Part shown: one piece after another, positions 1 to 64,000 of the stretch
Position numbering within the stretch: position 1 is the first letter of the stretch
Layout of the letters: the number at the start of each line of letters is the position of its first letter
From: Luminiphilus syltensis NOR5-1B
GTDB taxonomy: Bacteria > Pseudomonadota > Gammaproteobacteria > Pseudomonadales > Halieaceae
Length of the DNA stretch: 64,000 bases
Assembly: GCF_000158175.1 (NCBI RefSeq)
Contig: NZ_DS999411.1
Span: 2,450,714-2,514,713, forward strand
Direction of reading: 5' to 3'
The notes under the pieces: model-generated
Database searches by the model: none
What the model was told of the DNA's origin: nothing
Seen by the model: only the letters and a program-made list of their open reading frames with translations
Position numbers and translations under genes: made by a program

Positions 1-8
1 GTAATAGC

Positions 9-1628
9 TTGAAAAGCTTCGATTATATTATTTGTGGTGCGGGTGCTGCGGGCTGCGTGCTTGCGAACAAACTTACTGCTGACCCATCCGTCGAGGTTCT
101 TCTGCTTGAGGCGGGCCCGAGCGACAAGACTTTCCTAACAAAAATGCCACGTGGCTTTGCGCAACTCCTTCTTAACGAGACGCGTGCTCGCTTTTTCCAG
201 ACCGGTCCCGACAAGGGGGCCAAGCCGGATGGCGAGGTATGGTCGCGAGGCCGCATGCTTGGCGGCTCCAGTTCAATAAATGGAATGCTATATTTTCACG
301 GCAACCCCGGTGACTACGATGGTTGGGAGGCGCTTGGAAATAATGGATGGGGCTGGAATGAGATCCGACGTGTTTTCCAGGAGATGGAGGACCATAGCCT
401 CGGACCAGGAAAATGTCGAGGTAGCGGTGGCCCCGTGGGCGTTTCTATAAACCCATATCGAAGTGAGTTGATCGATGCGCTGATATCGGCGGGATCTGCA
501 GAAGGTCTAGGTGTAGTCGAGGACATTAACGAGCCGCCCCATGAGGGCATCGGCTATACACCTTACAACATACGTAAGGGAGAACGCTCCGGGGCATCGC
601 AGGCTTTCCTGCATCCAATATTGCACCGGTCCAATTTAACCGTTGTTACGGGTGCATTAGTCAGCCGCGTTCTTTTTGATGGTCGTGTAGCTTGTGGTGT
701 TGAATGTGTAGTTGATGGTTCTGTGACAAGCTATGAGACTTCCGGAGAGGTCATTTTGTCATGTGGGGCGCTCCAGTCACCCCAGGTGCTTGAGCTTTCC
801 GGAATTGGTCAGCGAGCGCTTCTGGAGGAGCTCGGAATTAACGTTATTTTAGATAGCCCGGGAGTCGGCGAGAACCTCAGAGAGCATTGCCTCATCGTAA
901 TGCAGCGTCGGCTTAAAAAGCCATGGAGTAAAAATGCAGAATTTTCTGGTTGGCGTCTTTATAAGAATGTCGCGAAATATGCTTTATCTAAAAAAGGATT
1001 GATGGCCTATCCGGGTTTCGACATGTCAGCCCTTGTGCGTATTGCTTCTGACACTCTGCGCCCAGACGTTCACCTTATTGCGTCCAGAACATCAATGGAT
1101 TTGCGGTCTTGGGATGGGTGGACCAAGGGACCCACACTCGAATCCTTGCCGGGAATGCAGTTAATGGGCTATCCGACTAACCCCCAAAGTCAGGGGAGCG
1201 TGCATATAAAGTCTAAGAACCCGGAGGAGCCGCCAGAGATCCAAGCAAATTATTTGACTCACCCATACGATAGGAAAATCAGTATCGATATGTTCCGATA
1301 CATGCGGAAGCTCCTGTCTCATGACTCTTTAACCGATGTTATCGGAGAAGAGACGATACCTGGCCCCCATGTCGAGAGTGATGAAGATATTTTGGATGCC
1401 TTTTCAGCCTACTGTGGTCCGGGCTACCACGCCTGTGGTTCTGTGAAGATGGGGGCTGACGACCTGGCAGTTGTGGACAGCCGTTGCCGGGTACGAGGCG
1501 TTACTGGGCTGCGTGTTGTAGATATTTCAATATTTCCGACACAAACGACTGGTAATACCAACGCGCCAGCTATGGCTGTTGCCGCTCGCGCATCAGAGCT
1601 GATTAATGAAGAAAGAGCTAATACCTAA
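9..1628 (+). CDS. GMC-family FAD-dependent oxidoreductase (choline/alcohol dehydrogenase-like)
   Basis: The protein (539 aa) oxidises an alcohol to an aldehyde or ketone using FAD, as the glucose-methanol-choline family does; the substrate is unknown. An N-terminal ADP-binding motif GAGAAG lies near residues 10-15, the GMC signature GRMLGGSSSING near residue 80, and the catalytic His in HACGSVKMG near residue 474 with the usual C-terminal NTNAPAMAVA. Length is normal for the family. The start used is TTG at 9, with no in-frame stop before the window edge, so a few residues could lie upstream. The PQQ dehydrogenase follows about 90 bp downstream in the same direction, suggesting a shared oxidative catabolic role. 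Confidence 0.9.
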   Translation: MKSFDYIICGAGAAGCVLANKLTADPSVEVLLLEAGPSDKTFLTKMPRGFAQLLLNETRARFFQTGPDKGAKPDGEVWSRGRMLGGSSSINGMLYFHGNPGDYDGWEALGNNGWGWNEIRRVFQEMEDHSLGPGKCRGSGGPVGVSINPYRSELIDALISAGSAEGLGVVEDINEPPHEGIGYTPYNIRKGERSGASQAFLHPILHRSNLTVVTGALVSRVLFDGRVACGVECVVDGSVTSYETSGEVILSCGALQSPQVLELSGIGQRALLEELGINVILDSPGVGENLREHCLIVMQRRLKKPWSKNAEFSGWRLYKNVAKYALSKKGLMAYPGFDMSALVRIASDTLRPDVHLIASRTSMDLRSWDGWTKGPTLESLPGMQLMGYPTNPQSQGSVHIKSKNPEEPPEIQANYLTHPYDRKISIDMFRYMRKLLSHDSLTDVIGEETIPGPHVESDEDILDAFSAYCGPGYHACGSVKMGADDLAVVDSRCRVRGVTGLRVVDISIFPTQTTGNTNAPAMAVAARASELINEERANT

Positions 1629-1715
1629 TGTCTTCTTTGTTAAACGCTATTTTGGTACCAATCGTGTAAAACGGATTGGATTTAAATTTGTATAAATATT
1701 CTCTGAGGGGAATTG

Positions 1716-3884
1716 ATGCTGATCTTGATAAAACGACATAAAAGCGGATCACAACTTAGGCTTCAATCGAGTCGGATAAGTGGTGCGACCAGGCCTTTTT
1801 GCCTTGCCGTGATAGCGAAACTCCTGACCTTTACGATTTTCTGTAATTTTAGTGTTGCACACGCTGACTCTGAGGGTGCGACTTACAGTGCCACAATCTT
1901 ATCCGACCTGAGTGATGGCGCTAACTGGCCGGCTTTTGGTCGGACCTATGGTGAGCAGCACTTCAGTCCTTTGAAAGTAATTAACCGTGGATCAGTTTCC
2001 GAATTGTCACTCGACTGGTTTTTTGATCTTCCAAAGGGAAACAGCGTAACTGGGCCACTTCAAATCGACGGTAAGTTGTTCTTTGCTCCTGGCTATAGCG
2101 AGGTGCACGCGCTTGATTCCGTGACAGGACAACTGCTGTGGACGTTTGACGCCAAGGCGGCTGAACGTGCTGGTTATAAACTTCGTCAAGGTTGGGGGAG
2201 TCGGGGGCTGGGCTGGTGGAATGGAAAGATTTACACCGGCACTCAGGATGGACGCTTGATCGCTATCGATGCTGATACAGGCAAAGAGGTTTGGAGCGTC
2301 ATGACCGTCGATCCGGACGATATGCGATACATCAGTGGGCCACCAAGAGCGTTCAATGGCAAGGTAATTATTGGTCATGGCGGCGCTGATGCCGGAAATG
2401 TTCGTGGTTACGTAACTGCCTATGACGCAGAAACAGGTCAGCGTCTATGGCGGTTTTATACCGTGCCGGGCAATCCTGCCGATGGATTCGAAAATGATGC
2501 CATGCGCATGGCGGCTAAAACTTGGGCCGGGGAATGGTGGCGTTTTGGCGGCGGAGGGACCGTCTGGAATGCAATAACCTACGATGAACAGTTGGATCAG
2601 ATCTATCTTGGCACAGGCAATGGAGCCCCCTGGAATCACACAATCAGAAGCAAAGGGGAGGGGGATAATCTATTTCTATCGTCCATAGTTGCTCTAAATG
2701 CCGAATCGGGTAAGTACATTTGGCACTATCAAACAAATCCCGGAGAAACATGGGATTACAACGCGGCGATGGATATGCAACTTGCCGAATTGGAGATAGC
2801 GGGAGCTCCACGTAAGGTGTTAATGACTGCCCCTAAGAACGGCTTTTTCTATGTGATTGATCGAGTCGATGGGAAGCTTATTTCGGCTGAAAATATTGTG
2901 CCCGTGACATGGGCTACCGATATTGATTTGAATACTGGTAGACCCAATGAGGTCCCGGGTATTCGGTATCAGGAGGGCGAGCCAGTTGCGGTTGCACCCA
3001 GCCCGATGGGAGCACATACATGGCTACCCATGGCTTACAATCCGGACGAAAGATTAGTTTATATACCAACCATCGAGTTGACCGCCGTTTTCCAGGACTT
3101 TGCCGGAAACAAGGAGGACTGGGAGCGTTTGCCTAATAATGTGCTCGATACAGGGGCAGTTGTGGGCTACCCGCCAGACACGACAGGTTCAAGTTCTTTA
3201 GTAGCTATCGACCCTGTAACCCAAGGCCAAGTATGGCGCCTCAAAACACCGGGATATTGGAACGGTGGCGTTTTGACAACAGCCGGTGGGGTGGTGTTCC
3301 AAGGCCATATAGATGGTAGTTTCAACGCGTTTGATGCTTCCTCGGGAAGTTTGCTTTGGAAGTTCGATGCGAAGGCGCCTGTTCTGGCGCCACCCATTAC
3401 CTACCGAGCCGGAGGGAGGCAATACGTAACCGTTCTAACGGGGATGGGTACGAGTGGTGGTTATCTGGGCGCCTTGATAGAAGGCTTTAATTTACAGCCG
3501 AAGAAGCAAAAGAGGCGAGTCCTCACATTCTCTTTGGGCGGTCAAGCGAAGTTGCCTGTACAAGACAATGCTGAAACGCCACTTCTATCTGACGATACGC
3601 TCGAAACGCAGCCGGAAACGTTGGCTAAAGGGCACGCAGTATATGCGCAATATTGCGCAGTTTGCCATGGACAGAAAGCGATCGCTGTCGGCGCCGCGAG
3701 CGATCTACGTCGCTCAGATACGCTCAAATCTCCCAGCGCTTTTGCGGCGGTTGTAAGAAACGGAGTCTTGGTTGACTTGGGCATGCCGGAGTTTTCCGAC
3801 TTGTCGGAAGAATCAGTTGAGGCGGTGCGACACTACGTATCGGATCGCGCAGCCAAGGACCGTGCTGCATTAAGCGGGGACTGA
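1716..3884 (+). CDS. PQQ-dependent quinohaemoprotein alcohol dehydrogenase
   Basis: This is a periplasmic pyrroloquinoline-quinone dehydrogenase with a C-terminal cytochrome c domain (722 aa), passing electrons from alcohol oxidation to its own haem. I see a signal peptide ending near AHA/D, the eight-bladed propeller with repeated W-docking motifs (for example KIYTGTQDGRLIAIDA), the WDYN active-site region, and CAVCH haem attachment at about residues 647-651 with a later GMPEF that could supply the Met ligand. ATG at 1716 is preferred over TTG at 1713 because GAGGGG at 1705-1710 is correctly spaced. The vicinal CC pair of classical methanol/ethanol dehydrogenases is not evident. No PQQ biosynthesis genes lie in this window. 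Confidence 0.92.
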   Translation: MLILIKRHKSGSQLRLQSSRISGATRPFCLAVIAKLLTFTIFCNFSVAHADSEGATYSATILSDLSDGANWPAFGRTYGEQHFSPLKVINRGSVSELSLDWFFDLPKGNSVTGPLQIDGKLFFAPGYSEVHALDSVTGQLLWTFDAKAAERAGYKLRQGWGSRGLGWWNGKIYTGTQDGRLIAIDADTGKEVWSVMTVDPDDMRYISGPPRAFNGKVIIGHGGADAGNVRGYVTAYDAETGQRLWRFYTVPGNPADGFENDAMRMAAKTWAGEWWRFGGGGTVWNAITYDEQLDQIYLGTGNGAPWNHTIRSKGEGDNLFLSSIVALNAESGKYIWHYQTNPGETWDYNAAMDMQLAELEIAGAPRKVLMTAPKNGFFYVIDRVDGKLISAENIVPVTWATDIDLNTGRPNEVPGIRYQEGEPVAVAPSPMGAHTWLPMAYNPDERLVYIPTIELTAVFQDFAGNKEDWERLPNNVLDTGAVVGYPPDTTGSSSLVAIDPVTQGQVWRLKTPGYWNGGVLTTAGGVVFQGHIDGSFNAFDASSGSLLWKFDAKAPVLAPPITYRAGGRQYVTVLTGMGTSGGYLGALIEGFNLQPKKQKRRVLTFSLGGQAKLPVQDNAETPLLSDDTLETQPETLAKGHAVYAQYCAVCHGQKAIAVGAASDLRRSDTLKSPSAFAAVVRNGVLVDLGMPEFSDLSEESVEAVRHYVSDRAAKDRAALSGD

Positions 3885-4057
3885 AACGATTACCCAGTCC
3901 TAGGTTAGGTTTATTTTTGATCTATGAAGCTTGTTTTTCGAATTTCGTTGCCGAGCTGGGAAATTCTTCGTGTTTAACGAAAGGTACATTGGTTTTTTAA
4001 TATGTAATCTACAGAGCTTTCCAGGTCATTTGTAGAGTCAGATAGGAGGTAATTCAA

Positions 4058-4486
4058 TTGGAAACTATTGCGACAGTCCTTGGGCCGGTAGCTAAAGCGA
4101 ACAGTTCAGAGGGCGAGTGGGACACTTTCGTTGATCCTGGGGAAAACCCCGGCTTTTTTGAGAAGATGACGGAGACGATAAAAGTCAAATTTATGGGTGA
4201 AAATTGGGAAAAAGGGCCGTGGATTGTTGCAAATTTATTCCCGCCAAACGTGAAAGCTGGAGAGCACTCCCACAATTTTGACACTGTTTATCTTATTACC
4301 AAGGGATCCCTAAACTTCAATGACGGATTAGGCTGGTTTTCTCCTGGTGATGTACGTTGGGTTCGCGCCGGTACCATTTATGGGCCTGAAGAGGCGGGGC
4401 CGGAAGGGTGTGAGTTCATTTTGATTAGCCAGGGGCCTATAGAAGTAGCTTGGAAAGATGGTGAGGTTTACAACGCTGGAGATTAA
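4058..4486 (+). CDS. Cupin-domain protein (142 aa)
   Basis: This is a small single-domain beta-barrel protein. The metal-binding cupin motif 1 is visible as GEHSHNFDT around residues 68-76, and motif 2 is weaker, around PGDVRWVRAG. Family members act as small dioxygenases, isomerases or sensor barrels, and the substrate cannot be told. The start is TTG at 4058: a perfect AGGAGGT lies at 4044-4050, seven bases before it, and no ATG lies nearby. It belongs to the loosely spaced, AT-richer catabolic island and probably acts on a product of the neighbouring dehydrogenases (inference). Confidence 0.8.
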   Translation: METIATVLGPVAKANSSEGEWDTFVDPGENPGFFEKMTETIKVKFMGENWEKGPWIVANLFPPNVKAGEHSHNFDTVYLITKGSLNFNDGLGWFSPGDVRWVRAGTIYGPEEAGPEGCEFILISQGPIEVAWKDGEVYNAGD

Positions 4487-4716
4487 GGAGCACTGACGTC
4501 AGGTTTAGTCTCAAGGTGGCAATTAAATCAATGGATATTTCGTCATGTCCGGCGGAACAAATTGGCGAGAAGTAATATTCGGTCGAGAAATTAGCACTGG
4601 TCATGCATTCTCTCAAGGCCACACGATTATTATTTAGTAGGAGCCGTTGCAGAAAAAATAAAAAACTGCCCCTATCCTAGCAGTCTAGAGCAGAAGGAAG
4701 AGGGCGTGCAGATACC

Positions 4717-5325
4717 ATGACGAATTGCGATTTAAAGGCTGGTCTGAAAACAGTGAAGAAAAGCTTGGCGTTAACCTGCGTGTTTGCTTTGTTACCTCTG
4801 ACCTCGAATATGGTAAAGGCGGTCGATTTAGAGACGAAGAGCAAGATTATCGATCTCATGGTCTGTTATGCAAGGGCCACCGACACATTTGGAGAACTAG
4901 GCAATACGAATGCGTATCATGAGGCCTTGGCAATTTATAAAAAATGTTTTTCTGAAGAAGCGTCTTTTAATTTCTGGCCCGTGGGCAGCGACTTTGATGG
5001 GCCGCCTTCACAATCAATCGTAACACCCGATGCGTGGGCCAAGTTTGTTGATTCCGTAATACCGAGAAACGAAGAGGGACAATCAATATCCCGCGGCCAT
5101 CATATGTTAAGTAATTATTTCGTTGAGTTGGATGGTGATGAGGGAAAGCTAGAGGCCTATTTGAGCGCAACACGCGTCAATTATAGCTATACCACGGGGA
5201 GTTCAGTGACTGATGTTACAGAATCCAAAGGGTTTTATACACTGTCTGTTAAAAAGACTGAAGAGAGTTGGTTGGTGACAAGGCTGGAGCTGAGGGTGAT
5301 TAGCGTCTCAAGCTTGGCTCGTTAA
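4717..5325 (+). CDS. Secreted SnoaL-like (NTF2-fold) protein
   Basis: This 202-aa protein has an N-terminal signal peptide (KKSLALTCVFALLPL, cleavage probably near VKA/VDL) followed by an NTF2/SnoaL-like domain. The pattern is typical: an early helix with CYARATD, an acidic FSEEASFNFWP strand, HHMLSNYFVELDGDEGKLEAY in the middle, and a final strand with WLVTRLELRV. Such domains act as isomerases, dehydratases or binding cups; catalytic residues cannot be assigned. A second SnoaL-like protein without a signal lies at 8135-8638, so this island has one periplasmic and one cytoplasmic version. Confidence 0.7.
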   Translation: MTNCDLKAGLKTVKKSLALTCVFALLPLTSNMVKAVDLETKSKIIDLMVCYARATDTFGELGNTNAYHEALAIYKKCFSEEASFNFWPVGSDFDGPPSQSIVTPDAWAKFVDSVIPRNEEGQSISRGHHMLSNYFVELDGDEGKLEAYLSATRVNYSYTTGSSVTDVTESKGFYTLSVKKTEESWLVTRLELRVISVSSLAR

Positions 5326-5639
5326 GGTATTGCAATTTCGCAAATAAAATTGAGCCCTAATCGCTAAGCTGAAGATCATATAAAACGCGATATTTCGTTA
5401 GGCTTCATCTAACGTTCTCGGGATGCATGGATAAAACTCTCTTCGTATAAAGATAATAATACATCTGTCATGTGTGGGGTTGTAATTATACTGCTAAACG
5501 CGGTGTAGACATCTTTAAAATGCATGGACTTCCCCCGAATCTAGTTGGGGCACCTTAGTTGACGTCAACCTTTTCGATATGCGTCAATCGAAGTGCTGGT
5601 TAAAGTGCTTCCTAATAACGATTCACAGAGGAATTAGCG
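5326..5639. other. Intergenic region, 314 bp
   Basis: I see no coding region here. It is AT-rich, with a short CCCC...GGGG inverted repeat near 5532-5549 and GAGGAA just before the ATG at 5640, which serves as the ribosome binding site. It probably holds the promoter of the downstream propeller gene, but no clear -35/-10 pair stands out. Confidence 0.4.
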
Positions 5640-7322
5640 ATGGGCTCAAAACATAAAAAAAATAACGGGATAAGCTTCCACGTAAGCCGAGTTCAACTAA
5701 CGCGCGCGATCGCGGTTCTTACCTCCCTATTATGGCTTTGGCCATCCGCGGCTTTCAGTGTGACACTTACCGGTGCTGTCAAAAGTTTGGAATTGGGCCC
5801 AGTCGTTGGCGCACAAATTTCAGCCAAGAATCTCGATCGAGGATATACAAAAACCGTGTTTACCGATGATCAAGGCGAATTTCGGATGGTTGACCTCTTC
5901 CCTGGGCAGTACGATATAACAGCGGTCCAGATTGGATTCGAGACGGAGAAAAAGAATGACATTTTTGTTAGTGAGGCGGGTCTTTCTAATATTGAGTTTG
6001 ACTTAGCCCACGGTGCCGATATTGCGCAGCAAGTGTCAGGAACTAGCTGGATTGCGGCGTTACCGGATGGCCCACTTAAGCGTGGCTTTTTGCTTGGGTG
6101 CATTGGTTGTCATCAGTTCGGAGACATGATCACTCGGGCGCCCCGATCGCGGGAGCAATGGATAGCGACAATAACTAATATGAAGTCTAAAGGTCTTGGT
6201 AGTTATCAAGTTGGCCATGCTCTGATGCCCGGTCTAAGTACTGAGGATCTGGCGACCTGGCTAGTGGATAGTGGTTTCGGAACTGCCGGACATTCCTTGC
6301 GGCCAGAAGTGCCGTCGCCAGTTACGGGTGCTGCGGCCGAGATAGAGATTATCGAATATGATGTAGGACAGCCTGATTCTGTTCTACATGACTCTACCGT
6401 AGGGAAAGAAGGCTACGGCTGGGGTTTGGATTACGTTCACGATACTCTTCACAAAATCGATCCTACATCCGGTGCAGTCACTACCTACGAGCTGCCTATT
6501 AAGGGAGCAGGCGCCCATACCATCCACCCGGATCGGAACAATATTCTGTGGATAACCCTTCAGTTGGTGGATATGGTTGCCAGCTTTGACCCTAACACCG
6601 AAGAATTTCGACTTTACGGTGGTTTTAGTCTTAACTCTTTGCCGCATTCTTTCGCCATCGATTCACTGGGTTATATCGAATACGATGACGAGGGAAATCT
6701 ATGGATTAGTGAGTTCACAAACAATGCTCTTGCGAGTCTCAACCCGGAAACCGGTGAGGTTAAGGAATATCCTTTACCCCTAACAGGTACTCTTCCAAAG
6801 ACGCAGGTTGGTGTTTACGGCGTTGCCATAGATTCTCTGAAAAACGTCTGGTATACGAAGTTGAACGAAGGCGTGTTCGGAAAACTCAACTCGGGCACCA
6901 AAAAAATAACGCAGTATGAGATGCCCACGAAATTTTCGGGCCCCAGACGGATTGGTGTCGACTCTCAGGATAGGTTGTGGATTCCTGAGTTTGCCACAAG
7001 CAAGGTCACAGTGTTTGATCCGTTGAAGCTAACGTTTAAAAGTTATCCTCTGCCTGATAAAGGCGATTATCCTTATGCTCTCCGGGTAGATGGTACGAAG
7101 GATGTGGTGTGGATTTGTGGAACGGGCTCGGACTCAATTTATCGGCTCGATCCAAACACTGGGGAGTTCACGCAATTCCCACTTCCGAATGCTTACACCT
7201 TTACGCGGCAGCTGGCAATTGATTACAAGACCGGTGATATTTGGACATCATACAGTAATATTCCGAATCAATGGGGTGACAACCCTGCTGCTATCGTAGT
7301 CAGAATGCAGATTGCAGATTGA
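5640..7322 (+). CDS. Haem-c containing Vgb-like beta-propeller protein with CarboxypepD_reg domain
   Basis: This 560-aa exported protein has an unusual domain order. After a signal peptide (cleaved near AFS) come a carboxypeptidase-regulatory-like beta-sandwich (about residues 35-125, with DDQGEFRMVDLFPGQYDI), a c-type haem site CIGCH at 154-158, and a six-bladed propeller of the streptogramin lyase (Vgb) type (about 235-560), with repeats ending in NLWISEFTNN and RLWIPEFATS. Vgb itself is a cytoplasmic C-O lyase. Here the haem and signal peptide point to a periplasmic redox or sensing function instead. The start is supported by GAGGAA upstream. It stands alone downstream of the PQQ dehydrogenase group and probably belongs to the same pathway. 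Confidence 0.78.
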   Translation: MGSKHKKNNGISFHVSRVQLTRAIAVLTSLLWLWPSAAFSVTLTGAVKSLELGPVVGAQISAKNLDRGYTKTVFTDDQGEFRMVDLFPGQYDITAVQIGFETEKKNDIFVSEAGLSNIEFDLAHGADIAQQVSGTSWIAALPDGPLKRGFLLGCIGCHQFGDMITRAPRSREQWIATITNMKSKGLGSYQVGHALMPGLSTEDLATWLVDSGFGTAGHSLRPEVPSPVTGAAAEIEIIEYDVGQPDSVLHDSTVGKEGYGWGLDYVHDTLHKIDPTSGAVTTYELPIKGAGAHTIHPDRNNILWITLQLVDMVASFDPNTEEFRLYGGFSLNSLPHSFAIDSLGYIEYDDEGNLWISEFTNNALASLNPETGEVKEYPLPLTGTLPKTQVGVYGVAIDSLKNVWYTKLNEGVFGKLNSGTKKITQYEMPTKFSGPRRIGVDSQDRLWIPEFATSKVTVFDPLKLTFKSYPLPDKGDYPYALRVDGTKDVVWICGTGSDSIYRLDPNTGEFTQFPLPNAYTFTRQLAIDYKTGDIWTSYSNIPNQWGDNPAAIVVRMQIAD

Positions 7323-7455
7323 TTTTTTCAGGGTGCGTGGTGCCTTGTAGTTATGGCGTATCGCCAGGTTAACTGGCTCTGATTGGCAGCATTGGTCTGT
7401 TAATACCTGTAAGCACCACCGATTCCCGAGTGAAGTGATCCGCTATGCTGTTTGT

Positions 7456-7578
7456 CTAGACTAGCCATTCAATCTGCGCCAAAAAAACCTCATTGACCCT
7501 CTTTGTCGAAAAAGGTTTACGCCGAGCAGCGTTGCTTCTAGCGAACGGTTCAGAGGTAAATAATCTTCTCGTTTTCAT
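7456..7578 (-). pseudogene. 40-codon ORF with strong SD; possible transposase start remnant
   Basis: A short reading frame starts with ATG at 7578 behind a perfect AGGAG (complement of 7586-7590, seven bases away) and ends at TAG after 40 codons. The opening MKTRRLFTSE resembles the first residues of IS3-type OrfA proteins, after which similarity is lost, as if frameshifted. The sequence just upstream (about 7610-7645) looks like an insertion-sequence end. It could equally be a genuine small basic protein. Low confidence. Confidence 0.25.
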
Positions 7579-7813
7579 TTGAACACTCCTCAATCGGTGG
7601 CAGATTACCACCCCAAAAAGTGTCCGAAATCAGTTAACAACTACAGTCGTTTGCAATAACTGGGCCCGACATCCCCGCATCTTGGGCGGCCTGGGTGCGG
7701 GAAATAGAACTTAACAGTGCGTTGATACGCCTTACTTGAATCCTCTCCAAGCGTTGGTCACCATATGATGAGAGTTGAGTTTAGCGGTTCGGGTGACTGT
7801 TGCGAGTGCATCC

Positions 7814-7981
7814 GTCGACAGTTATCAGCCGAACGCCACTGGACGCTATTCTCATACGGAAAAATATCTACACCGTCGTCTTCTGAATGCCGAACTGGTC
7901 GACGTAGAAATACACTACGATATTCTGCGTGCCGAGCGAGGTAACGATGTTGAAGGCGTTATTGTCTGCGCAAGACGCTAA
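7814..7981 (+). pseudogene. C-terminal remnant of a SAM-dependent methyltransferase
   Basis: The frame ending at the TAA at 7979-7981 encodes about 55 residues that match the tail of predicted class I methyltransferases (often TPR-linked): TGRYSHTEKYLHRRL, then a strand with VEIHYDILRAERG and the terminal VEGVIVCARR. In intact relatives this tail follows about 250 residues with the SAM-binding fold, none of which is present upstream. I therefore read it as a 5'-truncated pseudogene left by a deletion or recombination. The exact left edge is uncertain. Confidence 0.45.
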
Positions 7982-8134
7982 GGCATTGCAATTTCCCATG
8001 AAGGGTGGCCAACACAGTTATTTTTTGCTTGACTGGCCGTGAAGTAGCGCGGGTAAATTTCTAGCAAACGCTGTCGCGATAGTATCGTGTATAACCGTCA
8101 CCCGAGTAGCACTGGCATTGACAGGGAGTTGATA

Positions 8135-8638
8135 TTGGACAAGATCACGGAAGCCCGACTGCTGGCAGCAGCTGACAAAGAGGAGATCCGCGACGCGCTT
8201 TACCGCTACTGCCGCGGTATTGATCGTGGTGACGCGGACATGATGAAATCCGCCTACCATCTGGATGCCATTGAGCACCACGGCTCCTTTTACGATGGGC
8301 CGGCGAGGGATTACTGCGACTTCGTCATCGAGCACCTGACGACTGTACCCATGGCGCGGCACGAGTTGACCAATATACTGATTGAGCTGGATGGTCAAAG
8401 TGCGCGCGTGGAGAGCTACTTTCTGTCATATCAGCGCGTTAATGGCAGGGCCGCAGATGACTTCATCGGTGGTCGCTACCTGGATCGCTTCTCGCACAGG
8501 AACGGCGAATGGCTGATCGCTGAGCGAACCATCGTGTTTGACTGGACCGGGTTGGTGACCTTTGATGAGGCGTCGCCCTACGCGGAATCGTTTCCACGTG
8601 GCAGCCGTGATAGCGAGGATCCACTATACAACTATTAG
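8135..8638 (+). CDS. SnoaL-like (NTF2-fold) domain protein, cytoplasmic
   Basis: This protein of about 167 aa has the characteristic N-terminal helix of the SnoaL_4/steroid-isomerase-like group, EEIRDALYRYCRGIDRGD, followed by DAIEHHGSFYDG, a central helix, and the last strands RYLDRFSHRNGEWLIAERTIVFDW. Relatives include dehydratases and ring-modifying enzymes of aromatic or steroid catabolism. I prefer TTG at 8135, preceded by AGGGAG at 8123-8128, over the longer GTG at 8087, which would add 16 residues without a good ribosome binding site. It has no signal peptide. It may work with the oxidoreductases upstream, though gene debris separates them. Confidence 0.8.
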   Translation: MDKITEARLLAAADKEEIRDALYRYCRGIDRGDADMMKSAYHLDAIEHHGSFYDGPARDYCDFVIEHLTTVPMARHELTNILIELDGQSARVESYFLSYQRVNGRAADDFIGGRYLDRFSHRNGEWLIAERTIVFDWTGLVTFDEASPYAESFPRGSRDSEDPLYNY

Positions 8639-8669
8639 CGCTTTCGGGACTTTCTAATCCCCAGCGCGA

Positions 8670-9047
8670 CTAGTTCAATACGCGATAGCCGCGACCCGCA
8701 AGGCAGCGTTTCACAACACGTACTTTGTCCCGCTCGCCTTCAGCGATGCCCCGGGCACCACCTGTGACAGCGCCGACGCCAGCGCCCTGCAGCGCGCCCT
8801 TGCTGCTATCGCGGGCAATCGCCCCCACGGCGCCGCCGACAACCGCGCCAGAGGATGCTCCTCGAGCAGCTTTCTCACCGGTGCGAACTTCCTCTGCGTA
8901 AGTTTCGCATTCAGCCTTATCGGCTGCGTAGCGCGCCATATCGACACCTTGTCGGTCGATAACAATCTCATCGGTGGTGGTACATGCTACGAGAAAAATC
9001 AGGGGTGCCATCACGGTGGCATTGCGAATTTCGGTATAAAAACACAT
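8670..9047 (-). CDS. Glycine-zipper lipoprotein
   Basis: This 125-aa lipoprotein has the lipobox LVAC at about residues 19-22, followed by an acidic spacer and a glycine-zipper segment (GASSGAVVGGAVGA...GAGVGAVTGGARG) of the kind found in outer-membrane-associated zipper proteins (YMGG/OmpA-related families), then a short basic tail with CLAGRGYRVLN. Anchoring in the outer membrane is expected. The ATG at 9047 has GGAGA six bases upstream, so the longer signal peptide start is favoured over the internal Met at residue 13. Stands alone between debris-containing regions. Confidence 0.82.
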   Translation of the reverse strand: MCFYTEIRNATVMAPLIFLVACTTTDEIVIDRQGVDMARYAADKAECETYAEEVRTGEKAARGASSGAVVGGAVGAIARDSSKGALQGAGVGAVTGGARGIAEGERDKVRVVKRCLAGRGYRVLN

Positions 9048-9968
9048 TGCTAATCTCCGGATTCAAAAGGGTTTGAACTACGGTGTCGCAAAGGCCATAA
9101 ACGCTCTCACTCAAAAGCGCTTGTCCGTCTGCCGTTGCGTTTAGCGCCAACCAATAGGTCGCGCACATCCTCCAAGTACATCATGGCATAAACACGGTGC
9201 CCACTCGCAGGGTGTTTCGGTGGGCCCAATTCTTTGCAACGCTGGATCATTGAGTCAGACTGGCAGCCCAAGAAACGGACACAGGTTGAGAACAGAACCT
9301 CTATTCTTTTCCAGCCGGGCAGGCGGCCAAAAAAATGTGACGCTCGATCATGGTGAATATGGACACTGCCTGCAGTTTGAGCCATCTGCCCACTTCCCGC
9401 TTGAGAGACAGCGCTGAACGGGTGTTTTCCAGTATCTGCCAATAAGCACTGGGCGGCAGATCTCCCAGACATTCGTGGGGTCGCTCGTCGTTGTGAGTCG
9501 TTGGCTGACGGTGGGGGATTACCCGAGGAGCCGATGTGGCGGCGATTCTGGCGGCTGTCCTGCTCAATTCGGGGACACAAACGGGTACAAGTGCTCCCCA
9601 ACCCCCATAAATGCTAACCACCAGGGGCGACCCGAGCCTCCGCCCTTTCCGATAAAACGATTTAAAAACAACGACCTAAAAAAAGGTTTTATTTTCCCGC
9701 AGTTCCCCCACACACGAGCCGGGAAAGTTTATAGAACTATCCCCACGCAACTATTTTCCGCAGGAGCAAGGTTGCCCCATGCGTCCACCGTGGGGCGAGC
9801 CGGCAGTTATCACCCGGAAAGTTTCACCAGCGCAGCGTAACAACGTATTTTCGCCGGTTTATCAAGATGCCAACTGGCGCGGGAATTGGCTAGAGGTCGA
9901 TAAGGAGGCTTGCATAGCGCCGGGCGATCTGGTGGTGACGTATCGCAGGTGCCTGGGCGTCTGAGAGC
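9048..9968. other. Region without an intact gene; transposase remnant
   Basis: About 920 bp contain no convincing complete gene. Several overlapping frames on both strands are open but mutually contradictory. The only recognisable item is the transposase tail at about 9427-9510. An inverted repeat GCCCCA...TGGGGC lies near 9774-9796, and an AACCT/AGGTT-like hairpin followed by TTTATTTT lies near 9673-9695. Neither has a gene ending close enough to call it a terminator. Confidence 0.45.
9427..9510 (-). pseudogene. IS3-family transposase (OrfB) C-terminal remnant
   Basis: On the minus strand a short stretch reads THNDERPHECLGDLPPSAYW, the conserved ending of IS3-family integrase-type transposases (consensus YNxERPHxALGxxTPxEY). 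Nothing upstream in frame matches the DDE core and no terminal inverted repeats are evident, so this is a decayed fragment. It shows past insertion activity beside the glycan-modification region. Confidence 0.6.
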
Positions 9969-10979
9969 TCAGCAGCTTGGCATTTCTGGATTCGTGAGTT
10001 GTTGCGTTACCTGATCAAGAATCCATGCATACGTCGAGCGGAGACCCGCCTCCAGATCGGTCCCGGGTCGCCAACCAAGTCGTGCTTCAATCAGGGTATT
10101 GTCGGAATTACGGCCGCGGACGCCTTGAGGCCCGTCGATACGATTGATCTTCAGCGTTTTACCCGATATGCGCATTACGGTTGCAGCCAGTTCATTGATG
10201 CTGATCATCCGGTCCGAGCCGACATTCACAGGCTCCCGGCAGTCGGATTCCATTAGTCGTCGTACGGCTTCAACGCATTCCGCGACGTAGAGGAATGAGC
10301 GGGTCTGGCGACCATCTCCCCATATTTCGATGGCGCCACCGTTCATCGCTGCTGCGATTTTTCGACACAGCGCGGCGGGCGCTTTCTCTTTGCCACCGCA
10401 CCACGTGCCCTCCGGTCCGTAAATGTTGTGAAAGCGGGCGACCCGTGTCTCCAGTCCGTAGTTTCGGGAAAAAGATTCGTACAGCCGTTCAGCGAACAAC
10501 TTTTCCCAGCCGTATTCGCTATCCGGTTCGGCGGGATAGACCGTTGCTTCTTTGCAGTTGGGGTTGTCCGGATCCAATTGATTGTAGGTTGGGTAGACAC
10601 ACGCAGAACTCGAATAGAATACGCGCTGGACGCCATGCTGAACGCAGGCTTGTAAGACGTTGAGATTTATAAGTGCTGAGTTGTGCATCACGTCGGCGTC
10701 ATTGTCGCCGGTAAACAAGTAGCCCGCGCCGCCCATGTCAGCAGCAAGCTGGTATACGTGGTCGATCTCGGATGAAAGTAGTTTATCGTAGAGGCTAGGA
10801 TCTCGCAGATCGCCGACTATAAACGAGTCTGCCACAGAGTGGGAAAACTCGGGATACTTCAAATCCACGCCGAGCACCCAGAAGCCCTCACTTTTGAGTC
10901 GATTGACCAGGTGGTGGCCTATAAAGCCACCGGCACCACAAACCACCGCCCGTTTCAGGGTTTCGGTTTCAGCTTTCAC
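9969..10979 (-). CDS. GDP-mannose 3,5-epimerase-like NAD-dependent epimerase
   Basis: This extended SDR enzyme (336 aa) closely resembles plant GDP-mannose 3,5-epimerase, which makes GDP-L-galactose and GDP-L-gulose. Visible features are the NAD motif GAGGFIG (residues 15-21), AADMGGAGY (79-87), SSSACVY with the candidate acid/base Cys at 127, Tyr156/Lys160 in YGWEK, the hallmark RFHNIYGPEGTW, GDGRQTRSF, and NVGSDRMIS. The whole pattern is far nearer to GME than to generic UDP-glucose epimerases. It starts with GTG at 10979. It lies close to the hydroxylase/glycosyltransferase operon (13.8-24.6 kb) and probably supplies a GDP-L-hexose donor to it (inference). Confidence 0.85.
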   Translation of the reverse strand: MKAETETLKRAVVCGAGGFIGHHLVNRLKSEGFWVLGVDLKYPEFSHSVADSFIVGDLRDPSLYDKLLSSEIDHVYQLAADMGGAGYLFTGDNDADVMHNSALINLNVLQACVQHGVQRVFYSSSACVYPTYNQLDPDNPNCKEATVYPAEPDSEYGWEKLFAERLYESFSRNYGLETRVARFHNIYGPEGTWCGGKEKAPAALCRKIAAAMNGGAIEIWGDGRQTRSFLYVAECVEAVRRLMESDCREPVNVGSDRMISINELAATVMRISGKTLKINRIDGPQGVRGRNSDNTLIEARLGWRPGTDLEAGLRSTYAWILDQVTQQLTNPEMPSC

Positions 10980-11063
10980 CCATCAGCCGTTGGAGTAATC
11001 AATAAACGTAGAGGGCGACGTCATTTGCCAACAGCGTCGCGACTCCACTTGATCAAAAGGCGA

Positions 11064-11240
11064 TCAGGACGCTTTACGCATGCGAGTCAGGCCAATCCCC
11101 ACCAAAAGCAGAGCAAGGGCGATGAGACCATAAGGTCTGCTCGCACCCTCGACGGTAAAACCCGTCACGTCAACGGCCGCCTGGGCCTGCGTTGTCGCCA
11201 GCATGATCGGGGCTGTGAGCCACAGTTCCATCTTGTTCAT
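11064..11240 (-). CDS. Small exported protein with a C-terminal sorting-like anchor (58 aa)
   Basis: This tiny protein has both an N-terminal signal peptide (NKMELWLTAPIMLATTQAQA, AQA cleavage) and a C-terminal tripartite tail: RPYG, a hydrophobic helix of about 14 residues (LIALALLLVGIGL), and a basic end TRMRKAS. Between them are only about 14 residues. The layout copies exosortase/rhombosortase substrates, but the motif is neither PEP nor IPTL. ATG at 11240 is chosen because GGAG lies about seven bases upstream; the frame could extend to 11282 without such a site. It is divergent from the C25 peptidase gene. An exosortase H pair lies at 55.1-56.2 kb, but any link is inference. Confidence 0.6.
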   Translation of the reverse strand: MNKMELWLTAPIMLATTQAQAAVDVTGFTVEGASRPYGLIALALLLVGIGLTRMRKAS

Positions 11241-11337
11241 AAAGCTGCTCCATACCGTTAGTAAAACACCAGACATGAGCATATCCTATTCTTCTCCAAC
11301 GCTGCACCCCCTGTGTGGTCAGTTTGAGCATCAAGAA

Positions 11338-13410
11338 ATGGAGTCAACGGTGATAGGAGCCAACGGCCGTTTTGGGTTGTTACACGGCCTCTGCGGGAGA
11401 ACTGGCATCCCCTTTAGCCAGCCCATGTTCGCGATGATATTTTGCATGGCAGCAACGTCAGCGTTGGGGCAGTCGAGCGGGGCATACAATATTGCGGTGC
11501 TCGATGATGCCCGCTACCGGGTGGGTTTTGAGGACCTGACTGCCAGTGAATTGCCAATACCGTCTGGGCAGCTGCGCCTGAGTCACCGAGGCTTGCCCAT
11601 CGACATCGACGTTTTCGATGGAGGGGACGGGCGCTTTGGGCCTGGTGATTATTTCCATTTTACCGGTAGACGCCTCCGGGGCGATCATTCCTGGTTCGAT
11701 CCTTACAGCGCTTACAACGTCTATCAGCTCACCACAGAGATCTCTCGGCCCGCTGCCGTTGTCGGAAAAAAGCCGTCTCCGAGTGTGCCGATTATTGAAC
11801 ATCTCGAAAAGGAGCTGATGCGGGTGGCACTGCCTCGCGCCACTGAACCCGCGGCGCTTGAGCCCTGGTACTGGCAGCGTATCAGCCAGGTAAAGGGCGA
11901 TCATTTTAGCTATCGGCTCTCCTGGTCAGCGCCACCCAGGCGTTTGCGGGTGGCGTTGGCGGGCTTGACGGATGATCAGAATGCCACCGTAGCAGGAGTG
12001 CCGCAGCATTGGCTTCAGGTATACCTCGCGGGAAGGCTGGTTGCACAGTCAAGCTGGGAGGGGCAGGAGCCTGAAATTGTTGTCATTGACGACCTTCAAC
12101 TGGAAGAAACCGATGCAAGTGGAGCGCTGCTCGAGCTTCGGATTCCACAACGAATCGATCCGAAAACGGGACGTCAACTTGTCGATGCCGCATTGCTGAA
12201 CTGGATCGAACTGGAGTACCCAGCAGGCGACGATCACCAACATACGATACTGGACCGTTCTGCAAGCCACCGTCTCAGGGTGCCCGAGGGCGTTCTGTCT
12301 CCCGAGCGCGTGATCCCGGTTTCGCCTCAGCCTGATCTTAAAAGTCCCTCGTTGCAGGCGGATTATCTGATGATTGTCCACAGTACGCTGCGGACTTCAC
12401 TGGAGCCGCTGGCTGAATTCCACCGTAATCGCGGTCGAACAGTCGTCGTTGCCGATGTGGAAGCGATCTTTGACCAGTTCAATAATGGGATTCACGCCCC
12501 TGACGCCCTGCGCAGGTTTGTTCAGTACGCGCGTAGCCATTGGCAAAAACCCGCCCCTGCCATGTTGCTGCTTGTCGGCGATGCCAGCTGGGAGCGGGCA
12601 ACACCCACCGGGAATTCCCGCAATCTGGTACCGACCGAACAGGTCATGGTGCAGGGTCATTTTGCCGCCAGTGATAATCGGCTTGTCAGTGTTGAGGGAG
12701 ATGATTATCTACCCGACCTCGCAGTCGGGCGGTTACCGGCGGGTAGCCCTGAGGAGCTCGACCGCATGGTGAATAAGGTGATTGCCCACGGATCCCGGGC
12801 CTCAGCTACCGATAAGTCGCTGCAGGCCGTTTGGATTGCTGGCGAGGATCGTTCATTTCAGAAAATAACCGACGCACTGGCGCGGCAGGCAGAAATCAAA
12901 GGCGCGATAAACACCCGGATTTATCCGGCAGAAAATCAGGGCCAGAACGAGGTGTTTGCGGCGCTCAACGGCGATGCTGATGTCGTGCATTTTCTCGGTC
13001 ACGGTGGGCGGTTTGTCTGGCGGACCGGTCCCCCGGATTTGCGGACTGCTGCAGACCTTTTCAGTGTAGAATCCCTCACAGATCTTGACGCGAAAAAAGA
13101 TCTGCCGCTGGTGTTGAGTATGACCTGCTCTTCGGGCCCGTTTGATCATCCTAACGCCAATTCCCTAGCCGAGGTGTTCTTAACTGCCGAAAATCGCGGT
13201 GCCTTTGCTGTTGTGGCTGCTTCCTGGCGAGTGGTCCCGGTTCACGCTTTCAGTGAACGGTTGCTGCGCTTTTTACTTATTCCCGGTACGCCCATCGGTA
13301 CTGCGCTTATGAAGGCCAAACGCGCCGAGCGCCACCGCAGTCTTGTAGAGTCGTATAACCTTCTGGGTGATCCGGCGATGCCGCTGCGGTTCGGGACGAG
13401 CCATGAATAG
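11338..13410 (+). CDS. C25-family (gingipain-like) cysteine peptidase, secreted
   Basis: This protein of about 690 aa is a clan CD cysteine peptidase. The catalytic pair is visible: His in FLGHGG (about residue 555) and Cys in SMTCSSG (about residue 597), preceded by the gingipain-type subdomain with ADYLMIVHS, LLLVGDASW and LPDLAVGRLPAGS. The N-terminal third is a beta-rich propeptide or accessory region. A signal peptide ends near SALGQ. The start is uncertain: ATG at 11338 and GTG at 11350 (GGAG upstream) both give sensible signals, and the longer frame from 11203 overlaps the divergent small gene. The next gene overlaps its last codons. It could process exported proteins or peptides made by the neighbouring operon (inference). 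Confidence 0.82.
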   Translation: MESTVIGANGRFGLLHGLCGRTGIPFSQPMFAMIFCMAATSALGQSSGAYNIAVLDDARYRVGFEDLTASELPIPSGQLRLSHRGLPIDIDVFDGGDGRFGPGDYFHFTGRRLRGDHSWFDPYSAYNVYQLTTEISRPAAVVGKKPSPSVPIIEHLEKELMRVALPRATEPAALEPWYWQRISQVKGDHFSYRLSWSAPPRRLRVALAGLTDDQNATVAGVPQHWLQVYLAGRLVAQSSWEGQEPEIVVIDDLQLEETDASGALLELRIPQRIDPKTGRQLVDAALLNWIELEYPAGDDHQHTILDRSASHRLRVPEGVLSPERVIPVSPQPDLKSPSLQADYLMIVHSTLRTSLEPLAEFHRNRGRTVVVADVEAIFDQFNNGIHAPDALRRFVQYARSHWQKPAPAMLLLVGDASWERATPTGNSRNLVPTEQVMVQGHFAASDNRLVSVEGDDYLPDLAVGRLPAGSPEELDRMVNKVIAHGSRASATDKSLQAVWIAGEDRSFQKITDALARQAEIKGAINTRIYPAENQGQNEVFAALNGDADVVHFLGHGGRFVWRTGPPDLRTAADLFSVESLTDLDAKKDLPLVLSMTCSSGPFDHPNANSLAEVFLTAENRGAFAVVAASWRVVPVHAFSERLLRFLLIPGTPIGTALMKAKRAERHRSLVESYNLLGDPAMPLRFGTSHE

Positions 13411-13762
13411 GGCAGTGGGCGTGAGTCTGGGGATGGCGATTGTCGTTATGCTCGGCTGGTGGCTTTTTGTGCGCGCACCGGCGCCCAATGTCATCCGCTG
13501 GACCACGCAAAGTGAACACAATACCTTTGCCTATGTGGTGTTTCGTGGCACAAGTCGAGAGGGGCCCTTCGAGCGCATCAGCACCGAAATGATTCTTGGT
13601 GCCGGAACAACTGACCTACCCCAGCGCTACCGATTCAGCGATGCTGATATTGAGTTCGACGCAGTATATTGGTACTACGTCGAAAGCGTCTCGCTGTCGG
13701 GAGAACATACGCGCCTGACGCCCGTGGGTGCTTCACGGCCCAAGTCACGGCTTTCCTGGTAG
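13403..13762 (+). CDS. Membrane-anchored FnIII-like small protein
   Basis: This 119-aa protein has an N-terminal membrane segment (VGVSLGMAIVVMLGWWLFV) followed by one fibronectin-III-like module: VIRWTTQSEHNTFAYVVFRG, then REGPFERIS, and YWYYVESVSLSGEHTRL. The same module recurs at the end of many secreted bacterial proteins carrying C-terminal sorting signals. The ATG at 13403 sits inside the last codons of the C25 peptidase gene (stop at 13410), so the two are translationally coupled and probably partners at the cell surface. A frame from 13367 exists but lacks a good start. Confidence 0.7.
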   Translation: MNRAVGVSLGMAIVVMLGWWLFVRAPAPNVIRWTTQSEHNTFAYVVFRGTSREGPFERISTEMILGAGTTDLPQRYRFSDADIEFDAVYWYYVESVSLSGEHTRLTPVGASRPKSRLSW

Positions 13763-13834
13763 CGCGGATTCTGTGAGCTTTTGATGCAGTATGACTCGGT
13801 CCGGGAAAGCCTTGGAGCGCCCAGTGGTTAGCGA

Positions 13835-14674
13835 CTACGGTGCGCAGCGTTTGAATACCAGCCCCGTGTGGGCGAAATGCCCGGGCTCAACCATGGCTCT
13901 GGCCCTGTCGGTCAGGTGCTGACTGAGCGCAAAACCCCGCTGCTCAACTTTGCTTACCCAGTAGCTCGACGGCTGACAGTTCACATGGTGCCAGCCCGGC
14001 TGACCCGGGGGTGCCGCCGTCATGAAAATGTACTGTTCGGCGGTCGCGAAGGTGGCCAAAAAATTCTCGCAATAGCGCTCCTCGACGTGTTCTACAAACT
14101 CGCAGGACCAGACCATGTCGAAACGGCGCAGGGGATGGTAGGGCCCCGCGGTGAAATCGTGCCTGACATGGTTTTTGGGTATCGCCGAGTCGCGTAGTGC
14201 CTCCGCACTGCCATCAACACCCTGTACATCACAGCCGAGCTCGAGAAAGAATCCAGCCGCGTGGCCCTCGCCGCAGCCCACATCGAGAACGCTCGTGACG
14301 CCCAGTTCTTCAACAATCCAGCGCCAAAGCGTCGGCGACCAGGTCAGTGGGTCGCCGTTCTCGATACTGAGTTGGTGAGCATCCGGATGCCGTGCGCTGA
14401 TATAACCGCCGAGATGGCCCTCGCGAATATTCATGGCCGGATGTTCCGGGTTGACGAACTGTAAATCGATCACATCCACTGACGAGACGGTCAGAGCCTC
14501 CCGGCCGTCATCCAGGGGTAGTTGCAGTAGTGGAGTGGCTGTCGTCGGCTCTGGTGACACGATCTGCGCACGTTGCTCGCGTAACCACCTAAGCTCCGGG
14601 TCGTCGGGCGCGAGATCCAGTGCCAACCGGTGGCCACCCCTGAGCGTGACGCGGAGCTGAACGGGAGCGGCCAT
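13835..14674 (-). CDS. Class I SAM methyltransferase with operon-specific N-terminal domain
   Basis: This 279-aa protein has two parts. Residues about 4-75 form a beta-rich domain also found at the start of the oxygenase at 16586-17566: GG-R---L-LA-D-PEL, a gap, then LQLPL-DGRE-L--S. Residues about 115-275 are a Rossmann methyltransferase with motif I VLDVGCGEG (129-137) and motif IV-like FDMVWSCEFVEHV, similar to small-molecule or sugar O-methyltransferases. The ATG at 14674 overlaps the stop of the GT60-like gene (TGATG). It is the last gene of the operon and probably methylates the glycan or peptide (inference). The shared N-domain may dock on the precursor or on partner enzymes. Confidence 0.82.
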   Translation of the reverse strand: MAAPVQLRVTLRGGHRLALDLAPDDPELRWLREQRAQIVSPEPTTATPLLQLPLDDGREALTVSSVDVIDLQFVNPEHPAMNIREGHLGGYISARHPDAHQLSIENGDPLTWSPTLWRWIVEELGVTSVLDVGCGEGHAAGFFLELGCDVQGVDGSAEALRDSAIPKNHVRHDFTAGPYHPLRRFDMVWSCEFVEHVEERYCENFLATFATAEQYIFMTAAPPGQPGWHHVNCQPSSYWVSKVEQRGFALSQHLTDRARAMVEPGHFAHTGLVFKRCAP

Positions 14675-15591
14675 CAAATAACGAGTCGCAGCCCGGCCTC
14701 CCTGGCCCAGTCGTCGACCGTTCGCTCTGTGCCCAAAGTATAGCGACCAAGAATCTTCGGGTCCTCTTTGCCGAACAGCAGCGCATGGAGGCGTCGGACC
14801 ATCTCACGAGTATTGTCGTCCTGCCACGCATCGGTCTTGGATTCCCATACCTTGTGGCGATTGCCACCGGGATAATTGTTGTAGTCGAGGTGCCAGATCT
14901 GGATTTCGTCGGGCAGATAAATATCGTAACCATGGGTATAGGTCCGGGCCGACAGCGCTGACTCGTGTCCCGCATTGATCATCGCCGGATCCTCAGGAAC
15001 CTCCCGTATCCAACGTCCATGAGTGAATACAAAGTTGCAACAGACCAGGGCTGTTTTCTGGTGCGGTTCAGTTTTCCGCTTTTCTGACATCTGAATATCG
15101 ATCCATCCCACGGGAGGAATCAGCTCACAGCGCATGAGAGGTACACCATCGTAGTCGGTTCCGGCCCAGGGGATTACCACCTTGCCCTGATCGTCAAAGG
15201 TGAAGGGCGGGGAGCTTGTTGTCAGCAGCGGTTTTTCGCTGGGTTTACTCTCCAGCTGCTGAATGAGATTGACATCCCAGCCCTCGGCAAACCAGGTGTG
15301 TGAGTCGACGAGCAAGTGGTACTCCTCCCCGGCGTAAAGTTTCTGTACTTCGGTCCGGGACCAGCCATAACCGAGACTGGACTGGTAGGGGTACTTGCGA
15401 ATTCTGAAGCGCGGGTCCTCCAGCCATTTATCGAGGTTTTCAGATTCATCGGCCTGCCAGCAGATGCCAAAAGTCAGTCGTTCCGGGTGACTCGCCTGTG
15501 ACAATGCCGCTTCAATGGTGAAAGGCAGGAATTGATCCCGATAGGAGGCTATTGAAACAAAGATTTTGGCTGTATCGGCATTGTCAGTCAT
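14674..15591 (-). CDS. GT60-like (Skp1 GlcNAc-transferase family) glycosyltransferase
   Basis: This 305-aa enzyme belongs to the family that includes Dictyostelium Gnt1, which adds GlcNAc to hydroxyproline on Skp1. Motifs: IFVSIASYRD at the start, the metal-binding D-S-H at residues 96-98 inside LLVDSHTWFAEGWD, NFVFTHGRW, and HGYDIYLPDEIQIWHLDY near the end. No signal or membrane segment is seen, so it should act in the cytoplasm. ATG at 15591 overlaps the stop of the PqqD-fused gene by four bases. A paralogue lies at 22013-23014. The sugar and acceptor here are inferred, not shown. Confidence 0.85.
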   Translation of the reverse strand: MTDNADTAKIFVSIASYRDQFLPFTIEAALSQASHPERLTFGICWQADESENLDKWLEDPRFRIRKYPYQSSLGYGWSRTEVQKLYAGEEYHLLVDSHTWFAEGWDVNLIQQLESKPSEKPLLTTSSPPFTFDDQGKVVIPWAGTDYDGVPLMRCELIPPVGWIDIQMSEKRKTEPHQKTALVCCNFVFTHGRWIREVPEDPAMINAGHESALSARTYTHGYDIYLPDEIQIWHLDYNNYPGGNRHKVWESKTDAWQDDNTREMVRRLHALLFGKEDPKILGRYTLGTERTVDDWAREAGLRLVI

Positions 15592-16589
15592 TTACTGTGA
15601 ACTTCCAGTTTGAGGGCTTCGGTAGATTTGAGGCCTATGACCGTATTGATAACGTCTGGCGCCATCAGTTCATAGGGAGTTTGATAGCGGTTTTCGAGTT
15701 CAGCAATGATGTCCTGCACCGTTTTTTGGCCATCACACAGCTGCCAGATTTCACTCGCCGACCGATTCAGTGACATCAGGTGGTCAGCGGCGCCCAGCTC
15801 AAGATAGTAGTGATCCAGGACGCACGCCTGTCGTACTCCGGGTTGGCGCACCGGGCGCAGCGTGGTCAGGTAAGCACCTGTGGACCGAGCGCTGTCATAG
15901 GTTGTCGACAGTTCCGGATAGGCCGGATCATCGGGTACGGCTATTCGTTGCGACAGCCCCTGCGTATTGACGGTGAGTTGATATTCGGTGGCAGCGATGG
16001 CGAGAGCAATATTCAGATAATCCGACTCGGGCTGCGAGTCCGCGCCGGGCATAGTCCGCAGCAACCCCAGCAGCTCCAGCCACCGCGGGCAGATTTTCAA
16101 TAAGTCCGTTGAATGTATTAGCAGTGGTAGTCTAATTTTCGGCAGCGGCAGGTCTCGCTGCACACAGTAGGCCCGCAAAGCACTGTAAGTGTCGGGGAGG
16201 CCAAAGGGCCCCGGCCCCTCGGGAAAGTTCTCCCAATGACAGGCGATGGCTTTTCCCGGGCTTAGCTCCCTGGTAACCGCCTCCCGCATTACACTGCCGC
16301 CGCCCATGACCAGCACGGTGCTGTCGAGGGGCTCCCGTAGCAGCCATTCGAGAAGCGCCGCGGGAACGTTGTAGCCTTTGAAGGTGTCGTCGATATAGGG
16401 GTGGCGCTCCCAGGGCAGGGCAGCCTCCACCCGCGCGAGGGCGTGTCTCGGAAGCTCCAGCCCCGGGCGACTGCAAAGCAAACGCAGCAGTTCTCCCGAC
16501 TGGCCGCACTGCTGCCAGCTGACTTCCAGAAGCTCTGCTTCACGCTGTGCCTCATCGCCAGGATCGTTGACCAGTATCGTGATGATCAC
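15588..16589 (-). CDS. HPAT-like glycosyltransferase-type domain fused to C-terminal PqqD
   Basis: This protein of about 333 aa has a C-terminal PqqD domain (about 255-330: LMSLNRSASEIWQLCDG, then a helix and the last strand), the fold that binds RiPP leaders. The N-terminal part resembles hydroxyproline O-arabinosyltransferase/peptidyl-serine galactosyltransferase proteins in its layout (YNVPAALLEWL; PLLIHSTDLLKICPRWLEL; a helix near 188-205). Where the metal-binding DxD should stand, around residues 94-99, it reads VMGGGS, so catalysis may be lost. GTG at 16589 overlaps the upstream TGA (GTGA), which decides the start over an upstream frame at 16637. It could be a scaffold that brings precursor to the active enzymes. 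Confidence 0.72.
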   Translation of the reverse strand: MIITILVNDPGDEAQREAELLEVSWQQCGQSGELLRLLCSRPGLELPRHALARVEAALPWERHPYIDDTFKGYNVPAALLEWLLREPLDSTVLVMGGGSVMREAVTRELSPGKAIACHWENFPEGPGPFGLPDTYSALRAYCVQRDLPLPKIRLPLLIHSTDLLKICPRWLELLGLLRTMPGADSQPESDYLNIALAIAATEYQLTVNTQGLSQRIAVPDDPAYPELSTTYDSARSTGAYLTTLRPVRQPGVRQACVLDHYYLELGAADHLMSLNRSASEIWQLCDGQKTVQDIIAELENRYQTPYELMAPDVINTVIGLKSTEALKLEVHSK

Positions 16590-17566
16590 GATGCGTTCCA
16601 GTCGAGATGGATTCGGGCGCAATTCATGTGGCCCCAACCTTGTGCTTCTGGCGGATGCTCAGGATCGTTGCGCCATATCCAGTTGGTCACTGCAAATCGG
16701 CTGTCCTCAAAGCGTCCGCTTGGGCAGCGTATCCGGAGCAGCTCGTGAAACGTTTCGCTGGGAAAAACAACCATGCGGTTGGATACCGGCTGGATATCCT
16801 GAAAGCTGGTTCCCTGCTGGCGAACGCCATCGCGCACCACGCTGTCATAGAGCCGAAGCGCGCCGCCGGTAAAGGGCCTTGGTTCTCTGCTGATGTAGTA
16901 CACGCAGGTGAGCATCCGGTCCAGTCTTGTGCGCTCATCAGAATCGATATGTGCGCGAAAATAGTGGCCGTCATTGCTCGCTGTTAATTGGGATTCCACG
17001 CGTTGGACCGGAAAGAAATCGATCCCCAGGCCTTTGATGATGTAGGGGAGCCAGGTCAGCAAGCGGTTGCACAGCAGCCTCGAGTGAGCAGCTTCCGAAA
17101 AGTTGAGGATGGCGAGGTTTTTCCGTGAGCGTATTTCTCCAGTAGAAACCGTGCCGGCATCGAAGGCGTCTTCCTGCATGAGCGCGTAGGACAGCATATC
17201 CCGGTGCTCATAAGGACTCAGGAAGTCATCGATCACCATGTGCGGCGATCGATTAATCGTCATTGGTGCCGACGCCTGGGCGCCTTGGGCGGCATTACTG
17301 GCAACGGCTACGTCAGGCTGGTCAAACTGCACCAGCACTGGCGGTCGCGTGCTGATAGCCACCAGCTGGGCGGTACTGAAACTCAGAGATTCCTCGCCCC
17401 CTCGCAACGGCAGTTGCACGAATTCCTCTTGACTGTCCGTCCGCGACCTGCGCCCACCGAGTACCGCAAGCAGGCGGCTTAATTCTGGCGAGTCCGATGC
17501 CAGCTCCAGCGTTTCTCGTTGTCCACCCTCCAGCAGCAGGGTCACCTCAATCAGCCTTGGCTCCAT
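16586..17566 (-). CDS. Prolyl-4-hydroxylase-like 2OG-Fe(II) oxygenase with extra N-terminal domain
   Basis: This 326-aa enzyme has the P4H-type double-stranded beta-helix. Iron ligands are His206 and Asp208 in YFRAHIDSD and the distal His274 in ETFHELLRI, with a basic residue around Arg290 placed for 2-oxoglutarate. FTGGALRLYD is also typical. Residues 1-75 carry the operon-specific domain shared with the methyltransferase at 13835-14674. Expected reaction: hydroxylation of a prolyl side chain with O2 and 2-oxoglutarate in the cytoplasm. The proline-rich precursor two genes upstream of its neighbour is the obvious candidate substrate (inference). It starts 13 bp after the O-FucT-like gene's stop. 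Confidence 0.85.
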   Translation of the reverse strand: MEPRLIEVTLLLEGGQRETLELASDSPELSRLLAVLGGRRSRTDSQEEFVQLPLRGGEESLSFSTAQLVAISTRPPVLVQFDQPDVAVASNAAQGAQASAPMTINRSPHMVIDDFLSPYEHRDMLSYALMQEDAFDAGTVSTGEIRSRKNLAILNFSEAAHSRLLCNRLLTWLPYIIKGLGIDFFPVQRVESQLTASNDGHYFRAHIDSDERTRLDRMLTCVYYISREPRPFTGGALRLYDSVVRDGVRQQGTSFQDIQPVSNRMVVFPSETFHELLRIRCPSGRFEDSRFAVTNWIWRNDPEHPPEAQGWGHMNCARIHLDWNAS

Positions 17567-17579
17567 CGGTGACCCTCAA

Positions 17580-19577
17580 TCAATCCTGAGAAACGGCATC
17601 TGAATCAGCAAACAGTGACTCGAGGGGGGCGGACGCGCTCTCGAGATGGCTGTAACAAAGCTGGTAGACAGGGATAGATTCAGCGAGCTTGCAAAGATTC
17701 TTTATGGTGGTATCGCGATCACTCGGGAAAGTGATTGATGAACGGGTCATTTCCGCCACCGCCGCCGATGGCGACAGTTGAAACAATGCGGTGTGGTTTT
17801 GGAGTTGGCGAGCGCAGTAAACAATGGCATCGATAGTGGGATTTCCAATATCCTGTAGCGATGGCTGGCCGTAGTTGTTGTCGATCCGTGTGAAGGGTAC
17901 GAGGCTCCAGTCCTGAGTTCGCAGCGGTAGTGCAGTATCACCGAGAAGCTGCCAACCATCACGACCCAATGCATCAGCCAGCCCGATGCCGGCATCCTCC
18001 GCGGACCAATCACCCAGTACCAGGATAGTCTTGCCGCTCCTACGTAAAGCCATTCCCGCGAGCCAGCAACAATGCCTGCGGGTACGGGCAAGCAGCGGAA
18101 TGATTTTTTTCAGTATTGCGCCCGGCACCTCTGCTTCCTCCGCTACTCGGGTGGTGGGGGCTTCGGGAAGCCTGACTAGAAATGCTTTCCCTAAACTTTT
18201 GACCTCGATGTCGGCGATCACATTGGTCTCTGGATGCTCGATATCGTCGTAAAGCATTTCGGTCAGCTTTTTCGCAAGTCCCGGCACGGTACTTTTGATA
18301 CGGAAGCGCAAACCCTCAAAGTAGGCGTAGGCGTTTTCAGATGTCTGCGGTATGGACTGTGTCGAGCCCTGTTGTCCTGCGGACCCAAAACGTCCTGAAG
18401 CGAGCACCTCCGGGGTCAGAAAACTCTCCGGCCATTCGCGCATCCACGCAGGATTGATCAGTGGACTGTAATGATTCCAGGAGTACGGACCGTCGAACTC
18501 AGGGACCATGATTCCCTGCTCCAGGGGGACGCAATTACTGACCGGATGACTGCCCCGTTCGAGGGTGTCGCCAGGGTCCGGCAATTCATTCCAGAGAAAC
18601 TTAAAAGGCTCGTGCACGCCTCGGTTTCCCCGTAGCCGCTGGATCATGCCGGTGTAGGTACTGGTCATGGAGCCGATGAAATCTTTCGAGTAGGCAGCCA
18701 CCAGCTGAGAAAGATAAGCCAGTGCCAGGCTGTCATTCTGCGGCAGCGCCGCAAATTCAGCGGCGTAGTAGTCGAGGATATGGTGATCGACGAACACGTG
18801 ATCGTTGAAGCATTGTTTGATGTCATGAAAAAAAGGATCGTCCCGCTCGTCAGTACAGATGAGCAACCGGTCATCGCGGTCGAAATGGTGATCCATGGCA
18901 TCAATGGCTTCCCAGGGCTGCCTATCGAGCACGGTTACGCCATAAGTCACCTTGAAATCACCTCTGCGCATATGAATCGCGTTGAAATCCCCAAGGTCAA
19001 ACGCCACTTTTTGCGCGAGCTCTGCGTAGGGCGCCTGCGCCTGCATTCGCGTCAACAGGTTGTAGACGGCTTTGCGGTGCTCGGGATCCAGGTAAAAAAG
19101 GTAGGAATAGAAGCAGAGGTTGTTGCGATGTTGATCGCGTCCGGGGACAAGGGGCAGCTCGGACACCCGAAGCAGGGGAACTTCAGCCAGGCGAGGGTCC
19201 TCGCCCACCCACTCGGTACGACCGCGAGCAAAATCCACGGCATCCTGTGAGCCGATATCGACAGAGCCCGGTACGTGAAACACCGTGTCCATGAGGCTGT
19301 GCTGCGTCAGCTCCTCGGCATCGAGATGTGCCACTTCATTCTCGGCTGATTCCGACCAGGGCACCGGGATGTCCATGAGATCCGTGACCCGGCTGGGACG
19401 GGAGTTGTCCACCCGACCGTCATAGTCGACGAGATTTGCAAGCGGCGGCGTGTTGCCATCCAGAAGCAAGAACCGCTTGGTGAGAAATGCCATCATCACG
19501 GCACACTCGATGGACATGATGCTGTTGCTGAGGCCGACCCGGCCCGACATGTAATTGGTAAAGAACAGCTGTCGCAT
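17580..19577 (-). CDS. O-fucosyltransferase-like protein fused to degenerate HPr-kinase-like domain
   Basis: This 665-aa protein is a two-domain fusion. The N-terminal half resembles protein O-fucosyltransferases (GT-B): an opening loop with GRVGLSNSIMSIECA, the sugar-nucleotide motif IHMRRGDF with Arg204/205, LLICTDERDDPFF, and FIGSMTSTYTGMIQRLRG. The C-terminal region (about 400-655) resembles HPr-kinase-related proteins of PqqD systems, with CCWLAGMAL, ILVLGDWSAEDAG and DGWQLLGDTA, but the Walker A GxxGxGKS is replaced, so it is probably non-catalytic. ATG at 19577 (GAGG upstream, just after the previous stop) is chosen over the frame from 19649, which overlaps the upstream gene. Confidence 0.78.
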   Translation of the reverse strand: MRQLFFTNYMSGRVGLSNSIMSIECAVMMAFLTKRFLLLDGNTPPLANLVDYDGRVDNSRPSRVTDLMDIPVPWSESAENEVAHLDAEELTQHSLMDTVFHVPGSVDIGSQDAVDFARGRTEWVGEDPRLAEVPLLRVSELPLVPGRDQHRNNLCFYSYLFYLDPEHRKAVYNLLTRMQAQAPYAELAQKVAFDLGDFNAIHMRRGDFKVTYGVTVLDRQPWEAIDAMDHHFDRDDRLLICTDERDDPFFHDIKQCFNDHVFVDHHILDYYAAEFAALPQNDSLALAYLSQLVAAYSKDFIGSMTSTYTGMIQRLRGNRGVHEPFKFLWNELPDPGDTLERGSHPVSNCVPLEQGIMVPEFDGPYSWNHYSPLINPAWMREWPESFLTPEVLASGRFGSAGQQGSTQSIPQTSENAYAYFEGLRFRIKSTVPGLAKKLTEMLYDDIEHPETNVIADIEVKSLGKAFLVRLPEAPTTRVAEEAEVPGAILKKIIPLLARTRRHCCWLAGMALRRSGKTILVLGDWSAEDAGIGLADALGRDGWQLLGDTALPLRTQDWSLVPFTRIDNNYGQPSLQDIGNPTIDAIVYCARQLQNHTALFQLSPSAAVAEMTRSSITFPSDRDTTIKNLCKLAESIPVYQLCYSHLESASAPLESLFADSDAVSQD

Positions 19578-19585
19578 AGTGTGCC

Positions 19586-20200
19586 TCAGGTGCCCACGGG
19601 ACGGTAATGGACGAATAGGCCCACGTAGTAATCGCCAACGAGTGGCCACGGGCGGCCATGAATCAGGCGCGCGCCTTCGTAGTAAATAAATTCCCCGGGC
19701 GAGAGATTCACTTCGTGCGCCTCACCGTAGATGTCTTCGATATAAAGTGGCCAGGGCTCATCGAGGCGCGAGTCAACACAGATCGTGGAGCTGATGATAT
19801 GCGTGGTGCCGCGATCGACGTGATTGTGCAGATAACTGCCTCGCTGATAGGCACGAAACCCATAACAGGCAGAGTCGATAAGCTCCATCCCGGACCACGC
19901 CTCGTGTGCAGGCCTCAGAGTGTCGCAGATCGCCGCATTGAAGCTCGGATCTTCAAAATGCATGGCGGGGATAAAGTCAGCGTCTGCCGTTGCCAACTCG
20001 GGGATGGCTTGTTCCGGGCGAAACTGGCCCGCGCTAGCGGCAAGCTTATCGCGCAGCACGTTGTGCAGCTCGTCGGGCAGCTGCCCCTGCGCAAACCCGA
20101 GACCCAGATAGGGTGCCTGAGCCTGGTGTTGCCGCGTCTGCTGTGCCAGCCAATCCGGCATATCGAAAGGGACCCGATTCGAGGCCTGATCACGCATCAT
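19586..20200 (-). CDS. Second prolyl-4-hydroxylase-like 2OG-Fe(II) oxygenase
   Basis: This is a compact 204-aa oxygenase. Iron ligands are His127 and Asp129 in HNHVDR and the distal His181 in LIHGRPWP; CYGFRAYQRGSYL precedes the first pair, and YYVGLFVHYRP ends the core. It lacks the extra N-terminal domain of the other operon oxygenase. The distal segment GEFIYYEGARLIHG is typical of bacterial P4H-like enzymes acting on peptides. Its start overlaps the end of the PqqD-glycosyltransferase by a few bases (Met at 20200 or 20197). Two hydroxylases in one operon could serve different prolines or different hydroxylation steps (inference). Confidence 0.83.
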   Translation of the reverse strand: MMRDQASNRVPFDMPDWLAQQTRQHQAQAPYLGLGFAQGQLPDELHNVLRDKLAASAGQFRPEQAIPELATADADFIPAMHFEDPSFNAAICDTLRPAHEAWSGMELIDSACYGFRAYQRGSYLHNHVDRGTTHIISSTICVDSRLDEPWPLYIEDIYGEAHEVNLSPGEFIYYEGARLIHGRPWPLVGDYYVGLFVHYRPVGT

Positions 20201-21575
20201 CGCTACCGAAAATCCTGCTGCGTGCGTTCAGAGCAAGCTCCATGAAGCGGCGCTCAACCGGACCCTCGGCGATCTTGCGGAAACTCTCAATATCGGCGTC
20301 CAGGAAGCTCTGCTCAGCGAATAGCTGCTTGTGCCACTGGGAGTTGCTGAAGGGGCCGACGGCGCCATCGTTACGATCGGTGTAATAGTGGCAGAAGCTG
20401 CCGTCGGCAAGGGTGTCCGCGGCGGGCTCCTGGACGGCAAACTGCTCAGTGTCGAGCAGCTCAACATCGAGCTTGTTAAACTGCATTGCCATCGCGAAGC
20501 AGGCCATCTCGGCAACCCACATGCCGCTGGGTGGCAGCTTCAACAGCTTTCCCGACAGATAGAGTATCTGCAGAAACCGGAAACAGTCCTTGACCAGCTT
20601 GCCATCATCAGCCTGAAGCGCTTCACCGGTCACAAAGACGTTGACGCCACCCGCCTTGAAGTCGCCCTCGAAGCCAAGGGCGTCGAGAAGTTTTGGCAGG
20701 GACAGGCCGCGTGAATCCCTGGTGGAAAAGTGAAAAAACCGCTCCTGGCCAATTATCCAGTTGGCCGCCAGAGCGTTACCTTTGGGGAACAGTGGCGCTT
20801 GGAGGTCGCCATAAAGGAAAATATCCGTATCCATCAGGCAGACGAGATCATCCGGCGCCGTATGGTGGCGAATCACGTTCAGAGCTTCCACGCGATTCAT
20901 CGGCACATAGCGGTCGCCGCCATCAGCAAAATCGATATCGTGATTGTCACCGGGGCTGGCGCCGGTGTGGTGTTGTACACCATAGAGATTGAGGATGTTT
21001 TGCAGCGCTTCGGAGATGGGCTCGTGGTTGTTGCACACCACGACCTGAATGTCCCAACCCGCGGGCAGTTGCCCCATGAGGGATTCGAACATGATCGCGA
21101 GTTGCCAGTGGAAGTAGGGGCGATCTTCGATGCCGTGGACAATGCGTACCCGGCCACGATCAGCGTCACGCCGGGGTGCCGTGATGACACCGGACTGAGC
21201 CGCATGACTGTCACTCGGCGGCGCGGGTTCGAGCAGATCGAGCTCGCGAAACTGAAACAGTGCGGCGCTGAGGTCCGACATGATCTGCAGATCGTCGCCA
21301 CTGAACTGCTGGCGCAGCGCGCTGAAGATCGTTTCGAGCGTATGGTTGCCATCACACAGTCGCCAAATGGCGGCACCGGTGCTGTTCAGTGCATAGACGG
21401 TTTCACCGGCTCCAGGCAGGAGCACGAGCTCATCGGATACCGAATAACTGGTAAAGCCTGCCTTTTGAAGGGGGCGAGCTTGGGGGTGGCTGCTGTTGGT
21501 CAACGAATCAGTGCGGTCTGACCGAGCGAGTGCACGCGGCTCGTCGTCGGCGGAGCTATCCGCCGCGGTGTCCAC
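20190..21575 (-). CDS. PqqD-fused HPAT-like glycosyltransferase
   Basis: This 461-aa protein has an N-terminal PqqD/RRE domain (about 38-118: ETVYALNSTGAAIWRLCDG, HTLETIF) and a glycosyltransferase domain (about 140-430). The glycosyltransferase has an intact DTD at 249-251 in LVCLMDTDIFLYG, PMNRVEALN before it, FKAGGVNVFV after it, and GMWVAEMACFAMAM, an order that follows hydroxyproline O-arabinosyltransferases and SGT1-type peptidyl glycosyltransferases. RRE plus glycosyltransferase in one chain suggests leader-guided glycosylation of the precursor encoded ten bases upstream. The start is GTG at 21575 with GAGG eight bases before it. The sugar donor is unknown. Confidence 0.82.
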   Translation of the reverse strand: MDTAADSSADDEPRALARSDRTDSLTNSSHPQARPLQKAGFTSYSVSDELVLLPGAGETVYALNSTGAAIWRLCDGNHTLETIFSALRQQFSGDDLQIMSDLSAALFQFRELDLLEPAPPSDSHAAQSGVITAPRRDADRGRVRIVHGIEDRPYFHWQLAIMFESLMGQLPAGWDIQVVVCNNHEPISEALQNILNLYGVQHHTGASPGDNHDIDFADGGDRYVPMNRVEALNVIRHHTAPDDLVCLMDTDIFLYGDLQAPLFPKGNALAANWIIGQERFFHFSTRDSRGLSLPKLLDALGFEGDFKAGGVNVFVTGEALQADDGKLVKDCFRFLQILYLSGKLLKLPPSGMWVAEMACFAMAMQFNKLDVELLDTEQFAVQEPAADTLADGSFCHYYTDRNDGAVGPFSNSQWHKQLFAEQSFLDADIESFRKIAEGPVERRFMELALNARSRIFGSDDA

Positions 21576-21585
21576 CGCGGTCGCC

Positions 21586-21960
21586 TCAGCTGATATCGAA
21601 GTCTGAGATTTCTACCGGAATGGGCTCTGCGGTTGCCACTGTGGGGAATGCCGTCGGCGTTAGGGTAGGTGCAGGCGTAGGGGGCTGTGGGACTGCTCCC
21701 GGCGCTGCAGTCGGCAGAGGGGCTGTTGCCGGAACTGTGGGGGCGGGCGTCTGAGCCTGCGCGCGATTCGGCGCTACCATGCCACCCAGCGGCACGGTCA
21801 GGATAACGGGGGCTACCCAGGCGGTTGAGAGCACTTCCCGGCGGGTTAAGCCACTGCCGCCAGTATCGCTCTCGTCCGGCGCGTCGTCGGCATTCATTTT
21901 TGCACGCAGCGCCGCAATTTCTGCCAGCAACTCTTCCTTTGTTTTGTCTGAATCACTCAT
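21586..21960 (-). CDS. Candidate precursor: Tat-like leader plus Pro/Thr/Ala-rich glycomodule tail (124 aa)
   Basis: I recognise no named family. Residues 6-22 form a charged amphipathic helix, 25-37 an acidic Gly/Ser linker, and 38-69 a Tat-like signal (LTRREVL, then hydrophobic WVAPVILTVPLGG) with an AQA cleavage site. Residues 70-118 contain 15 Pro and 10 Thr in 49 positions, mostly as TP, AP and PT pairs (QTPAPTVPATAPLP), followed by an acidic tail EISDFDIS. It is the only small ORF inside an operon of hydroxylases and glycosyltransferases. Tat export would allow modification in the cytoplasm first. GGAG six bases before the ATG at 21960 supports the start. Precursor status is inference from context and composition. 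Confidence 0.72.
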   Translation of the reverse strand: MSDSDKTKEELLAEIAALRAKMNADDAPDESDTGGSGLTRREVLSTAWVAPVILTVPLGGMVAPNRAQAQTPAPTVPATAPLPTAAPGAVPQPPTPAPTLTPTAFPTVATAEPIPVEISDFDIS

Positions 21961-22012
21961 AAGCCGCTCCGCCTTCGAAAAACCCGTATCGCCTCAGAGA
22001 ATATCAGGCTAT

Positions 22013-23014
22013 TCAGGCCGGTAAAAGCCCCCGAGCCTCACTCATTTCGATGCATTTTTGCCAGTCGGCGGCCCCGTGAAGGGTCACCGGGTCGGGATTG
22101 GTCCCGGTAAATACATCCGGATGTGCTCTTTTCTGAGTCAGGTCGAAGCCTGCGTAGCGTTCATAGTCGCGAAGTGTTCGGTGGGGGCCGAGGCCGTAAG
22201 GGCCCAGGGAGTAGCCGCCCGGGCTGTAAACAAGCCGGTGCAGGCGCGCAAAAGCGACAGCATTGCGCTGCCGGATGACCGCCTCGCCGTGTTCCCAATG
22301 CCGCCGGGGTGGCGCGCCGGTATGCAACATGTGCCAGGCGACGACCTCATCAGGGAGAAAGAAATCGTAGCCCCAGGTGTAGGAGCGCACGGTGACGCTG
22401 AATTCCTCGCCCCAATAATAATGCTCGGGATCCTGGGGCACCTCGATGTTCCACTGCCCGTGGCTGAACGCAAAGTTACCGTTGATGAACCGGGTCCGAG
22501 CCTGGGATTGACGGTTGGGCGGGCCGAAATCGAACCAGGGCGCCCAGCCATAGTCGGCGTTCCAGTCGCTAACCCGGGTGGTGGGTACCCCCATTTCCGT
22601 TTTCCGGTGCAGCCGACCCTGCTGGTCATAATAAAAAAGTGGGGCGTTCATGGTGATAATCGGCTTTTCTGCAGGCAGCGCCTCCAGCATGTCGATCAGC
22701 CGGGTGTCCCAGCTGGGTTCGAACTTCATATGGGCGTCAACCTGAAGGGTGTAGGGCTCGCCGCGCCACAGCGACTGCACCAGGTTACGCGCCCAGGGTC
22801 CGCCGCGGCTCTCACTGACGGGGCGCTCTATCAATCGAAACCGAGCATCGGTTTTGAAAGGGTCGAGGTCGATGGGTGCCAGCGGGTCCTGTTGCGCGCA
22901 AATGCCGAAGCTGAGTTGCTCAGGCATCGCCGCCATGTCGATGCAGTCTTTCACGGTCCGGGGCAGCTCGGGGTCTGCGTAGGAGGCAATGGCCACGAAA
23001 ATACGCGCTGTCAT
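22013..23014 (-). CDS. Second GT60-like (Skp1 GlcNAc-transferase family) glycosyltransferase
   Basis: This 333-aa paralogue of the enzyme at 14674-15591 shares IFVAIASYADPELPRTV, the metal-binding D-A-H at residues 93-95 in LQVDAHMKFEPSWD, GNFAFSHGQW, and WGYDFFLPDEVVAWHM. The C-terminal extension (about 290-333) is not present in its sister. No membrane segment is seen, consistent with a cytoplasmic enzyme. ATG at 23014 overlaps the stop of the upstream fusion gene by four bases, and the precursor starts about 50 bp downstream of its stop. Two copies suggest two acceptors or two successive sugars (inference). Confidence 0.84.
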   Translation of the reverse strand: MTARIFVAIASYADPELPRTVKDCIDMAAMPEQLSFGICAQQDPLAPIDLDPFKTDARFRLIERPVSESRGGPWARNLVQSLWRGEPYTLQVDAHMKFEPSWDTRLIDMLEALPAEKPIITMNAPLFYYDQQGRLHRKTEMGVPTTRVSDWNADYGWAPWFDFGPPNRQSQARTRFINGNFAFSHGQWNIEVPQDPEHYYWGEEFSVTVRSYTWGYDFFLPDEVVAWHMLHTGAPPRRHWEHGEAVIRQRNAVAFARLHRLVYSPGGYSLGPYGLGPHRTLRDYERYAGFDLTQKRAHPDVFTGTNPDPVTLHGAADWQKCIEMSEARGLLPA

Positions 23015-24603
23015 CGTTGGGACTCAAGTGGATAGCCCGCTTGCCAGCTGTTGCGATCGTAGCCAAAGTAGTCGAAGTCTTGGGAAAATCGCTCGGCAAC
23101 CCGTTGTGCCAGGGTTTCGTTGAAGGCCTGGTGCAGGGTGCCGTGATCCGGTGAACCGTTCGATGCTGGCAGCACTGCGGGCGGCAGCCCCATTTGTTCG
23201 ATCAGAGTCTGCCAGCTGTCGCCCAACCTGTGAAAGTCCAGCCAATGGCTGACCCGCGATACGTCGAGCATCTCGGTGATCGGGATGTCCTGCATCGCTG
23301 CCTGAACCTCGGGTACCGACGTCGGTTCGCAGACCCAGTCAATGTAGCGCTTCCAGCTCAGGCTGAGGAATATTTCGGGATTGCCGCCGTGCTTGCGGTG
23401 CTTCCAGAAAGACCAAAGTCGCTCGTAGGGATTGCGGTGTGCCGCAACGAGCCGATAGTGCGGAAATTCTTCAGCGGCTTCGGTGAAGTAATGAAAAGCC
23501 CAGCCGCCACCGCGAACCTTGCGTTCGGCCAGGGTGGGGGAATCGGGATCGATCCGATTCAATACCTGCGTCACCGAATTGCTGCCGGTGCGGGGGACTT
23601 CGAAAAATATCAGTTGGTATCGATGTGAAATAAACATTGAGTCGGACGAAAACGCTCCCTGATGGGTCGATTCTTGCACGCTTGGCGATGAATCAACCAT
23701 TCCTCTAAGTTCACCATGCCGAAGTTCCGGAAAGACATCCAGTGCTTCGGGACAGTAACGCAGGAATGCCTGCTGTTTGCTTACAGGCAGACGACTGATC
23801 TGATGACAGCCAAAACTGCGCTCGGTAAATGTGTCCTGGGTAGAAAATCGCCCGGCTTGCGCCATGCTGGCGACCCGGTGCCCGACGAGATCGAGATGAA
23901 ATGCGAAATAACCGTCCTCGCCGGCCGGCCAATGCGTGGGCGGGAACCGCTCAAGGCACCCGACAGAACGCGACCAGTCCCGCAGGCTGAAGCCGCCACT
24001 ACCGCCATCGATGGTCAATCCAACCGGGCGCTGGCGGCCCCACCTGCTGCCAATGTAATCGTAGGCGGTGAAGTCATCGATACGGTAGCTCGATCCCGGG
24101 CAGCACATCGAGTCTGTCTGGAAAATCAAAATCTTGCCCCGTCCCAAGATCTGATCCCAGAACCGGCGTGACAGCATGAGCTGGTTGTAGTAGCGAAGAT
24201 CAATGGGTGCCCTGATGTTCAGTTCGGTAGTGGTCAGCTGCCCGTCGTCGATAAGTCTGGCAATCGGCCCTGAGTAGATGAAATTGCGATTTTCAGCCCC
24301 ATGAAACAGCTGTACCGGAATGGCACAGTGGCTGATGATGTTGTGCAGCACGGTGTGCAGCGCTGGATGCTCGCGTGTTTCGACAATAACGCCCCAGAGC
24401 GGCTCGCCAGAGGGCTCCGGATCGAACTCAAGATGCGCAAAGGCCTCCGATACCACACATTCGGTTGCATCTGGGAAGATCTTGCTCAGTGTACTGCCGA
24501 GGTCGGCGATATGCTCGCTGCCAAGGTGTTCTCTTGGGGTGCCAGTCCGGAGCGTGATTTGCTGCGCCAGTATCGAAGCAGACGAGAGTGAATCTGGTTT
24601 CAT
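23011..24603 (-). CDS. DUF5672 glycosyltransferase-like domain fused to a sulfotransferase
   Basis: This 530-aa fusion is the first gene of the operon. Residues about 75-290 match DUF5672 (putative glycosyltransferase), with RYYNQLMLSRRFWD, the acidic QTDSMCC, TIDGGSGGFSLRD, and WPAGEDGYFAFHL. Residues about 320-525 form a PAPS-dependent sulfotransferase with the 5'-phosphosulfate loop FFEVPRTGSNSV and the 3'-phosphate motif LVAAHRNPYERLWSFW. One chain could therefore add a sugar and sulfate it. ATG at 24603 has AGAGG upstream and gives a normal N-terminus; a frame from 24699 adds 32 residues without support. Sulfotransferases also lie at 26284-26961 and 40400-41050. Confidence 0.82.
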   Translation of the reverse strand: MKPDSLSSASILAQQITLRTGTPREHLGSEHIADLGSTLSKIFPDATECVVSEAFAHLEFDPEPSGEPLWGVIVETREHPALHTVLHNIISHCAIPVQLFHGAENRNFIYSGPIARLIDDGQLTTTELNIRAPIDLRYYNQLMLSRRFWDQILGRGKILIFQTDSMCCPGSSYRIDDFTAYDYIGSRWGRQRPVGLTIDGGSGGFSLRDWSRSVGCLERFPPTHWPAGEDGYFAFHLDLVGHRVASMAQAGRFSTQDTFTERSFGCHQISRLPVSKQQAFLRYCPEALDVFPELRHGELRGMVDSSPSVQESTHQGAFSSDSMFISHRYQLIFFEVPRTGSNSVTQVLNRIDPDSPTLAERKVRGGGWAFHYFTEAAEEFPHYRLVAAHRNPYERLWSFWKHRKHGGNPEIFLSLSWKRYIDWVCEPTSVPEVQAAMQDIPITEMLDVSRVSHWLDFHRLGDSWQTLIEQMGLPPAVLPASNGSPDHGTLHQAFNETLAQRVAERFSQDFDYFGYDRNSWQAGYPLESQR

Positions 24604-24762
24604 ACCCTGCCTCTGTTTTGCCCCGTGCACGTTCCTGCCCCGTTGCCATGGTCGGTCATCGCACGTGCAGTCCTCTGCTTGCACAGCAAACGCTGTCATG
24701 CGGGTACCGTTGTATCATTGTGCAGTGGCAAATAGCCAAACCCAGGGCGCTCTATTTCTTAC

Positions 24763-25200
24763 ATGGCATCTGAGCACAACATCATAAAGTCTGCAGCAAT
24801 GAAACGCTGGAAAATTCATATTCCACCTGTGCCGAAAGTTCACTTCATGGGTGAGCTCAAGTCGGTCCTGTTCGGTGGTGTGACCACCTCCGATGCGGCA
24901 GAACACTGCGCCTGCCCGGAAGAGGCGGACTTTATACTGCTGGACTTCCGGCACCTGCTGCACGACTACTATCGCATCACCCGACCTGAAAAGACCATCA
25001 TGGTGGATTACCGTGACCAGCAGACCCACGTATTCCCTGCGCCCCTTTGCCTGTATTTCAAGCGCAGTGTTGTTCGCCACCGGAGGGATGGGCTTGAGGA
25101 CTACAAGCGCCGGGTAATTCCAATTGGCTACTGTGTAAAGGAGCCCTATCGACAGGCAGCATCACAAGCACCTGTCAAACGTGATATTTGTGTCGCCATT
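24763..25200 (+). pseudogene. 3'-truncated glycosyltransferase-like gene
   Basis: The frame (open to 25272) starts well (KRWKIHIPPVPKVHFMGELK) and continues through DFILLDFRHLL, MVDYRDQQTHVF and YFKRSVV, a pattern I associate with poorly characterised glycosyltransferases that continue for another 200 or so residues after VIPIGYCVKEPYR. Here the reading passes into sequence that is the antisense of the neighbouring GT4 gene at about 25190, and only 169 codons remain. Both genes therefore seem cut at one recombination point. The family assignment is tentative, but truncation is well supported by the tail-to-tail overlap. Confidence 0.5.
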
Positions 25201-26177
25201 TGCTCTGGGTTCTGTAACAGCTCGATAATGCGTTGGGCATACCCCTGCGCATTATTGGGGTGGGTAACGTAACCGTTAAAGCCATCGGAAATCAGCTCTT
25301 CCTGGGTCGCATCACCGCCGCTGTGGGTCACTACCGGCAGGCCAGTTGACATTGCCTCACCGATTGCGACACCAAACGACTCACCGAGGTTGGATCCGTG
25401 GCTGAATACATTGATGCCGTACAGAAATTCACTGAGTGTCTTGTTATCGATCGCCGGTGGAAATTCCCGGACCATATCGAGGCAGTGAATCGCTTTGATT
25501 TTTTGCCGATACTCGTCCGGGAGGCCAATGATGTGGAAGCGCGCATCGGGTAGCACCTCTCTGATGTGCGGTAGGCTATCGACGTTGATATCGTGCCATT
25601 TTGCCGCCGCTGCGCGACTGTGACGACCAAAGATGGGTCTGGACAGGTCGCGGGGCCGTGAGTGCTGATCCCAGGATCTGGTTTCAATAGGCATGTACAT
25701 GGCGACACACTTTTCTGGCGCGTATTCCGCACCGGCGCGCGCGGCGTAGATGTGCCGCTGTGCCTTGCTGAGCAGGATGTGTCGGTGAATCTTATGGGTG
25801 TCCGCTGACGGATCGAAATGGCCGAAAATATTATGTTCGACAAGGATTTTTACGCCGGCGTTGGTAAACGTTTTTATCAGCTTTTCATCGGTGACGCCCA
25901 TGCGATGAAAGTGCACGATATCAATGCCTCGCGAGCGGATCCATGCGGCCATTTCGACCGGGTTTTGATTGATAAAAATCTCGGTGGCAGAGCGCTTAAA
26001 AGCCGCGAGGCGTTCACCACCGCGCCAGCCTGCCGCGAATACCGCGTACTTGTTTTTTGGCAGGTGTTCAACAAACAGCTGTGCCGTTTTCTCGGTGCCA
26101 CCCATGGACCACTGATTTGTCCACTCGAGGACCTTGATCAAGGCGACTGCGCTGCATAATTGGCTTGCAATGAGCAT
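25146..26177 (-). CDS. GT4-type glycosyltransferase, probably 3'-truncated
   Basis: This 343-aa GT-B protein shows an N-terminal acceptor domain (IKVLEWTNQWSMGGTEK, DIVHFHRMGVT) and a donor-binding domain with VFSHGSNLGESFGVAIGEAMSTGLPVV, the GT4 E-x7-E region. The expected final helix is shortened: after RIIELLQNPEQMATQ the chain runs into CDAACR, which comes from the opposite-strand fragment. It lacks perhaps 20-40 residues, so activity is uncertain. The start is also unclear; TTG at 26141 would give the more typical opening LIKVLEW, while ATG at 26177 adds 12 residues. Confidence 0.7.
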   Translation of the reverse strand: MLIASQLCSAVALIKVLEWTNQWSMGGTEKTAQLFVEHLPKNKYAVFAAGWRGGERLAAFKRSATEIFINQNPVEMAAWIRSRGIDIVHFHRMGVTDEKLIKTFTNAGVKILVEHNIFGHFDPSADTHKIHRHILLSKAQRHIYAARAGAEYAPEKCVAMYMPIETRSWDQHSRPRDLSRPIFGRHSRAAAAKWHDINVDSLPHIREVLPDARFHIIGLPDEYRQKIKAIHCLDMVREFPPAIDNKTLSEFLYGINVFSHGSNLGESFGVAIGEAMSTGLPVVTHSGGDATQEELISDGFNGYVTHPNNAQGYAQRIIELLQNPEQMATQISRLTGACDAACR

Positions 26178-26283
26178 ACTACGTGTCGCAGTGCGACGTC
26201 AGCGCGTGGGCTGCAGTGATAGTCGAAGAGGACTTTTTATGGGCCCTCTTCAGAGCATGCCAACACAGTCGATGTGAACGGGT

Positions 26284-26961
26284 TTATCGACCGAGTATGG
26301 CCTCCACGTTATCGTGAAGCAGTTTGTCGCCGGCATAAAGCTCATGGACACGCTCGATATTTTCAGTGGTTCGCAGTTCATCGTAGCTACGGACATGGTT
26401 AAGGTGCGGAAGCTGAAAATTTCCGAGATAATCTGCGATTCGTGTTAATTCATCCTCGATGTATTCCAAACGCAAAATATCGTCGACAAGCAATTTGCCC
26501 TCATTGATGCAGTAATCGGTCATCGGGCGAAAGTGGTCGTAATGGCGTTTTTCAAAAAAACGTTTTTCACTCACTATGCGTTTTGCTTTTTCCAGATAAG
26601 CGGTGAATCCAAGATCCTCGAATTCCCCATGCGCGTCATGTTGCTTCTGCCAGAAAAAGTCAGAGGCCATGCGATCAAAGGGTTCTCTGATCACGGTAAA
26701 TTTGAAATAAGACTGTAGCGTGTGTTCGTCGATCAGCCCTGCGCGCAGTAATTCAGGAGCCGTCATATGTTGTAGGGTCAGGACATTTTTCTCAATGGCG
26801 CGTATGCCGTAAAGATTGGCCATGCTGTTGAGGTTGAAATGAGCCTCAAATGAAGTCCCGCCGCAACGCGGTATGTGGAAGAAAATAAACTTTCTCGCGT
26901 GGCAGATTGGCACGAAACCACCCCTTTTTCTTTCTTGATCCGGTGTATGGGTTATGCCCAC
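26284..26961 (-). CDS. Sulfotransferase family 2 protein
   Basis: This 225-aa PAPS-dependent sulfotransferase has the 5'-phosphosulfate loop FFHIPRCGGTSFEAHF (about 27-42) and the 3'-phosphate site FKFTVIREPFDRMASDFFW (about 87-105). The late acidic region and LPHLNHV are typical of bacterial carbohydrate sulfotransferases. No membrane segment is present. It lies between the GT4 gene and the UDP-xylose synthase gene, so it probably sulfates a surface glycan or the glycopeptide of the nearby operon (inference). Confidence 0.82.
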   Translation of the reverse strand: MGITHTPDQERKRGGFVPICHARKFIFFHIPRCGGTSFEAHFNLNSMANLYGIRAIEKNVLTLQHMTAPELLRAGLIDEHTLQSYFKFTVIREPFDRMASDFFWQKQHDAHGEFEDLGFTAYLEKAKRIVSEKRFFEKRHYDHFRPMTDYCINEGKLLVDDILRLEYIEDELTRIADYLGNFQLPHLNHVRSYDELRTTENIERVHELYAGDKLLHDNVEAILGR

Positions 26962-27101
26962 TGGCCAGAACGTACCTTATGTGACGGGACTGGAAGGCCA
27001 GGCCCCTATGGGAGGGGCCAATAATCCTTCCATTTGGCTGCTGTTTGGACACATGTGGCAAGCGCAGTTTGGCAAAGACTTTTATGATCCATTATGCTGG
27101 T

Positions 27102-28067
27102 TCAGCCTGTTTTGGGTAGGCGTGTCTTGAAGAAGTCGATGGTTTTTCCAAGTCCTTCGTCAAGGCTGACGGTAGGTTGCCATCCAAGGACTTCCTGCGC
27201 CTTTTCGATATTCGGCCGCCTCCGCTTCGGGTCGTCCTGCGGAAGGGGAAGCTCCACCCATTCAGATGTTGAATTTGTCATTACAAGGATTTTATTGGCC
27301 AGTTCGCGGACGGTGAATTCGGCCGGGTTGCCCAGATTGATCGGACCTGTGACTTTCCTGTCGCTTTCCATTAATTGTATGAGACCGTCAATCAGATCGT
27401 CGACGTAGCAAAATGAACGTGTCTGCTCCCCGTTTCCATAGATCGTGATGGGATCCCCACGCAGGGCCTGGGTGATGAGGTTTGACACTACGCGACCGTC
27501 GGCATGATGCATCCTAGGACCGTAGGTGTTGAAGATACGAGCCACCTTGATATCAAGCGCGTGTTGCCGGTGATAGTCGAAAAACAGCGTTTCTGCGCAG
27601 CGTTTCCCCTCGTCGTAGCACGACCTTGGCCCAATCGGGTTGACGTTGCCCCAGTAGCTCTCAGATTGGGGATGTACGGATGGATCGCCGTAGACTTCCG
27701 AGGTTGAGGCCTGAAGAATCCTGCATTTCAACCGCTTGGCAAGGCCCAGCATATTGATTGCGCCGTGCACTGAGGTCTTTGTCGTTTGAACCGGGTCATA
27801 CTGGTAGTGAATCGGCGAAGCAGGACAGGCCAGATTGTAGATTTCATCGACCTCGACATACAGGGGTAGCGTTATATCGTGGCGCATGAATTCAAAGCGG
27901 GGGTGGTTGTGAAGGTGGTCTATATTGCGCTTGGTGCCGGTGAACAGGTTGTCCACGCACAACAACTCGTGGCCCTGATCCAGAAGCCGGTCAATAAGAT
28001 GGGAGCCGAGAAATCCGGCGCCGCCGGTAACCAAAATGCGTTTACGGCTTTCGTGTAGGCGTGTCAT
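27102..28067 (-). CDS. uxs: UDP-glucuronate decarboxylase (UDP-xylose synthase)
   Basis: This 321-aa extended SDR enzyme converts UDP-glucuronate to UDP-xylose with NAD. The NAD motif GGAGFLG lies at 15-21, [12 protein letters not shown] (81-92) is specific to UXS proteins, the catalytic set is TSE at 122-124 with Tyr151 and Lys155 in YDEGK, and [20 protein letters not shown] is the family hallmark. Length is that of soluble bacterial UXS. It supplies UDP-xylose, the 4-epimer of UDP-L-arabinopyranose, which suits pentosyl transfer by the nearby HPAT-like enzymes, although LPS use is also possible. Confidence 0.92.
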
Positions 28068-28638
28068 GGAGCATCCTTATTTCCAGGGCTTGCCGACATC
28101 GACATCTCAGGCCAGCGAATACACCCTTTGTCTTGCGATCGTTCGCCATACCGAAGAGCGCCACTCTCCGGGCTGGCGTTTTAGCCGATATCTCCGCGTC
28201 CAACTGTAACCCCCCATTCATGCTTCACGGTGCGATACGGGCATTTTGAGTCGGCTCGTCAGGTTAAATGTACATCATTGTAATCTGTCGCTCATTGGCT
28301 CAATCAACGACTCGCTGTGAAACGGTCTACTTTGCCTCGAGTGAGACACCGCTGACCTACGTTTTCCTGTCTCTGCGGATAGTTACAGGGAGGCAAATGA
28401 TCCAGACTGTCAGGGGGCCGCTCATGGCTACGGATAGCGAACGTTAGCGGGCAGATGAACGACGACTATCGACCCACCAGTGAGCGCCTGTTAGGTCTTA
28501 CTGCAGGGGAGGGGCGTGATTCGATATTTCAAACGAAACAAACTGACAGCGTGTTTTTGCGGTGATGTGATGGTTTAATCATCCCAGCCACCGTTACTGA
28601 AGACTTAAGAGACCGCCAATAAGAGACGAGGAAGAATA
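28068..28638. other. Intergenic region, 571 bp
   Basis: I see no convincing gene, RNA or repeat in this stretch between the divergently transcribed uxs and OYE-type genes. Short open frames lack ribosome binding sites and family motifs. It should contain both promoters; an AGGAAG lies just before the ATG at 28639. It marks the right boundary of the glycan-modification region. Confidence 0.5.
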
Positions 28639-30723
28639 ATGAGTAAAAGTACTAAGTCGAATTACCCGAACCTGTTTTCCAATTTTAAGATCGGTTCTCA
28701 TACGATTTCCAATCGCGTCACCATGGCTGCGACCGCAGAGGTCTTTTCTATTCCAGACGGCTTGATATCAAAGCGGAATGTCTACTTTTTACGCGAAATT
28801 GCCCGCGGCGGTACCGGCTTGATTATTGCCGGCAATCGCTTGACCCAGGAGCATTCGTCGGCGCCGTGCAGAGGTTATTCCTGGGGCTTTCTTAAGAAAA
28901 ATATGCAGCGTGATCGAGTGCTCACCGATGCGGTGCACAAGTACGGATCGAAGATTTTCGTGCAGTTCAATCATTTCGGCTCCCAGGCCAATACGATGAG
29001 TAATGATGATTATCGTAATCTCATTTCATCATGCACGATGAAGTCGCCTTCCTGGGGTGAAACCCCCAAGCCGATGGATCGGGCGGACATGGATGAGGTG
29101 CGTGATAAGTGGGCGCTGTCTGCAAAAATAGCCGAAGGGTCTGGGTTTGATGGCACAGAAATCCATATGGCCAATGGCTATCTCATGCATCAGTTCCTGT
29201 CTCTTACCTACAACAAGCGTACTGATGAGTATGGTGGTTCGCTTGAAAATCGCATGCGTTATCCGCTGGAGATTTTGGAGGCCGTTCGAGCCGCAACCAA
29301 TAAGAATTTTGCGGTCGGTGTCAGGCTGTGTGCCGATGAGATGTTTCCCGGCGGGATGGGCGCTGAGGAGTGTGCCGTTATGGCGCAGCGGTTTGTGGAA
29401 ACCGGCCTTGTTGATTACATCAGCCTGGCGGGAGGTAGCTACCACGCCTACTCCTACGAGGTGCCGCCCGAGGATCTGCCGGAAGGTTGGTTGATTTCGA
29501 GAGCCCGAAAGATCAAGAAAAAAGTTGATGTGCCGGTCATTGTCTCGGGTGCGATCACGCGGCCCGAGATGGGCGAGAAAGCGATTGCCACCGGGGCTGC
29601 AGACGCTATCGCCATGTCGCGGCCGCTGATGGCGGACCCGGAATGGGCAGAAAAGGCAAAGGCAAATAAGGCCGATGAGATTACCCACTGTATTCGCTGC
29701 AATCAGGGCTGTATTAACCGAATTTACCGCGCCTCACCTATAGGCTGCACCATCAATCCTGCTTCCGGTCGCGAAGAAATTTTTGGGCGTGATTCCCTCG
29801 ATAAAGCATCGTCCCCCGGAAAATGGGTTGTCATCGGCGGGGGTCCCGCCGGTATGCATGCGGCAAACGTTCTGGCTACTCGCGGGCATCGTGTGACGCT
29901 AATCGAAAAATCAGCGAAGCTCGGGGGTCAGGTCAATTTGATTATCAAGCAGCCCAATCGCAAGTCGTTTAAGCCGTTGATCACCGACCTGGCTCGAAAA
30001 CTCGACATTTTGGGTGTCCGGGTAAAGCTAAAGACCACGGCAACTGTTCAGTCTATTGCTCGCATGAAACCCGACGGAGTCATTGTGGCCACCGGATCGA
30101 CCCCGCTGAAAGATGGCTTTTCGGTAGCCGCGCCATTTGTAGAAAAGCTTCCCGGCGTTGATCAGGACAATGTATTAACCACTTGGGATGTTTTGAAGGG
30201 GAAGAAGGTTGGCAATCGGGTGCTGATACTTGACGATGACGGTACCCGGCACGCGGCGGGTACCGCCCAATTCTTGTTGAACAAGGGGCACAACGTCAGC
30301 GCAGTAACGCGTTTTCCCATGTATGCCCCGATCACGGGACAGACCTTGGAAATGGCCCTCGTTTACTCCGACGTATTCGCGAAGGAGTTGAATGTGGTTG
30401 CCAACTCATGGGTTCAGTCGATCAAGGGCAAATCAGCAACGCTATACCATCTTTATACCGGTAAAGAGACCCGGCTCAGGAATATCGATACCTTTGTCCT
30501 GGCAGGGGGTGCGGAGGCGAATAACGCGCTGTTCCACGATCTTGAAGCCAAACTGGATAACGTTCATCTCATCGGTGATGCACTTGCGCCGCGATCATTG
30601 GATCATGTGATTTATGAGGCCGAACTTGCGGGGAGAGAAATCCTGACTGAAGACTCGAGGTACATACAGACGGGCGAGCTGGACGGCTGGGATAAAGCCG
30701 TCGAGAGCGTCGTGTCTGGTTAG
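28639..30723 (+). CDS. FMN/4Fe-4S/FAD oxidoreductase, 2,4-dienoyl-CoA reductase type
   Basis: This 694-aa protein has the three-part layout of 2,4-dienoyl-CoA reductase and trimethylamine dehydrogenase. An Old Yellow Enzyme TIM barrel (about 10-345) carries GSKIFVQFNHFGSQ, EIHMANGYLMHQFLS and RTDEYGGSLENR. An iron-sulfur site follows with CIRCNQGC and a later Cys in PIGCTINP. The C-terminal FAD/NAD domain has VIGGGPAGMHAA. It reduces an enoyl or enone substrate or demethylates an amine; the substrate cannot be chosen from sequence. Monocistronic, with AGGAAG before the start. Confidence 0.9.
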   Translation: MSKSTKSNYPNLFSNFKIGSHTISNRVTMAATAEVFSIPDGLISKRNVYFLREIARGGTGLIIAGNRLTQEHSSAPCRGYSWGFLKKNMQRDRVLTDAVHKYGSKIFVQFNHFGSQANTMSNDDYRNLISSCTMKSPSWGETPKPMDRADMDEVRDKWALSAKIAEGSGFDGTEIHMANGYLMHQFLSLTYNKRTDEYGGSLENRMRYPLEILEAVRAATNKNFAVGVRLCADEMFPGGMGAEECAVMAQRFVETGLVDYISLAGGSYHAYSYEVPPEDLPEGWLISRARKIKKKVDVPVIVSGAITRPEMGEKAIATGAADAIAMSRPLMADPEWAEKAKANKADEITHCIRCNQGCINRIYRASPIGCTINPASGREEIFGRDSLDKASSPGKWVVIGGGPAGMHAANVLATRGHRVTLIEKSAKLGGQVNLIIKQPNRKSFKPLITDLARKLDILGVRVKLKTTATVQSIARMKPDGVIVATGSTPLKDGFSVAAPFVEKLPGVDQDNVLTTWDVLKGKKVGNRVLILDDDGTRHAAGTAQFLLNKGHNVSAVTRFPMYAPITGQTLEMALVYSDVFAKELNVVANSWVQSIKGKSATLYHLYTGKETRLRNIDTFVLAGGAEANNALFHDLEAKLDNVHLIGDALAPRSLDHVIYEAELAGREILTEDSRYIQTGELDGWDKAVESVVSG

Positions 30724-30968
30724 CATCGTTTCGATATCAGCCGCACCCGGCCAGCGCTGCGCTCAAACAATGGGGTTGCGCGCGCGGATCCATCGAACAA
30801 GTGGTTTCGTTACGTCAGCGGCGGCAGCTTCCGGTTCAGCATTGCCGCTGCCGCCCAGTACCTTTGGGCAGAAGCTGGGAAACTCGGGTTTAGCGGTGTG
30901 ACACTGGTGGGGAAGTAGCCAGCCCCATCCTATTCTAGTAAGACAGAATTAAATGGTAGGGACGCACT

Positions 30969-31589
30969 GTGAACTCAGAAAGCCGCTTTGTTTATGTACA
31001 CGATCCCATGTGCAGCTGGTGCTGGGGTCATCGACCCGTATGGGATGTGCTGTCCGCCGAAATCGGGAAAAGGGTGCCTGTTGAATACCGAGTGGGTGGG
31101 CTCGCGCCCGATAGCGATGCGCCCATGCCCGAAGAGCAGCAGGCCGTTATTTCTGCGACCTGGCGGCGAATACATGACTTGCTGGGTACGGAGTTCAACT
31201 TCGATTTTTGGACTACCGCCAAACCTCGTCGATCTACCTACCCGGCCTGTCGGGCGAGTATCGCCGCGCGCTGGCAAGACGCAGAGTTGGCGATGGTCGA
31301 TGCCCTACAGCGCGCCTACTATTTGCGAGCCATGAATCCGTCGGATACCGCGGTACATGTGCAATTGGCTGGGGAACTCGGCCTGGATATTGATCGATTT
31401 ACCGCGGACCTTGGCTCGGATTCCTTACAGGATGAGTTCACGGCTGAGCTCGAATTTTCGCGAAGCCTGCCGATACAGGGTTTCCCCTCGCTGGTGTTAG
31501 TTCACAAGGGAATGGCCCACAGCATCGAACTCGACTATAAGGATCACCGAGCCGCCCTCAAACAGGTCGACACTATTCTGGCGGCGTAG
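30969..31589 (+). CDS. DsbA-family (FrnE-like) oxidoreductase
   Basis: This 206-aa cytoplasmic thioredoxin-fold protein has the redox pair CSWC at residues 15-18 (DPMCSWCWGH), an inserted helical domain, and the cis-Pro loop near IQGFPSLVL. Relatives of the FrnE/DsbA-like group act as thiol oxidoreductases or isomerases, and some work in antibiotic or stress pathways. The start is GTG at 30969 with GGGA a few bases upstream. No signal peptide is seen. Its neighbours give no shared pathway. Confidence 0.85.
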   Translation: MNSESRFVYVHDPMCSWCWGHRPVWDVLSAEIGKRVPVEYRVGGLAPDSDAPMPEEQQAVISATWRRIHDLLGTEFNFDFWTTAKPRRSTYPACRASIAARWQDAELAMVDALQRAYYLRAMNPSDTAVHVQLAGELGLDIDRFTADLGSDSLQDEFTAELEFSRSLPIQGFPSLVLVHKGMAHSIELDYKDHRAALKQVDTILAA

Positions 31590-31679
31590 GTGCTTCCGCG
31601 TCAGCGCTTGCCGGCGCGCCTTGCGCATGAGTCTAACGATTTCCGTGCTGCCAGCGGTTAGAGCGCCGCTGATCTCCCG

Positions 31680-32513
31680 TTAGGTTCTGGGCCAGACCTG
31701 CGGGAATACCTGGTCATCCGCCGGGTAGTCACCGGGACGTAAGTTGACGTCATCCTGCGATACCGTGGGATCACTGCCGGGATGCGGCCACCAAACGGCA
31801 TCGTCACCCAACCAGCGCGTAGACAGGGCCGCACGTCGTTTGTCGGTTGATTTATTGCCCTGGGCGCCGTGCAGGACCCAGGCGGAAAAAATAACGGCGT
31901 CTCCCGGTTTCACATCAAAGCCCACAATATCAAACTGATCGCGATGCGCCTCGATATCGGGTACCGGCTCACCGCCCTCTGCCCCGGTCCAGGCCTGGTT
32001 CGGATGGTCCTCGCGCGCAGCGAAGACTTCCGGGCGATAGTAGGTTCTCGCGGCGTGGGAGCCGCGGACAAATTCCATGGCGCTTTCCTCGACCGTAGTT
32101 TCCGTGAGTGCCAGCCAGATCGAGCAAATTTTATGGCCTTTGAACGGCCAGTAGGGAACGTCCTGGTGCCAGGGGGTGGGTGTGGCTGTCTCGGGCTCTT
32201 TTACCAACAGATGATCAAAGTAGAACCGCACCGTAGTGGAGTCCATTGCCTGTGCGGCGAGCTCAGCACAACCGCTGTTGAAGACGTAATCGCGAATAGT
32301 GGGATTGTGCTGCCACATGTAGCGCTCGGTAAACATCCGGTCTCTTGTCTGGCCAGGATTGGCATCATTCACCCACTGCCCGGGATTACTCAGTTGCTCG
32401 TCGACGAGGGCATTGAGGCGATCAATCCACTCTGGATCAATTACCTGAGGTAGGAAGGCTACTCCCGCGTTGTTATAGCTACTGATTTCGTCATCGGAGA
32501 GTTTGCGGGCCAT
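31680..32513 (-). CDS. Phytanoyl-CoA dioxygenase (PhyH) family protein
   Basis: This 277-aa 2OG-Fe(II) oxygenase has the iron-binding HxD in TPWHQDVPYWPF, the distal His in VLHGAQGNKS and a downstream Arg in RRAALSTRW for 2-oxoglutarate. It begins with SDDEISSYNNAGVAFLP, typical of the family. PhyH proteins hydroxylate lipids, small metabolites or halogenation substrates, and the substrate here is unknown. It is transcribed alone and is unrelated in sequence to the two prolyl-hydroxylase-like proteins at 16.6 and 19.6 kb. Confidence 0.87.
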   Translation of the reverse strand: MARKLSDDEISSYNNAGVAFLPQVIDPEWIDRLNALVDEQLSNPGQWVNDANPGQTRDRMFTERYMWQHNPTIRDYVFNSGCAELAAQAMDSTTVRFYFDHLLVKEPETATPTPWHQDVPYWPFKGHKICSIWLALTETTVEESAMEFVRGSHAARTYYRPEVFAAREDHPNQAWTGAEGGEPVPDIEAHRDQFDIVGFDVKPGDAVIFSAWVLHGAQGNKSTDKRRAALSTRWLGDDAVWWPHPGSDPTVSQDDVNLRPGDYPADDQVFPQVWPRT

Positions 32514-32741
32514 GTTGTTATCACTCCTTATACCTGCTGACGTTCACTGCTTTTTGAGTGCGCACCTCTTATCGAATGGTAGATAGGGGCGCCAAGCCGC
32601 TCTATATCGCTATGACGCAAAATGCGTGCTCGCTAGAAGAAACATTGTCTTTGAGTTTGGCTCTCTAGATCAATCCCCACAAAGACCTTTGACAGCGAAT
32701 AACTGACCCGTCTTTTGGAGTGCGGTTCCTTCCGCAAGTGG

Positions 32742-33161
32742 TCAGAAGTTGAGGAAGACACCGCGTTCGTTGAACCAGCGTTCGTCAAGCTCCCAACCAA
32801 CACCCTCGATGTACTCCGTAGATTGAACCAGCGCCATGGCACGACTCTGGTGTCGCGCCAGTTTGATCTGGGCTTCCATTACCGCAGGATCGTCGACTGT
32901 ACTGGCGCTAAGTTCCGGGAACTGCGTTCGAAGATAATGAATGACAGAAACGTCAGAGGACCGGGGCGAGCCAACAATCGCCGTGGTGTTTTCGATACGC
33001 AGCACCCGGAACTGATACGGGTAAGCGCTCAGTTGTTCATCAGCCGATAGCATCGCGTTGATCGCTTCAACGCGCTCATCTTGACCGAGCAGGTTGTAAG
33101 CCACAACGGCCACGATAAGAATGACCAAGACTGTCAGGTATTTTTTTGAAAAGCTGTCCAC
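32742..33161 (-). CDS. Membrane-anchored protein of unknown function (139 aa)
   Basis: I do not recognise the family. One membrane helix near the N-terminus (YLTVLVILIVAVVAYNLLG) is followed by a soluble domain of about 110 residues, with FRVLRIENTTAIVGSPRSSD and a conserved-looking end WELDERWFNERGVFLNF. A periplasmic orientation is likely because Lys residues precede the helix. The start is GTG at 33161. It lies between PhyH and an OYE-type reductase with wide gaps on both sides. It looks like a real gene because of its consistent amphipathic pattern. Confidence 0.6.
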   Translation of the reverse strand: MDSFSKKYLTVLVILIVAVVAYNLLGQDERVEAINAMLSADEQLSAYPYQFRVLRIENTTAIVGSPRSSDVSVIHYLRTQFPELSASTVDDPAVMEAQIKLARHQSRAMALVQSTEYIEGVGWELDERWFNERGVFLNF

Positions 33162-33439
33162 AGGGTGCTTCTATTCTCGAAGGGAGTTGTGATCATGTCA
33201 TGTGATTTTTTCGCCCACAAGACGTGGCCATGCCACGGCTCTGATAACGAGCTTAGGTCATGCATCACGCTTTGGTGTCATTCACCGATGGAGTTCATTC
33301 CCTCATAGGGGAGGCGTATATCAACGCCGTGAACTTCATTGTCCGATACTTTGTTCACGTTCCTGCTCAGGCAAATGTTGAAGCAGATCGGCGTGCCCGC
33401 TTTGGGGTTCTGTGAGCGAGCGGGAATTAGCAGCTCTTA

Positions 33440-34516
33440 TCAGTCGGAGACAAAGCCGTCCCAACCGCGCATATAGTCGATAAAATCAGGCCCCAGTCCT
33501 TCTTTTTTCAAGTGAGCAGCCGTCACCGGTAACTCGGCGGCTTTAAAGTCAGGATTGCGGGCTACTTGTTGGGGAAAGTCGTGATGCAGAATGGCCCCGC
33601 GGCCGAGAATTATAAAATCGAGTCCGCTATCGAGCGCGCGCTGGGCGTCAGCGGCGTTATAGATTTTTCCGGCGCCGCCGAGCTTGACGTGGCGCCGATC
33701 CAGCTCGGTAAAAAATTCCAGTAGGGTTTTCTCGTCGCTTTCCGCGTCCGCGGGAGTTTTGAACACGTCCCACAGCGACAGGTCGATATAATCGATTAGG
33801 CCATCCGCACACAGGCGCCGAGCCACCTCGACGACTTCATCCAGTTGCATGCCAAAGCGCTCGGGTGAAAGGCGAACCCCCAGACTGAAATCGGCGGGAG
33901 CGACATCGCGAACACGTTCAACCAGATCAAAAAGAATCCTCGCCCGATTTTCCAATGAGCCGCCGTAGTGATCGTCGCGCTGATTGATTTCCGAACTCAG
34001 GAACTGGCCGAGAATGTAGCCGTGGGCGGCGTGGAGTTCGACGCCGTCGAAGCCCGCCTTGGCGGCTCGACGTGCGGCGGTAACAAAATCGTCCTTAAGC
34101 TGCTCCACATCGTCAGCCGGCATCGCCTTGGCACCAAATTCATCGTTATCCGATGGGCACTCTGGTTTCCCCTCGATCAGGTCATGGGGGGTGCGCATGC
34201 CGGCGTGATGAAGCTGCACAATCGAATGCGCCCCTTCTTGATTCAGTTTGTCAGCCAGACGTGTCAGGCCGTCAAGATGGCGATCATCCCAAATGCCGAG
34301 CTGCCCCGGAAATCCAATGCCGCGTTGCCTGACATGGGCAGCACAGGTACTTACCGCACCGAACCCGCCTTCGGCACGTAGAGTCAGCCAGTGATATTCA
34401 TCATCACTGAGAACGCCGTCTTCGGCACTTTGCAGATTGGTGAGCGCTGCCAGCATGAAACGGTTGCGCCAGGCGGGGCCATGGGCGAGGGTGAGTGGTT
34501 CCTGAAGCGTGGGCAT
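33440..34516 (-). CDS. NADH:flavin oxidoreductase (Old Yellow Enzyme family)
   Basis: This 358-aa FMN-binding TIM barrel has SIVQLHHAGMR, the substrate-binding GVELHAAHGYILGQFLS, the family signature YGGSLENRARI, LGVRLSPERFG and the phosphate-binding end FIILGRGAILHHDFP. It lacks the Fe-S and FAD domains present in the protein at 28639-30723. The expected activity is reduction of activated C=C bonds. It is transcribed alone on the minus strand. The C-terminal extension after RNPDFK is ordinary for the proteobacterial subgroup. Confidence 0.88.
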   Translation of the reverse strand: MPTLQEPLTLAHGPAWRNRFMLAALTNLQSAEDGVLSDDEYHWLTLRAEGGFGAVSTCAAHVRQRGIGFPGQLGIWDDRHLDGLTRLADKLNQEGAHSIVQLHHAGMRTPHDLIEGKPECPSDNDEFGAKAMPADDVEQLKDDFVTAARRAAKAGFDGVELHAAHGYILGQFLSSEINQRDDHYGGSLENRARILFDLVERVRDVAPADFSLGVRLSPERFGMQLDEVVEVARRLCADGLIDYIDLSLWDVFKTPADAESDEKTLLEFFTELDRRHVKLGGAGKIYNAADAQRALDSGLDFIILGRGAILHHDFPQQVARNPDFKAAELPVTAAHLKKEGLGPDFIDYMRGWDGFVSD

Positions 34517-34688
34517 GCGAGGGTATTCCTTGTTTTTGCTGTGGCGTGGGAGGCGGACAATATAGCGGAATGGTGGGTTGGGGTCATGTAGTGCGAACTG
34601 CGATATCAGGCGAACATGGGGTCAAAGCAATGGAGTTTGATAGTGGTCATTAACAACGAAGCCGATTGATCCAAAGAGTCTGTCATGC

Positions 34689-35153
34689 TCAGGGACCGGC
34701 GCGTAAATCGATAGCGCCCTCGTGGCGGGTACGCACCGATACGGGCAATCCATCAATGGCGAGCTTGGCATCCAGCCGGTAGGGCACCGCAGCGTCCGGT
34801 GGGTTGTTGATGAAGTCCCGCAGTACACCTAGTGACGACAGCATACTGACCGTCAACTCGACCTCCGCTGTCCCTTCGTCGAATGCCCCGATCTCGATGC
34901 GCTGGTTGCTAACCCCCGAAAGTATTTTGGTGTCACGAAGAAAGACGTCGTAGGCCAGTCCGTCGATACCGAGTGCAATGGCGTTTGGATTGGTGACACG
35001 CAATCCCACCGCAAAAACCGCATCCAGACCACGGGTGCCCGTGGGCTTGATATAGAGCAGCTCAACTTCAGGGTCATCAAAGTCACTGAGGTCGTTCAAC
35101 GTACTGCATCCAGACATAATCAGTGTCAGGATTGTTAACATGACTAATCGCAT
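34689..35153 (-). CDS. LEA type 2 (WHy-domain) lipoprotein
   Basis: This lipoprotein of about 154 aa has signal MRLVMLTILTLIMSGC, in which the Cys is lipidated. The rest is a water-stress/hypersensitive (WHy, LEA-14) beta-sandwich with LLYIKPTGTRGLDAVFAVGLRVTNPN and FRDF-type strands. Related proteins in gammaproteobacteria are small envelope proteins linked with desiccation or stress. ATG at 35153 is chosen because GGAG lies about seven bases before it and the lipobox position fits; an upstream frame from 35207 would spoil the signal. Confidence 0.82.
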   Translation of the reverse strand: MRLVMLTILTLIMSGCSTLNDLSDFDDPEVELLYIKPTGTRGLDAVFAVGLRVTNPNAIALGIDGLAYDVFLRDTKILSGVSNQRIEIGAFDEGTAEVELTVSMLSSLGVLRDFINNPPDAAVPYRLDAKLAIDGLPVSVRTRHEGAIDLRAGP

Positions 35154-35265
35154 CGGTTTTCTCCGCTGGCCCGCATTGATGGTTCCGGTGATACTGGGCA
35201 ATGCCAAAATCGTTTGAGTTTACGCCTGTCTATTGTGGGCGACGTCCTTTCTTCAGGAGCTGAGT

Positions 35266-36132
35266 ATGAGCCTCTCCAGCAAGACTATCTTTATTACCGG
35301 CGCCAGTCGCGGTATCGGCCTGGCAATCGCGAAACGGGCGGCGTGCGATGGCGCCAATATTGTGATTGCCGCCAAGACCGCCGAGCCTCATCCGAAACTG
35401 CCGGGCACCATCTATACCGCGGCTGAGGAGATCGAGGAAGCCGGGGGGCAGGCCTTGCCGCTGACCTGCGATATTCGTTTTGAGGATCAAGTACAGGCGG
35501 CGGTGGATAAAACCGTCGATCGTTTTGGCGGTATCGACGTCTGCATTAATAATGCGAGCGCGATCAGTCTCACGCCTACCTGTGAGACCGATATGAAACG
35601 CTACGACTTGATGAATGAGATCAATACCCGGGGGACTTTTCTCACTTCCCGGGTGTGTATTCCCCATCTCAAGCAGTCGGATAACGCGCATATTCTCAAC
35701 CTGGCGCCGCCACTGGATATGGATGCCCGCTGGTTCGCCCCCCATGTCGCCTACACCATCGCCAAAATGGGTATGAGCCTGTGTACGCTGGGAATGGCGG
35801 AGGAGCTTGCTGGAGAGGGAATCGCGGTGAATTCGCTGTGGCCCCTGACGGCGATTGACACCGCTGCGGTAAGAAACGTGCTGGGAGGAGAGGGAGTCGC
35901 CGGTGGCTGCCGCACGGTCGATATCATGGCCGACGCGGCCTACGAGGTGATTACACGCCCTTCGGGTGACTGCACCGGCAATTTTTATATCGACGAAGTG
36001 CTGCTTCGCGACGCCGGTGTTATCGATTTCGACCGGTACTCGGTCGATCCCTCTGCCGATTTATACCGCGATTTTTTTGTTCCCGAGTCGATAGCGGATG
36101 CGCTGCCTACCCGGACACTAACCACGTATTAG
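35266..36132 (+). CDS. SDR-family oxidoreductase (HSDL2-like)
   Basis: This 288-aa short-chain dehydrogenase has the cofactor motif TGASRGIGLA near residue 10, CINNASAISL near 100 and the catalytic YTIAKMGMS (Tyr and Lys) near 165. The insert KTAEPHPKLPGTIYTAAEEI is characteristic of the HSDL2-like group, thought to act on fatty-acyl or steroid substrates. ATG at 35266 follows AGGAG at the right spacing, so the longer frame from 35233 is rejected. Confidence 0.88.
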   Translation: MSLSSKTIFITGASRGIGLAIAKRAACDGANIVIAAKTAEPHPKLPGTIYTAAEEIEEAGGQALPLTCDIRFEDQVQAAVDKTVDRFGGIDVCINNASAISLTPTCETDMKRYDLMNEINTRGTFLTSRVCIPHLKQSDNAHILNLAPPLDMDARWFAPHVAYTIAKMGMSLCTLGMAEELAGEGIAVNSLWPLTAIDTAAVRNVLGGEGVAGGCRTVDIMADAAYEVITRPSGDCTGNFYIDEVLLRDAGVIDFDRYSVDPSADLYRDFFVPESIADALPTRTLTTY

Positions 36133-36226
36133 GCTCCTACAATATCGGTGGAATGGGCTAGCGCAGTCGCCGTTGTCGGCGGTGCTAAGATCGCCGGCTC
36201 GCAGAGGGCGAACCGGCGCCCAGCAT

Positions 36227-36922
36227 CTACTTGAACTGGTTGTCGCCGAACATGTTTTTGTAGGTTTCCTCGGTGGGATTGCCTACCTTTTGATCTTCAG
36301 CAAGAACCGCGACGCCGCGCTGCACGGCGGGACGCTCAGCGATGGTATCGGCCCAGCGCTTCACATTGGGATAGTGTTCGATATCGATGCGGTGCATCTC
36401 CCGCTGCTTGGGCATTGTCCAGGGGTAGGTGGCAACATCGGCGATGGAGTACTCCGGACCCGCAAGATACTCAGAGTCAGCAAGACGGCGATCCATGACG
36501 CCGTAGAGCTGATTACACACCTTGTGGTATCGCTCCTTGGCGAGGGGTACGTCTTCAGGGCAGTAACCCTGAAAGTAACCGTTCTGACCGAACATTGGTC
36601 CCACATTACCCATCTGGAACATCAGCCATTGAATAACGTCATAGCGGTCCCGGGTATCAGAGGGCCACAGTTTTCCGGTTTTCTCGGCGAGATACATCAG
36701 GATCGCGCCGCTTTCAAATACCGCATAGGGCTCCCCATGGGGGCCCTCGGTATCCACGATGGCAGGAATGCGATTGTTCGGGCTGATGGCGATAAATTCC
36801 GGGTCGAACTGCTCACCATTGAGGATATCGACAGGGCAGACTTCATAATCGAGGCCGACCTCTTCAAGCATGATCGCCGTTTTGTGGCCATTGGGCGTCG
36901 GCCAGTAATAGTGCTTAATCAT
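36227..36922 (-). CDS. Glutathione S-transferase, nu-class-like (YfcG/YghU type)
   Basis: This 231-aa GST has an N-terminal thioredoxin fold (YYWPTPNGHKTAIMLEE, NNRIPAIVD, VFESGAILMYLAEKTG) and a C-terminal helical domain with YSIADVATYPW. The TPNG start motif places it near YfcG/YghU, which act as disulfide-bond reductases rather than classical transferases. Its ATG overlaps the stop of the next GST gene by four bases, so the two form an operon. Confidence 0.88.
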   Translation of the reverse strand: MIKHYYWPTPNGHKTAIMLEEVGLDYEVCPVDILNGEQFDPEFIAISPNNRIPAIVDTEGPHGEPYAVFESGAILMYLAEKTGKLWPSDTRDRYDVIQWLMFQMGNVGPMFGQNGYFQGYCPEDVPLAKERYHKVCNQLYGVMDRRLADSEYLAGPEYSIADVATYPWTMPKQREMHRIDIEHYPNVKRWADTIAERPAVQRGVAVLAEDQKVGNPTEETYKNMFGDNQFK

Positions 36923-37653
36923 GCGTTGGCTTCCTGCGCCGCGAGTACTTCCTGAACATTTTTTTGCAGGAATGCCGCGGAATCGTCGCCTTCAAAATCC
37001 TTGTTGTAGTGGCTGGTTACTGAAGGTCGCTGAATCGACTCTTCCCACCATGCCTTGAGGTTCGGGCGGCCGGCAAAGACATCAAACTCCGGGTGAAGCG
37101 GATCTTTGGCCTCGTAAAACTTGACGCGGAAGTCCATGTAACTGATGGCGTGCAACATGGAGGCCTGGCCGATATCAAACTGGTCGAATCCCTTCTTGCA
37201 GGCGACTTCGAGCTGGTCGCAGCCGCGGATAATCTTGGGCCAGATCCACTCGAAGAATTCAATGCGTTGCTCCTTCTCTGGCTGCCAGCCTTCCATGACC
37301 AGCATGACGGTGGTCTCAAACATGGTGTCAGCCAGTGCGAGTCGGGTAATGGCGTCCCAACGTGCAGGTCCGGTCGACGGAAACAGGTGCTTGCCTGTCT
37401 TGCTCATACTATCGAGGCATTCGGCGACGGCCTGGCTGCCGTAGATGACCTGCCCGCTATCGAGGGCCAGCGTGGGTACCTTGTCCAGCGGGTTGAGTGC
37501 GGCAAAGGAATAGGCATCGCCCTGATCTTCACCGTCCCGGTTTTTGAACGGATAGGCCGGTACAAATGTAATGTCATCCCACAGGCCCGCCTCGTGCGCG
37601 GTGACCAGGACTTTGTGAATAAAGGTGTGGAAAGGTGAGTAAAAGAGCTTCAT
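36919..37653 (-). CDS. Glutathione S-transferase family protein
   Basis: This 244-aa GST-fold protein has an N-terminal thioredoxin-like domain starting KLFYSPFHTFIHKVLVTAHE, with DKVPTLALDSGQVIYGSQAVAECLD binding the gamma-glutamyl group, and a helical C-terminal domain. It is the first gene of a two-gene operon with the YfcG-like GST (four-base overlap). The substrate is unknown; detoxification or disulfide reduction is likely. Confidence 0.86.
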   Translation of the reverse strand: MKLFYSPFHTFIHKVLVTAHEAGLWDDITFVPAYPFKNRDGEDQGDAYSFAALNPLDKVPTLALDSGQVIYGSQAVAECLDSMSKTGKHLFPSTGPARWDAITRLALADTMFETTVMLVMEGWQPEKEQRIEFFEWIWPKIIRGCDQLEVACKKGFDQFDIGQASMLHAISYMDFRVKFYEAKDPLHPEFDVFAGRPNLKAWWEESIQRPSVTSHYNKDFEGDDSAAFLQKNVQEVLAAQEANA

Positions 37654-38064
37654 GGATTCCGACCTCGGTTGCGTGAATTTGAAGGGGAAAGAGCATATCA
37701 GCTCTAGTCCACGGCACCTGCCGTATTCTGGTCTCCCTGCAGGTCAAACGGCGCTTTGTGGCATCTTGATGCGATGCGGCCAAGTCAGTAGCCACACCAC
37801 AAATAACGCAGTGACAATGCCTTTCACATAGGCGAGCCAAAGGTATTGTTAGTGGCTGAGCCCGAGCCCGAGCCGTTGCCGCCATTGTTCGGCGTAGTGC
37901 TCGTGCCAGACGAGGATGCTCATCGGTATGGTCCCTTCTTCCCGTTCTTGAAAGGCCCAGCATACGCCAAACCAACGTGGGCTCCGTCAGCAATCGCCGC
38001 TCGTAACTCCGGAGCGGTTGCGCGACAATAGCCGGTCTTTCCTCATTGAAGGAGTACCAAAATC
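37654..38064. other. Intergenic region, 411 bp, with a disrupted small membrane ORF
   Basis: Between the divergent GST operon and cysK. On the minus strand an ATG at 37923 opens a frame that reads SILVWHEHYAEQW and so on for about 23 codons, meets TAA, and would continue with a hydrophobic segment (WLAYVKGIVTALFVVWLL) to a TGA near 37745. This could be a small membrane protein broken by a nonsense mutation, or chance. The cysK promoter is expected at the right end. Confidence 0.35.
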
Positions 38065-39129
38065 ATGGCGTATCAGACAACTGGACTCGGCAGGCGGTAC
38101 GACTCCGTGCTGCAAACCGTGGGCGACACCCCGGTCATCCGTATCAATCGACTGGCTCCCGATGGTGTCACCGTTTATGTGAAAGCCGAGGCGTTCAATC
38201 CGGCGGCATCGGTCAAAGACCGTCTCGCACTGAGTATCATCGAGACCGCTGAGCGCGATGGCACACTCAAGCCCGGTCAAACCGTGGTCGAGGCAACCTC
38301 CGGTAATACAGGGATTGGTCTCGCCATGGTCTGCGCGGCGAAGGGCTATTCACTGGTGATCACCATGGCGGACAGTTTCTCTGTCGAGCGTCGAAAGTTG
38401 ATGCGCTTTCTGGGCGCGAAGGTGGTGCTTACGCCCAAGGCGGAGAAGGGCTTTGGTATGGTCAAAAAAGCACAGGAACTCGCCGAAAAAAATGGCTGGT
38501 TTCTGGCGAGTCAGTTTGAGACCAGCGCCAATGCGGATATCCACGAGTCCACCACAGGCCCCGAAATTCTGGGCGACTTTGCTGGGCAGCGCCTGGATTA
38601 CTGGGTGACCGGCTATGGCACCGGGGGTACCGTCACGGGGGTTGGGCGTGTTCTACGCGAGCATCGGCCGGAGGTCAAAATCGTACTCAGCGAGCCTGCC
38701 AATGCGCAGTTATTGGGCTCGGGCAAGATCAATGCCCGTAACGAAGCGCACCAACCGACCGAGAGTCATCCCGAGTTCGAGCCGCATCCCATACAGGGTT
38801 GGACCCCGGACTTTATCCCCTGGGTACTGCAGGAGGCGATTGATGATTCGCTTTATGATGAACTGATTCCAGTGGCGGGCCCGGACGGTATTGCCTGGGC
38901 GAAGCGGTTGGCGTCAGAGGAGGGGATTCTCACGGGTATTTCCGGTGGTTCTTCTTTCGCGGTGGCCATGGCTGTGGCTGAAAAGGCGCCTGCAGGGTCG
39001 GTTATTTTATGTATGTTGCCCGATACCGGTGAACGCTATTTGTCGACGCCGTTGTTTGAGGACATCGCCGAGGAAATGAGCGATGAAGAGCGCGCTCTAT
39101 CCCGGTCCACGCCCGGTTACCAGTGCTGA
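38065..39129 (+). CDS. cysK: Cysteine synthase A
   Basis: This 354-aa PLP enzyme makes L-cysteine from O-acetylserine and sulfide. The PLP lysine is Lys51 in NPAASVKDRL, the substrate loop TSGNTG lies at 78-83, and the phosphate-binding GTGGTVTGVGR and C-terminal GISGGSS are intact. It is longer than enteric CysK (about 320 aa) because of an insert around 230-260 (INARNEAHQPTESHPEF) and a C-terminal tail, as seen in related marine gammaproteobacterial and plant-like forms. Transcribed alone. Confidence 0.93.
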   Translation: MAYQTTGLGRRYDSVLQTVGDTPVIRINRLAPDGVTVYVKAEAFNPAASVKDRLALSIIETAERDGTLKPGQTVVEATSGNTGIGLAMVCAAKGYSLVITMADSFSVERRKLMRFLGAKVVLTPKAEKGFGMVKKAQELAEKNGWFLASQFETSANADIHESTTGPEILGDFAGQRLDYWVTGYGTGGTVTGVGRVLREHRPEVKIVLSEPANAQLLGSGKINARNEAHQPTESHPEFEPHPIQGWTPDFIPWVLQEAIDDSLYDELIPVAGPDGIAWAKRLASEEGILTGISGGSSFAVAMAVAEKAPAGSVILCMLPDTGERYLSTPLFEDIAEEMSDEERALSRSTPGYQC

Positions 39130-39177
39130 ACATCCAGCGGTACAGCGCTGGCGGGCTCCGTTCCTGCGGCTACCCGT

Positions 39178-39200
39178 CGGCCTTAAAGCCGCTATTTATT
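39178..39200 (+). terminator. Possible terminator-like hairpin after cysK
   Basis: CGGC-CTTAAA-GCCG forms a short four-base-pair stem followed by CTATTTATT. It lies about 50 bp after the cysK stop and before gmhA. The stem is short, so it is only a weak candidate. Confidence 0.25.
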
Positions 39201-39277
39201 ACAGCGTCTGAATGTCGGGTTGGTCTGCGAGTCTTCCAGCAATCGATCGGGCGTCGCCGTGCTCTGGAGGCACATTA

Positions 39278-39850
39278 GTGAACGCATTTATTGAGCAAGA
39301 GTTGAGCGAGCATTGCGACGTTATCAAGGCGCTGGGATCGCTGACCCGCGATATCGCTGATGCGGCCAGGCTCTGCTCGGCTGCACTGGATCGTGGCGGG
39401 CGGATTTATCTCTGCGGCAACGGGGGTTCGGCAGGGGACGCGCAACATATTGCGGCTGAGCTCATTGGCCGCCTGATCCATGACCGTAAATCGCTGCCGG
39501 CGGTGGCGTTAACCACGGATACATCAGCATTAACCGCTATTGCCAACGACTACGGCTACGACCATGTCTTTGCGCGCCAGGTCGAGGGTCTGCTGAGCCC
39601 GGGCGACGTATTGATTGCAATATCGACCTCGGGTAACTCCGCCAACGTCCTCAACGCGGTGGATACTGCCTTTGAAAAAGGTGGAACCGTCGTCGCATTG
39701 AGTGGCAAAGACGGTGGTGAACTTGCCCGTCGGGTCGACGGCTGCATCACCGTGCCTTCCCAGACCACCGCTCGTATCCAGGAGTGCCATATTCTGATCG
39801 GCCATATTTTATGCGGTCTCATCGAGTCGGAATTGGGACTGCGTCAGTAA
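39278..39850 (+). CDS. gmhA: Phosphoheptose isomerase (sedoheptulose-7-phosphate isomerase)
   Basis: This 190-aa SIS-domain enzyme makes D-glycero-D-manno-heptose 7-phosphate, the first step of LPS inner-core heptose synthesis. CGNGGSAGDAQHIAAEL carries the phosphate loop and active-site residues; TTDTSALTAIANDYG and STSGNSANVL are conserved, and the C-terminal His-containing IQECHILIGHILC is present. GTG at 39278 follows GGAGG by seven bases, which settles the start against a longer frame from 39212. It is followed eight bases later by gmhB, and hldE lies at 46.5 kb. Confidence 0.92.
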   Translation: MNAFIEQELSEHCDVIKALGSLTRDIADAARLCSAALDRGGRIYLCGNGGSAGDAQHIAAELIGRLIHDRKSLPAVALTTDTSALTAIANDYGYDHVFARQVEGLLSPGDVLIAISTSGNSANVLNAVDTAFEKGGTVVALSGKDGGELARRVDGCITVPSQTTARIQECHILIGHILCGLIESELGLRQ

Positions 39851-39857
39851 ATTGCCG

Positions 39858-40403
39858 ATGGCTCGCTCAGGTAAGGCGGCGTTTATCGATCGTGATGGAG
39901 TGATTAATCGCGATCATGGCTATGTTTATCAGTGGCAGGATTTCGAATTTCTTCCCGGTGCCATTGAGGGCATGCGCCGTCTCCAGGAGCATGGCTGTCG
40001 AATCATTGTCATCACCAATCAGTCGGGTATCGGTCGGGGCTTTTACGACGAGGCCGTCTTCGAGGCGCTGACCGACACAATGTGTCAGCACCTGCAAGAG
40101 CAGGGGGTGCGTATTGATCGCGTTTACTTTTGCCCCCATCACCCCGAAAAGGCGTTGGGGGATTTTCGCGTGGCCTGTGATTGTCGGAAGCCCGCCCCGG
40201 GAATGCTTCTCCGTGGTATCGATGAATTTGATATCGACCCTGGTGCTTCGCTACTCATCGGTGACAAGCCGAGCGATATCGAGGCGGGCATCCGGGCATC
40301 CATCGGACATTTGTATCAGGTCACCGAGGCGACGCCGGTTGCGCCGGCGACCGCTGTCGCATCGCTTCTGGATGCGGCGGATCGGTTTATCGGCGCGTCC
40401 TAG
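39858..40403 (+). CDS. gmhB: D-glycero-D-manno-heptose 1,7-bisphosphate 7-phosphatase
   Basis: This 181-aa HAD phosphatase removes the 7-phosphate in ADP-heptose synthesis. The nucleophile motif is FIDRDGVIN near the start, VITNQSGIGRG is motif II, the zinc site is CPHHPEK with CDCRKP, and IGDKPSDIEAG is motif IV. It directly follows gmhA. Its stop overlaps the convergent sulfotransferase gene by four bases. Confidence 0.92.
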   Translation: MARSGKAAFIDRDGVINRDHGYVYQWQDFEFLPGAIEGMRRLQEHGCRIIVITNQSGIGRGFYDEAVFEALTDTMCQHLQEQGVRIDRVYFCPHHPEKALGDFRVACDCRKPAPGMLLRGIDEFDIDPGASLLIGDKPSDIEAGIRASIGHLYQVTEATPVAPATAVASLLDAADRFIGAS

Positions 40404-41050
40404 AACGCGTAGTCAAACAACTCGATATCTCGGGCGAAATGCTGAGCAACGAGATCCCGTGTTTTATCGTTGTAATAACTGCGGTAGCGATCCCGGTCAT
40501 CGGCTTTCCGTTTGTGGGGCAGCGTGGGGGCAGGAATCCCAATCCGCTCACAGCAATGGGAAAAGTCCTCTTGCAGGTTTTCATAGCGGCCGATGAAATC
40601 GGCAATCACGTTGCCTCGAAGGTCGATCAGGTAGTCGCTTTGCGGCGTAATCGAGGTGTCGAGGTGGTACTGCCACGGTCGCTGCGGGTCGAGCTTGCGT
40701 GACAGGAAGTCTTCGAAGCTTTCGTTCTCAAGAAGTAGCTGCGGTCGTTCGCGCTTGATGTGGTGGTAGGAACTGACCTGTAAATCCCAGGGGTTGCGGA
40801 CAAAGGCAAATTTGAACAATTCGTCGAAGAACTCGTGTGGCAGTAGTTCCCGGGCAGCGATTATCTTGCTGTGTCGCGGTAGTTTGATGCCCACCTCGTG
40901 CCTCGTGATACTGCTTAATTTGCTGGCAATGAACTGGGGCAGATAGTAGGGGTCGCGCCACCGGTACTTCTGCAGTGCACCTCTGACGCTGGTGCCGCCG
41001 GTCTTGGCAATGTGGACGAACAGGAAACGGTAGCGGTGAGAGAGCAGCAT
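40400..41050 (-). CDS. Sulfotransferase family 2 protein
   Basis: This 216-aa PAPS-dependent sulfotransferase has the 5'-phosphosulfate loop FLFVHIAKTGGTSVRG and the 3'-phosphate site FAFVRNPWDLQVSSYHH. ATG at 41050 lies directly after the stop of the GT4 gene (41056), so the pair is an operon; the longer frame to 41374 is antisense-like sequence inside the GT4 gene and is rejected. Placed among LPS genes, it probably sulfates an O-antigen or core sugar (inference). Confidence 0.85.
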   Translation of the reverse strand: MLLSHRYRFLFVHIAKTGGTSVRGALQKYRWRDPYYLPQFIASKLSSITRHEVGIKLPRHSKIIAARELLPHEFFDELFKFAFVRNPWDLQVSSYHHIKRERPQLLLENESFEDFLSRKLDPQRPWQYHLDTSITPQSDYLIDLRGNVIADFIGRYENLQEDFSHCCERIGIPAPTLPHKRKADDRDRYRSYYNDKTRDLVAQHFARDIELFDYAF

Positions 41051-41055
41051 GGGAA

Positions 41056-42267
41056 CTATTGACCGTTGACAGAAAGACCCAGCGCCCGCAGATAGGCGCG
41101 TGCGCTGGCTTCCGCATGATACGCCGATACCGCCGCTTTGAGTATTTCCGGTGGTGGAGGTGAGTTCAGCATCTGTTCCATGCCGGACGCCAGTGCTCCT
41201 GCATCCCCCATGGGCACCAGCGGTGCAACGACGCCCCCATCCAGGACCTCGCGCGGCCCGCTCGGGCAGTCTGTGGCCACGACAGGAACACCGAGTGCCA
41301 GTGCTTCCGAAAGCGTATTGGGTGACCCTTCCCAGCGGGATGACAGTACGAAAACCCGGCTCCGTGACATCCACGCCCAGGGGTTTTTCTGAAAGCCCGG
41401 CAGGCCGATGTCATCCGCGATACCCAACTGCTCTGCCAACCGCTGTAGTGATTCTCGCTGCTCGCCATCGCCGAGAATGATCAGGTGTGCGTTTCGTGTC
41501 TTGCGAAGCAACGCAAAGGCCTCAAGCAGCGTCGGAAAGTCCTTTTGCGCGGTCAGCCTTCCGACGCCGATAATCACCGGGGGTTCCTCGTCGAACCAGG
41601 GGTGCGGCGATGGCGCATCGGCCAGGCGAAATAGTTCGGGTGTAATAACGGGGTTGGCGATGACGGTCATCGCATCGCGCCTCAGGCCGGTGATGTGGGC
41701 GATATCGCTAGCGACCCCCTCACTGACGGGGATAATGGCCTGCATTGCGGGATAATAGGTGCGCATCGCATCGAACCATAATCGCTTGCGACGCTCGCTC
41801 TTGCCCTCCAGAGCGGCGGTGACCGTGGTTCCCAGTCGCCCGCCGATGGGTGTATCGACCCGCGCAAGGCGCCGCGCGCGCACAGCGGCGACAATCGCGC
41901 GGTGCTTGACGGCAAGCAGCGCGTCGGGTCGCTCGCGGCGAAGGTAGAGGGCCAGCTCGACAACGCTGGTGGCGGTATGGCCGGTTCGGAGGCGGATTAG
42001 ACGCGCACTGGCCGGGAGCTTCTCAACGTAGGGGCCTTCTGCCTTGACCAGCAGGATGTCGAGGCGCACCCCCAGCGCGGTGACGGCCGTGCACAAATTG
42101 GTGATCATGCGTTCCACACCCCCTTGTCCTGAGAAGGAGATGAAGACAGCGAGGTGCGGCGGTCTGGACACGGGATTGCGTACCCTGCGGTAGGAATAAG
42201 ACGGAAAGTTAGCATAGGGTAGGGTCGCTGTGGTCTGCTCGGTTAAGCCACGGTAGAATCCCGCCAA
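41056..42267 (-). CDS. GT4-family glycosyltransferase
   Basis: This retaining GT-B transferase (up to 403 aa) has the acceptor-domain loop FSGQGGVERMITNL, the hinge region VIIGVGRLTAQKDFPTLLEAF, and the donor site SSRWEGSPNTLSEALALGVPVVATD. The first 35 residues (before PPHLAVF) look non-conserved, so the true start may be internal. It is the first gene of an operon with the sulfotransferase, on the opposite strand to the divergent asnB gene. Likely role: LPS core or O-chain assembly. Confidence 0.85.
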   Translation of the reverse strand: MAGFYRGLTEQTTATLPYANFPSYSYRRVRNPVSRPPHLAVFISFSGQGGVERMITNLCTAVTALGVRLDILLVKAEGPYVEKLPASARLIRLRTGHTATSVVELALYLRRERPDALLAVKHRAIVAAVRARRLARVDTPIGGRLGTTVTAALEGKSERRKRLWFDAMRTYYPAMQAIIPVSEGVASDIAHITGLRRDAMTVIANPVITPELFRLADAPSPHPWFDEEPPVIIGVGRLTAQKDFPTLLEAFALLRKTRNAHLIILGDGEQRESLQRLAEQLGIADDIGLPGFQKNPWAWMSRSRVFVLSSRWEGSPNTLSEALALGVPVVATDCPSGPREVLDGGVVAPLVPMGDAGALASGMEQMLNSPPPPEILKAAVSAYHAEASARAYLRALGLSVNGQ

Positions 42268-42284
42268 ATCCCCGGATCTCTATT

Positions 42285-44102
42285 ATGTGCGGAATTGCAG
42301 GCAGTGCTGGCGTTGGTGTTATACCGAGCACAACCCTGCGACAGGTATTCGCACAACTCGCCCACCGTGGTCCCGACGGCACCGGTACCTGTGAGTCCGG
42401 CGGTGTCCACCTGTGCCATACCCGACTGTCGATTATTGACCTTGAAGGCGGCGCGCAGCCGCTCATCACTGCAGATGAGAGCGTGGCGCTGGTCGCCAAC
42501 GGTGAGATTTACAACCACCTTGAGCTGCGTCGGGACCTCGAGCAACTCGGGGCGAAATTTGCCACTGATTCGGACTGCGAGGTCATACTGCACGGCTATT
42601 GCCAGTGGGGCGTTGAGGTTTTGCAGCGGCTCGAAGGTATGTTTGCCTTCGCCTTGCACGATCGAAAGTCGGGACAGGTACTGCTGGCGCGGGATCCGCT
42701 GGGTATGAAACCCCTCTTTCTCGCCAGCACTCCGTCATCGGTCATATTTGGTTCTGAAATCAAGGCGTTAATGCCTCTACTTAATAATAAGCCGGAAGTT
42801 AATCCCCTGGGCTTATTGCAGTTTCTTGAGATGCAGCATAGCTCGGGGAGCACCACACCGATCGCGGGTGTGGACCGCGTACTTGCCGGCGAGGCGGTAC
42901 TGATCCGCGATTCACGGGTAGAGCGGCGCTGGCGTTATTGGCAGATCGCAGATATTGGCGATGCGCCTATTGAGGACCCGATTGCGGCTTTCGACAGGCT
43001 GATGGAAACGGTCTTCACGCAGCATCTGCGCAGCGATGTACCGATTGGGCTGTTTCTTTCAGGCGGCGTCGACTCAACCATTCTCCTGGGTTTGATGCGG
43101 CGATTCGGCGTCGACGACATCCGGGCCTTCAGCCTGGGGTTTCCCGGGTCATCGGTAGGCGATGAGCTCGAGATCGCGACCGAGCTGGCACGTCACTTTG
43201 GCGTTCGTCAGGAGCTCTGCACGCCGGACTCATCGGCGATGCTTGAACGGCTGGTGACGACGGTGTGGGCGGCGGACGATTTGATGCGCGATGCCGCCAA
43301 TTTGCCCACCCTGATGCTGGCGGAGACCGCGTCAGCGGACATGAAGGTGGTGTTCAGCGGCGAGGGCGGGGACGAGGCCTTCGCCGGGTACGGCCGTTAT
43401 CGTGTCGGGCGTGTCGAGCGCTTGCTGAAGAGCTGGGCGTACCCGGGTACGGAAGGTTTCCGTTCCCGGGGCGATTTTCAACGGGGTTTCGCCGGCTCGC
43501 TTTACGGTGACCGGCTGAGTCGTATCGCTGGCGACTGGCGTCAGCCGCTCACGGAATCGAGCGTTGAGTTCCCGGGCCACTGGACGGCGCTACAGCGCGT
43601 GCAGGCGCTGGATTTGACACACGCGCTCCCGAATAACCTTCTGGTCAAAGCCGATCGGATGCTGATGGCGTGCGGTGTCGAGGGGCGAATGCCCTTTGTC
43701 GACCGGCGTATCGTCGAGTTTGGTCTGCGGCTCCCCGATACCCTTAAAATCCGACAGAAGAGCGGTAAGGCGTTCCTCAAGGACTGGGCCGCGACCTTTA
43801 TGCCCTCTGAGCATTTTCAGGGTAAAAAGCGCGGATTTCATGTTCCCATCTCAGATTGGATGACCGGTGAGTACCTGCAGCGGGTCGGACGAACATTGGT
43901 CGGTAACGCTGCAATCAACGAGTGGTTTAAGCGCGACGGTGTTGAGGCCTTAATCCAGCGTCAGGCACACCGCGGCGACGTCGCCCGTCATGTGATGGCA
44001 CTGCTTCAGTTTGCGATCTGGCACCGGCTGATGATTGAGCAGCCGGGTGGCTCGCGCCCCGCTGCGATTGATCCGGTCGATTTTCTCGAGGCGAGCCGGT
44101 GA
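42285..44102 (+). CDS. asnB: Asparagine synthase (glutamine-hydrolysing)
   Basis: This 605-aa two-domain enzyme starts MCGIAGSAG, with Cys2 as the glutaminase nucleophile, and has RLSIIDLEGGAQPL and NGEIYNHLELR in the class II amidotransferase domain. The synthetase domain has the ATP PP-loop SGGVDST at about 259-265 and FSGEGGDEAFAGYGRY. Copies in polysaccharide clusters often amidate a sugar acid or work on an unknown surface substrate rather than free aspartate. Its stop overlaps the start of the O-antigen ligase gene (GTGA), so they are co-translated. Confidence 0.9.
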   Translation: MCGIAGSAGVGVIPSTTLRQVFAQLAHRGPDGTGTCESGGVHLCHTRLSIIDLEGGAQPLITADESVALVANGEIYNHLELRRDLEQLGAKFATDSDCEVILHGYCQWGVEVLQRLEGMFAFALHDRKSGQVLLARDPLGMKPLFLASTPSSVIFGSEIKALMPLLNNKPEVNPLGLLQFLEMQHSSGSTTPIAGVDRVLAGEAVLIRDSRVERRWRYWQIADIGDAPIEDPIAAFDRLMETVFTQHLRSDVPIGLFLSGGVDSTILLGLMRRFGVDDIRAFSLGFPGSSVGDELEIATELARHFGVRQELCTPDSSAMLERLVTTVWAADDLMRDAANLPTLMLAETASADMKVVFSGEGGDEAFAGYGRYRVGRVERLLKSWAYPGTEGFRSRGDFQRGFAGSLYGDRLSRIAGDWRQPLTESSVEFPGHWTALQRVQALDLTHALPNNLLVKADRMLMACGVEGRMPFVDRRIVEFGLRLPDTLKIRQKSGKAFLKDWAATFMPSEHFQGKKRGFHVPISDWMTGEYLQRVGRTLVGNAAINEWFKRDGVEALIQRQAHRGDVARHVMALLQFAIWHRLMIEQPGGSRPAAIDPVDFLEASR

Positions 44103-45373
44103 CAGCATCGAGTGCCAGTACCATTTCGAGTCTAAGGACCCAGCGCGCTCATCGGTTATGGACGCTGCTTTTCATTGGATTCGTACTCGGTGCGGTGCAT
44201 CAGCAGGTGATGTGGTTGCTGGCACTTGCAGGCGTTTTTCTGTGGCTGAAATATCGACAGGTCTGGCGGGAAAATACCGAGGTCAGATTTTACTGGGGCC
44301 TGCTGTGTCTCTGGTTGTTACCGGCGGCGGTGTCCTGTTTTGACAGTGCGGATCCTGAGCGCTCGGCGCGTACGCTTTTTCGATTGCTCAGCTATGGCTT
44401 CGCGGGCACCGCATTACTCACCACCGTGTTAAATACACCCCAGGTGAACTGGCTGTGGCGAGTTGCCGGCTTAATTCTGCTGGTAGCAGCGGTGGATGGA
44501 ATCGTGCAATTCGTTGTCGGTATCAATCTGACGGGGGATCCGGTGTTGAGCGATTGGCGCTACGGTGACCGTATCACCGGTACGCTGGGGATCGATTACG
44601 GGCCTGTACTTGCCGTGCTGTCCCCCTTTGTTTTCGAAATGGTCCGCCAGTCAGGTAAGCGGACGACAATCGCCTGGCTGCTGATTCCCCTGTTTGCGCT
44701 GGCCGTTTTGTTGAGCGGTTCCCGGGCATCTTTTGCCCTGATGGCGGTGGGGGGCGGGGTTTACCTGATAGCAGGCTTCGTTCACTTCGGTAGGCGTGCA
44801 TTTTTGGCACCGGCGATGCTGGTGGTGTCGGGCGTGTCATTGGGCGTTCTGGTGTTTATCGGGTTTGATCAGGGTGAACACTGGACGGATGCGTTGGCCC
44901 TGTTTTCGTTTTCGGGTGAGCAACTGAACAAAGCGCTCTCATTGCGGCCGTTTATCTGGCAGGAGGCGTGGACTTTGTTATTCCAGCATCCGATCAATGG
45001 CGTTGGGGTTCGGGGTTTTGGTGTCGCCGCCATGGAGGCGCTGTCCGCAGCACATACCTTGCCCAATCAAAAGGAGATGCCGCACCTCATCGTTCTTGAG
45101 GTGGCGGTAGAAACAGGATTTATCGGCCTGGCTTGTTACGGTTATTTCTTGTTCTCCTTTCTCCGATGGTTACTTGCACAGAGTTTTTCAACGTGGGTTC
45201 CCGGAATTGCTGCGTTACTCGCGCTATTCCCACTCGGTTCAAGCCTGTCGGTTTATTCCATGCGCCTCGCGGGTCTTGCCTGGGCGCTTATCGCCTTGAC
45301 CCTGGTGGTTTCCAGAGCGGGTCAGCGCCCCTCGGAAGAGCAAAACGTGGCGGGTGCATTGGCCAATGAATGA
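44099..45373 (+). CDS. O-antigen ligase family (WaaL-like) membrane protein
   Basis: This 424-aa protein has about ten membrane segments, with the large periplasmic loop typical of the Wzy/WaaL (GT-C) superfamily between about 270 and 340, including HPINGVGVRGFG and an Arg in LRPFIWQEAW. It is expected to ligate undecaprenyl-linked O-polysaccharide to lipid A-core, or to polymerise repeat units; the two cannot be separated by sequence alone. GTG at 44099 overlaps the asnB stop, and the GT9 gene overlaps its end. Confidence 0.82.
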   Translation: MTASSASTISSLRTQRAHRLWTLLFIGFVLGAVHQQVMWLLALAGVFLWLKYRQVWRENTEVRFYWGLLCLWLLPAAVSCFDSADPERSARTLFRLLSYGFAGTALLTTVLNTPQVNWLWRVAGLILLVAAVDGIVQFVVGINLTGDPVLSDWRYGDRITGTLGIDYGPVLAVLSPFVFEMVRQSGKRTTIAWLLIPLFALAVLLSGSRASFALMAVGGGVYLIAGFVHFGRRAFLAPAMLVVSGVSLGVLVFIGFDQGEHWTDALALFSFSGEQLNKALSLRPFIWQEAWTLLFQHPINGVGVRGFGVAAMEALSAAHTLPNQKEMPHLIVLEVAVETGFIGLACYGYFLFSFLRWLLAQSFSTWVPGIAALLALFPLGSSLSVYSMRLAGLAWALIALTLVVSRAGQRPSEEQNVAGALANE

Positions 45374-46391
45374 AGATAGTCCTCATGTGCTGATCGTACG
45401 CCTGGGGGCTATTGGCGACGGCGTCTTTGCCTCACCCCTGATAGGGGCCGTTAAGCGGACCTGGCCGGATGCCAAAGTGAGCTGGCTTGCCGAACCGGCG
45501 TTGGCGAGTATGCTTTCGGTGAATCCCGACATCGAGGAAGTGGTGGTGTGGCCCAGGCAACGCTGGCAATCACTGTTGCGATCGTTCCGTCTTTTAGCGC
45601 TATTCAGGGAAGTCCTCGACTTTCGTCGTGAGCTCAAGCGGCGCCGTTTCGATCAGGTCTTCGATGTTCAGGGATTGCTCAAGAGCGCCATTCTGGCCCG
45701 ACTGACAGGAGCGCCACAGCGTACCGGTCTCGATTCCGGAGAACCCACCGGTTGGTTGATGACGCGAGTGCTTCCAAAATCCAGAAATGTCGCGCGTATT
45801 GGCTCTGAGTATTTGGGCTTTGCCGAGGCGGTAGGGCTGGATGTGGGAGACTTCGAGATGCAGGTTGCCACTCGCCCCGGCGATCGCGCGCAGGCTGATC
45901 GGGAGCGATTACGGGGCCGCTATGCCGTACTGTGCCCGTTTACGACCCGGCCGCAGAAACACTGGTTTGTTGAGCAGTGGCGCGACGTTGCCATTGGGCT
46001 TGCTGATCGAGGTTTGCGGGTGTTGCTTCTGGGTGGGCCCGGTGACGTGGAGATGGTGGATGCCTACATTGAGGGTACTGCGGTTGAGAGTCGCGCTGGC
46101 CTGACAACGCTGACCGAGACATCGGCGCTTATCGAGCGTGCTGAAATATTGATAGGCGTGGACACCGGGCTTACCCACATGGGCATCGCCAACGCGACGC
46201 CCACGGTGGCGCTTTTCGGCTCAACCTGCCCCTACACCGATACCACCCGGGAAAATGCAGTGGTGCTGTACCGCAAATTGGAATGCTCGCCCTGTCGGCG
46301 CAACCCGACCTGTGAGGGACGCTTTGACTGCATGCGTGAGATCACGCCCGCTGCAGTTCTTGCCCAGGTCGATCGCCTGTTGGCACCCTGA
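45366..46391 (+). CDS. GT9-family glycosyltransferase (LPS heptosyltransferase)
   Basis: This 341-aa GT-B enzyme of the WaaC/WaaF/WaaQ family begins VLIVRLGAIGDGVFASPL, has FDVQGLLKSA, the donor-binding region VLCPFTTRPQKHW, and the signature IGVDTGLTHMGIANATPTVALFG followed by the Cys pair CSPCRRNPTCEGR. It transfers ADP-heptose to the LPS inner core. ATG at 45366 overlaps the end of the O-antigen ligase gene; the upstream GTG at 45354 is less likely. gmhA, gmhB and hldE in the window supply its donor. Confidence 0.88.
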   Translation: MNEDSPHVLIVRLGAIGDGVFASPLIGAVKRTWPDAKVSWLAEPALASMLSVNPDIEEVVVWPRQRWQSLLRSFRLLALFREVLDFRRELKRRRFDQVFDVQGLLKSAILARLTGAPQRTGLDSGEPTGWLMTRVLPKSRNVARIGSEYLGFAEAVGLDVGDFEMQVATRPGDRAQADRERLRGRYAVLCPFTTRPQKHWFVEQWRDVAIGLADRGLRVLLLGGPGDVEMVDAYIEGTAVESRAGLTTLTETSALIERAEILIGVDTGLTHMGIANATPTVALFGSTCPYTDTTRENAVVLYRKLECSPCRRNPTCEGRFDCMREITPAAVLAQVDRLLAP

Positions 46392-46452
46392 TCCTTAGAG
46401 ACTGCCCACTGTGCTACGATCCTGCCCGTTTTTAGCGAATTGATAAAAAGCG

Positions 46453-47883
46453 ATGCGGGTCTGTCCTGATTTTAAAAATGTATCGGTGCTTGTGGTCGGG
46501 GATGTCATGCTCGATCGTTTCTGGAGCGGCAGCACCGCGCGCGTAAGTCCGGAGGCACCCGTACCCGTTGTGAAGGTGGGGCATACCCAGGATCGCGCGG
46601 GTGGGGCGGGCAACGTGGCGGTCAATGTGGCGGCTCTGGCCGGTAGAGCGACCCTCGCTGGTCTGTGTGGTGAGGATGATGCCGCCAAGGCCCTGCGCCG
46701 CAGCGTTGAGCAGCACGGCGTTCAGTGGTCAGTGACGCCCTGTTCGGTAGATACCATTGTCAAACTCAGAGTTCTGAGCCGCCATCAGCAGTTACTGCGG
46801 ATGGACTTTGAGCAGAATCTCAGTGACCACGCCGATGACGTTTTTCTCGGTTACGTGAAGACGCTGATTCCCCAGGCCGATGTGGTCATTCTCAGTGATT
46901 ATGGCAAGGGGACCCTGACCGGTGTGACTGAATTGATTGCCTCAGCCCGTGCGCTGGGCAAGCGTGTGCTGGTCGACCCCAAGGGCGTCGATCTTGACCG
47001 CTACCGCGGTGCCACCGTGCTAACGCCCAACCGTGCCGAATTCGAGGCGGTAGTGGGGCCGTGTGCGGATGAATCCGAACTCGTGCGGCGCGGGGAGGCA
47101 TTGCGCGAATCGCTGGATCTCGATGCGTTACTGATCACCCGGAGCGAGCAGGGCATGACCCTCATAGAGCGTGGCGAGCCCGTCCAACATTTCTCTGCGC
47201 AGGCCCGAGAGGTCTACGACGTCACCGGTGCCGGCGACACGGTAATTTCGGTTTTGGGTGCCGCGCTTGGCGCTGGCGAGTCACTACTGGGTGCTACCGA
47301 ACTCGCCAACACCGCCGCCGGTATCGTCGTCGGAAAACTCGGTACGGCGACGGTAAACGCCGATGAACTAAATCACGCACTGGCGGCGGATGACCACCAT
47401 TCGCCGGCAACCCCCGGTCGGCTGCTCGATCGGCCGTCGCTGCTGCGACTGGTAGAGCAGGCGCGGTTAAATGGTGAACGGGTCGTGATGACCAACGGCT
47501 GTTTTGATCTGCTTCATGCCGGCCATGTCGCTTATCTGGAGGCGGCGCGGGCGCTCGGCGATCGCCTTATTGTTGCGCTTAACGATGACGCATCGGTGGC
47601 CCGCCTGAAAGGCCCTGAGCGACCGATTAACCCACTGGATTCACGCGCTCGCGTTCTCTCCGGATTGCGCAGCGTCGACTGGGTGGTGCCTTTCGAAGAG
47701 GATACCCCGGCCAATCTGATCGCCGATGTGCTGCCCGATGTACTGGTAAAAGGTGGCGATTACGAGGTCGAGGCGATCGCGGGGCATCGAGCCGTATTGG
47801 ATGCGGGGGGGCGTGTCGAGATACTCGACTTTGTTGACGGGCACTCCACGTCGTCGATGATTAGCACCATCAAGTCCCGTTGA
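46453..47883 (+). CDS. hldE: Bifunctional heptose-7-phosphate kinase / heptose-1-phosphate adenylyltransferase
   Basis: This 476-aa enzyme has an N-terminal PfkB-type kinase (residues 1 to about 320; RAGGAGNVAVN, and the catalytic GAGD at about 259-262) and a C-terminal cytidylyltransferase-fold domain (about 345-476) with the nucleotide-binding HxGH at 355-358 in CFDLLHAGH. Together with gmhA and gmhB it produces ADP-heptose for the LPS inner core. It follows the heptosyltransferase by about 60 bp. Its end overlaps the convergent patatin gene by 14 bases. Confidence 0.94.
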   Translation: MRVCPDFKNVSVLVVGDVMLDRFWSGSTARVSPEAPVPVVKVGHTQDRAGGAGNVAVNVAALAGRATLAGLCGEDDAAKALRRSVEQHGVQWSVTPCSVDTIVKLRVLSRHQQLLRMDFEQNLSDHADDVFLGYVKTLIPQADVVILSDYGKGTLTGVTELIASARALGKRVLVDPKGVDLDRYRGATVLTPNRAEFEAVVGPCADESELVRRGEALRESLDLDALLITRSEQGMTLIERGEPVQHFSAQAREVYDVTGAGDTVISVLGAALGAGESLLGATELANTAAGIVVGKLGTATVNADELNHALAADDHHSPATPGRLLDRPSLLRLVEQARLNGERVVMTNGCFDLLHAGHVAYLEAARALGDRLIVALNDDASVARLKGPERPINPLDSRARVLSGLRSVDWVVPFEEDTPANLIADVLPDVLVKGGDYEVEAIAGHRAVLDAGGRVEILDFVDGHSTSSMISTIKSR

Positions 47884-49144
47884 TCCGCCGGGTCTTTTTG
47901 CCGAGCAGGTGATACCAGGCCTTGGTCACCGGGTTGAGTGGTTTTTTCACCACCGGGCCATGTTCCCGCCACAGTGCTGATTTGCGAGTGACAGCGCCTT
48001 CCGGCGTGAGACCAAAGAACTGGCGCACCGGGTCCGCCAGCGCCATGGCATCGTTATATCCCAGCTCGATCAGGCGTTTGCAGTAACCCCGTTCAAACAG
48101 AATGTAACTCAGGGCGCCACCGGATCCGGTCTCCTTGATCGATCGTGTTGATTTCAGAAAGAGCCGCATCGAGCGGGGCAACTCATGGATGTGTTCCCGG
48201 GCGATGGAGGCGAGGGATTGCGAGGGCGATATGGTCAGCGCATCGATGACCCGCAGGTTGCCCAGACCAATATTTTCACGCTGCCGCTGACTGGTCTGCG
48301 ACACCAGTCCATTGATGCGATCGAGGGTTTCGAGATCGGCATCGATCGCGTCAAGAAATACGGCATTGAGCATCTGACCCATCACCTGAGGAATCGTCGG
48401 AGGAACAATAATGCTGTCGTCGGGCTGCTGCAGTCGCCGGTTTTCGCTGTTTCCGATGATGAGCAGTTTATCGGCACCGAGGTGGATTGCCGGGCTGAGC
48501 GGTCGAGTCTGCCGCAGTGCGCCGTCCCCGTAAAAATTGTCCCCGACCTGCGTCGCGGGAAACAGTGTGGGTAACGCTGAAGAGGCCAATAGATGTGCGA
48601 CCTCCAACACCTCGGGTTTGCTCAGGCGATGCGTGCGGCTCCAGGGTTGGATATCGGGCTGACCCTGATAAAACGTGGTGGATCGACCGGAGGAGTAATT
48701 CATCGCGGTAACCGCGATCGCGTGAAGGTCCCCGGATCCGATGGCCCGCTCAATATGCGTGAATTGAATAATGTCTTCCAGCAGTTCCCGCAAGGGTTCG
48801 TTGTCCAGCAGCGCCAGTGATCGTTCTCGCGCATACCGCGAGCTCAGCGTGGCCAGAAGAATATCGAGGGCATTGCGCGTCACGCCCCAGAAGTGCGTTC
48901 GATAAATCGACTCGCTCTGCAGGGATCCCCACATGGTGGTCAGTGCGCGGGTGCGGCTGAGGAAACTCCCGGGCCGACCCGCCAGGCCAAGGGCATTGAT
49001 GGCGCCGGCGGACGTGCCGGTGATGATGGGAAAGGGCTGGCGCGCACCGACGGGAAGCAGCTCGGCAATGGCCTGTAGAACACCCACCTGATAAGCGGCC
49101 CGAGCGCCACCACCAGACAGTACCAAGCCGGTTTTACCGGTCAT
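47870..49144 (-). CDS. Patatin-like phospholipase
   Basis: This 424-aa protein has a Ser-Asp dyad lipase fold. The oxyanion loop is SGGGARAAYQVGVLQ at the N-terminus, the nucleophile Ser lies in GTSAG (about residue 45) and the Asp in NFYGDGALRQ. The long C-terminal extension (residues 290-424) is typical of the bacterial YjjU/RssA-related group. It is predicted to hydrolyse phospholipids or lysophospholipids. Transcribed alone, convergent with hldE. Confidence 0.88.
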   Translation of the reverse strand: MTGKTGLVLSGGGARAAYQVGVLQAIAELLPVGARQPFPIITGTSAGAINALGLAGRPGSFLSRTRALTTMWGSLQSESIYRTHFWGVTRNALDILLATLSSRYARERSLALLDNEPLRELLEDIIQFTHIERAIGSGDLHAIAVTAMNYSSGRSTTFYQGQPDIQPWSRTHRLSKPEVLEVAHLLASSALPTLFPATQVGDNFYGDGALRQTRPLSPAIHLGADKLLIIGNSENRRLQQPDDSIIVPPTIPQVMGQMLNAVFLDAIDADLETLDRINGLVSQTSQRQRENIGLGNLRVIDALTISPSQSLASIAREHIHELPRSMRLFLKSTRSIKETGSGGALSYILFERGYCKRLIELGYNDAMALADPVRQFFGLTPEGAVTRKSALWREHGPVVKKPLNPVTKAWYHLLGKKTRRINGT

Positions 49145-49235
49145 ATCACAATCTTCCCTTTCTCGGCTGAATCCGCCTATTCGACCACAGTCGCCATCAC
49201 TTTGTAATGTCTGTCAGCGCTCGCCGGTCAGGGGA

Positions 49236-50669
49236 TTAACTGTTTTTAACTTCCTCATAGGCCGCAAGCGCCGACTGGCGAGCGGACTTGTGGTCGACGA
49301 TAGGCTCAGGATAGGTATCACCGAGCACAATACCTGACTGCTCGAGAATCGACGCCGGGGCTTCCCACGGTTTGTGAATGTACTTATCCGGTAAATTGGC
49401 AATTTCCGGTACGTAGCGGCGCACGTACTCCCCGGCTTTGTCGAATTTTTCCCCCTGGGCGATCGGGTTGAATATGCGGAAGTAGGGTGAGGCATCGGCG
49501 CCCGAACCCGCTACCCACTGCCAGCTGCAGGCATTGGAGGCAATGTCCGCATCGACCAGGCAATCCCAGAACCACAGTTCCCCGGCGCGCCAGTGGGTGA
49601 GTAGGTGCTTGGTCAGGAATGAACCGGTAATCATGCGCACCCGGTTGTGCATAAACCCGGTTTGCCAGAGTTCGCGCATACCGGCGTCAACAATGGGGTA
49701 GCCCGTCAGTCCTTTTTGCCACGCCTTCAGCGCTTTTTGGGTTCCCGCCCACGGGAAATGATCGAACTGTGCTTTGAAGGGCTTGTTGGGCATTTCGGGA
49801 AACTGGTCGAGTAGGGTGTAGCAGAATTCACGCCAACCTATTTCGCTGAGAAACTTATCGATCGATTCGGCTGCCTCGGGCAGTCGCTGCTTGGCGTACT
49901 GGGCCGCATGCCAGATTTGTCGCGGTGAAATCTCGCCGAATTTGAGATGCGGTGACAGTCGGGACGTATAGGCTTCTGCGGGGATATCGCGTCCATCCCC
50001 GTAGTGTTTAACCGTGCCTGCGAGGAAATCGTCCAGCCGCCGCGTGGCACCTTCTTCACCGGGAGACCAGAGTGATTCCCAGCCATCGGCCCAATTGGGG
50101 TTTGATGGCCGCAGATTCCAATCCTCGACCGATTCGGAACGGACGCCGACATGCCACTCGACATCGGGGATCGATCGAGGCTCCCGCGGCGCTTCTGATT
50201 GCAGGCAGGCGCGCCAGAATGGCGTAAACACCTTGTAGGGTGTGCCACCGCCCGTGAGTACGCTGCCGGGTTCGAATAAGAGCGTGCCGGCGTAGCGCTT
50301 GTAGTCGATGCCTTCGTCGGTAAGCGTCTCATGAAGTGTTGTTTCCAGTGACGTTGCCCAGGGCTGATACTGTCGACTCGAGTAAACAGCACTGGCGCCG
50401 CTTTCCTCGATGAGTGCAGTGAGCACGTCTTCGGGCGCACCCCGGCGCAGGATGAGCTCGCCGCCGCGCGCTTCTATCGAAGCCTGCAGGGATTTTAAGC
50501 TGTAGTGCAGCCACCACTGACTGGCACCGCCCAGGGACCACTCGTTGCCCAGGGAAGGGTCATGGATAAATACCGGTAGTACGGCACCGCGTTCGGCCGC
50601 CGCACACAAACCGGGAAGGTCGGTCAGTCTGAGATCTTGCCGAAACCAGAAAATAGTCGTCTCAGCCAT
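49236..50669 (-). CDS. phrB: Deoxyribodipyrimidine photolyase (class I CPD)
   Basis: This 477-aa FAD enzyme repairs UV pyrimidine dimers with blue light. The alpha/beta antenna domain opens TTIFWFRQDLRLTDLPGL; the FAD-binding helical domain shows FGEISPRQIWHA, WREFCYTLL, the Trp-rich region TGYPIVDAGMRELWQTGFMHNRVRM and WQWVAGSGADASPYFRIFNP. ATG at 50669 with AGAGGAA upstream is chosen. Its first bases overlap the end of the sirtuin gene, so the two are co-transcribed. Confidence 0.93.
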   Translation of the reverse strand: MAETTIFWFRQDLRLTDLPGLCAAAERGAVLPVFIHDPSLGNEWSLGGASQWWLHYSLKSLQASIEARGGELILRRGAPEDVLTALIEESGASAVYSSRQYQPWATSLETTLHETLTDEGIDYKRYAGTLLFEPGSVLTGGGTPYKVFTPFWRACLQSEAPREPRSIPDVEWHVGVRSESVEDWNLRPSNPNWADGWESLWSPGEEGATRRLDDFLAGTVKHYGDGRDIPAEAYTSRLSPHLKFGEISPRQIWHAAQYAKQRLPEAAESIDKFLSEIGWREFCYTLLDQFPEMPNKPFKAQFDHFPWAGTQKALKAWQKGLTGYPIVDAGMRELWQTGFMHNRVRMITGSFLTKHLLTHWRAGELWFWDCLVDADIASNACSWQWVAGSGADASPYFRIFNPIAQGEKFDKAGEYVRRYVPEIANLPDKYIHKPWEAPASILEQSGIVLGDTYPEPIVDHKSARQSALAAYEEVKNS

Positions 50670-51519
50670 GAAGGTTCCTCTTGTCGGCATGCTGCATCAT
50701 TAACGTATCTACAGCGTTTATGAACGTCTGCATCGCGTTTGTTGGTATCTTCAGGGTCGCCAATGCGTCGGCGCGGGTAACGCCGTTGTTGAGTATCACA
50801 ATAGGCTTTTCCAATTGGTGGGCCCGCTTGCAAAAACGGTAGCCCGAGTACACCTGAAGCGAACTGCCGAGCACCAATACGGCATCACTGGTCGCTATGG
50901 CCTGTTCGCACTGTTGCACCCGGCTACGTGGCACTGAGCCCCCGAAAAAAACCACATCGGGCATGAGCACTCCCTCGCAGTGTGGGCACGGCGTGATTTT
51001 TATCTGTTCCACGACGCTGCCGGGGAGTTCGGAGTCACCATCGGGTCTCAGCGTCCCCGGGCGCCAGTCGTGGGTGGGGTTGATTCGCTCGAGTCGTTGC
51101 TGAACCCGCTCACGGGATTCATCGGCGCCGCAATGCAGGCAGATGACCCGGTCGAGCCGGCCATGGAGGTCGACAACCTTGTTGGTGCCCGCACGTTGGT
51201 GCAGTCGATCCACGTTCTGGGTAATCAGAAGCTCAAGGTGACCCAGTTGTTCAAAACGAGTCAGTGCGAGATGGACGGGGTTGGGTGCTGCGTCGCGGAC
51301 GCCGGGCCATCCGCGGACCGAGCGGCTCCAGTAACGCCTGCGCGCCCCGGGATCACGGAGAAATTCCTGATGCTGAATCGGATTGCTACCCAGCCACTTA
51401 CCGCGGGCATCACGGTAGGTGGGAATACCGGAGTCGGCGGAGACGCCGGCACCGGTAATTATCGTCCAGCGGCGATGTGACTCAAGTAAGTCGTTAAAAT
51501 GGGCAACCAAATCAGGCAT
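50662..51519 (-). CDS. Sir2-family NAD-dependent protein deacylase
   Basis: This 285-aa sirtuin has GAGVSADSGIPTYRD at the N-terminus, ITQNVDRLHQRAG, the catalytic His in VDLHGRL, a zinc site made of CLHC and CPHC, and VLGSSLQVYSGYR near the end. It removes acyl groups from protein lysines using NAD. It is the first gene of an operon with phrB (eight-base overlap). Pairing of a sirtuin with a photolyase fits a stress/light-response group. Confidence 0.9.
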   Translation of the reverse strand: MPDLVAHFNDLLESHRRWTIITGAGVSADSGIPTYRDARGKWLGSNPIQHQEFLRDPGARRRYWSRSVRGWPGVRDAAPNPVHLALTRFEQLGHLELLITQNVDRLHQRAGTNKVVDLHGRLDRVICLHCGADESRERVQQRLERINPTHDWRPGTLRPDGDSELPGSVVEQIKITPCPHCEGVLMPDVVFFGGSVPRSRVQQCEQAIATSDAVLVLGSSLQVYSGYRFCKRAHQLEKPIVILNNGVTRADALATLKIPTNAMQTFINAVDTLMMQHADKRNLHG

Positions 51520-51587
51520 GGTGCGTATATGTCTCCCAGAGGTCGATACTTTCAGATGTCATCAACATTTAACGGTGTGAAACAGTA

Positions 51588-52472
51588 ATGCATTTATTGG
51601 TAACCGGTGGTACGGGCTTTATTGGTTCAGCGTTGGTACCAGCGTTGTGCGCCTCAAACCACACCGTAACCGTATTGTCCCGCGCCAGCCGCGCGGATAC
51701 GCCGGATGTCCGTTACGTCAAAAGCCTCGATGCGATCGATAATCACGTTGATGCCGTCATCAATCTCGCCGGCGCTTCCCTCGCCGATCATCGATGGACT
51801 GCGCGCTACAAGCAGGAAATCATCGCCAGCCGAGTGGACCTTACACGCGACCTGACCGCCTGGATGGAGCGGCAGGATCAACCGCCCGCGGTCCTCATCA
51901 ATGGTAGTGCAATCGGGTACTACGGCGCGTCCCAGAGCGCGATTTTTGATGAAACCAGCCCTCGCGGTGAGGGGTTCTCCGCCTCCCTGTGTGACGATTG
52001 GGAGTCTGCGGCAAGGCGGGCATCGAGTTTCGGCACCCGGGTTGTACTGCTCCGACTGGGCGTTGTTTTCGATCAGGGTGGCGGCGCTTTGCAGCCCATG
52101 TTGCGATCGTTTCGCTTTGGCGTGGGAAGCTGGCTGGGCAGCGGTCAACAGTGGCTCAGCTGGGTTCACCGTCGGGATGTGGTCAATGCCATCGAGCTGC
52201 TGCTCAACGACCCTGCGGCGCGCGGTCCTTTCAATGTAACGGCACCGAAGGCCGTAACCCATCAGCAATTCGCCCAGACTGTTGGGCGTTTCAAGCCCAC
52301 GCTGTTTAACATGGGCATCCCCGGTGCGGTGATGCGCCTGGTGTTAGGGCAAATGGCCGATGAGCTACTGCTTACCGGCCAGAAGGTGGTTCCCACCGCG
52401 CTCGAACAGCGCGGCTTTGCCTTTGAGTTTCCGACCCTGGACGCTGCTCTCGCCGATATCCTGGACCGCTAG
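51588..52472 (+). CDS. TIGR01777-family NAD(P)-dependent epimerase (YfcH-like)
   Basis: This 294-aa atypical SDR protein starts LLVTGGTGFIGSALVPAL and shows INLAGASLADHRWT, VLINGSAIGYYG, FCDDWE-like SLCDDWESAA and the C-terminal DUF1731-type end EQRGFAFEFPTLDAALADIL. The activity is unknown in most members. It commonly sits next to photolyase and MerR-type light-responsive genes, as here. It is divergent from the sirtuin-photolyase operon, sharing the promoter region 51520-51587. Confidence 0.9.
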   Translation: MHLLVTGGTGFIGSALVPALCASNHTVTVLSRASRADTPDVRYVKSLDAIDNHVDAVINLAGASLADHRWTARYKQEIIASRVDLTRDLTAWMERQDQPPAVLINGSAIGYYGASQSAIFDETSPRGEGFSASLCDDWESAARRASSFGTRVVLLRLGVVFDQGGGALQPMLRSFRFGVGSWLGSGQQWLSWVHRRDVVNAIELLLNDPAARGPFNVTAPKAVTHQQFAQTVGRFKPTLFNMGIPGAVMRLVLGQMADELLLTGQKVVPTALEQRGFAFEFPTLDAALADILDR

Positions 52473-52493
52473 ACAACAGCCCGGGACACCGTT

Positions 52494-53783
52494 TTAGTTT
52501 TCCGCGGAAATAAAATCGCTGTAGGCCTCATTGATCTCGCTCTGTCCCCGCAGTTTCTTCAACCCCGATCGTTCGAGCTGGCGCACCCACTCCCGGCTGA
52601 CGCCAAGCTTGTCGGCAATTTCAGCGCGGGAAAGGGGCGGGCCGCTGTGAAGGCCCCAGCGCGCGGTGACCACATCCCGTTCAGCGGGTTCGAGAGTGTC
52701 GATGGCATTGGTCAGAAAACGGTTCAAAGAGTCCTGCTCGGCGGTGTCTTCCGTATCGCCGAAGGTATCTCCGGTCATACTGTCAACCATAGTACCTTCA
52801 TCGTCATCGAAACGCGGGGCGTCCAGCGATACCCCTAGATTCCGCAGCTGCAGCAGCTCGCGGGTCTTGTCGAGGTCCATGCCCAGATTCTTGGCCAGCG
52901 TTTCCTCGTCGGGCTCGATACCCGTGCGGGCGGTCTCCAGCGCTTTTTCCCGGTAGAGGCGGCCCATTTGTTCCTGAACATGGGTGGGGAACCGGATGAG
53001 TGAGCCCACATCGCCGACGTAGCGCCGGACCGACTGGGTAATCCAGTTAAAGCAGTAGGTGCTGAAGCGGTAGCCTTTTTCAAATTCGAACTTCTCAGCC
53101 GCGCGAATCAACCCGAGGGTGCCTTCCTGCACCAGATCGAGGTAATTGACCCCGCGGCCCTTGTAGCGCGCCGCGATGGAGTAGACCAATCGCAGGTTGT
53201 GCATGACCAAGGCGTCGCGCGCCTTGGTGTAGTCATTTAAGGCTGAACGCAGCGCCTTCAGGCTGTCTCGCTCCAATACAATGCCGCTGATTGGTGACTG
53301 CCACTGTCGCTCCCAGGTGCCGATAGCGTCGGCGACGCTGTCCGAGTATTGCCCTCCCGAGCGACGCAGCATGGCGACGGCCATACCCACAGTCAGGCTG
53401 GCGGGCAGGTTCAGGGCGTCCACCAGCTTTCTTTTACCGGCAACACTGCGTAAACGTTGGAATTTCTTGGACAGCGCGATTGCGGCCTCACTGCCATCGG
53501 CGCCCGCAAAATAAGTGGCGAGCTCCCGGCGCAGCACAAAATGCTGCTCACGGTTGCGAAAGCGGCTGATCTCCGGGGGATTTTCAAGACACTGGCCGGC
53601 GAAGGTGATCAGGTACTCAGCGAGCTCAGGCGTGCCCGCGAACAGGCCGTGCAGCGCTTGCACTGCACCCCACTTCCTACCGTCGATTTCCCGCTCCTGC
53701 TGCGCCGTCAATAATGGGTACCGGCGCGCTTCAGCGAACATCAGCTCGAGGTCTTTGTCGTCATTGTCACTGGCGTATTGCAT
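52494..53783 (-). CDS. Sigma-70 family RNA polymerase sigma factor (RpoD-like paralogue)
   Basis: This 429-aa group 1/2-type sigma factor has region 1.2 near the N-terminus, region 2 with RDALVMHNLRLVYSIAARY, DLVQEGTLGLIRAAEKFE and FSTYCFNWITQSVRR, region 3, and the helix-turn-helix of region 4.2 with SRAEIADKLGVSREWVRQLE. A non-conserved segment of about 100 residues sits between regions 1.2 and 2, shorter than in housekeeping RpoD. An alternative factor for stress or light response is likely, since it lies beside photolyase and a divergent MerR gene. Confidence 0.88.
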   Translation of the reverse strand: MQYASDNDDKDLELMFAEARRYPLLTAQQEREIDGRKWGAVQALHGLFAGTPELAEYLITFAGQCLENPPEISRFRNREQHFVLRRELATYFAGADGSEAAIALSKKFQRLRSVAGKRKLVDALNLPASLTVGMAVAMLRRSGGQYSDSVADAIGTWERQWQSPISGIVLERDSLKALRSALNDYTKARDALVMHNLRLVYSIAARYKGRGVNYLDLVQEGTLGLIRAAEKFEFEKGYRFSTYCFNWITQSVRRYVGDVGSLIRFPTHVQEQMGRLYREKALETARTGIEPDEETLAKNLGMDLDKTRELLQLRNLGVSLDAPRFDDDEGTMVDSMTGDTFGDTEDTAEQDSLNRFLTNAIDTLEPAERDVVTARWGLHSGPPLSRAEIADKLGVSREWVRQLERSGLKKLRGQSEINEAYSDFISAEN

Positions 53784-53856
53784 GCCACGGTCCTAGTTGA
53801 TGGGTTGTGCAGGGTATACGGTATTTGAGCGCTCAGAGGATTTATAGTTGAACAGC

Positions 53857-53958
53857 CTGTCCAGGTATCTTCTGGTCAAAACGTGGACATTTGACCTATT
53901 TGGCTAATCTGTCCAGGAAGGCGCGGCGTAACAACGACAAATTCACGACAAATGGACA
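53857..53958. promoter_or_regulatory. Divergent sigma/MerR intergenic region with two kinds of inverted repeat
   Basis: The 181-bp gap contains TGTCCA at 53858-53863 and again at 53910-53915, with the complement TGGACA at 53884-53889 and 53953-53958, giving two spaced inverted pairs. Inside is a clean palindrome GGTCAAA (53874-53880) and TTTGACC (53890-53896). Such an arrangement fits operator sites for the MerR-type protein encoded at 53965 and may control both genes. Binding is inference. Confidence 0.5.
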
Positions 53959-53964
53959 CTGACT

Positions 53965-54993
53965 ATGAATGCTGTCGCCGAGCCCTCGGGCATTTTGGAG
54001 CCGCGCCCCCTCTATGGAATTGGAACTGTCGCGCGTCTTACCGGTTTGAAGCCGGACACGCTAAGAGTCTGGGAGCGCCGTTATGGCCTGGGGGCGAGCT
54101 ACAAGTCTGCCACAGGTCGACGCCAGTATACGCAATCGGACCTCGATCATCTGCAGTTGATTGCCGCATTGGTGGCGGACGGGACCCGCATCGGCGAAAT
54201 CGCTTCCGCCGAGAGCAAGACGCTGGCTCAGCTCGTCAAAGCTCGCGGGGACCGCATCAAAGTGGCACTGCCGGCGGCGAAGTCTACGGTGGTATTTGTC
54301 GGTCGTGAGCTGTGCCATTGGCTGGACGGGCACCAGGGGTGCATCTCCGGTGTGAGCGCCTTTATGGTGCGCGAGACCCTTACCGAGCAGTTGGACGAGC
54401 TGACCTTTGACGGCGAGATTGATCTATTGGTGATTGAGTGTCCCAGTTTGTCGGCTTCCCGTATGCAGGCGATTCAGGCGCTGCGCGCAAGGTTACAGGT
54501 CGGCAAGGTGCTGGTGCTCTATCGCTATGCCAATGAGCGGTGGCTTGAGGAACTCGAACGGCATGACGCGTCGGGAATGGAGTTTCCGCCGGAGCCCGCG
54601 CGCCTGGCCTTTGAATTCAGTCGCTTGAAAACCGCACGTGATACGACCCAGGGGCAATATGACATGGGCGAACTGGTCCAGCCCAAGGACCGGACTTTCA
54701 CCGATGAAGAGCTTATCGCGGCGGGTAAGCTGAAGAGTTTGCTTGACTGCGAATGTCCCAAGCACATCGCCGATCTGTTAATGGCGCTCAACCACTTCGA
54801 GACCTACAGCAGTGAGTGTTCGGTGGATAACTGGCGCGATGCAGCGGTGCACTCGAGCATCTACGCGTACACCAACCAGGCGCGATGGTTGATGGAAAAG
54901 GCGCTCAAAGCCGTGCTCGAAAATCGGGGTCAGGAATTTCAGCAGCTACTTGCTGAGGCGCCGGCGACGACGCGTGGGGAGCAGGGTCGATGA
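53965..54993 (+). CDS. MerR-family regulator with CarH/LitR-like layout
   Basis: This 342-aa regulator has an N-terminal winged-helix MerR domain (about 18-85: GIGTVARLTGLKPDTLRVWERRYG) and a Rossmann-like middle region (about 108-220) as in light-sensing CarH/LitR proteins. The cobalamin-binding ExxxHxxG/DxHxxG signature is not visible, so vitamin B12 photochemistry may be lost. A further helical C-terminal domain (about 245-330) is present. Typical partners are photolyase, the TIGR01777 protein and a sigma factor, all present nearby. It overlaps the downstream four-Cys miniprotein gene. Confidence 0.8.
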   Translation: MNAVAEPSGILEPRPLYGIGTVARLTGLKPDTLRVWERRYGLGASYKSATGRRQYTQSDLDHLQLIAALVADGTRIGEIASAESKTLAQLVKARGDRIKVALPAAKSTVVFVGRELCHWLDGHQGCISGVSAFMVRETLTEQLDELTFDGEIDLLVIECPSLSASRMQAIQALRARLQVGKVLVLYRYANERWLEELERHDASGMEFPPEPARLAFEFSRLKTARDTTQGQYDMGELVQPKDRTFTDEELIAAGKLKSLLDCECPKHIADLLMALNHFETYSSECSVDNWRDAAVHSSIYAYTNQARWLMEKALKAVLENRGQEFQQLLAEAPATTRGEQGR

Positions 54994-55145
54994 CGGCGAC
55001 GGAGGTTAACAGGGACGAGCATGCAAACGTTTCGGTGGCAGCAGGGGTGCGTCTTCCCTGTCGCGGCTGCACCCGGGACTGCCCGAACTACGAGCACTGC
55101 GACGGCAAACCCTGGCGTCAGCCCTTGGCTGACGTGGAGAGCTGA
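54990..55145 (+). CDS. Four-cysteine miniprotein (51 aa)
   Basis: This short gene starts at ATG 54990, overlapping the stop of the MerR gene by four bases (ATGA), and ends at TGA 55145. The protein contains the knot LPCRGCTRDCPNYEHCDGKP, that is Cys24-x2-Cys27-x3-Cys31-x5-Cys37, a plausible metal site or Fe-S ligand set, and a conserved-looking GKPWR. I recognise no named family. Translational coupling suggests a partner or modulator of the regulator (inference). The end overlaps the convergent exosortase-partner gene. Confidence 0.6.
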   Translation: MTATEVNRDEHANVSVAAGVRLPCRGCTRDCPNYEHCDGKPWRQPLADVES

Positions 55146-55720
55146 CGGGACAATTGCTCCCACATGGGCGAGCCCTGTAATTGCCAGACCCACAGCGCGA
55201 CCGGAACGAGTGTTGGCATCAGCAGCACGCTGAACTGATAAAGTACCGCAATGACCGGAGCCGGTGGCACGCCCGGTTGTGACAGGAAAGGCTCGCCGAT
55301 GACGAGCATCAGGTCTTTCGCAGCAATGGCGGCGATGCCGAAGGTCATGCTCACCCAGATCAGGAATAGACCTCTCGCGAACCGCTCCAGCGGATTCGAT
55401 ACGTTGGACGCCCACAGTAAGGCGGCATAAAAGGGCATGGCATAACTGACAAGGCGTGTATTGATTTGCAGGCCCATCTGATAACCGGCCACTTCAGCAC
55501 TGGTGATCACCCCATTGTTTTCGCCATAAAATGTTCTGACGATGATGTCAGTGCCGCTCAATTGTGCTGTATCGACACTGTGGCCAAGCCACAGTGGTAG
55601 GAGAATGTCCACAAGCCATGCCACCGGTGCGGCAAGCAGGTTGCCTGCTGCATACCAGAGCGCGAACATAATGGGCAATAATAGGACGGTATAGAAGGCC
55701 TGCCGCCGAAAGGGGGACAT
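55118..55720 (-). CDS. Exosortase H-associated membrane protein
   Basis: This 200-aa protein has several membrane segments (FYTVLLLPIMFALWYAAG; a long helical pair around 110-145; a C-terminal one around 165-190), separated by a polar loop. By position and pattern it is the companion protein found next to exosortase H. ATG at 55720 shares one base with the exosortase stop (TGATG), so the two are translationally coupled; the frame to 55855 is rejected because it is antisense-like. Its role with the sorting enzyme is not established. Confidence 0.75.
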   Translation of the reverse strand: MSPFRRQAFYTVLLLPIMFALWYAAGNLLAAPVAWLVDILLPLWLGHSVDTAQLSGTDIIVRTFYGENNGVITSAEVAGYQMGLQINTRLVSYAMPFYAALLWASNVSNPLERFARGLFLIWVSMTFGIAAIAAKDLMLVIGEPFLSQPGVPPAPVIAVLYQFSVLLMPTLVPVALWVWQLQGSPMWEQLSRQLSTSAKG

Positions 55721-56223
55721 CAGGCAGCTACCGAGGCCTGTTCTCCGCGTCGGGCAAGCCAGCGCAGGTAAACAGCGAACACAACGAGAACATCGATCAT
55801 GATGAGAATGGGCCAGAAGTAGAGGTGGAACCATTCGAAAATGTGCTGGTTCCATTGCCCGAGATAAAAGAGCGACACGATGCGTAAAATATTGAGCGCC
55901 TGAATCGCCACAAAGCCCAGCAAAATAGCGGCCACTTTATGTCGCCACAGTGACGGAAAGGCCAGCACCCCGGCGACCAGTACAATGGAAGCTTCGACGC
56001 CGTTACATCCGGCTTCAATGGAGACGGCAAACCCGGTGGTCCTGTCCATGAGAATGCGGCCAGTGCTGATAACATCGGCATCAAGTGGTGTCACCAGCGC
56101 GGCGCTTACCGATGCCAGCCAGCCGGTAAACGGCTGCACCACGGCCGCCTGTACCGGGTTGAGTAGTTCCAGTGTAAAAAGGACGGCGAGGGCGCCACAA
56201 AAGAGCAGAAGAAATCGACCCAT
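55720..56223 (-). CDS. xrtH: Exosortase H
   Basis: This 167-aa membrane transpeptidase-like enzyme is the small exosortase of proteobacteria that handles IPTL-type C-terminal sorting signals. The catalytic triad is visible: Cys73 in AGCNGVEA, Arg114 in LNILRI and His133 in FEWFHLYFW. Membrane segments surround these residues. No clear IPTLxxWG substrate is encoded in this window; the tiny protein at 11064-11240 has a similar tail layout but a different motif. Its partner gene follows directly. Confidence 0.86.
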   Translation of the reverse strand: MGRFLLLFCGALAVLFTLELLNPVQAAVVQPFTGWLASVSAALVTPLDADVISTGRILMDRTTGFAVSIEAGCNGVEASIVLVAGVLAFPSLWRHKVAAILLGFVAIQALNILRIVSLFYLGQWNQHIFEWFHLYFWPILIMIDVLVVFAVYLRWLARRGEQASVAA

Positions 56224-56292
56224 TGATCCGTTTGTATCCCCGTGAAGTGTTAGTAACGATTAACAATTGGCTTTTGGTAAAGGTAGCAACCC

Positions 56293-56490
56293 ATGTCTGC
56301 AAAGTATATCGCCATTGCTCTCAGCGCCGGAATGTTTGCTTTCAGCGCCTGGATTTACTCCGAAACCGGTGATTGGGTAGCCATTCTTTTCATGGTGCTT
56401 AGCGGCTGCTACGGCCTCTTTTTTTCGGGTGGCTACCTCGACCGATTGCGCCGTGGACCCGATTCAGAGGATCGAACGGATGACGATTGA
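56293..56490 (+). CDS. Small two-helix membrane protein (65 aa)
   Basis: This protein has two membrane segments (YIAIALSAGMFAFSAWIY and WVAILFMVLSGCYGLFFS) and an acidic C-terminus ending RGPDSEDRTDDD. I recognise no family. It starts at ATG 56293 and its last 27 bases overlap the convergent transporter gene at 56464. Gene status is supported by the regular hydrophobic pattern and a charged tail. Confidence 0.55.
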   Translation: MSAKYIAIALSAGMFAFSAWIYSETGDWVAILFMVLSGCYGLFFSGGYLDRLRRGPDSEDRTDDD

Positions 56491-57813
56491 GCCGACAATG
56501 ACCGGACAGACAAAACGCACATAAACCGGCCATATTCTGAAAAAGAGCGAGGTTTCGGCGGCTGCATCGGTTTTTTTCAGCTCGCCGAGAAGGCTATCCT
56601 GGCGCCATACCCAGCCCGCATAAATGCACAGCATCAGGCCCAGTATAGGTTGGCCGTAGCGGGTAGTCAGTGTGACCACCAGACCAAACAGGACATCGAA
56701 ATTCATCAGAACAATGCCGCTTACTGTTGCTATCAGAGCGCCCGCAGTCAGCGCCGCCCGCTTGCGTGGCCAGTTAAATTGCTCGACCAGAAAGGCTACC
56801 GGCACCTCGAGAATCGAGATCGACGAGGTCAACGAGGCGACACCGAGCAGAGCGAAAAACGCTGTGGCCATAAAAGTCCCCGCTAAACCCAGAGTTTCGA
56901 ACAGGGCGGGGAGCACGTTGAAGATCAAGGTGTCTTCTGAAAGCAGGGCGCCGCGGGCATCAAATATTTCGACACCGCGCTCAGCGGCGACAAACATGGC
57001 CGGCACGATCAAAAATCCGGCGAGAACGGCGATGCCCACATCGATGAGAGCGACCTGCGCACCGGTGGATGGCAGATTTTCTTTATCGGATAGGTAGGAG
57101 CCGTAGATCAGCATGGTTCCCACCCCCAGCGAGAGCGAGAAAAAAGCCGACCCCAGTGCATCGAAGATGAGGTCGCCCGAGAAAATTCTCGAGAGATCGG
57201 GTAGTAGATAGACTTTTAACCCTGCACTGGCACCGTCGAGCGTCAGCACATAAAGCGCGAGCGCGATCAGGGTAACAATCAGGGCGGGCATAAGTCGGGT
57301 GGACCATCGTTCGATGCCATCGTGAACCCCGCCGACCACAATGCCGATGGTCATAAACATAAACAGCACCATCAGTGAGATATTGCGCGATAAATCAAAA
57401 CCGATGAGCCAGTCTGCTGCGGAGGTAAAGCCCAAGGCCTCTATCGGAAACGAGGCCGTATAGCCCAGGATCCATCCAGCGACGATGCCGTAAAAGCTCA
57501 GGATGAGGCAGGCCATAAGAATACCTATGCCGCCGGTCAAGGCACCTATTCCCGCGCTCAATCGCGAGTTTGATATGCCGCGCAGTGCCGCCACCGCGTT
57601 ACCGTGGGCATGGCGACCGATCAAAAGCTCGGCCATCAATACCGGATAGGCAAGCACAAACGCCAGAACCAGATAGACCAGAACAAAGGCAGCACCCCCA
57701 TTACTTGCCGCCTGAGTAGGGAAACCCCAGATATTCCCGAGCCCTACCGCGGACCCAGCCGCTGCGAGGATAAAACCCCATCGTGATTTGAATTCTCCAC
57801 GGCCTGCTGCCAA
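56464..57813 (-). CDS. Sodium-dependent transporter, NSS (SNF) family
   Basis: This 449-aa transporter of the neurotransmitter:sodium symporter family has the N-terminal signature WGFILAAAGSAVGLGNIWGFP with the unwound TM1 region, about 11 membrane helices in the bacterial pattern, and the TM6/TM8 Ser/Thr-rich segments (FFSLSLGVGTMLIYGSYL). It imports an amino acid or similar solute with Na+. The substrate is unknown. Transcribed alone. Confidence 0.9.
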   Translation of the reverse strand: MAAGRGEFKSRWGFILAAAGSAVGLGNIWGFPTQAASNGGAAFVLVYLVLAFVLAYPVLMAELLIGRHAHGNAVAALRGISNSRLSAGIGALTGGIGILMACLILSFYGIVAGWILGYTASFPIEALGFTSAADWLIGFDLSRNISLMVLFMFMTIGIVVGGVHDGIERWSTRLMPALIVTLIALALYVLTLDGASAGLKVYLLPDLSRIFSGDLIFDALGSAFFSLSLGVGTMLIYGSYLSDKENLPSTGAQVALIDVGIAVLAGFLIVPAMFVAAERGVEIFDARGALLSEDTLIFNVLPALFETLGLAGTFMATAFFALLGVASLTSSISILEVPVAFLVEQFNWPRKRAALTAGALIATVSGIVLMNFDVLFGLVVTLTTRYGQPILGLMLCIYAGWVWRQDSLLGELKKTDAAAETSLFFRIWPVYVRFVCPVIVGSIVIRSIL

Positions 57814-57983
57814 AACGTTATTCTCCGTTTTTATTCATTGTTACCAGCGTTCAGTCCGCGATCGGCGCCGCCACCGAGCGAACTTTACCATTGACGCGGA
57901 TTGACGCGCGAGGGGAGATGCCGCACTCGCAGCGGCCACAATTCATGGTATATTTCGCGCGCTGAAAATGCGGTGCCGTTCAC

Positions 57984-58070
57984 GCCCGGGTGGTGGAATT
58001 GGTAGACACAGGAGACTTAAAATCTCCCGGCCTAACGGCTGTACGGGTTCAAGTCCCGTCCTGGGCACCA
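57984..58070 (+). tRNA. tRNA-Leu (anticodon UAA)
   Basis: An 87-base class II tRNA with acceptor arm GCCCGGG paired to CCTGGGC, D-arm TGGTGGAATTGGTAGACA, anticodon stem GGAGA/TCTCC around loop CTTAAAA giving UAA, a variable arm typical of leucine, T-arm GTTCAAGTC, and an encoded CCA end. Confidence 0.95.
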
Positions 58071-58446
58071 TAAATCCTTGGCAACCACGATGTGGCCCGT
58101 CATTTCAGCATCGGTATATCCAGCCACTGATCTAGGGGCTATTCCTCGGGCCCGAGATCACAGTGGCCTGCTCCAACCGAGCAAGCCAATCAATAACAGC
58201 AGTATGTCCCATTAAGGCAATGGTCCTTGGGTAGCTGGTCGCCCGTCCTCGACTCAGATCGAGGCAGACAATTTGCTGACCCTCATTATCAGCAGCCCCA
58301 ATCAGTCACAACAAGATAACGATTAGCGTGGGCGTCGTTACAGACGATTACGATGAGCCCCCCCGCAGGAAGCTTTCTTGGTTTTCTGGCCTGGCGCCGT
58401 CATTCTGAGGAATCCACAGTAAATGACAGCGTCGAATAAGCGTTTA
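58071..58446. other. Intergenic region, 376 bp
   Basis: I see nothing recognisable between tRNA-Leu and the VOC gene. tRNA genes often flank integrated elements, but no integrase gene or repeated tRNA 3' end is present in the neighbouring sequence. Confidence 0.4.
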
Positions 58447-59811
58447 TCAGTCGTCAAACAGGCCCTGATACCAACGCACCACGGGGGGGATGAATTTGAA
58501 GAGGTAGGGTACTTCCGCAAGTTCGACAATCGTTCCGTCGGGATCGTAAAAGGCGACGATACTGCTCGAGGGATCATCGGGCGAACAACACGGTGTAATC
58601 GGAGAGACAAATTCGACGCCTTGCGCCTTGAGTGCGGCGACATCACTCTCAATATCGGTCGACGCCAGCGCCATCCGATGAATGCCAAGATGGTTAACGG
58701 GAAGCGGATAGGGCGCTTCGGCGTTGTACGGCTCTAGCCATTGAACGAGCTTGATCTCGGAGCCATCGCTCTGATGGGTGAGCATGGCACCCTTTATTCT
58801 ATAGGGTCTATCCAGTCCCATGGCCTCGGCCACTTCGAGGGAGTCTGTCTCATGAAGTGATCCTGAGACCTCGTAGCCAAACATTTGATACCAGGCTAGC
58901 GAGCGCTCGAAGTCGCTGACATTGACGTTAACAAAAGCCATCTTGTAAATATGGGTGGTCTCCGTCGGCTCATCTCCGTCTCCCTTTCTACCTTCGATTA
59001 GCTCATAAAAGGTTCCATCCAGATCCTTGAACATGAAAAAACGTGTTCCGTCGGCGCGTGTGACGGGCGCAGACAGTAGGTCCACGCCTTGCGCCTTCAT
59101 GTACTCATAGTCGGCATCAAGATTGGAGGTAAGCATCGCGCCTCGCGCCATACCAAGATGATTCACTGCGGCGTAGGGTGGAGCATCATCCTTGGGGATG
59201 GTGAATGAAATCAAATCAATCACGCCACCAAAAAAACCGCCCGGGCCTACGAGCTCGCCGTGCAATAAATAGCCGCCGGCCTCTCCGCCCTGGGAGCCGT
59301 CGTACTCTGTCGGCGTCTCGATGCCGATGGCACGCGCCATCGCCTGGGTGTTGGTATCCGGGAACCCACTAATGGTGTCAAACCCCAGCGAGCCGTAGAA
59401 GTCCCGCGCCGTGGCAAAGTCGCTGACATTGGTATTAAAGTGAATGAAGGACGCAACGCTCAGTTCAATATCGGCTGCCTGTTTGATGCGGATGCTTGCG
59501 GGGCTATCCAGCACTGATAACACATTGACTGTGAGTGAATTGGATTCGGTCAGTAGCACTTCAGTTCGATCACCGTCACTCGTCAGGGCGATCGACTGAT
59601 TGTTCAGTTCGAGGGATAGTGTTTCGTCGGCCCCAGAAACGATCAATCGGGCTTTGCCCGGCACGCCAAAAAAGGTGCTGGTCTGCGGGCCCGGCGGCGT
59701 ATCAACCCCAAGCTGAATCAGATGCCGGGTCAGCTCTATTTCGGTCGCGCTTGCCACCGCTGAATACAGAAAAAGACAGGAAAACCCGATAAGCCTGATC
59801 GCACTAATCAT
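58447..59811 (-). CDS. Exported VOC (glyoxalase-fold) protein with two VOC domains
   Basis: This 454-aa protein starts with a signal peptide (RLIGFSCLFLYSAVASA) followed by a beta-rich region and two vicinal-oxygen-chelate modules: one starting FIHFNTNVSDFATARDFYGSLGF and another at FVNVNVSDFERSLAWYQMFGY, each with a closing FKDLDGTFYELIEG or FYDPDGTIVELAE strand. VOC proteins bind metal and act as dioxygenases, isomerases or resistance proteins. Export is unusual for the fold. The substrate is unknown. Confidence 0.85.
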   Translation of the reverse strand: MISAIRLIGFSCLFLYSAVASATEIELTRHLIQLGVDTPPGPQTSTFFGVPGKARLIVSGADETLSLELNNQSIALTSDGDRTEVLLTESNSLTVNVLSVLDSPASIRIKQAADIELSVASFIHFNTNVSDFATARDFYGSLGFDTISGFPDTNTQAMARAIGIETPTEYDGSQGGEAGGYLLHGELVGPGGFFGGVIDLISFTIPKDDAPPYAAVNHLGMARGAMLTSNLDADYEYMKAQGVDLLSAPVTRADGTRFFMFKDLDGTFYELIEGRKGDGDEPTETTHIYKMAFVNVNVSDFERSLAWYQMFGYEVSGSLHETDSLEVAEAMGLDRPYRIKGAMLTHQSDGSEIKLVQWLEPYNAEAPYPLPVNHLGIHRMALASTDIESDVAALKAQGVEFVSPITPCCSPDDPSSSIVAFYDPDGTIVELAEVPYLFKFIPPVVRWYQGLFDD

Positions 59812-59944
59812 GTTGAGCCTCTTTAGTTGTGGTCGCGCACTATCTTATGCGTTGCCTAAGGGGAACAATACAGGTCGCGGCATAGATGTCGATAGCCATC
59901 AGGCCCCCGCGACGTCAGGTCGGCGCCCAGCCAGATCTGGGTAA

Positions 59945-60733
59945 CATTTACCTGGAGAGTGGACACTGCAGTCCCCAAATGAAATCATTGTCGATAAACG
60001 GCGCGTCGATGCATTGACGACTGAGTTCGACCGCGTCTGGAAGCGGTCACCGACGCGCGATGAGCTTCGGAATCTTGTTGAACAGTGGGTGCGTGAGGAG
60101 ATTTTCTATCGTGAGGGACTGGCGTTGGGGCTTGATCGCAAAGACTCGGTATTGCATCAGCGCGTTGCCCGTCGTATGGGGTATATAGGCGAAGAACTTA
60201 TTGAGCCAACACCCAGCCTTACTCCACTCAAGGCATGGTTGACCAAGAAGGCTGAGGGCTACCGCCTCGATCCCTGTTTCAGCTTTCGACAGCTGCACAT
60301 CAACTCGACCTCGCGCGGCGCGGCAGACGAAGCTCAGGTTAAAGCGCTGCAACAGGCTCCGGCAATGAGCGAAACACCGGCTGGCGAGGCGTCGCTATTG
60401 CTGGCCGCGCGGGAGGATGCAACGCTTTCTGACGTTCGGCGTACCTTTGGTGAGGAGTTTGCTGAATCCCTGAAGAGCGTTGCTATCGGTGAATGGGCGG
60501 GCCCGGTTGCTTCCGGCTACGGCTTGCACTTTGTCCGCGTTGATTCGAGACAGGCATCGCGGCTGCCCGAATATGACGAAGGTCGCAAAATCGTCGTACG
60601 AGGCTACCTCGCCGAGCGCAGGAGCGGGCTCAAGGAGCGTGTCTACGCGACACTGCAAGAGCGCTACGCCATCGTGTACGAAGTCAACCAACTGCTGGCG
60701 CCGGTGGTAAGCGGGGAAGAGCGGGTGCAATGA
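59945..60733 (+). pseudogene. PpiC-like peptidyl-prolyl isomerase, missing its N-terminal anchor
   Basis: From about 59978 the frame reads NEIIVDKRRVDAL and continues as a parvulin-type (PpiC) protein with TPTRDEL-like SPTRDELRNLVEQWVREEIFYREGLALGLD and the isomerase domain near the C-terminus. Homologues have an N-terminal membrane helix of about 40 residues before the IVVD motif. Here a TAA at 59942 lies only twelve codons upstream of it. TTG at 60014 is the longest codon-start choice (239 aa). The gene is thus truncated or frameshifted and likely non-functional. It is four bases upstream-overlapping with the HupE/UreJ gene, as in intact pairs. Confidence 0.6.
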
Positions 60734-61716
60734 TCCGGCGTCTTTGCCTCGCTGCGTTCGTTTTTTTGCTTGCCTCTGCGGCAACTGCGGACGTATTCCG
60801 TCCGGCGTACCTGGAAATCAGCGAACTCGGCAACGATGAGTATGCGGTGCTGTGGAAGGTGCCCGCCCAGGGCGGTGACCGGCGTTTATCGGCCTACGTT
60901 CGCCTACCCGAAGGTGCGTCAATTATCGAAGGTCCCCGTGTCGTTGCCACCGGCGATAGCTGGGTCGAGCAGACCACAATCGGTTTCAGCGGCGGCCTGG
61001 CGGGGCAGGTATTCACCATTGAGGGTAGGGCGGCAGGCGTTACCGAGGTGATTGCCCGCGTTGAACGACTCGATGGGAGTAGCCAGGTGGAGCGCCTGCC
61101 CATGGAGCGGCCGCAATTCATCGTCGAGGCGCCCCAGGGGGCCGGAGCGGTGGCCTGGGCGTATTTCGTGCTCGGCGTCGAACACATTCTCGGCGGCATC
61201 GATCACCTGCTATTTGTACTGGCGCTGCTGCTCATTGTTCGTGGGGGTAAACGCATTGTAGCGACGGTTACTGCCTTTACCCTGGCCCACAGCGTGACCC
61301 TTGTTGCGGCTACCCTCGGATGGGTCCAGGTTCCCGGACCCCCGGTCGAGGCGATTATCGCGTTCAGCATTGTGTTTGTTGCCAGCGAAGTGGTGCATAC
61401 CTTCCGGGGTCGAACGGGACTCACCGAGCAGGCACCCTGGATCGTCGCCTTCAGTTTTGGGCTGCTGCACGGTTTTGGGTTCGCCGGCGCGCTTGCCGAA
61501 GTCGGTTTGCCACAAACCGCCATACCGCTGGCGCTGCTGACCTTCAATGTCGGCGTTGAAGTCGGCCAGTTGCTGTTCGTTACGGCGGTGCTGACCCTGC
61601 AGTTTGTCGGCGTCCGCTTATTGGGGGTCAAGGCAAAGTGGCTACCCGCTGCGACGGCCTATGGCATTGGTTCGGTCGCTGCATTCTGGACTATTGAAAG
61701 GGTGGCTGGGTTTTGA
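60730..61716 (+). CDS. HupE/UreJ-family membrane protein
   Basis: This 328-aa protein has a signal peptide, a periplasmic beta-rich domain (about 22-140), and six C-terminal membrane helices with the metal-binding HupE/UreJ motif GVEHILGGIDHLLF and FGLLHGFGFAG. HupE proteins carry nickel or related metals. The ATG at 60730 overlaps the upstream PpiC gene by four bases, an arrangement common for this pair; the partner here is truncated. Confidence 0.88.
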   Translation: MIRRLCLAAFVFLLASAATADVFRPAYLEISELGNDEYAVLWKVPAQGGDRRLSAYVRLPEGASIIEGPRVVATGDSWVEQTTIGFSGGLAGQVFTIEGRAAGVTEVIARVERLDGSSQVERLPMERPQFIVEAPQGAGAVAWAYFVLGVEHILGGIDHLLFVLALLLIVRGGKRIVATVTAFTLAHSVTLVAATLGWVQVPGPPVEAIIAFSIVFVASEVVHTFRGRTGLTEQAPWIVAFSFGLLHGFGFAGALAEVGLPQTAIPLALLTFNVGVEVGQLLFVTAVLTLQFVGVRLLGVKAKWLPAATAYGIGSVAAFWTIERVAGF

Positions 61717-62046
61717 AGGGGGCTCAACGGGTCTTCAATGCAAAGAAGCTTTGAAACGCAGGCGTTTTCGGGGTCTGGGAGATCGGGAGGAAAGCTGACT
61801 TTGATCAGCTTAAAACCCGCAAGTGAAGATGAAGGAAAAGAGTTACTACATGACAGTTTTCAGCAGCCCAGTGACCCTGGGAAGTTCACACCCTCAGCCT
61901 GATCTGGCAGGGTGCTAGGCGCTAATCGAGAATCACGCAGCAGGTTCATGCTGCACCGGCCAGTCTCTGCACCTTTCCGGCACGCTGGGTAGGCTTGACC
62001 GCTAAACGAGAGCTAGTGAATCAGGAAATTCGATATTAAGCACTTT
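61717..62046. other. Intergenic region, 330 bp
   Basis: I see no gene, RNA or repeat. It lies between hupE-like and a small exported protein gene and probably holds the promoter of the latter. Confidence 0.4.
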
Positions 62047-62478
62047 GTGTTGAGCAGCGCGCTCCTTCTAGGTTTCTCTCTGTCTGTAATAGGCGCTGAG
62101 CCCCTGGCCGGTGCAGCGGAAATAATGGAAACGGCAAAAGTGGAATGCGCGAGATTTAAGGGTGGACACTTCGATGCTACGGATGAAGCGGTCACATCCC
62201 GTGATATTACGGGTGATGGCAGGCCAGAACTCATCGTAGACGCATCCCAGTTTTCCTGCTCGACATCAGTGTCTCTATGGGGCGGCTCGGGTGGAACGCT
62301 CTTGTGGGTGCTCGTTGATGGAAATGCATACGATTTTGTTGCACACAAATGGCGGATTTTTGATGTGGATGGCCAGCAAATACTATTGCTCGCGGTACAC
62401 TGGGCTCAGTGTGGCGATACCGTTGGACCTTGCTATCGAGCACTGGTTTGGAGCGACGGATTCAGGACGATCAGCTAG
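62047..62478 (+). CDS. Small exported protein of unknown function (143 aa)
   Basis: A signal peptide (SSALLLGFSLSVIGA) is followed by a Cys-containing domain of about 110 residues with DITGDGRPELIVDAS, similar to the Asp-rich turn of FG-GAP/VCBS repeats, and a later LLAVHWAQCGDTVGPCYRAL. Four Cys could form two disulfides. I do not recognise the family. The start is GTG at 62047 with no strong ribosome binding site, so it may be off by a few codons. Confidence 0.55.
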   Translation: MLSSALLLGFSLSVIGAEPLAGAAEIMETAKVECARFKGGHFDATDEAVTSRDITGDGRPELIVDASQFSCSTSVSLWGGSGGTLLWVLVDGNAYDFVAHKWRIFDVDGQQILLLAVHWAQCGDTVGPCYRALVWSDGFRTIS

Positions 62479-62639
62479 CGTTTTTTTTGCTGCTCTGCTT
62501 ATTCCCCGCTTTGCCGACCTCTGCTCTTCCTCTTGTGACAAAGCCGCTCTTGTCAGTTATCGTTTCCCTGCGCCGCGCATGACCGCCGCGAATTTTTCAC
62601 GTTCGACCTCGGAAGTATCGATTCATAGCGGGGCAAAAT

Positions 62640-63833
62640 ATGTCTGATCAGCACTTAGGGAATACTGGCGAGGAGGTTCACCCTAGCCATCCGCTGTCAC
62701 TTTTTTCGGCGATACTGCTTGGCGTTATTGGCGCTGCTGTCTTTATTGTTCAGCCCGGCTTTGTTCAGGGGTTGGTCAAGTATTATCACTTCAGTGAGCA
62801 GAGCGCGGGTTATGTCGCTTCCGTCGAAATGTGGGGCATAGCCTTAACCACATTGGTCATCGCGGTTGTGGTTAACCGGTTTAGTTGGCGCGTCATTTTG
62901 GCCGTATCCATTGCACTAATGGCATGCGGTAACTTTTTCTCCATCTTTACCGACACCCCGGCTGTTTTCGCCAGCTGGCGATTTGTTGCCGGCATAGGGT
63001 CTGGCGGCCTTATCTCCCTGACCTTTACGATTATCGGCCTGACCGCCAACCCGGATCGGAATTTTGGCTATCTGATCATGGCCGTGCTGACCTTTGGCGC
63101 GTTGGGCTTATGGGTGATGCCCTTAGCCTTGAGTATTGTCGGCATCCCCGGCGTATTGTTGTTTTTTACGCTGTTTACCCTCCTGGGACTTCCCTTTGTT
63201 CGTTACCTGCCCACTTCAGGTGACACTCATGCGCAGGTAGAGACCGATGCTGTGGATTTACCTTTATGGCAGCGCGGCATGGCTGTCACGGCCATGTTTT
63301 TGTATTTCACCGGGCAGGGGGTGGTCTGGGTGTACCTGTTCCTCATCGGCGTTGAAGGTGGGGCCAGTGAGCAGCAGGTGGCCAATGGTCTTACGCTTTC
63401 TCAATTTCTTGGCATTGCAGGCGCATTTGCAGCGGTGCTCATTACTATTCGGTTTGGGCGACTAACGCCCATTACCTTCGGTATTTTGGGTGGGATTATC
63501 CCGCTTTTCTTCCTGATTGGGGAAATGGGTGCGCTGGTCTACGGGGTTGCCGTGAGTGTTTATAACTTTGCCTGGAATATGACCCACCCCTTTCTGTTGG
63601 CCGCGCTGGCCAGTTTTGATCGCAAGGGGACCGTAGTCACTCACGGTGTCGCCGCTCAGATGCTTGGCCTGGCGGTCGGCCCTGCAATCGCGGCCTACTT
63701 TATTTCCCCAGGGCAATTCGCGAGCGTGAATGGGCTGGGGATCGGCTTTTTTGCACTTGCGCTTTTCTTTATTGCCGTGCCGGTACTCGAACATCGACGA
63801 CGCATCAGAAGCGGCATTGAGCTGTCATCGTAA
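62640..63833 (+). CDS. Major facilitator superfamily transporter
   Basis: This 397-aa protein has 12 predicted membrane helices and a central loop near residues 190-205 (TSGDTHAQVETDAVD). The sequence after TM2 (VVVNRFSWRVI) corresponds to the MFS loop motif, though degenerate. It is predicted to export or import a small molecule; the substrate is unknown. A hairpin with T-run follows the stop. Confidence 0.85.
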   Translation: MSDQHLGNTGEEVHPSHPLSLFSAILLGVIGAAVFIVQPGFVQGLVKYYHFSEQSAGYVASVEMWGIALTTLVIAVVVNRFSWRVILAVSIALMACGNFFSIFTDTPAVFASWRFVAGIGSGGLISLTFTIIGLTANPDRNFGYLIMAVLTFGALGLWVMPLALSIVGIPGVLLFFTLFTLLGLPFVRYLPTSGDTHAQVETDAVDLPLWQRGMAVTAMFLYFTGQGVVWVYLFLIGVEGGASEQQVANGLTLSQFLGIAGAFAAVLITIRFGRLTPITFGILGGIIPLFFLIGEMGALVYGVAVSVYNFAWNMTHPFLLAALASFDRKGTVVTHGVAAQMLGLAVGPAIAAYFISPGQFASVNGLGIGFFALALFFIAVPVLEHRRRIRSGIELSS

Positions 63834-63844
63834 AGCTGGCCTGG

Positions 63845-63862
63845 GCGTTAAAACGCTTTTGT
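63845..63862 (+). terminator. Probable rho-independent terminator after MFS gene
   Basis: GCGT-TAAA-ACGC forms a short stem followed by TTTTGT, 11 bases after the stop codon of the MFS gene. The stem is short, but position and T-run fit. Confidence 0.4.
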
Positions 63863-63960
63863 CTTCTCCTGCGATGAGGCGGAGAGGCGTATTTGCGCTT
63901 GTTATATGTGTTACCGGTAATGATTCAAATACGGAGTCTCGATAGATAAGGCGGGTCACA

Positions 63961-64000
63961 ATGAATTCAACAAACATCGATAACTACAGCAGTGAAAACG
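63961..64000 (+). CDS. Possible start of a further gene, cut by window edge
   Basis: ATG at 63961 opens a frame reading NSTNIDNYSSEN to the window end, following GGCGGG at the correct distance. Only 13 codons are visible, so no function can be given. Confidence 0.35.
   Translation, partial: MNSTNIDNYSSEN

Follow-up and report, generated by a model that had tools for sequence, protein, structure and literature searches.

A Luminiphilus syltensis operon predicted to encode leader-guided modification of an exported extensin- or mucin-like protein

Related glycosylation systems and layout of the operon

Glycoproteins linked through hydroxyproline are regarded as a distinguishing trait of plants, algae and certain protists. 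Multi-step O-glycosylation in the bacterial cytoplasm is known from the serine-rich-repeat adhesins, which are modified with the participation of GtfA/GtfB before export through accessory Sec. In Dictyostelium and Toxoplasma, Skp1 is glycosylated on hydroxyproline by way of PhyA and Gnt1; the Dictyostelium Skp1 prolyl hydroxylase DdPhyA has been solved as 6t8m (PMC7864055), and Gnt1, the Skp1 hydroxyproline GlcNAc-transferase, belongs to GT60, which holds polypeptide GlcNAc-transferases and also includes the T. cruzi polypeptide alpha-GlcNAc-transferase (PMC6939170). The plant arabinosylation enzymes are Golgi membrane proteins, of which HPAT is classified in GT95 and RRA and XEG113 in GT77 (PMC8012813). 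Fusions of RRE domains with glycosyltransferases have been noted earlier (PMC7470986, PMC12710340), but the main text of PMC7470986 contains neither "hydroxylase" nor "proline-rich", and that of PMC12710340 neither "hydroxylase" nor "Tat".

The window, the whole stretch of 64,000 nucleotides analysed here, derives from Luminiphilus syltensis NOR5-1B. Ten minus-strand open reading frames, P1 to P10, span positions 13835–24699, with neighbours overlapping by 4–11 nt or separated by 8–52 nt at the chosen starts (Table 1), which confirms the contiguous ten-gene block described in the initial annotation. The starts of P3 (GTG) and P5 (ATG) were chosen in agreement with their homologues; the longest frames would begin at 16637 and 19649, respectively. 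Eight enzymes (P1–P7 and P9) and a small Pro/Thr-rich protein with a Tat signal were present in all four other genomes examined (G535, G536, G602 and G603; one from the Gammaproteobacteria and three from the class Candidatus Binatia), where the best hits to the enzymes had 34–79% identity. Because the eight enzymes recur in all four genomes with their order largely kept, we consider the cluster to be far beyond chance. Co-conservation of the hydroxylases with the Pro/Thr-rich gene, which the initial annotation had named as a check, was thus found in every genome compared.

The operon shares with the Skp1 system a predicted prolyl hydroxylase of PhyA/PHD type and GT60 enzymes, presumably cytoplasmic, but it encodes many enzymes, carries PqqD and a further N-terminal domain (N-dom), and has as its co-conserved substrate candidate a PT-repeat protein with a Tat-type export signal instead of Skp1. 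The arabinosylation of extensins and peptides in plants likewise combines a Pro-rich substrate with a prolyl hydroxylase; its HPAT is matched below the cut-off by homologues of P3, and G535, G602 and G603 have proteins of PF03407, a family linked to GT77. Unlike in plants, several enzymes here are fused to PqqD or N-dom, and the substrate bears a Tat-type signal. RiPP pathways whose tailoring enzymes carry an RRE resemble the operon in the fusion of PqqD to modifying enzymes and in a conserved N-terminal leader, and differ from it in that the substrate here is large, repetitive and equipped with a Tat-type signal. The serine-rich-repeat adhesins are also repetitive surface proteins that are O-glycosylated in the cytoplasm and then exported, but their repeats are rich in Ser rather than Pro/Thr, they use accessory Sec rather than Tat, and neither hydroxylases nor RREs take part. 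Among the papers listed by our literature searches, judged by title and opening of the abstract and drawn from a collection without bioRxiv and with few subscription journals, none described such a system, in line with the initial annotation, for which no description of both the Skp1-type and the plant-type families with RRE domains in one bacterial operon was known.

Table 1. Features of the operon and its surroundings (window positions)
Feature	Position	Strand	Basis
P1, N-dom + SAM-dependent methyltransferase	13835..14677	-	PF08241 1.7e-8; 43-58% identity, four of four other genomes
P2, GT60 GlcNAc-transferase-like	14674..15591	-	PF11397 2.6e-44; 71-79% identity, four other genomes
P3, HPAT-like glycosyltransferase + C-terminal PqqD	15588..16589	-	PqqD 2.5e-11
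P4, N-terminal N-dom (~75 aa) + prolyl-hydroxylase-like 2OG-Fe(II) oxygenase	16586..17566	-	PF13640 1.3e-16
P5, O-FucT-like glycosyltransferase + C-terminal HprK-like region	17580..19577	-	O-FucT, TIGR04352
P6, putative second 2OG-Fe(II) oxygenase	19586..20200	-	HxD...H motif, homology
P7, N-terminal PqqD (RRE-type) + DxD glycosyltransferase-like domain	20190..21575	-	PqqD 6.7e-13
P8, substrate candidate, 124 aa: leader, Tat-type signal, Pro/Thr segment	21586..21960	-	leader alignment A14
P9, second GT60 GlcNAc-transferase-like	22013..23014	-	PF11397 1.9e-41; 63-74% identity, four of four other genomes
P10, DUF5672 + Sulfotransfer_2 fusion	23011..24699	-	Pfam
GDP-mannose-3,5-epimerase-like	9969..10979	-	PDB 2c59 2.2e-99
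Peptidase C25, gingipain/PorU-like, accessory	11203..13410	+	PF01364 3.4e-75
Small protein with N-terminal hydrophobic stretch, adjoining the C25 peptidase	13367..13762	+	homologue in G535
GT4-type gene, upstream	25146..26177		
Sulfotransferase, upstream	26284..26961		
UDP-glucuronate decarboxylase-like	27102..28067	-	PDB 2b69 2.5e-128

The candidate substrate and its leader

The small Pro-rich protein claimed for the operon was recovered as P8, whose signal region has a Tat-type RR motif followed by a hydrophobic stretch ending in AQAQ, and whose Pro/Thr-rich segment contains six PT dipeptides where 2.7 were expected. Its counterparts in the other genomes keep the N-terminal leader and the RR motif and mostly have an expanded PT-repeat tail, reaching lengths of 331 aa with repeats. 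Across eight substrates, the leader and signal show 14 invariant columns, among them RR-x-x-L and W-x-x-P-V (alignment A14), as in a ribosomal RiPP precursor with a conserved leader; all eight have the RR motif and are enriched in PT, most often spaced by four, and their tails contain similar amounts of Thr and Pro. In G536, G602 and G603, substrate B has a hydrophobic segment and an acidic tail at its C-terminal end. TatC is encoded in all five genomes, which together with the RR motif and hydrophobic stretch predicts export by Tat. Some details fit our preferred reading less well: among the A-type substrates, the window's P8 has the smallest length and the fewest repeats, and none of its six PT dipeptides is preceded by Ser or Asn; the substrate A frame of G602 ends after the repeats, without the C-terminal tail of G536 and G603; and substrate B of G602 has only four PT.

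Among the 148 genomes of the class to which G536 belongs, near-complete leaders were found in three, exactly those with a full-length P7; among 146 relatives they were found in one, namely the window's own genome, the sole one with a full-length P7. The leader profile gave further weak matches in G000, G535 and G536 (E 0.1–1.3). Partial matches (about model positions 1–29) in other genomes of the class Candidatus Binatia looked like docking tags and were set aside; of eight such loci inspected, the one at L113 heads a protein with a PAS-sensor-like sequence, as read by eye, and the other seven yielded no open reading frame containing the motif.

Enzyme families of the operon

Two P4H-like oxygenases had been proposed, and P4 has stood up well. 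Its closest solved relative is DdPhyA (2.6e-10), EGLN1 matches at 2e-5, and Foldseek retrieves PHD2 at 7e-9, with prolyl hydroxylases making up all of the 50 matches listed of 1463. When P4 is aligned with DdPhyA, the HxD columns match, but the distal His lies two positions off. By sequence and fold, P4 is a PhyA-type enzyme with predicted prolyl hydroxylase activity. For P6 the proposal is backed by motif and homology only: none of its four members has a convincing Pfam family (one chance-level match, 0.15), its profile found a single solved structure, a nitroreductase at 1.1 that we take as chance, and we call it a putative second 2OG-Fe(II) oxygenase because H127-x-D129...H181 is invariant in all four members. 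P6 is also homologous to the C-terminal half of a prolyl-hydroxylase fusion at L061. The N-dom of P4 is common to P1, and G602 and G603 have fusions of N-dom with PF03407; in phages N-dom had no match. In G535, a fusion situated some 15 kb away from the cluster joins N-dom, a prolyl hydroxylase and a P6-like part, and it matches solved prolyl 4-hydroxylases at 6.9e-22 (5iax) to 3e-19 (2jig, 3gze). A Pseudanabaena plasmid carries a P4-like 2OG oxygenase in the vicinity of LanM and Nif11 precursors.

P3 and P7 had been described as two PqqD-fused, HPAT-like glycosyltransferases. The PqqD domain, and hence an RRE-type domain, is present in both and in all five members of each family. HPAT identity is suggested for P3 alone, below the cut-off and through its homologues: four of five family members match the Pfam HPAT family PF23452 (E 1.1e-4 at 22.1 bits, 0.0018, 0.13 and 0.27; cut-off 23.9 bits), while Pfam matched the window's own P3 to PqqD only. 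A search of the window's own genome with PF23452 gave no match, but the control was silent too, so that the result carries no weight against an HPAT there. Where its four homologues read DSx or DLR, the window's P3 reads GGGS, so that the putative catalytic Asp is replaced by Gly and lost. The glycosyltransferase-like domain of P7 has no Pfam family, with HPAT reaching only E 0.36 in one of five members; D249/D251 (DxD) is invariant in all five, but the AlphaFold model has a mean pLDDT of 49, which leaves the glycosyltransferase fold putative. P7 had no match in plasmids. The P3 and P7 profiles align only over their PqqD parts, and a common origin of the two glycosyltransferase domains is therefore not supported.

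Pfam agreed with the initial annotation on the two GT60-like GlcNAc transferases (P2 and P9), the methyltransferase (P1) and the DUF5672-sulfotransferase fusion (P10). Skp1-type GlcNAc transfer is accordingly a predicted activity of P2 and P9. Membership of the glycosyltransferases in LPS-type families, also named as a check, was not found, P2 and P9 being GT60 and the P3 family matching HPAT below the cut-off through homologues. Bacterial GT60 is not rare (27 of 398 genomes of a phylum sample, L. syltensis included, and eight plasmid records), and GT60 alone is therefore no pointer to this chemistry. No P10 turned up in the four other loci; these have a different sulfotransferase adjoining a substrate gene. 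Of the proposed O-FucT/HprK-like fusion in P5, the O-FucT part is less firm than the families above: all five family members match, the best at 6.9e-7, but the window's copy at 0.0094, under the cut-off. The HprK part is weak, with one match of the C-terminus (TIGR04352, 7.3e-4) and none at 0.001 in the G536 member. A strict P-loop, GxxxxGK[ST], occurs in none of the five; the G535 member has GDLGASGKS at that place, one residue longer, and the other four, the window's among them, lack such a stretch. The P5 profile had no match in the PDB at E 10.

Predicted pathway, alternative readings and flanking genes

From these sequence comparisons we consider it likely that the operon encodes a leader-guided, cytoplasmic pathway for an exported extensin- or mucin-like glycoprotein. 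P8 has both a conserved leader and a Tat-type signal; judging by PqqD/RRE precedent, this leader would be bound by PqqD in P3 and P7, and perhaps also by the N-dom present in P4 and P1, which would keep the enzymes together on a single substrate. P4, probably with P6, would then hydroxylate prolines, or other residues, of the PT segment. The two GT60 enzymes, P3, P7 and P5 could build O-glycans on hydroxyproline and/or adjacent Thr, with donors perhaps derived from GDP-L-galactose and UDP-xylose made nearby, and the methyltransferase and sulfotransferase would modify the glycans; order, sugars and linkages are inferred. Tat would export the finished protein, and signal peptidase would remove leader and signal. 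The protein would end up at the cell surface, where the C25 peptidase might, more speculatively, process or anchor the C-terminus in the two genomes that have one near the cluster.

The operon had initially been described as a RiPP-like pathway, and its recognition logic, a leader read by PqqD, bears this out. That it makes a true RiPP, a short glycosylated and hydroxylated peptide excised and released as a signal or antimicrobial, seems to us distinctly unlikely. The RRE-type PqqD fusions, the report of RRE-glycosyltransferase fusions in possible novel RiPP clusters (PMC7470986), the short P8 of the window and the LanM/Nif11 neighbours of the Pseudanabaena oxygenase would suit such a product. 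The Tat-type signal, the long repeat substrates and the C-terminal ends of substrate B would not, nor would the lack of an exporter or cyclase in the Pfam matches of the ten genes, with the rest of the window read by eye; the product is probably a Tat-exported repeat glycoprotein rather than a small natural product. Very improbable is an ordinary surface-polysaccharide locus (LPS, capsule or exopolysaccharide), with P8 as a small exported protein that has nothing to do with it. Mixed glycosyltransferases, a sulfotransferase, a methyltransferase and nucleotide-sugar genes commonly occur in such loci, and GT4-type, sulfotransferase and LPS-core-like genes lie in the window. However, GT60 and HPAT families act on polypeptides (PMC6939170, PMC8012813), PqqD is fused to glycosyltransferases, a prolyl-hydroxylase-like enzyme sits within the operon, the leader tracks P7 exactly among the 148 genomes, and the Pfam matches of the ten genes include neither a flippase nor a polymerase.

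A variant that overlaps the preferred glycoprotein pathway has the oxygenases hydroxylate Thr, Asn or a sugar, with glycans on Thr/Ser as in trypanosome mucins. The T. cruzi member of GT60 (PMC6939170), the Thr content of the tails and the absence of a family for P6 speak for it; we nevertheless regard it as unlikely, as the nearest solved relatives of P4, by sequence and fold, are prolyl hydroxylases, and G535 adds its domain near solved prolyl 4-hydroxylases. Going beyond the preferred pathway, we tentatively raise the possibility of a complete bacterial hydroxyproline-rich-glycoprotein system, in which PqqD and N-dom read one leader, prolyl hydroxylases act on the Tat-exported PT-repeat protein together with transferases of the GT60, HPAT-like, PF03407 and O-FucT-like kinds, and the whole is related to the eukaryotic modules for Skp1 and extensin, perhaps even as a source of them. 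A bacterial operon that couples a PhyA-like prolyl hydroxylase to GT60 and HPAT-like transferases, recognizes a leader through PqqD and exports its product by Tat would bring the recognition logic of RiPPs together with glycoproteins of the extracellular matrix. It would offer a compact, soluble means of producing hydroxyproline glycans in E. coli, and would make it possible to test where the glycosylation of Skp1 and extensins came from.

Among the flanking genes, the epimerase-like one, a possible source of GDP-L-galactose, occurs near the cluster in four of five genomes (the window's and three of the four others). The decarboxylase-like protein, possibly supplying UDP-xylose, has the epimerase as its sole match in the other loci (26–30%). 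The C25 peptidase scored 149 bits against NF033707, under its cut-off of 420; a homologue lies near the cluster in one of the four other genomes, G535, and G536, G602 and G603 have none above the cut-off. The adjoining small protein has 52% identity to L062:9032-9427 over residues 39–126, so that the pair is kept in G535. PF03407 proteins were found in G535, G602 and G603. A viral scan with A5 gave 58 pattern matches, no relative among them. LPS-core-synthesis-like genes were recognized by eye at about 39.8–47.9 kb of the window.

Gene set and its relatives

Ten ORFs lie end to end on the minus strand at 13835-24699, namely P8, the candidate substrate, and nine genes for putative modifying enzymes. 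Pfam searches assigned no family to P6 or P8. A domain of about 75 residues at the N-terminus (N-dom), which had no Pfam match, is common to P1, P4 and other cluster proteins.

Features of the operon, its neighbourhood and related loci (unprefixed coordinates refer to the window; L046, L061 and L062 belong to genome G535, L047 to G536, L098 to G602 and L101 to G603)
Feature	Location	Strand	Assignment
P1			methyltransferase (Pfam 1.7e-8)
P2			GT60 (Pfam 2.6e-44)
P3	15588-16589	-	PqqD (Pfam 2.5e-11)
P4			2OG-Fe(II) oxygenase (Pfam 1.3e-16)
P5			O-FucT-like (Pfam 0.0094, below cut-off)
P7			PqqD (Pfam 6.7e-13)
P9			GT60 (Pfam 1.9e-41)
P10			DUF5672 (Pfam 7.8e-22), Sulfotransfer_2 (Pfam 1.5e-7)
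Epimerase	9969-10979		closest in PDB: GDP-mannose-3,5-epimerase 2c59 (2.2e-99)
C25 peptidase and small partner	11203-13762	+	PorU/gingipain-like
GT4-type glycosyltransferase	25146-26177	-
Sulfotransferase	26284-26961	-
Decarboxylase-like protein	27102-28067		closest in PDB: UDP-glucuronate decarboxylase 2b69 (2.5e-128)
LPS-core-like genes	~39852-47883		GmhB-, heptosyltransferase-, RfaE-like (by eye)
P5 homologue	L046:11915-13930
Hydroxylase fusion	L061:9501-11162
Protein with putative IPTL-CTERM-like C-terminus	L061:17795-18736
MBOAT-like acyltransferase	L062:7544-8983; L098:14576-15985		by eye
Cys-rich TPT-repeat protein	L101:16529-18211; L047 upstream of 3041

A pattern-based, non-exhaustive scan of genome contigs with P7, in a different collection, yielded two relatives, L046 (60% identity) in the MAG titled Gammaproteobacteria bacterium OFTM78 (G535) and L047 (54% identity) in that titled Candidatus Binatia bacterium PL24a_bin.3 (G536); the Binatia-class genomes G602 and G603 were not among them. 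When genomes were searched with a P7 alignment, full-length P7 was detected in three genomes, G536, G602 and G603, among the 148 from the class of G536, in 1/250 of the order of G535 (G535 itself), 1/146 relatives of the window and 1/398 genomes sampled from the phylum, in both latter cases its own genome. Matches around the PqqD part only were found in 13, 12, 9 and 2 further genomes, respectively.

The gene set is co-conserved: P1, P2, P3, P4, P5, P6, P7 and P9 had best BLASTP matches of 34-79% identity (P2, 71-79%) in the cluster-region loci of all four other genomes (G535, G536, G602 and G603), the sequence that these counts cover, with P6 of G536 divided between two contig ends. At the same loci, the epimerase had a counterpart in three of four, the C25 peptidase and its partner in one (G535) and P10 in none; a sulfotransferase unlike P10 adjoins a substrate gene in all four genomes. 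G602 encodes, in one direction, substrate A-P7-P6-P5-P4-P3-P2, then a double glycosyltransferase with PqqD, next to a fusion of sulfotransferase, N-dom and methyltransferase, and, on the opposite strand, substrate B, a sulfotransferase, GT60a and an epimerase.

Candidate substrates and their leader

P8 (124 aa) begins with a charged leader, followed by an RR motif of Tat type, a hydrophobic stretch closing with AQAQ, and a Pro/Thr-rich tail. Leader and RR motif are common to eight substrates, two in each of the Binatia-class genomes G536, G602 and G603, whose alignment has 14 invariant columns. The leader model A14, made from this alignment, matched over nearly its whole length at E <= 2.5e-28, twice per genome, in exactly three of the 148 genomes, the P7 carriers, when at most 40 first-look candidates were scored per genome (many had more). 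A near-complete match occurred once in 1/146 window relatives, the genome with P7, and weaker, partial matches (E 2e-8 to 0.01) in 10/148 and 7/146 further genomes. The co-occurrence of leader and P7 is a strong match, but the 148 genomes are related and hence not independent trials.

Past the signal, PT dipeptides exceed the composition expectation in all eight substrates (6 vs 2.7 in the window; 47/13.1, 37/12.6, 20/7.2, 9/2.0, 4/1.0, 31/11.5 and 31/8.1 in the others), most frequently spaced by four residues. The window and G535 substrates end in IPVE(I/L)(S/T)DF(D/E), substrate A of G536 and G603 in ALF-x-FDD, and substrate B in a hydrophobic segment followed by an acidic tail; the ORF of substrate A of G602 stops without a tail of this kind. 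In G603 and G536, substrate A is preceded immediately upstream by a second protein, which is Cys-rich, carries TPT-type repeats and has Arg residues after its hydrophobic C-terminus. The C-terminus of L061:17795-18736, adjoining the G535 cluster, presumably resembles an IPTL-CTERM sorting signal.

Hydroxylase and glycosyltransferase families

P4 is prolyl-hydroxylase-like. Its profile matched 6t8m best in the PDB (2.6e-10), followed by EGLN1; entry 6T8M is DdPhyA, which acts as prolyl hydroxylase on Skp1 in Dictyostelium (PMC7864055). With the predicted P4 model (pLDDT 65), each of the best 50 of 1463 Foldseek matches was either PHD2/EGLN1 or the prolyl hydroxylase of Pseudomonas putida, the target of which is EF-Tu (PMC7864055). 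H206, D208 and H274 are invariant in all five members; aligned with DdPhyA, the HxD columns agree and the distal His is two positions off.

L061:9501-11162, which lies some 15 kb away from the G535 cluster, fuses N-dom, a prolyl-hydroxylase domain and a P6-like C-terminal half. Its hydroxylase domain matched 5iax (6.9e-22) and 2jig/3gze (3e-19); we take 3gze to be of algal origin. 3GZE has been named CrP4H (PMC7864055). Solely through this fusion and an invariant HxD...H, P6 is placed as a putative oxygenase. Elsewhere, a P4-like 2OG oxygenase lies close to LanM/Nif11 RiPP genes on a Pseudanabaena galeata plasmid (L106), and a protein aligning across the P4 N-dom and oxygenase lies close to NRPS genes on a Gloeocapsa plasmid (L105).

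P2 and P9 belong to GT60, which includes the Skp1 hydroxyproline GlcNAc-transferase Gnt1 and a T. cruzi polypeptide GlcNAc-transferase (PMC6939170). Bacterial GT60 is not rare (27/398 genomes). HPAT (PF23452) was matched by four of five P3-family members (1.1e-4, 0.0018, 0.13 and 0.27, all below cut-off), the window P3 giving no match, and only at 0.36 by one of five P7 members. The window P3 has GGGS in place of DSx/DLR of its four homologues, as if a putative catalytic Asp were lost. N-dom is fused to PF03407, presumably corresponding to GT77, in G602 and G603, and L046 encodes a free-standing PF03407 protein (7.9e-28). HPAT is classified as GT95 and RRA/XEG113 as GT77 (PMC8012813).

P5 is O-FucT-like in 5/5 members. 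The strict P-loop pattern was found in the HprK-like end of none of the five; the G535 homologue has GDLGASGKS at the P-loop place, and the window and three Binatia-class copies are without such a GKS stretch. Since the G535 member keeps it, the HprK-like domain may represent a kinase fold that has decayed or been altered.

Proposed pathway, export and neighbourhood

We infer that PqqD and N-dom recognise the substrate leader, that proline would be the hydroxylation target, and that the substrate would be exported and then surface-located; sugar identities and the order of steps are likewise putative. The recognition step would resemble that of RiPP pathways, and the chemistry that of Skp1 and extensin modification, while completing a repeat glycoprotein ahead of export would be shared with serine-rich-repeat adhesin glycosylation; likeness, and not membership, is claimed. 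RRE-glycosyltransferase fusions have already been noted (PMC7470986, PMC12710340). Among the papers listed in our literature searches, none dealt with a comparable bacterial hydroxyproline-glycoprotein cluster. In no described kind that we came across does a repeat protein exported through Tat undergo prolyl hydroxylation and polypeptide glycosylation under the guidance of a leader. Were hydroxyproline not involved, the system would be closer to described kinds.

TatC is encoded in 5/5 cluster genomes and also in 11/14 control genomes, and its presence therefore shows no more than the existence of the route. The C25 peptidase might process a C-terminus or anchor it; searches for C25 gave no match in G536 and G602, and a single partial match below cut-off in G603. 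Near the G535 and G602 clusters, the MBOAT-like acyltransferase has neighbouring SGNH-like proteins (families assigned by eye), and acetylation may be a further pathway step. The GT4-type glycosyltransferase and another sulfotransferase lie upstream of the operon, and the LPS-core-like genes about 15 kb from it.
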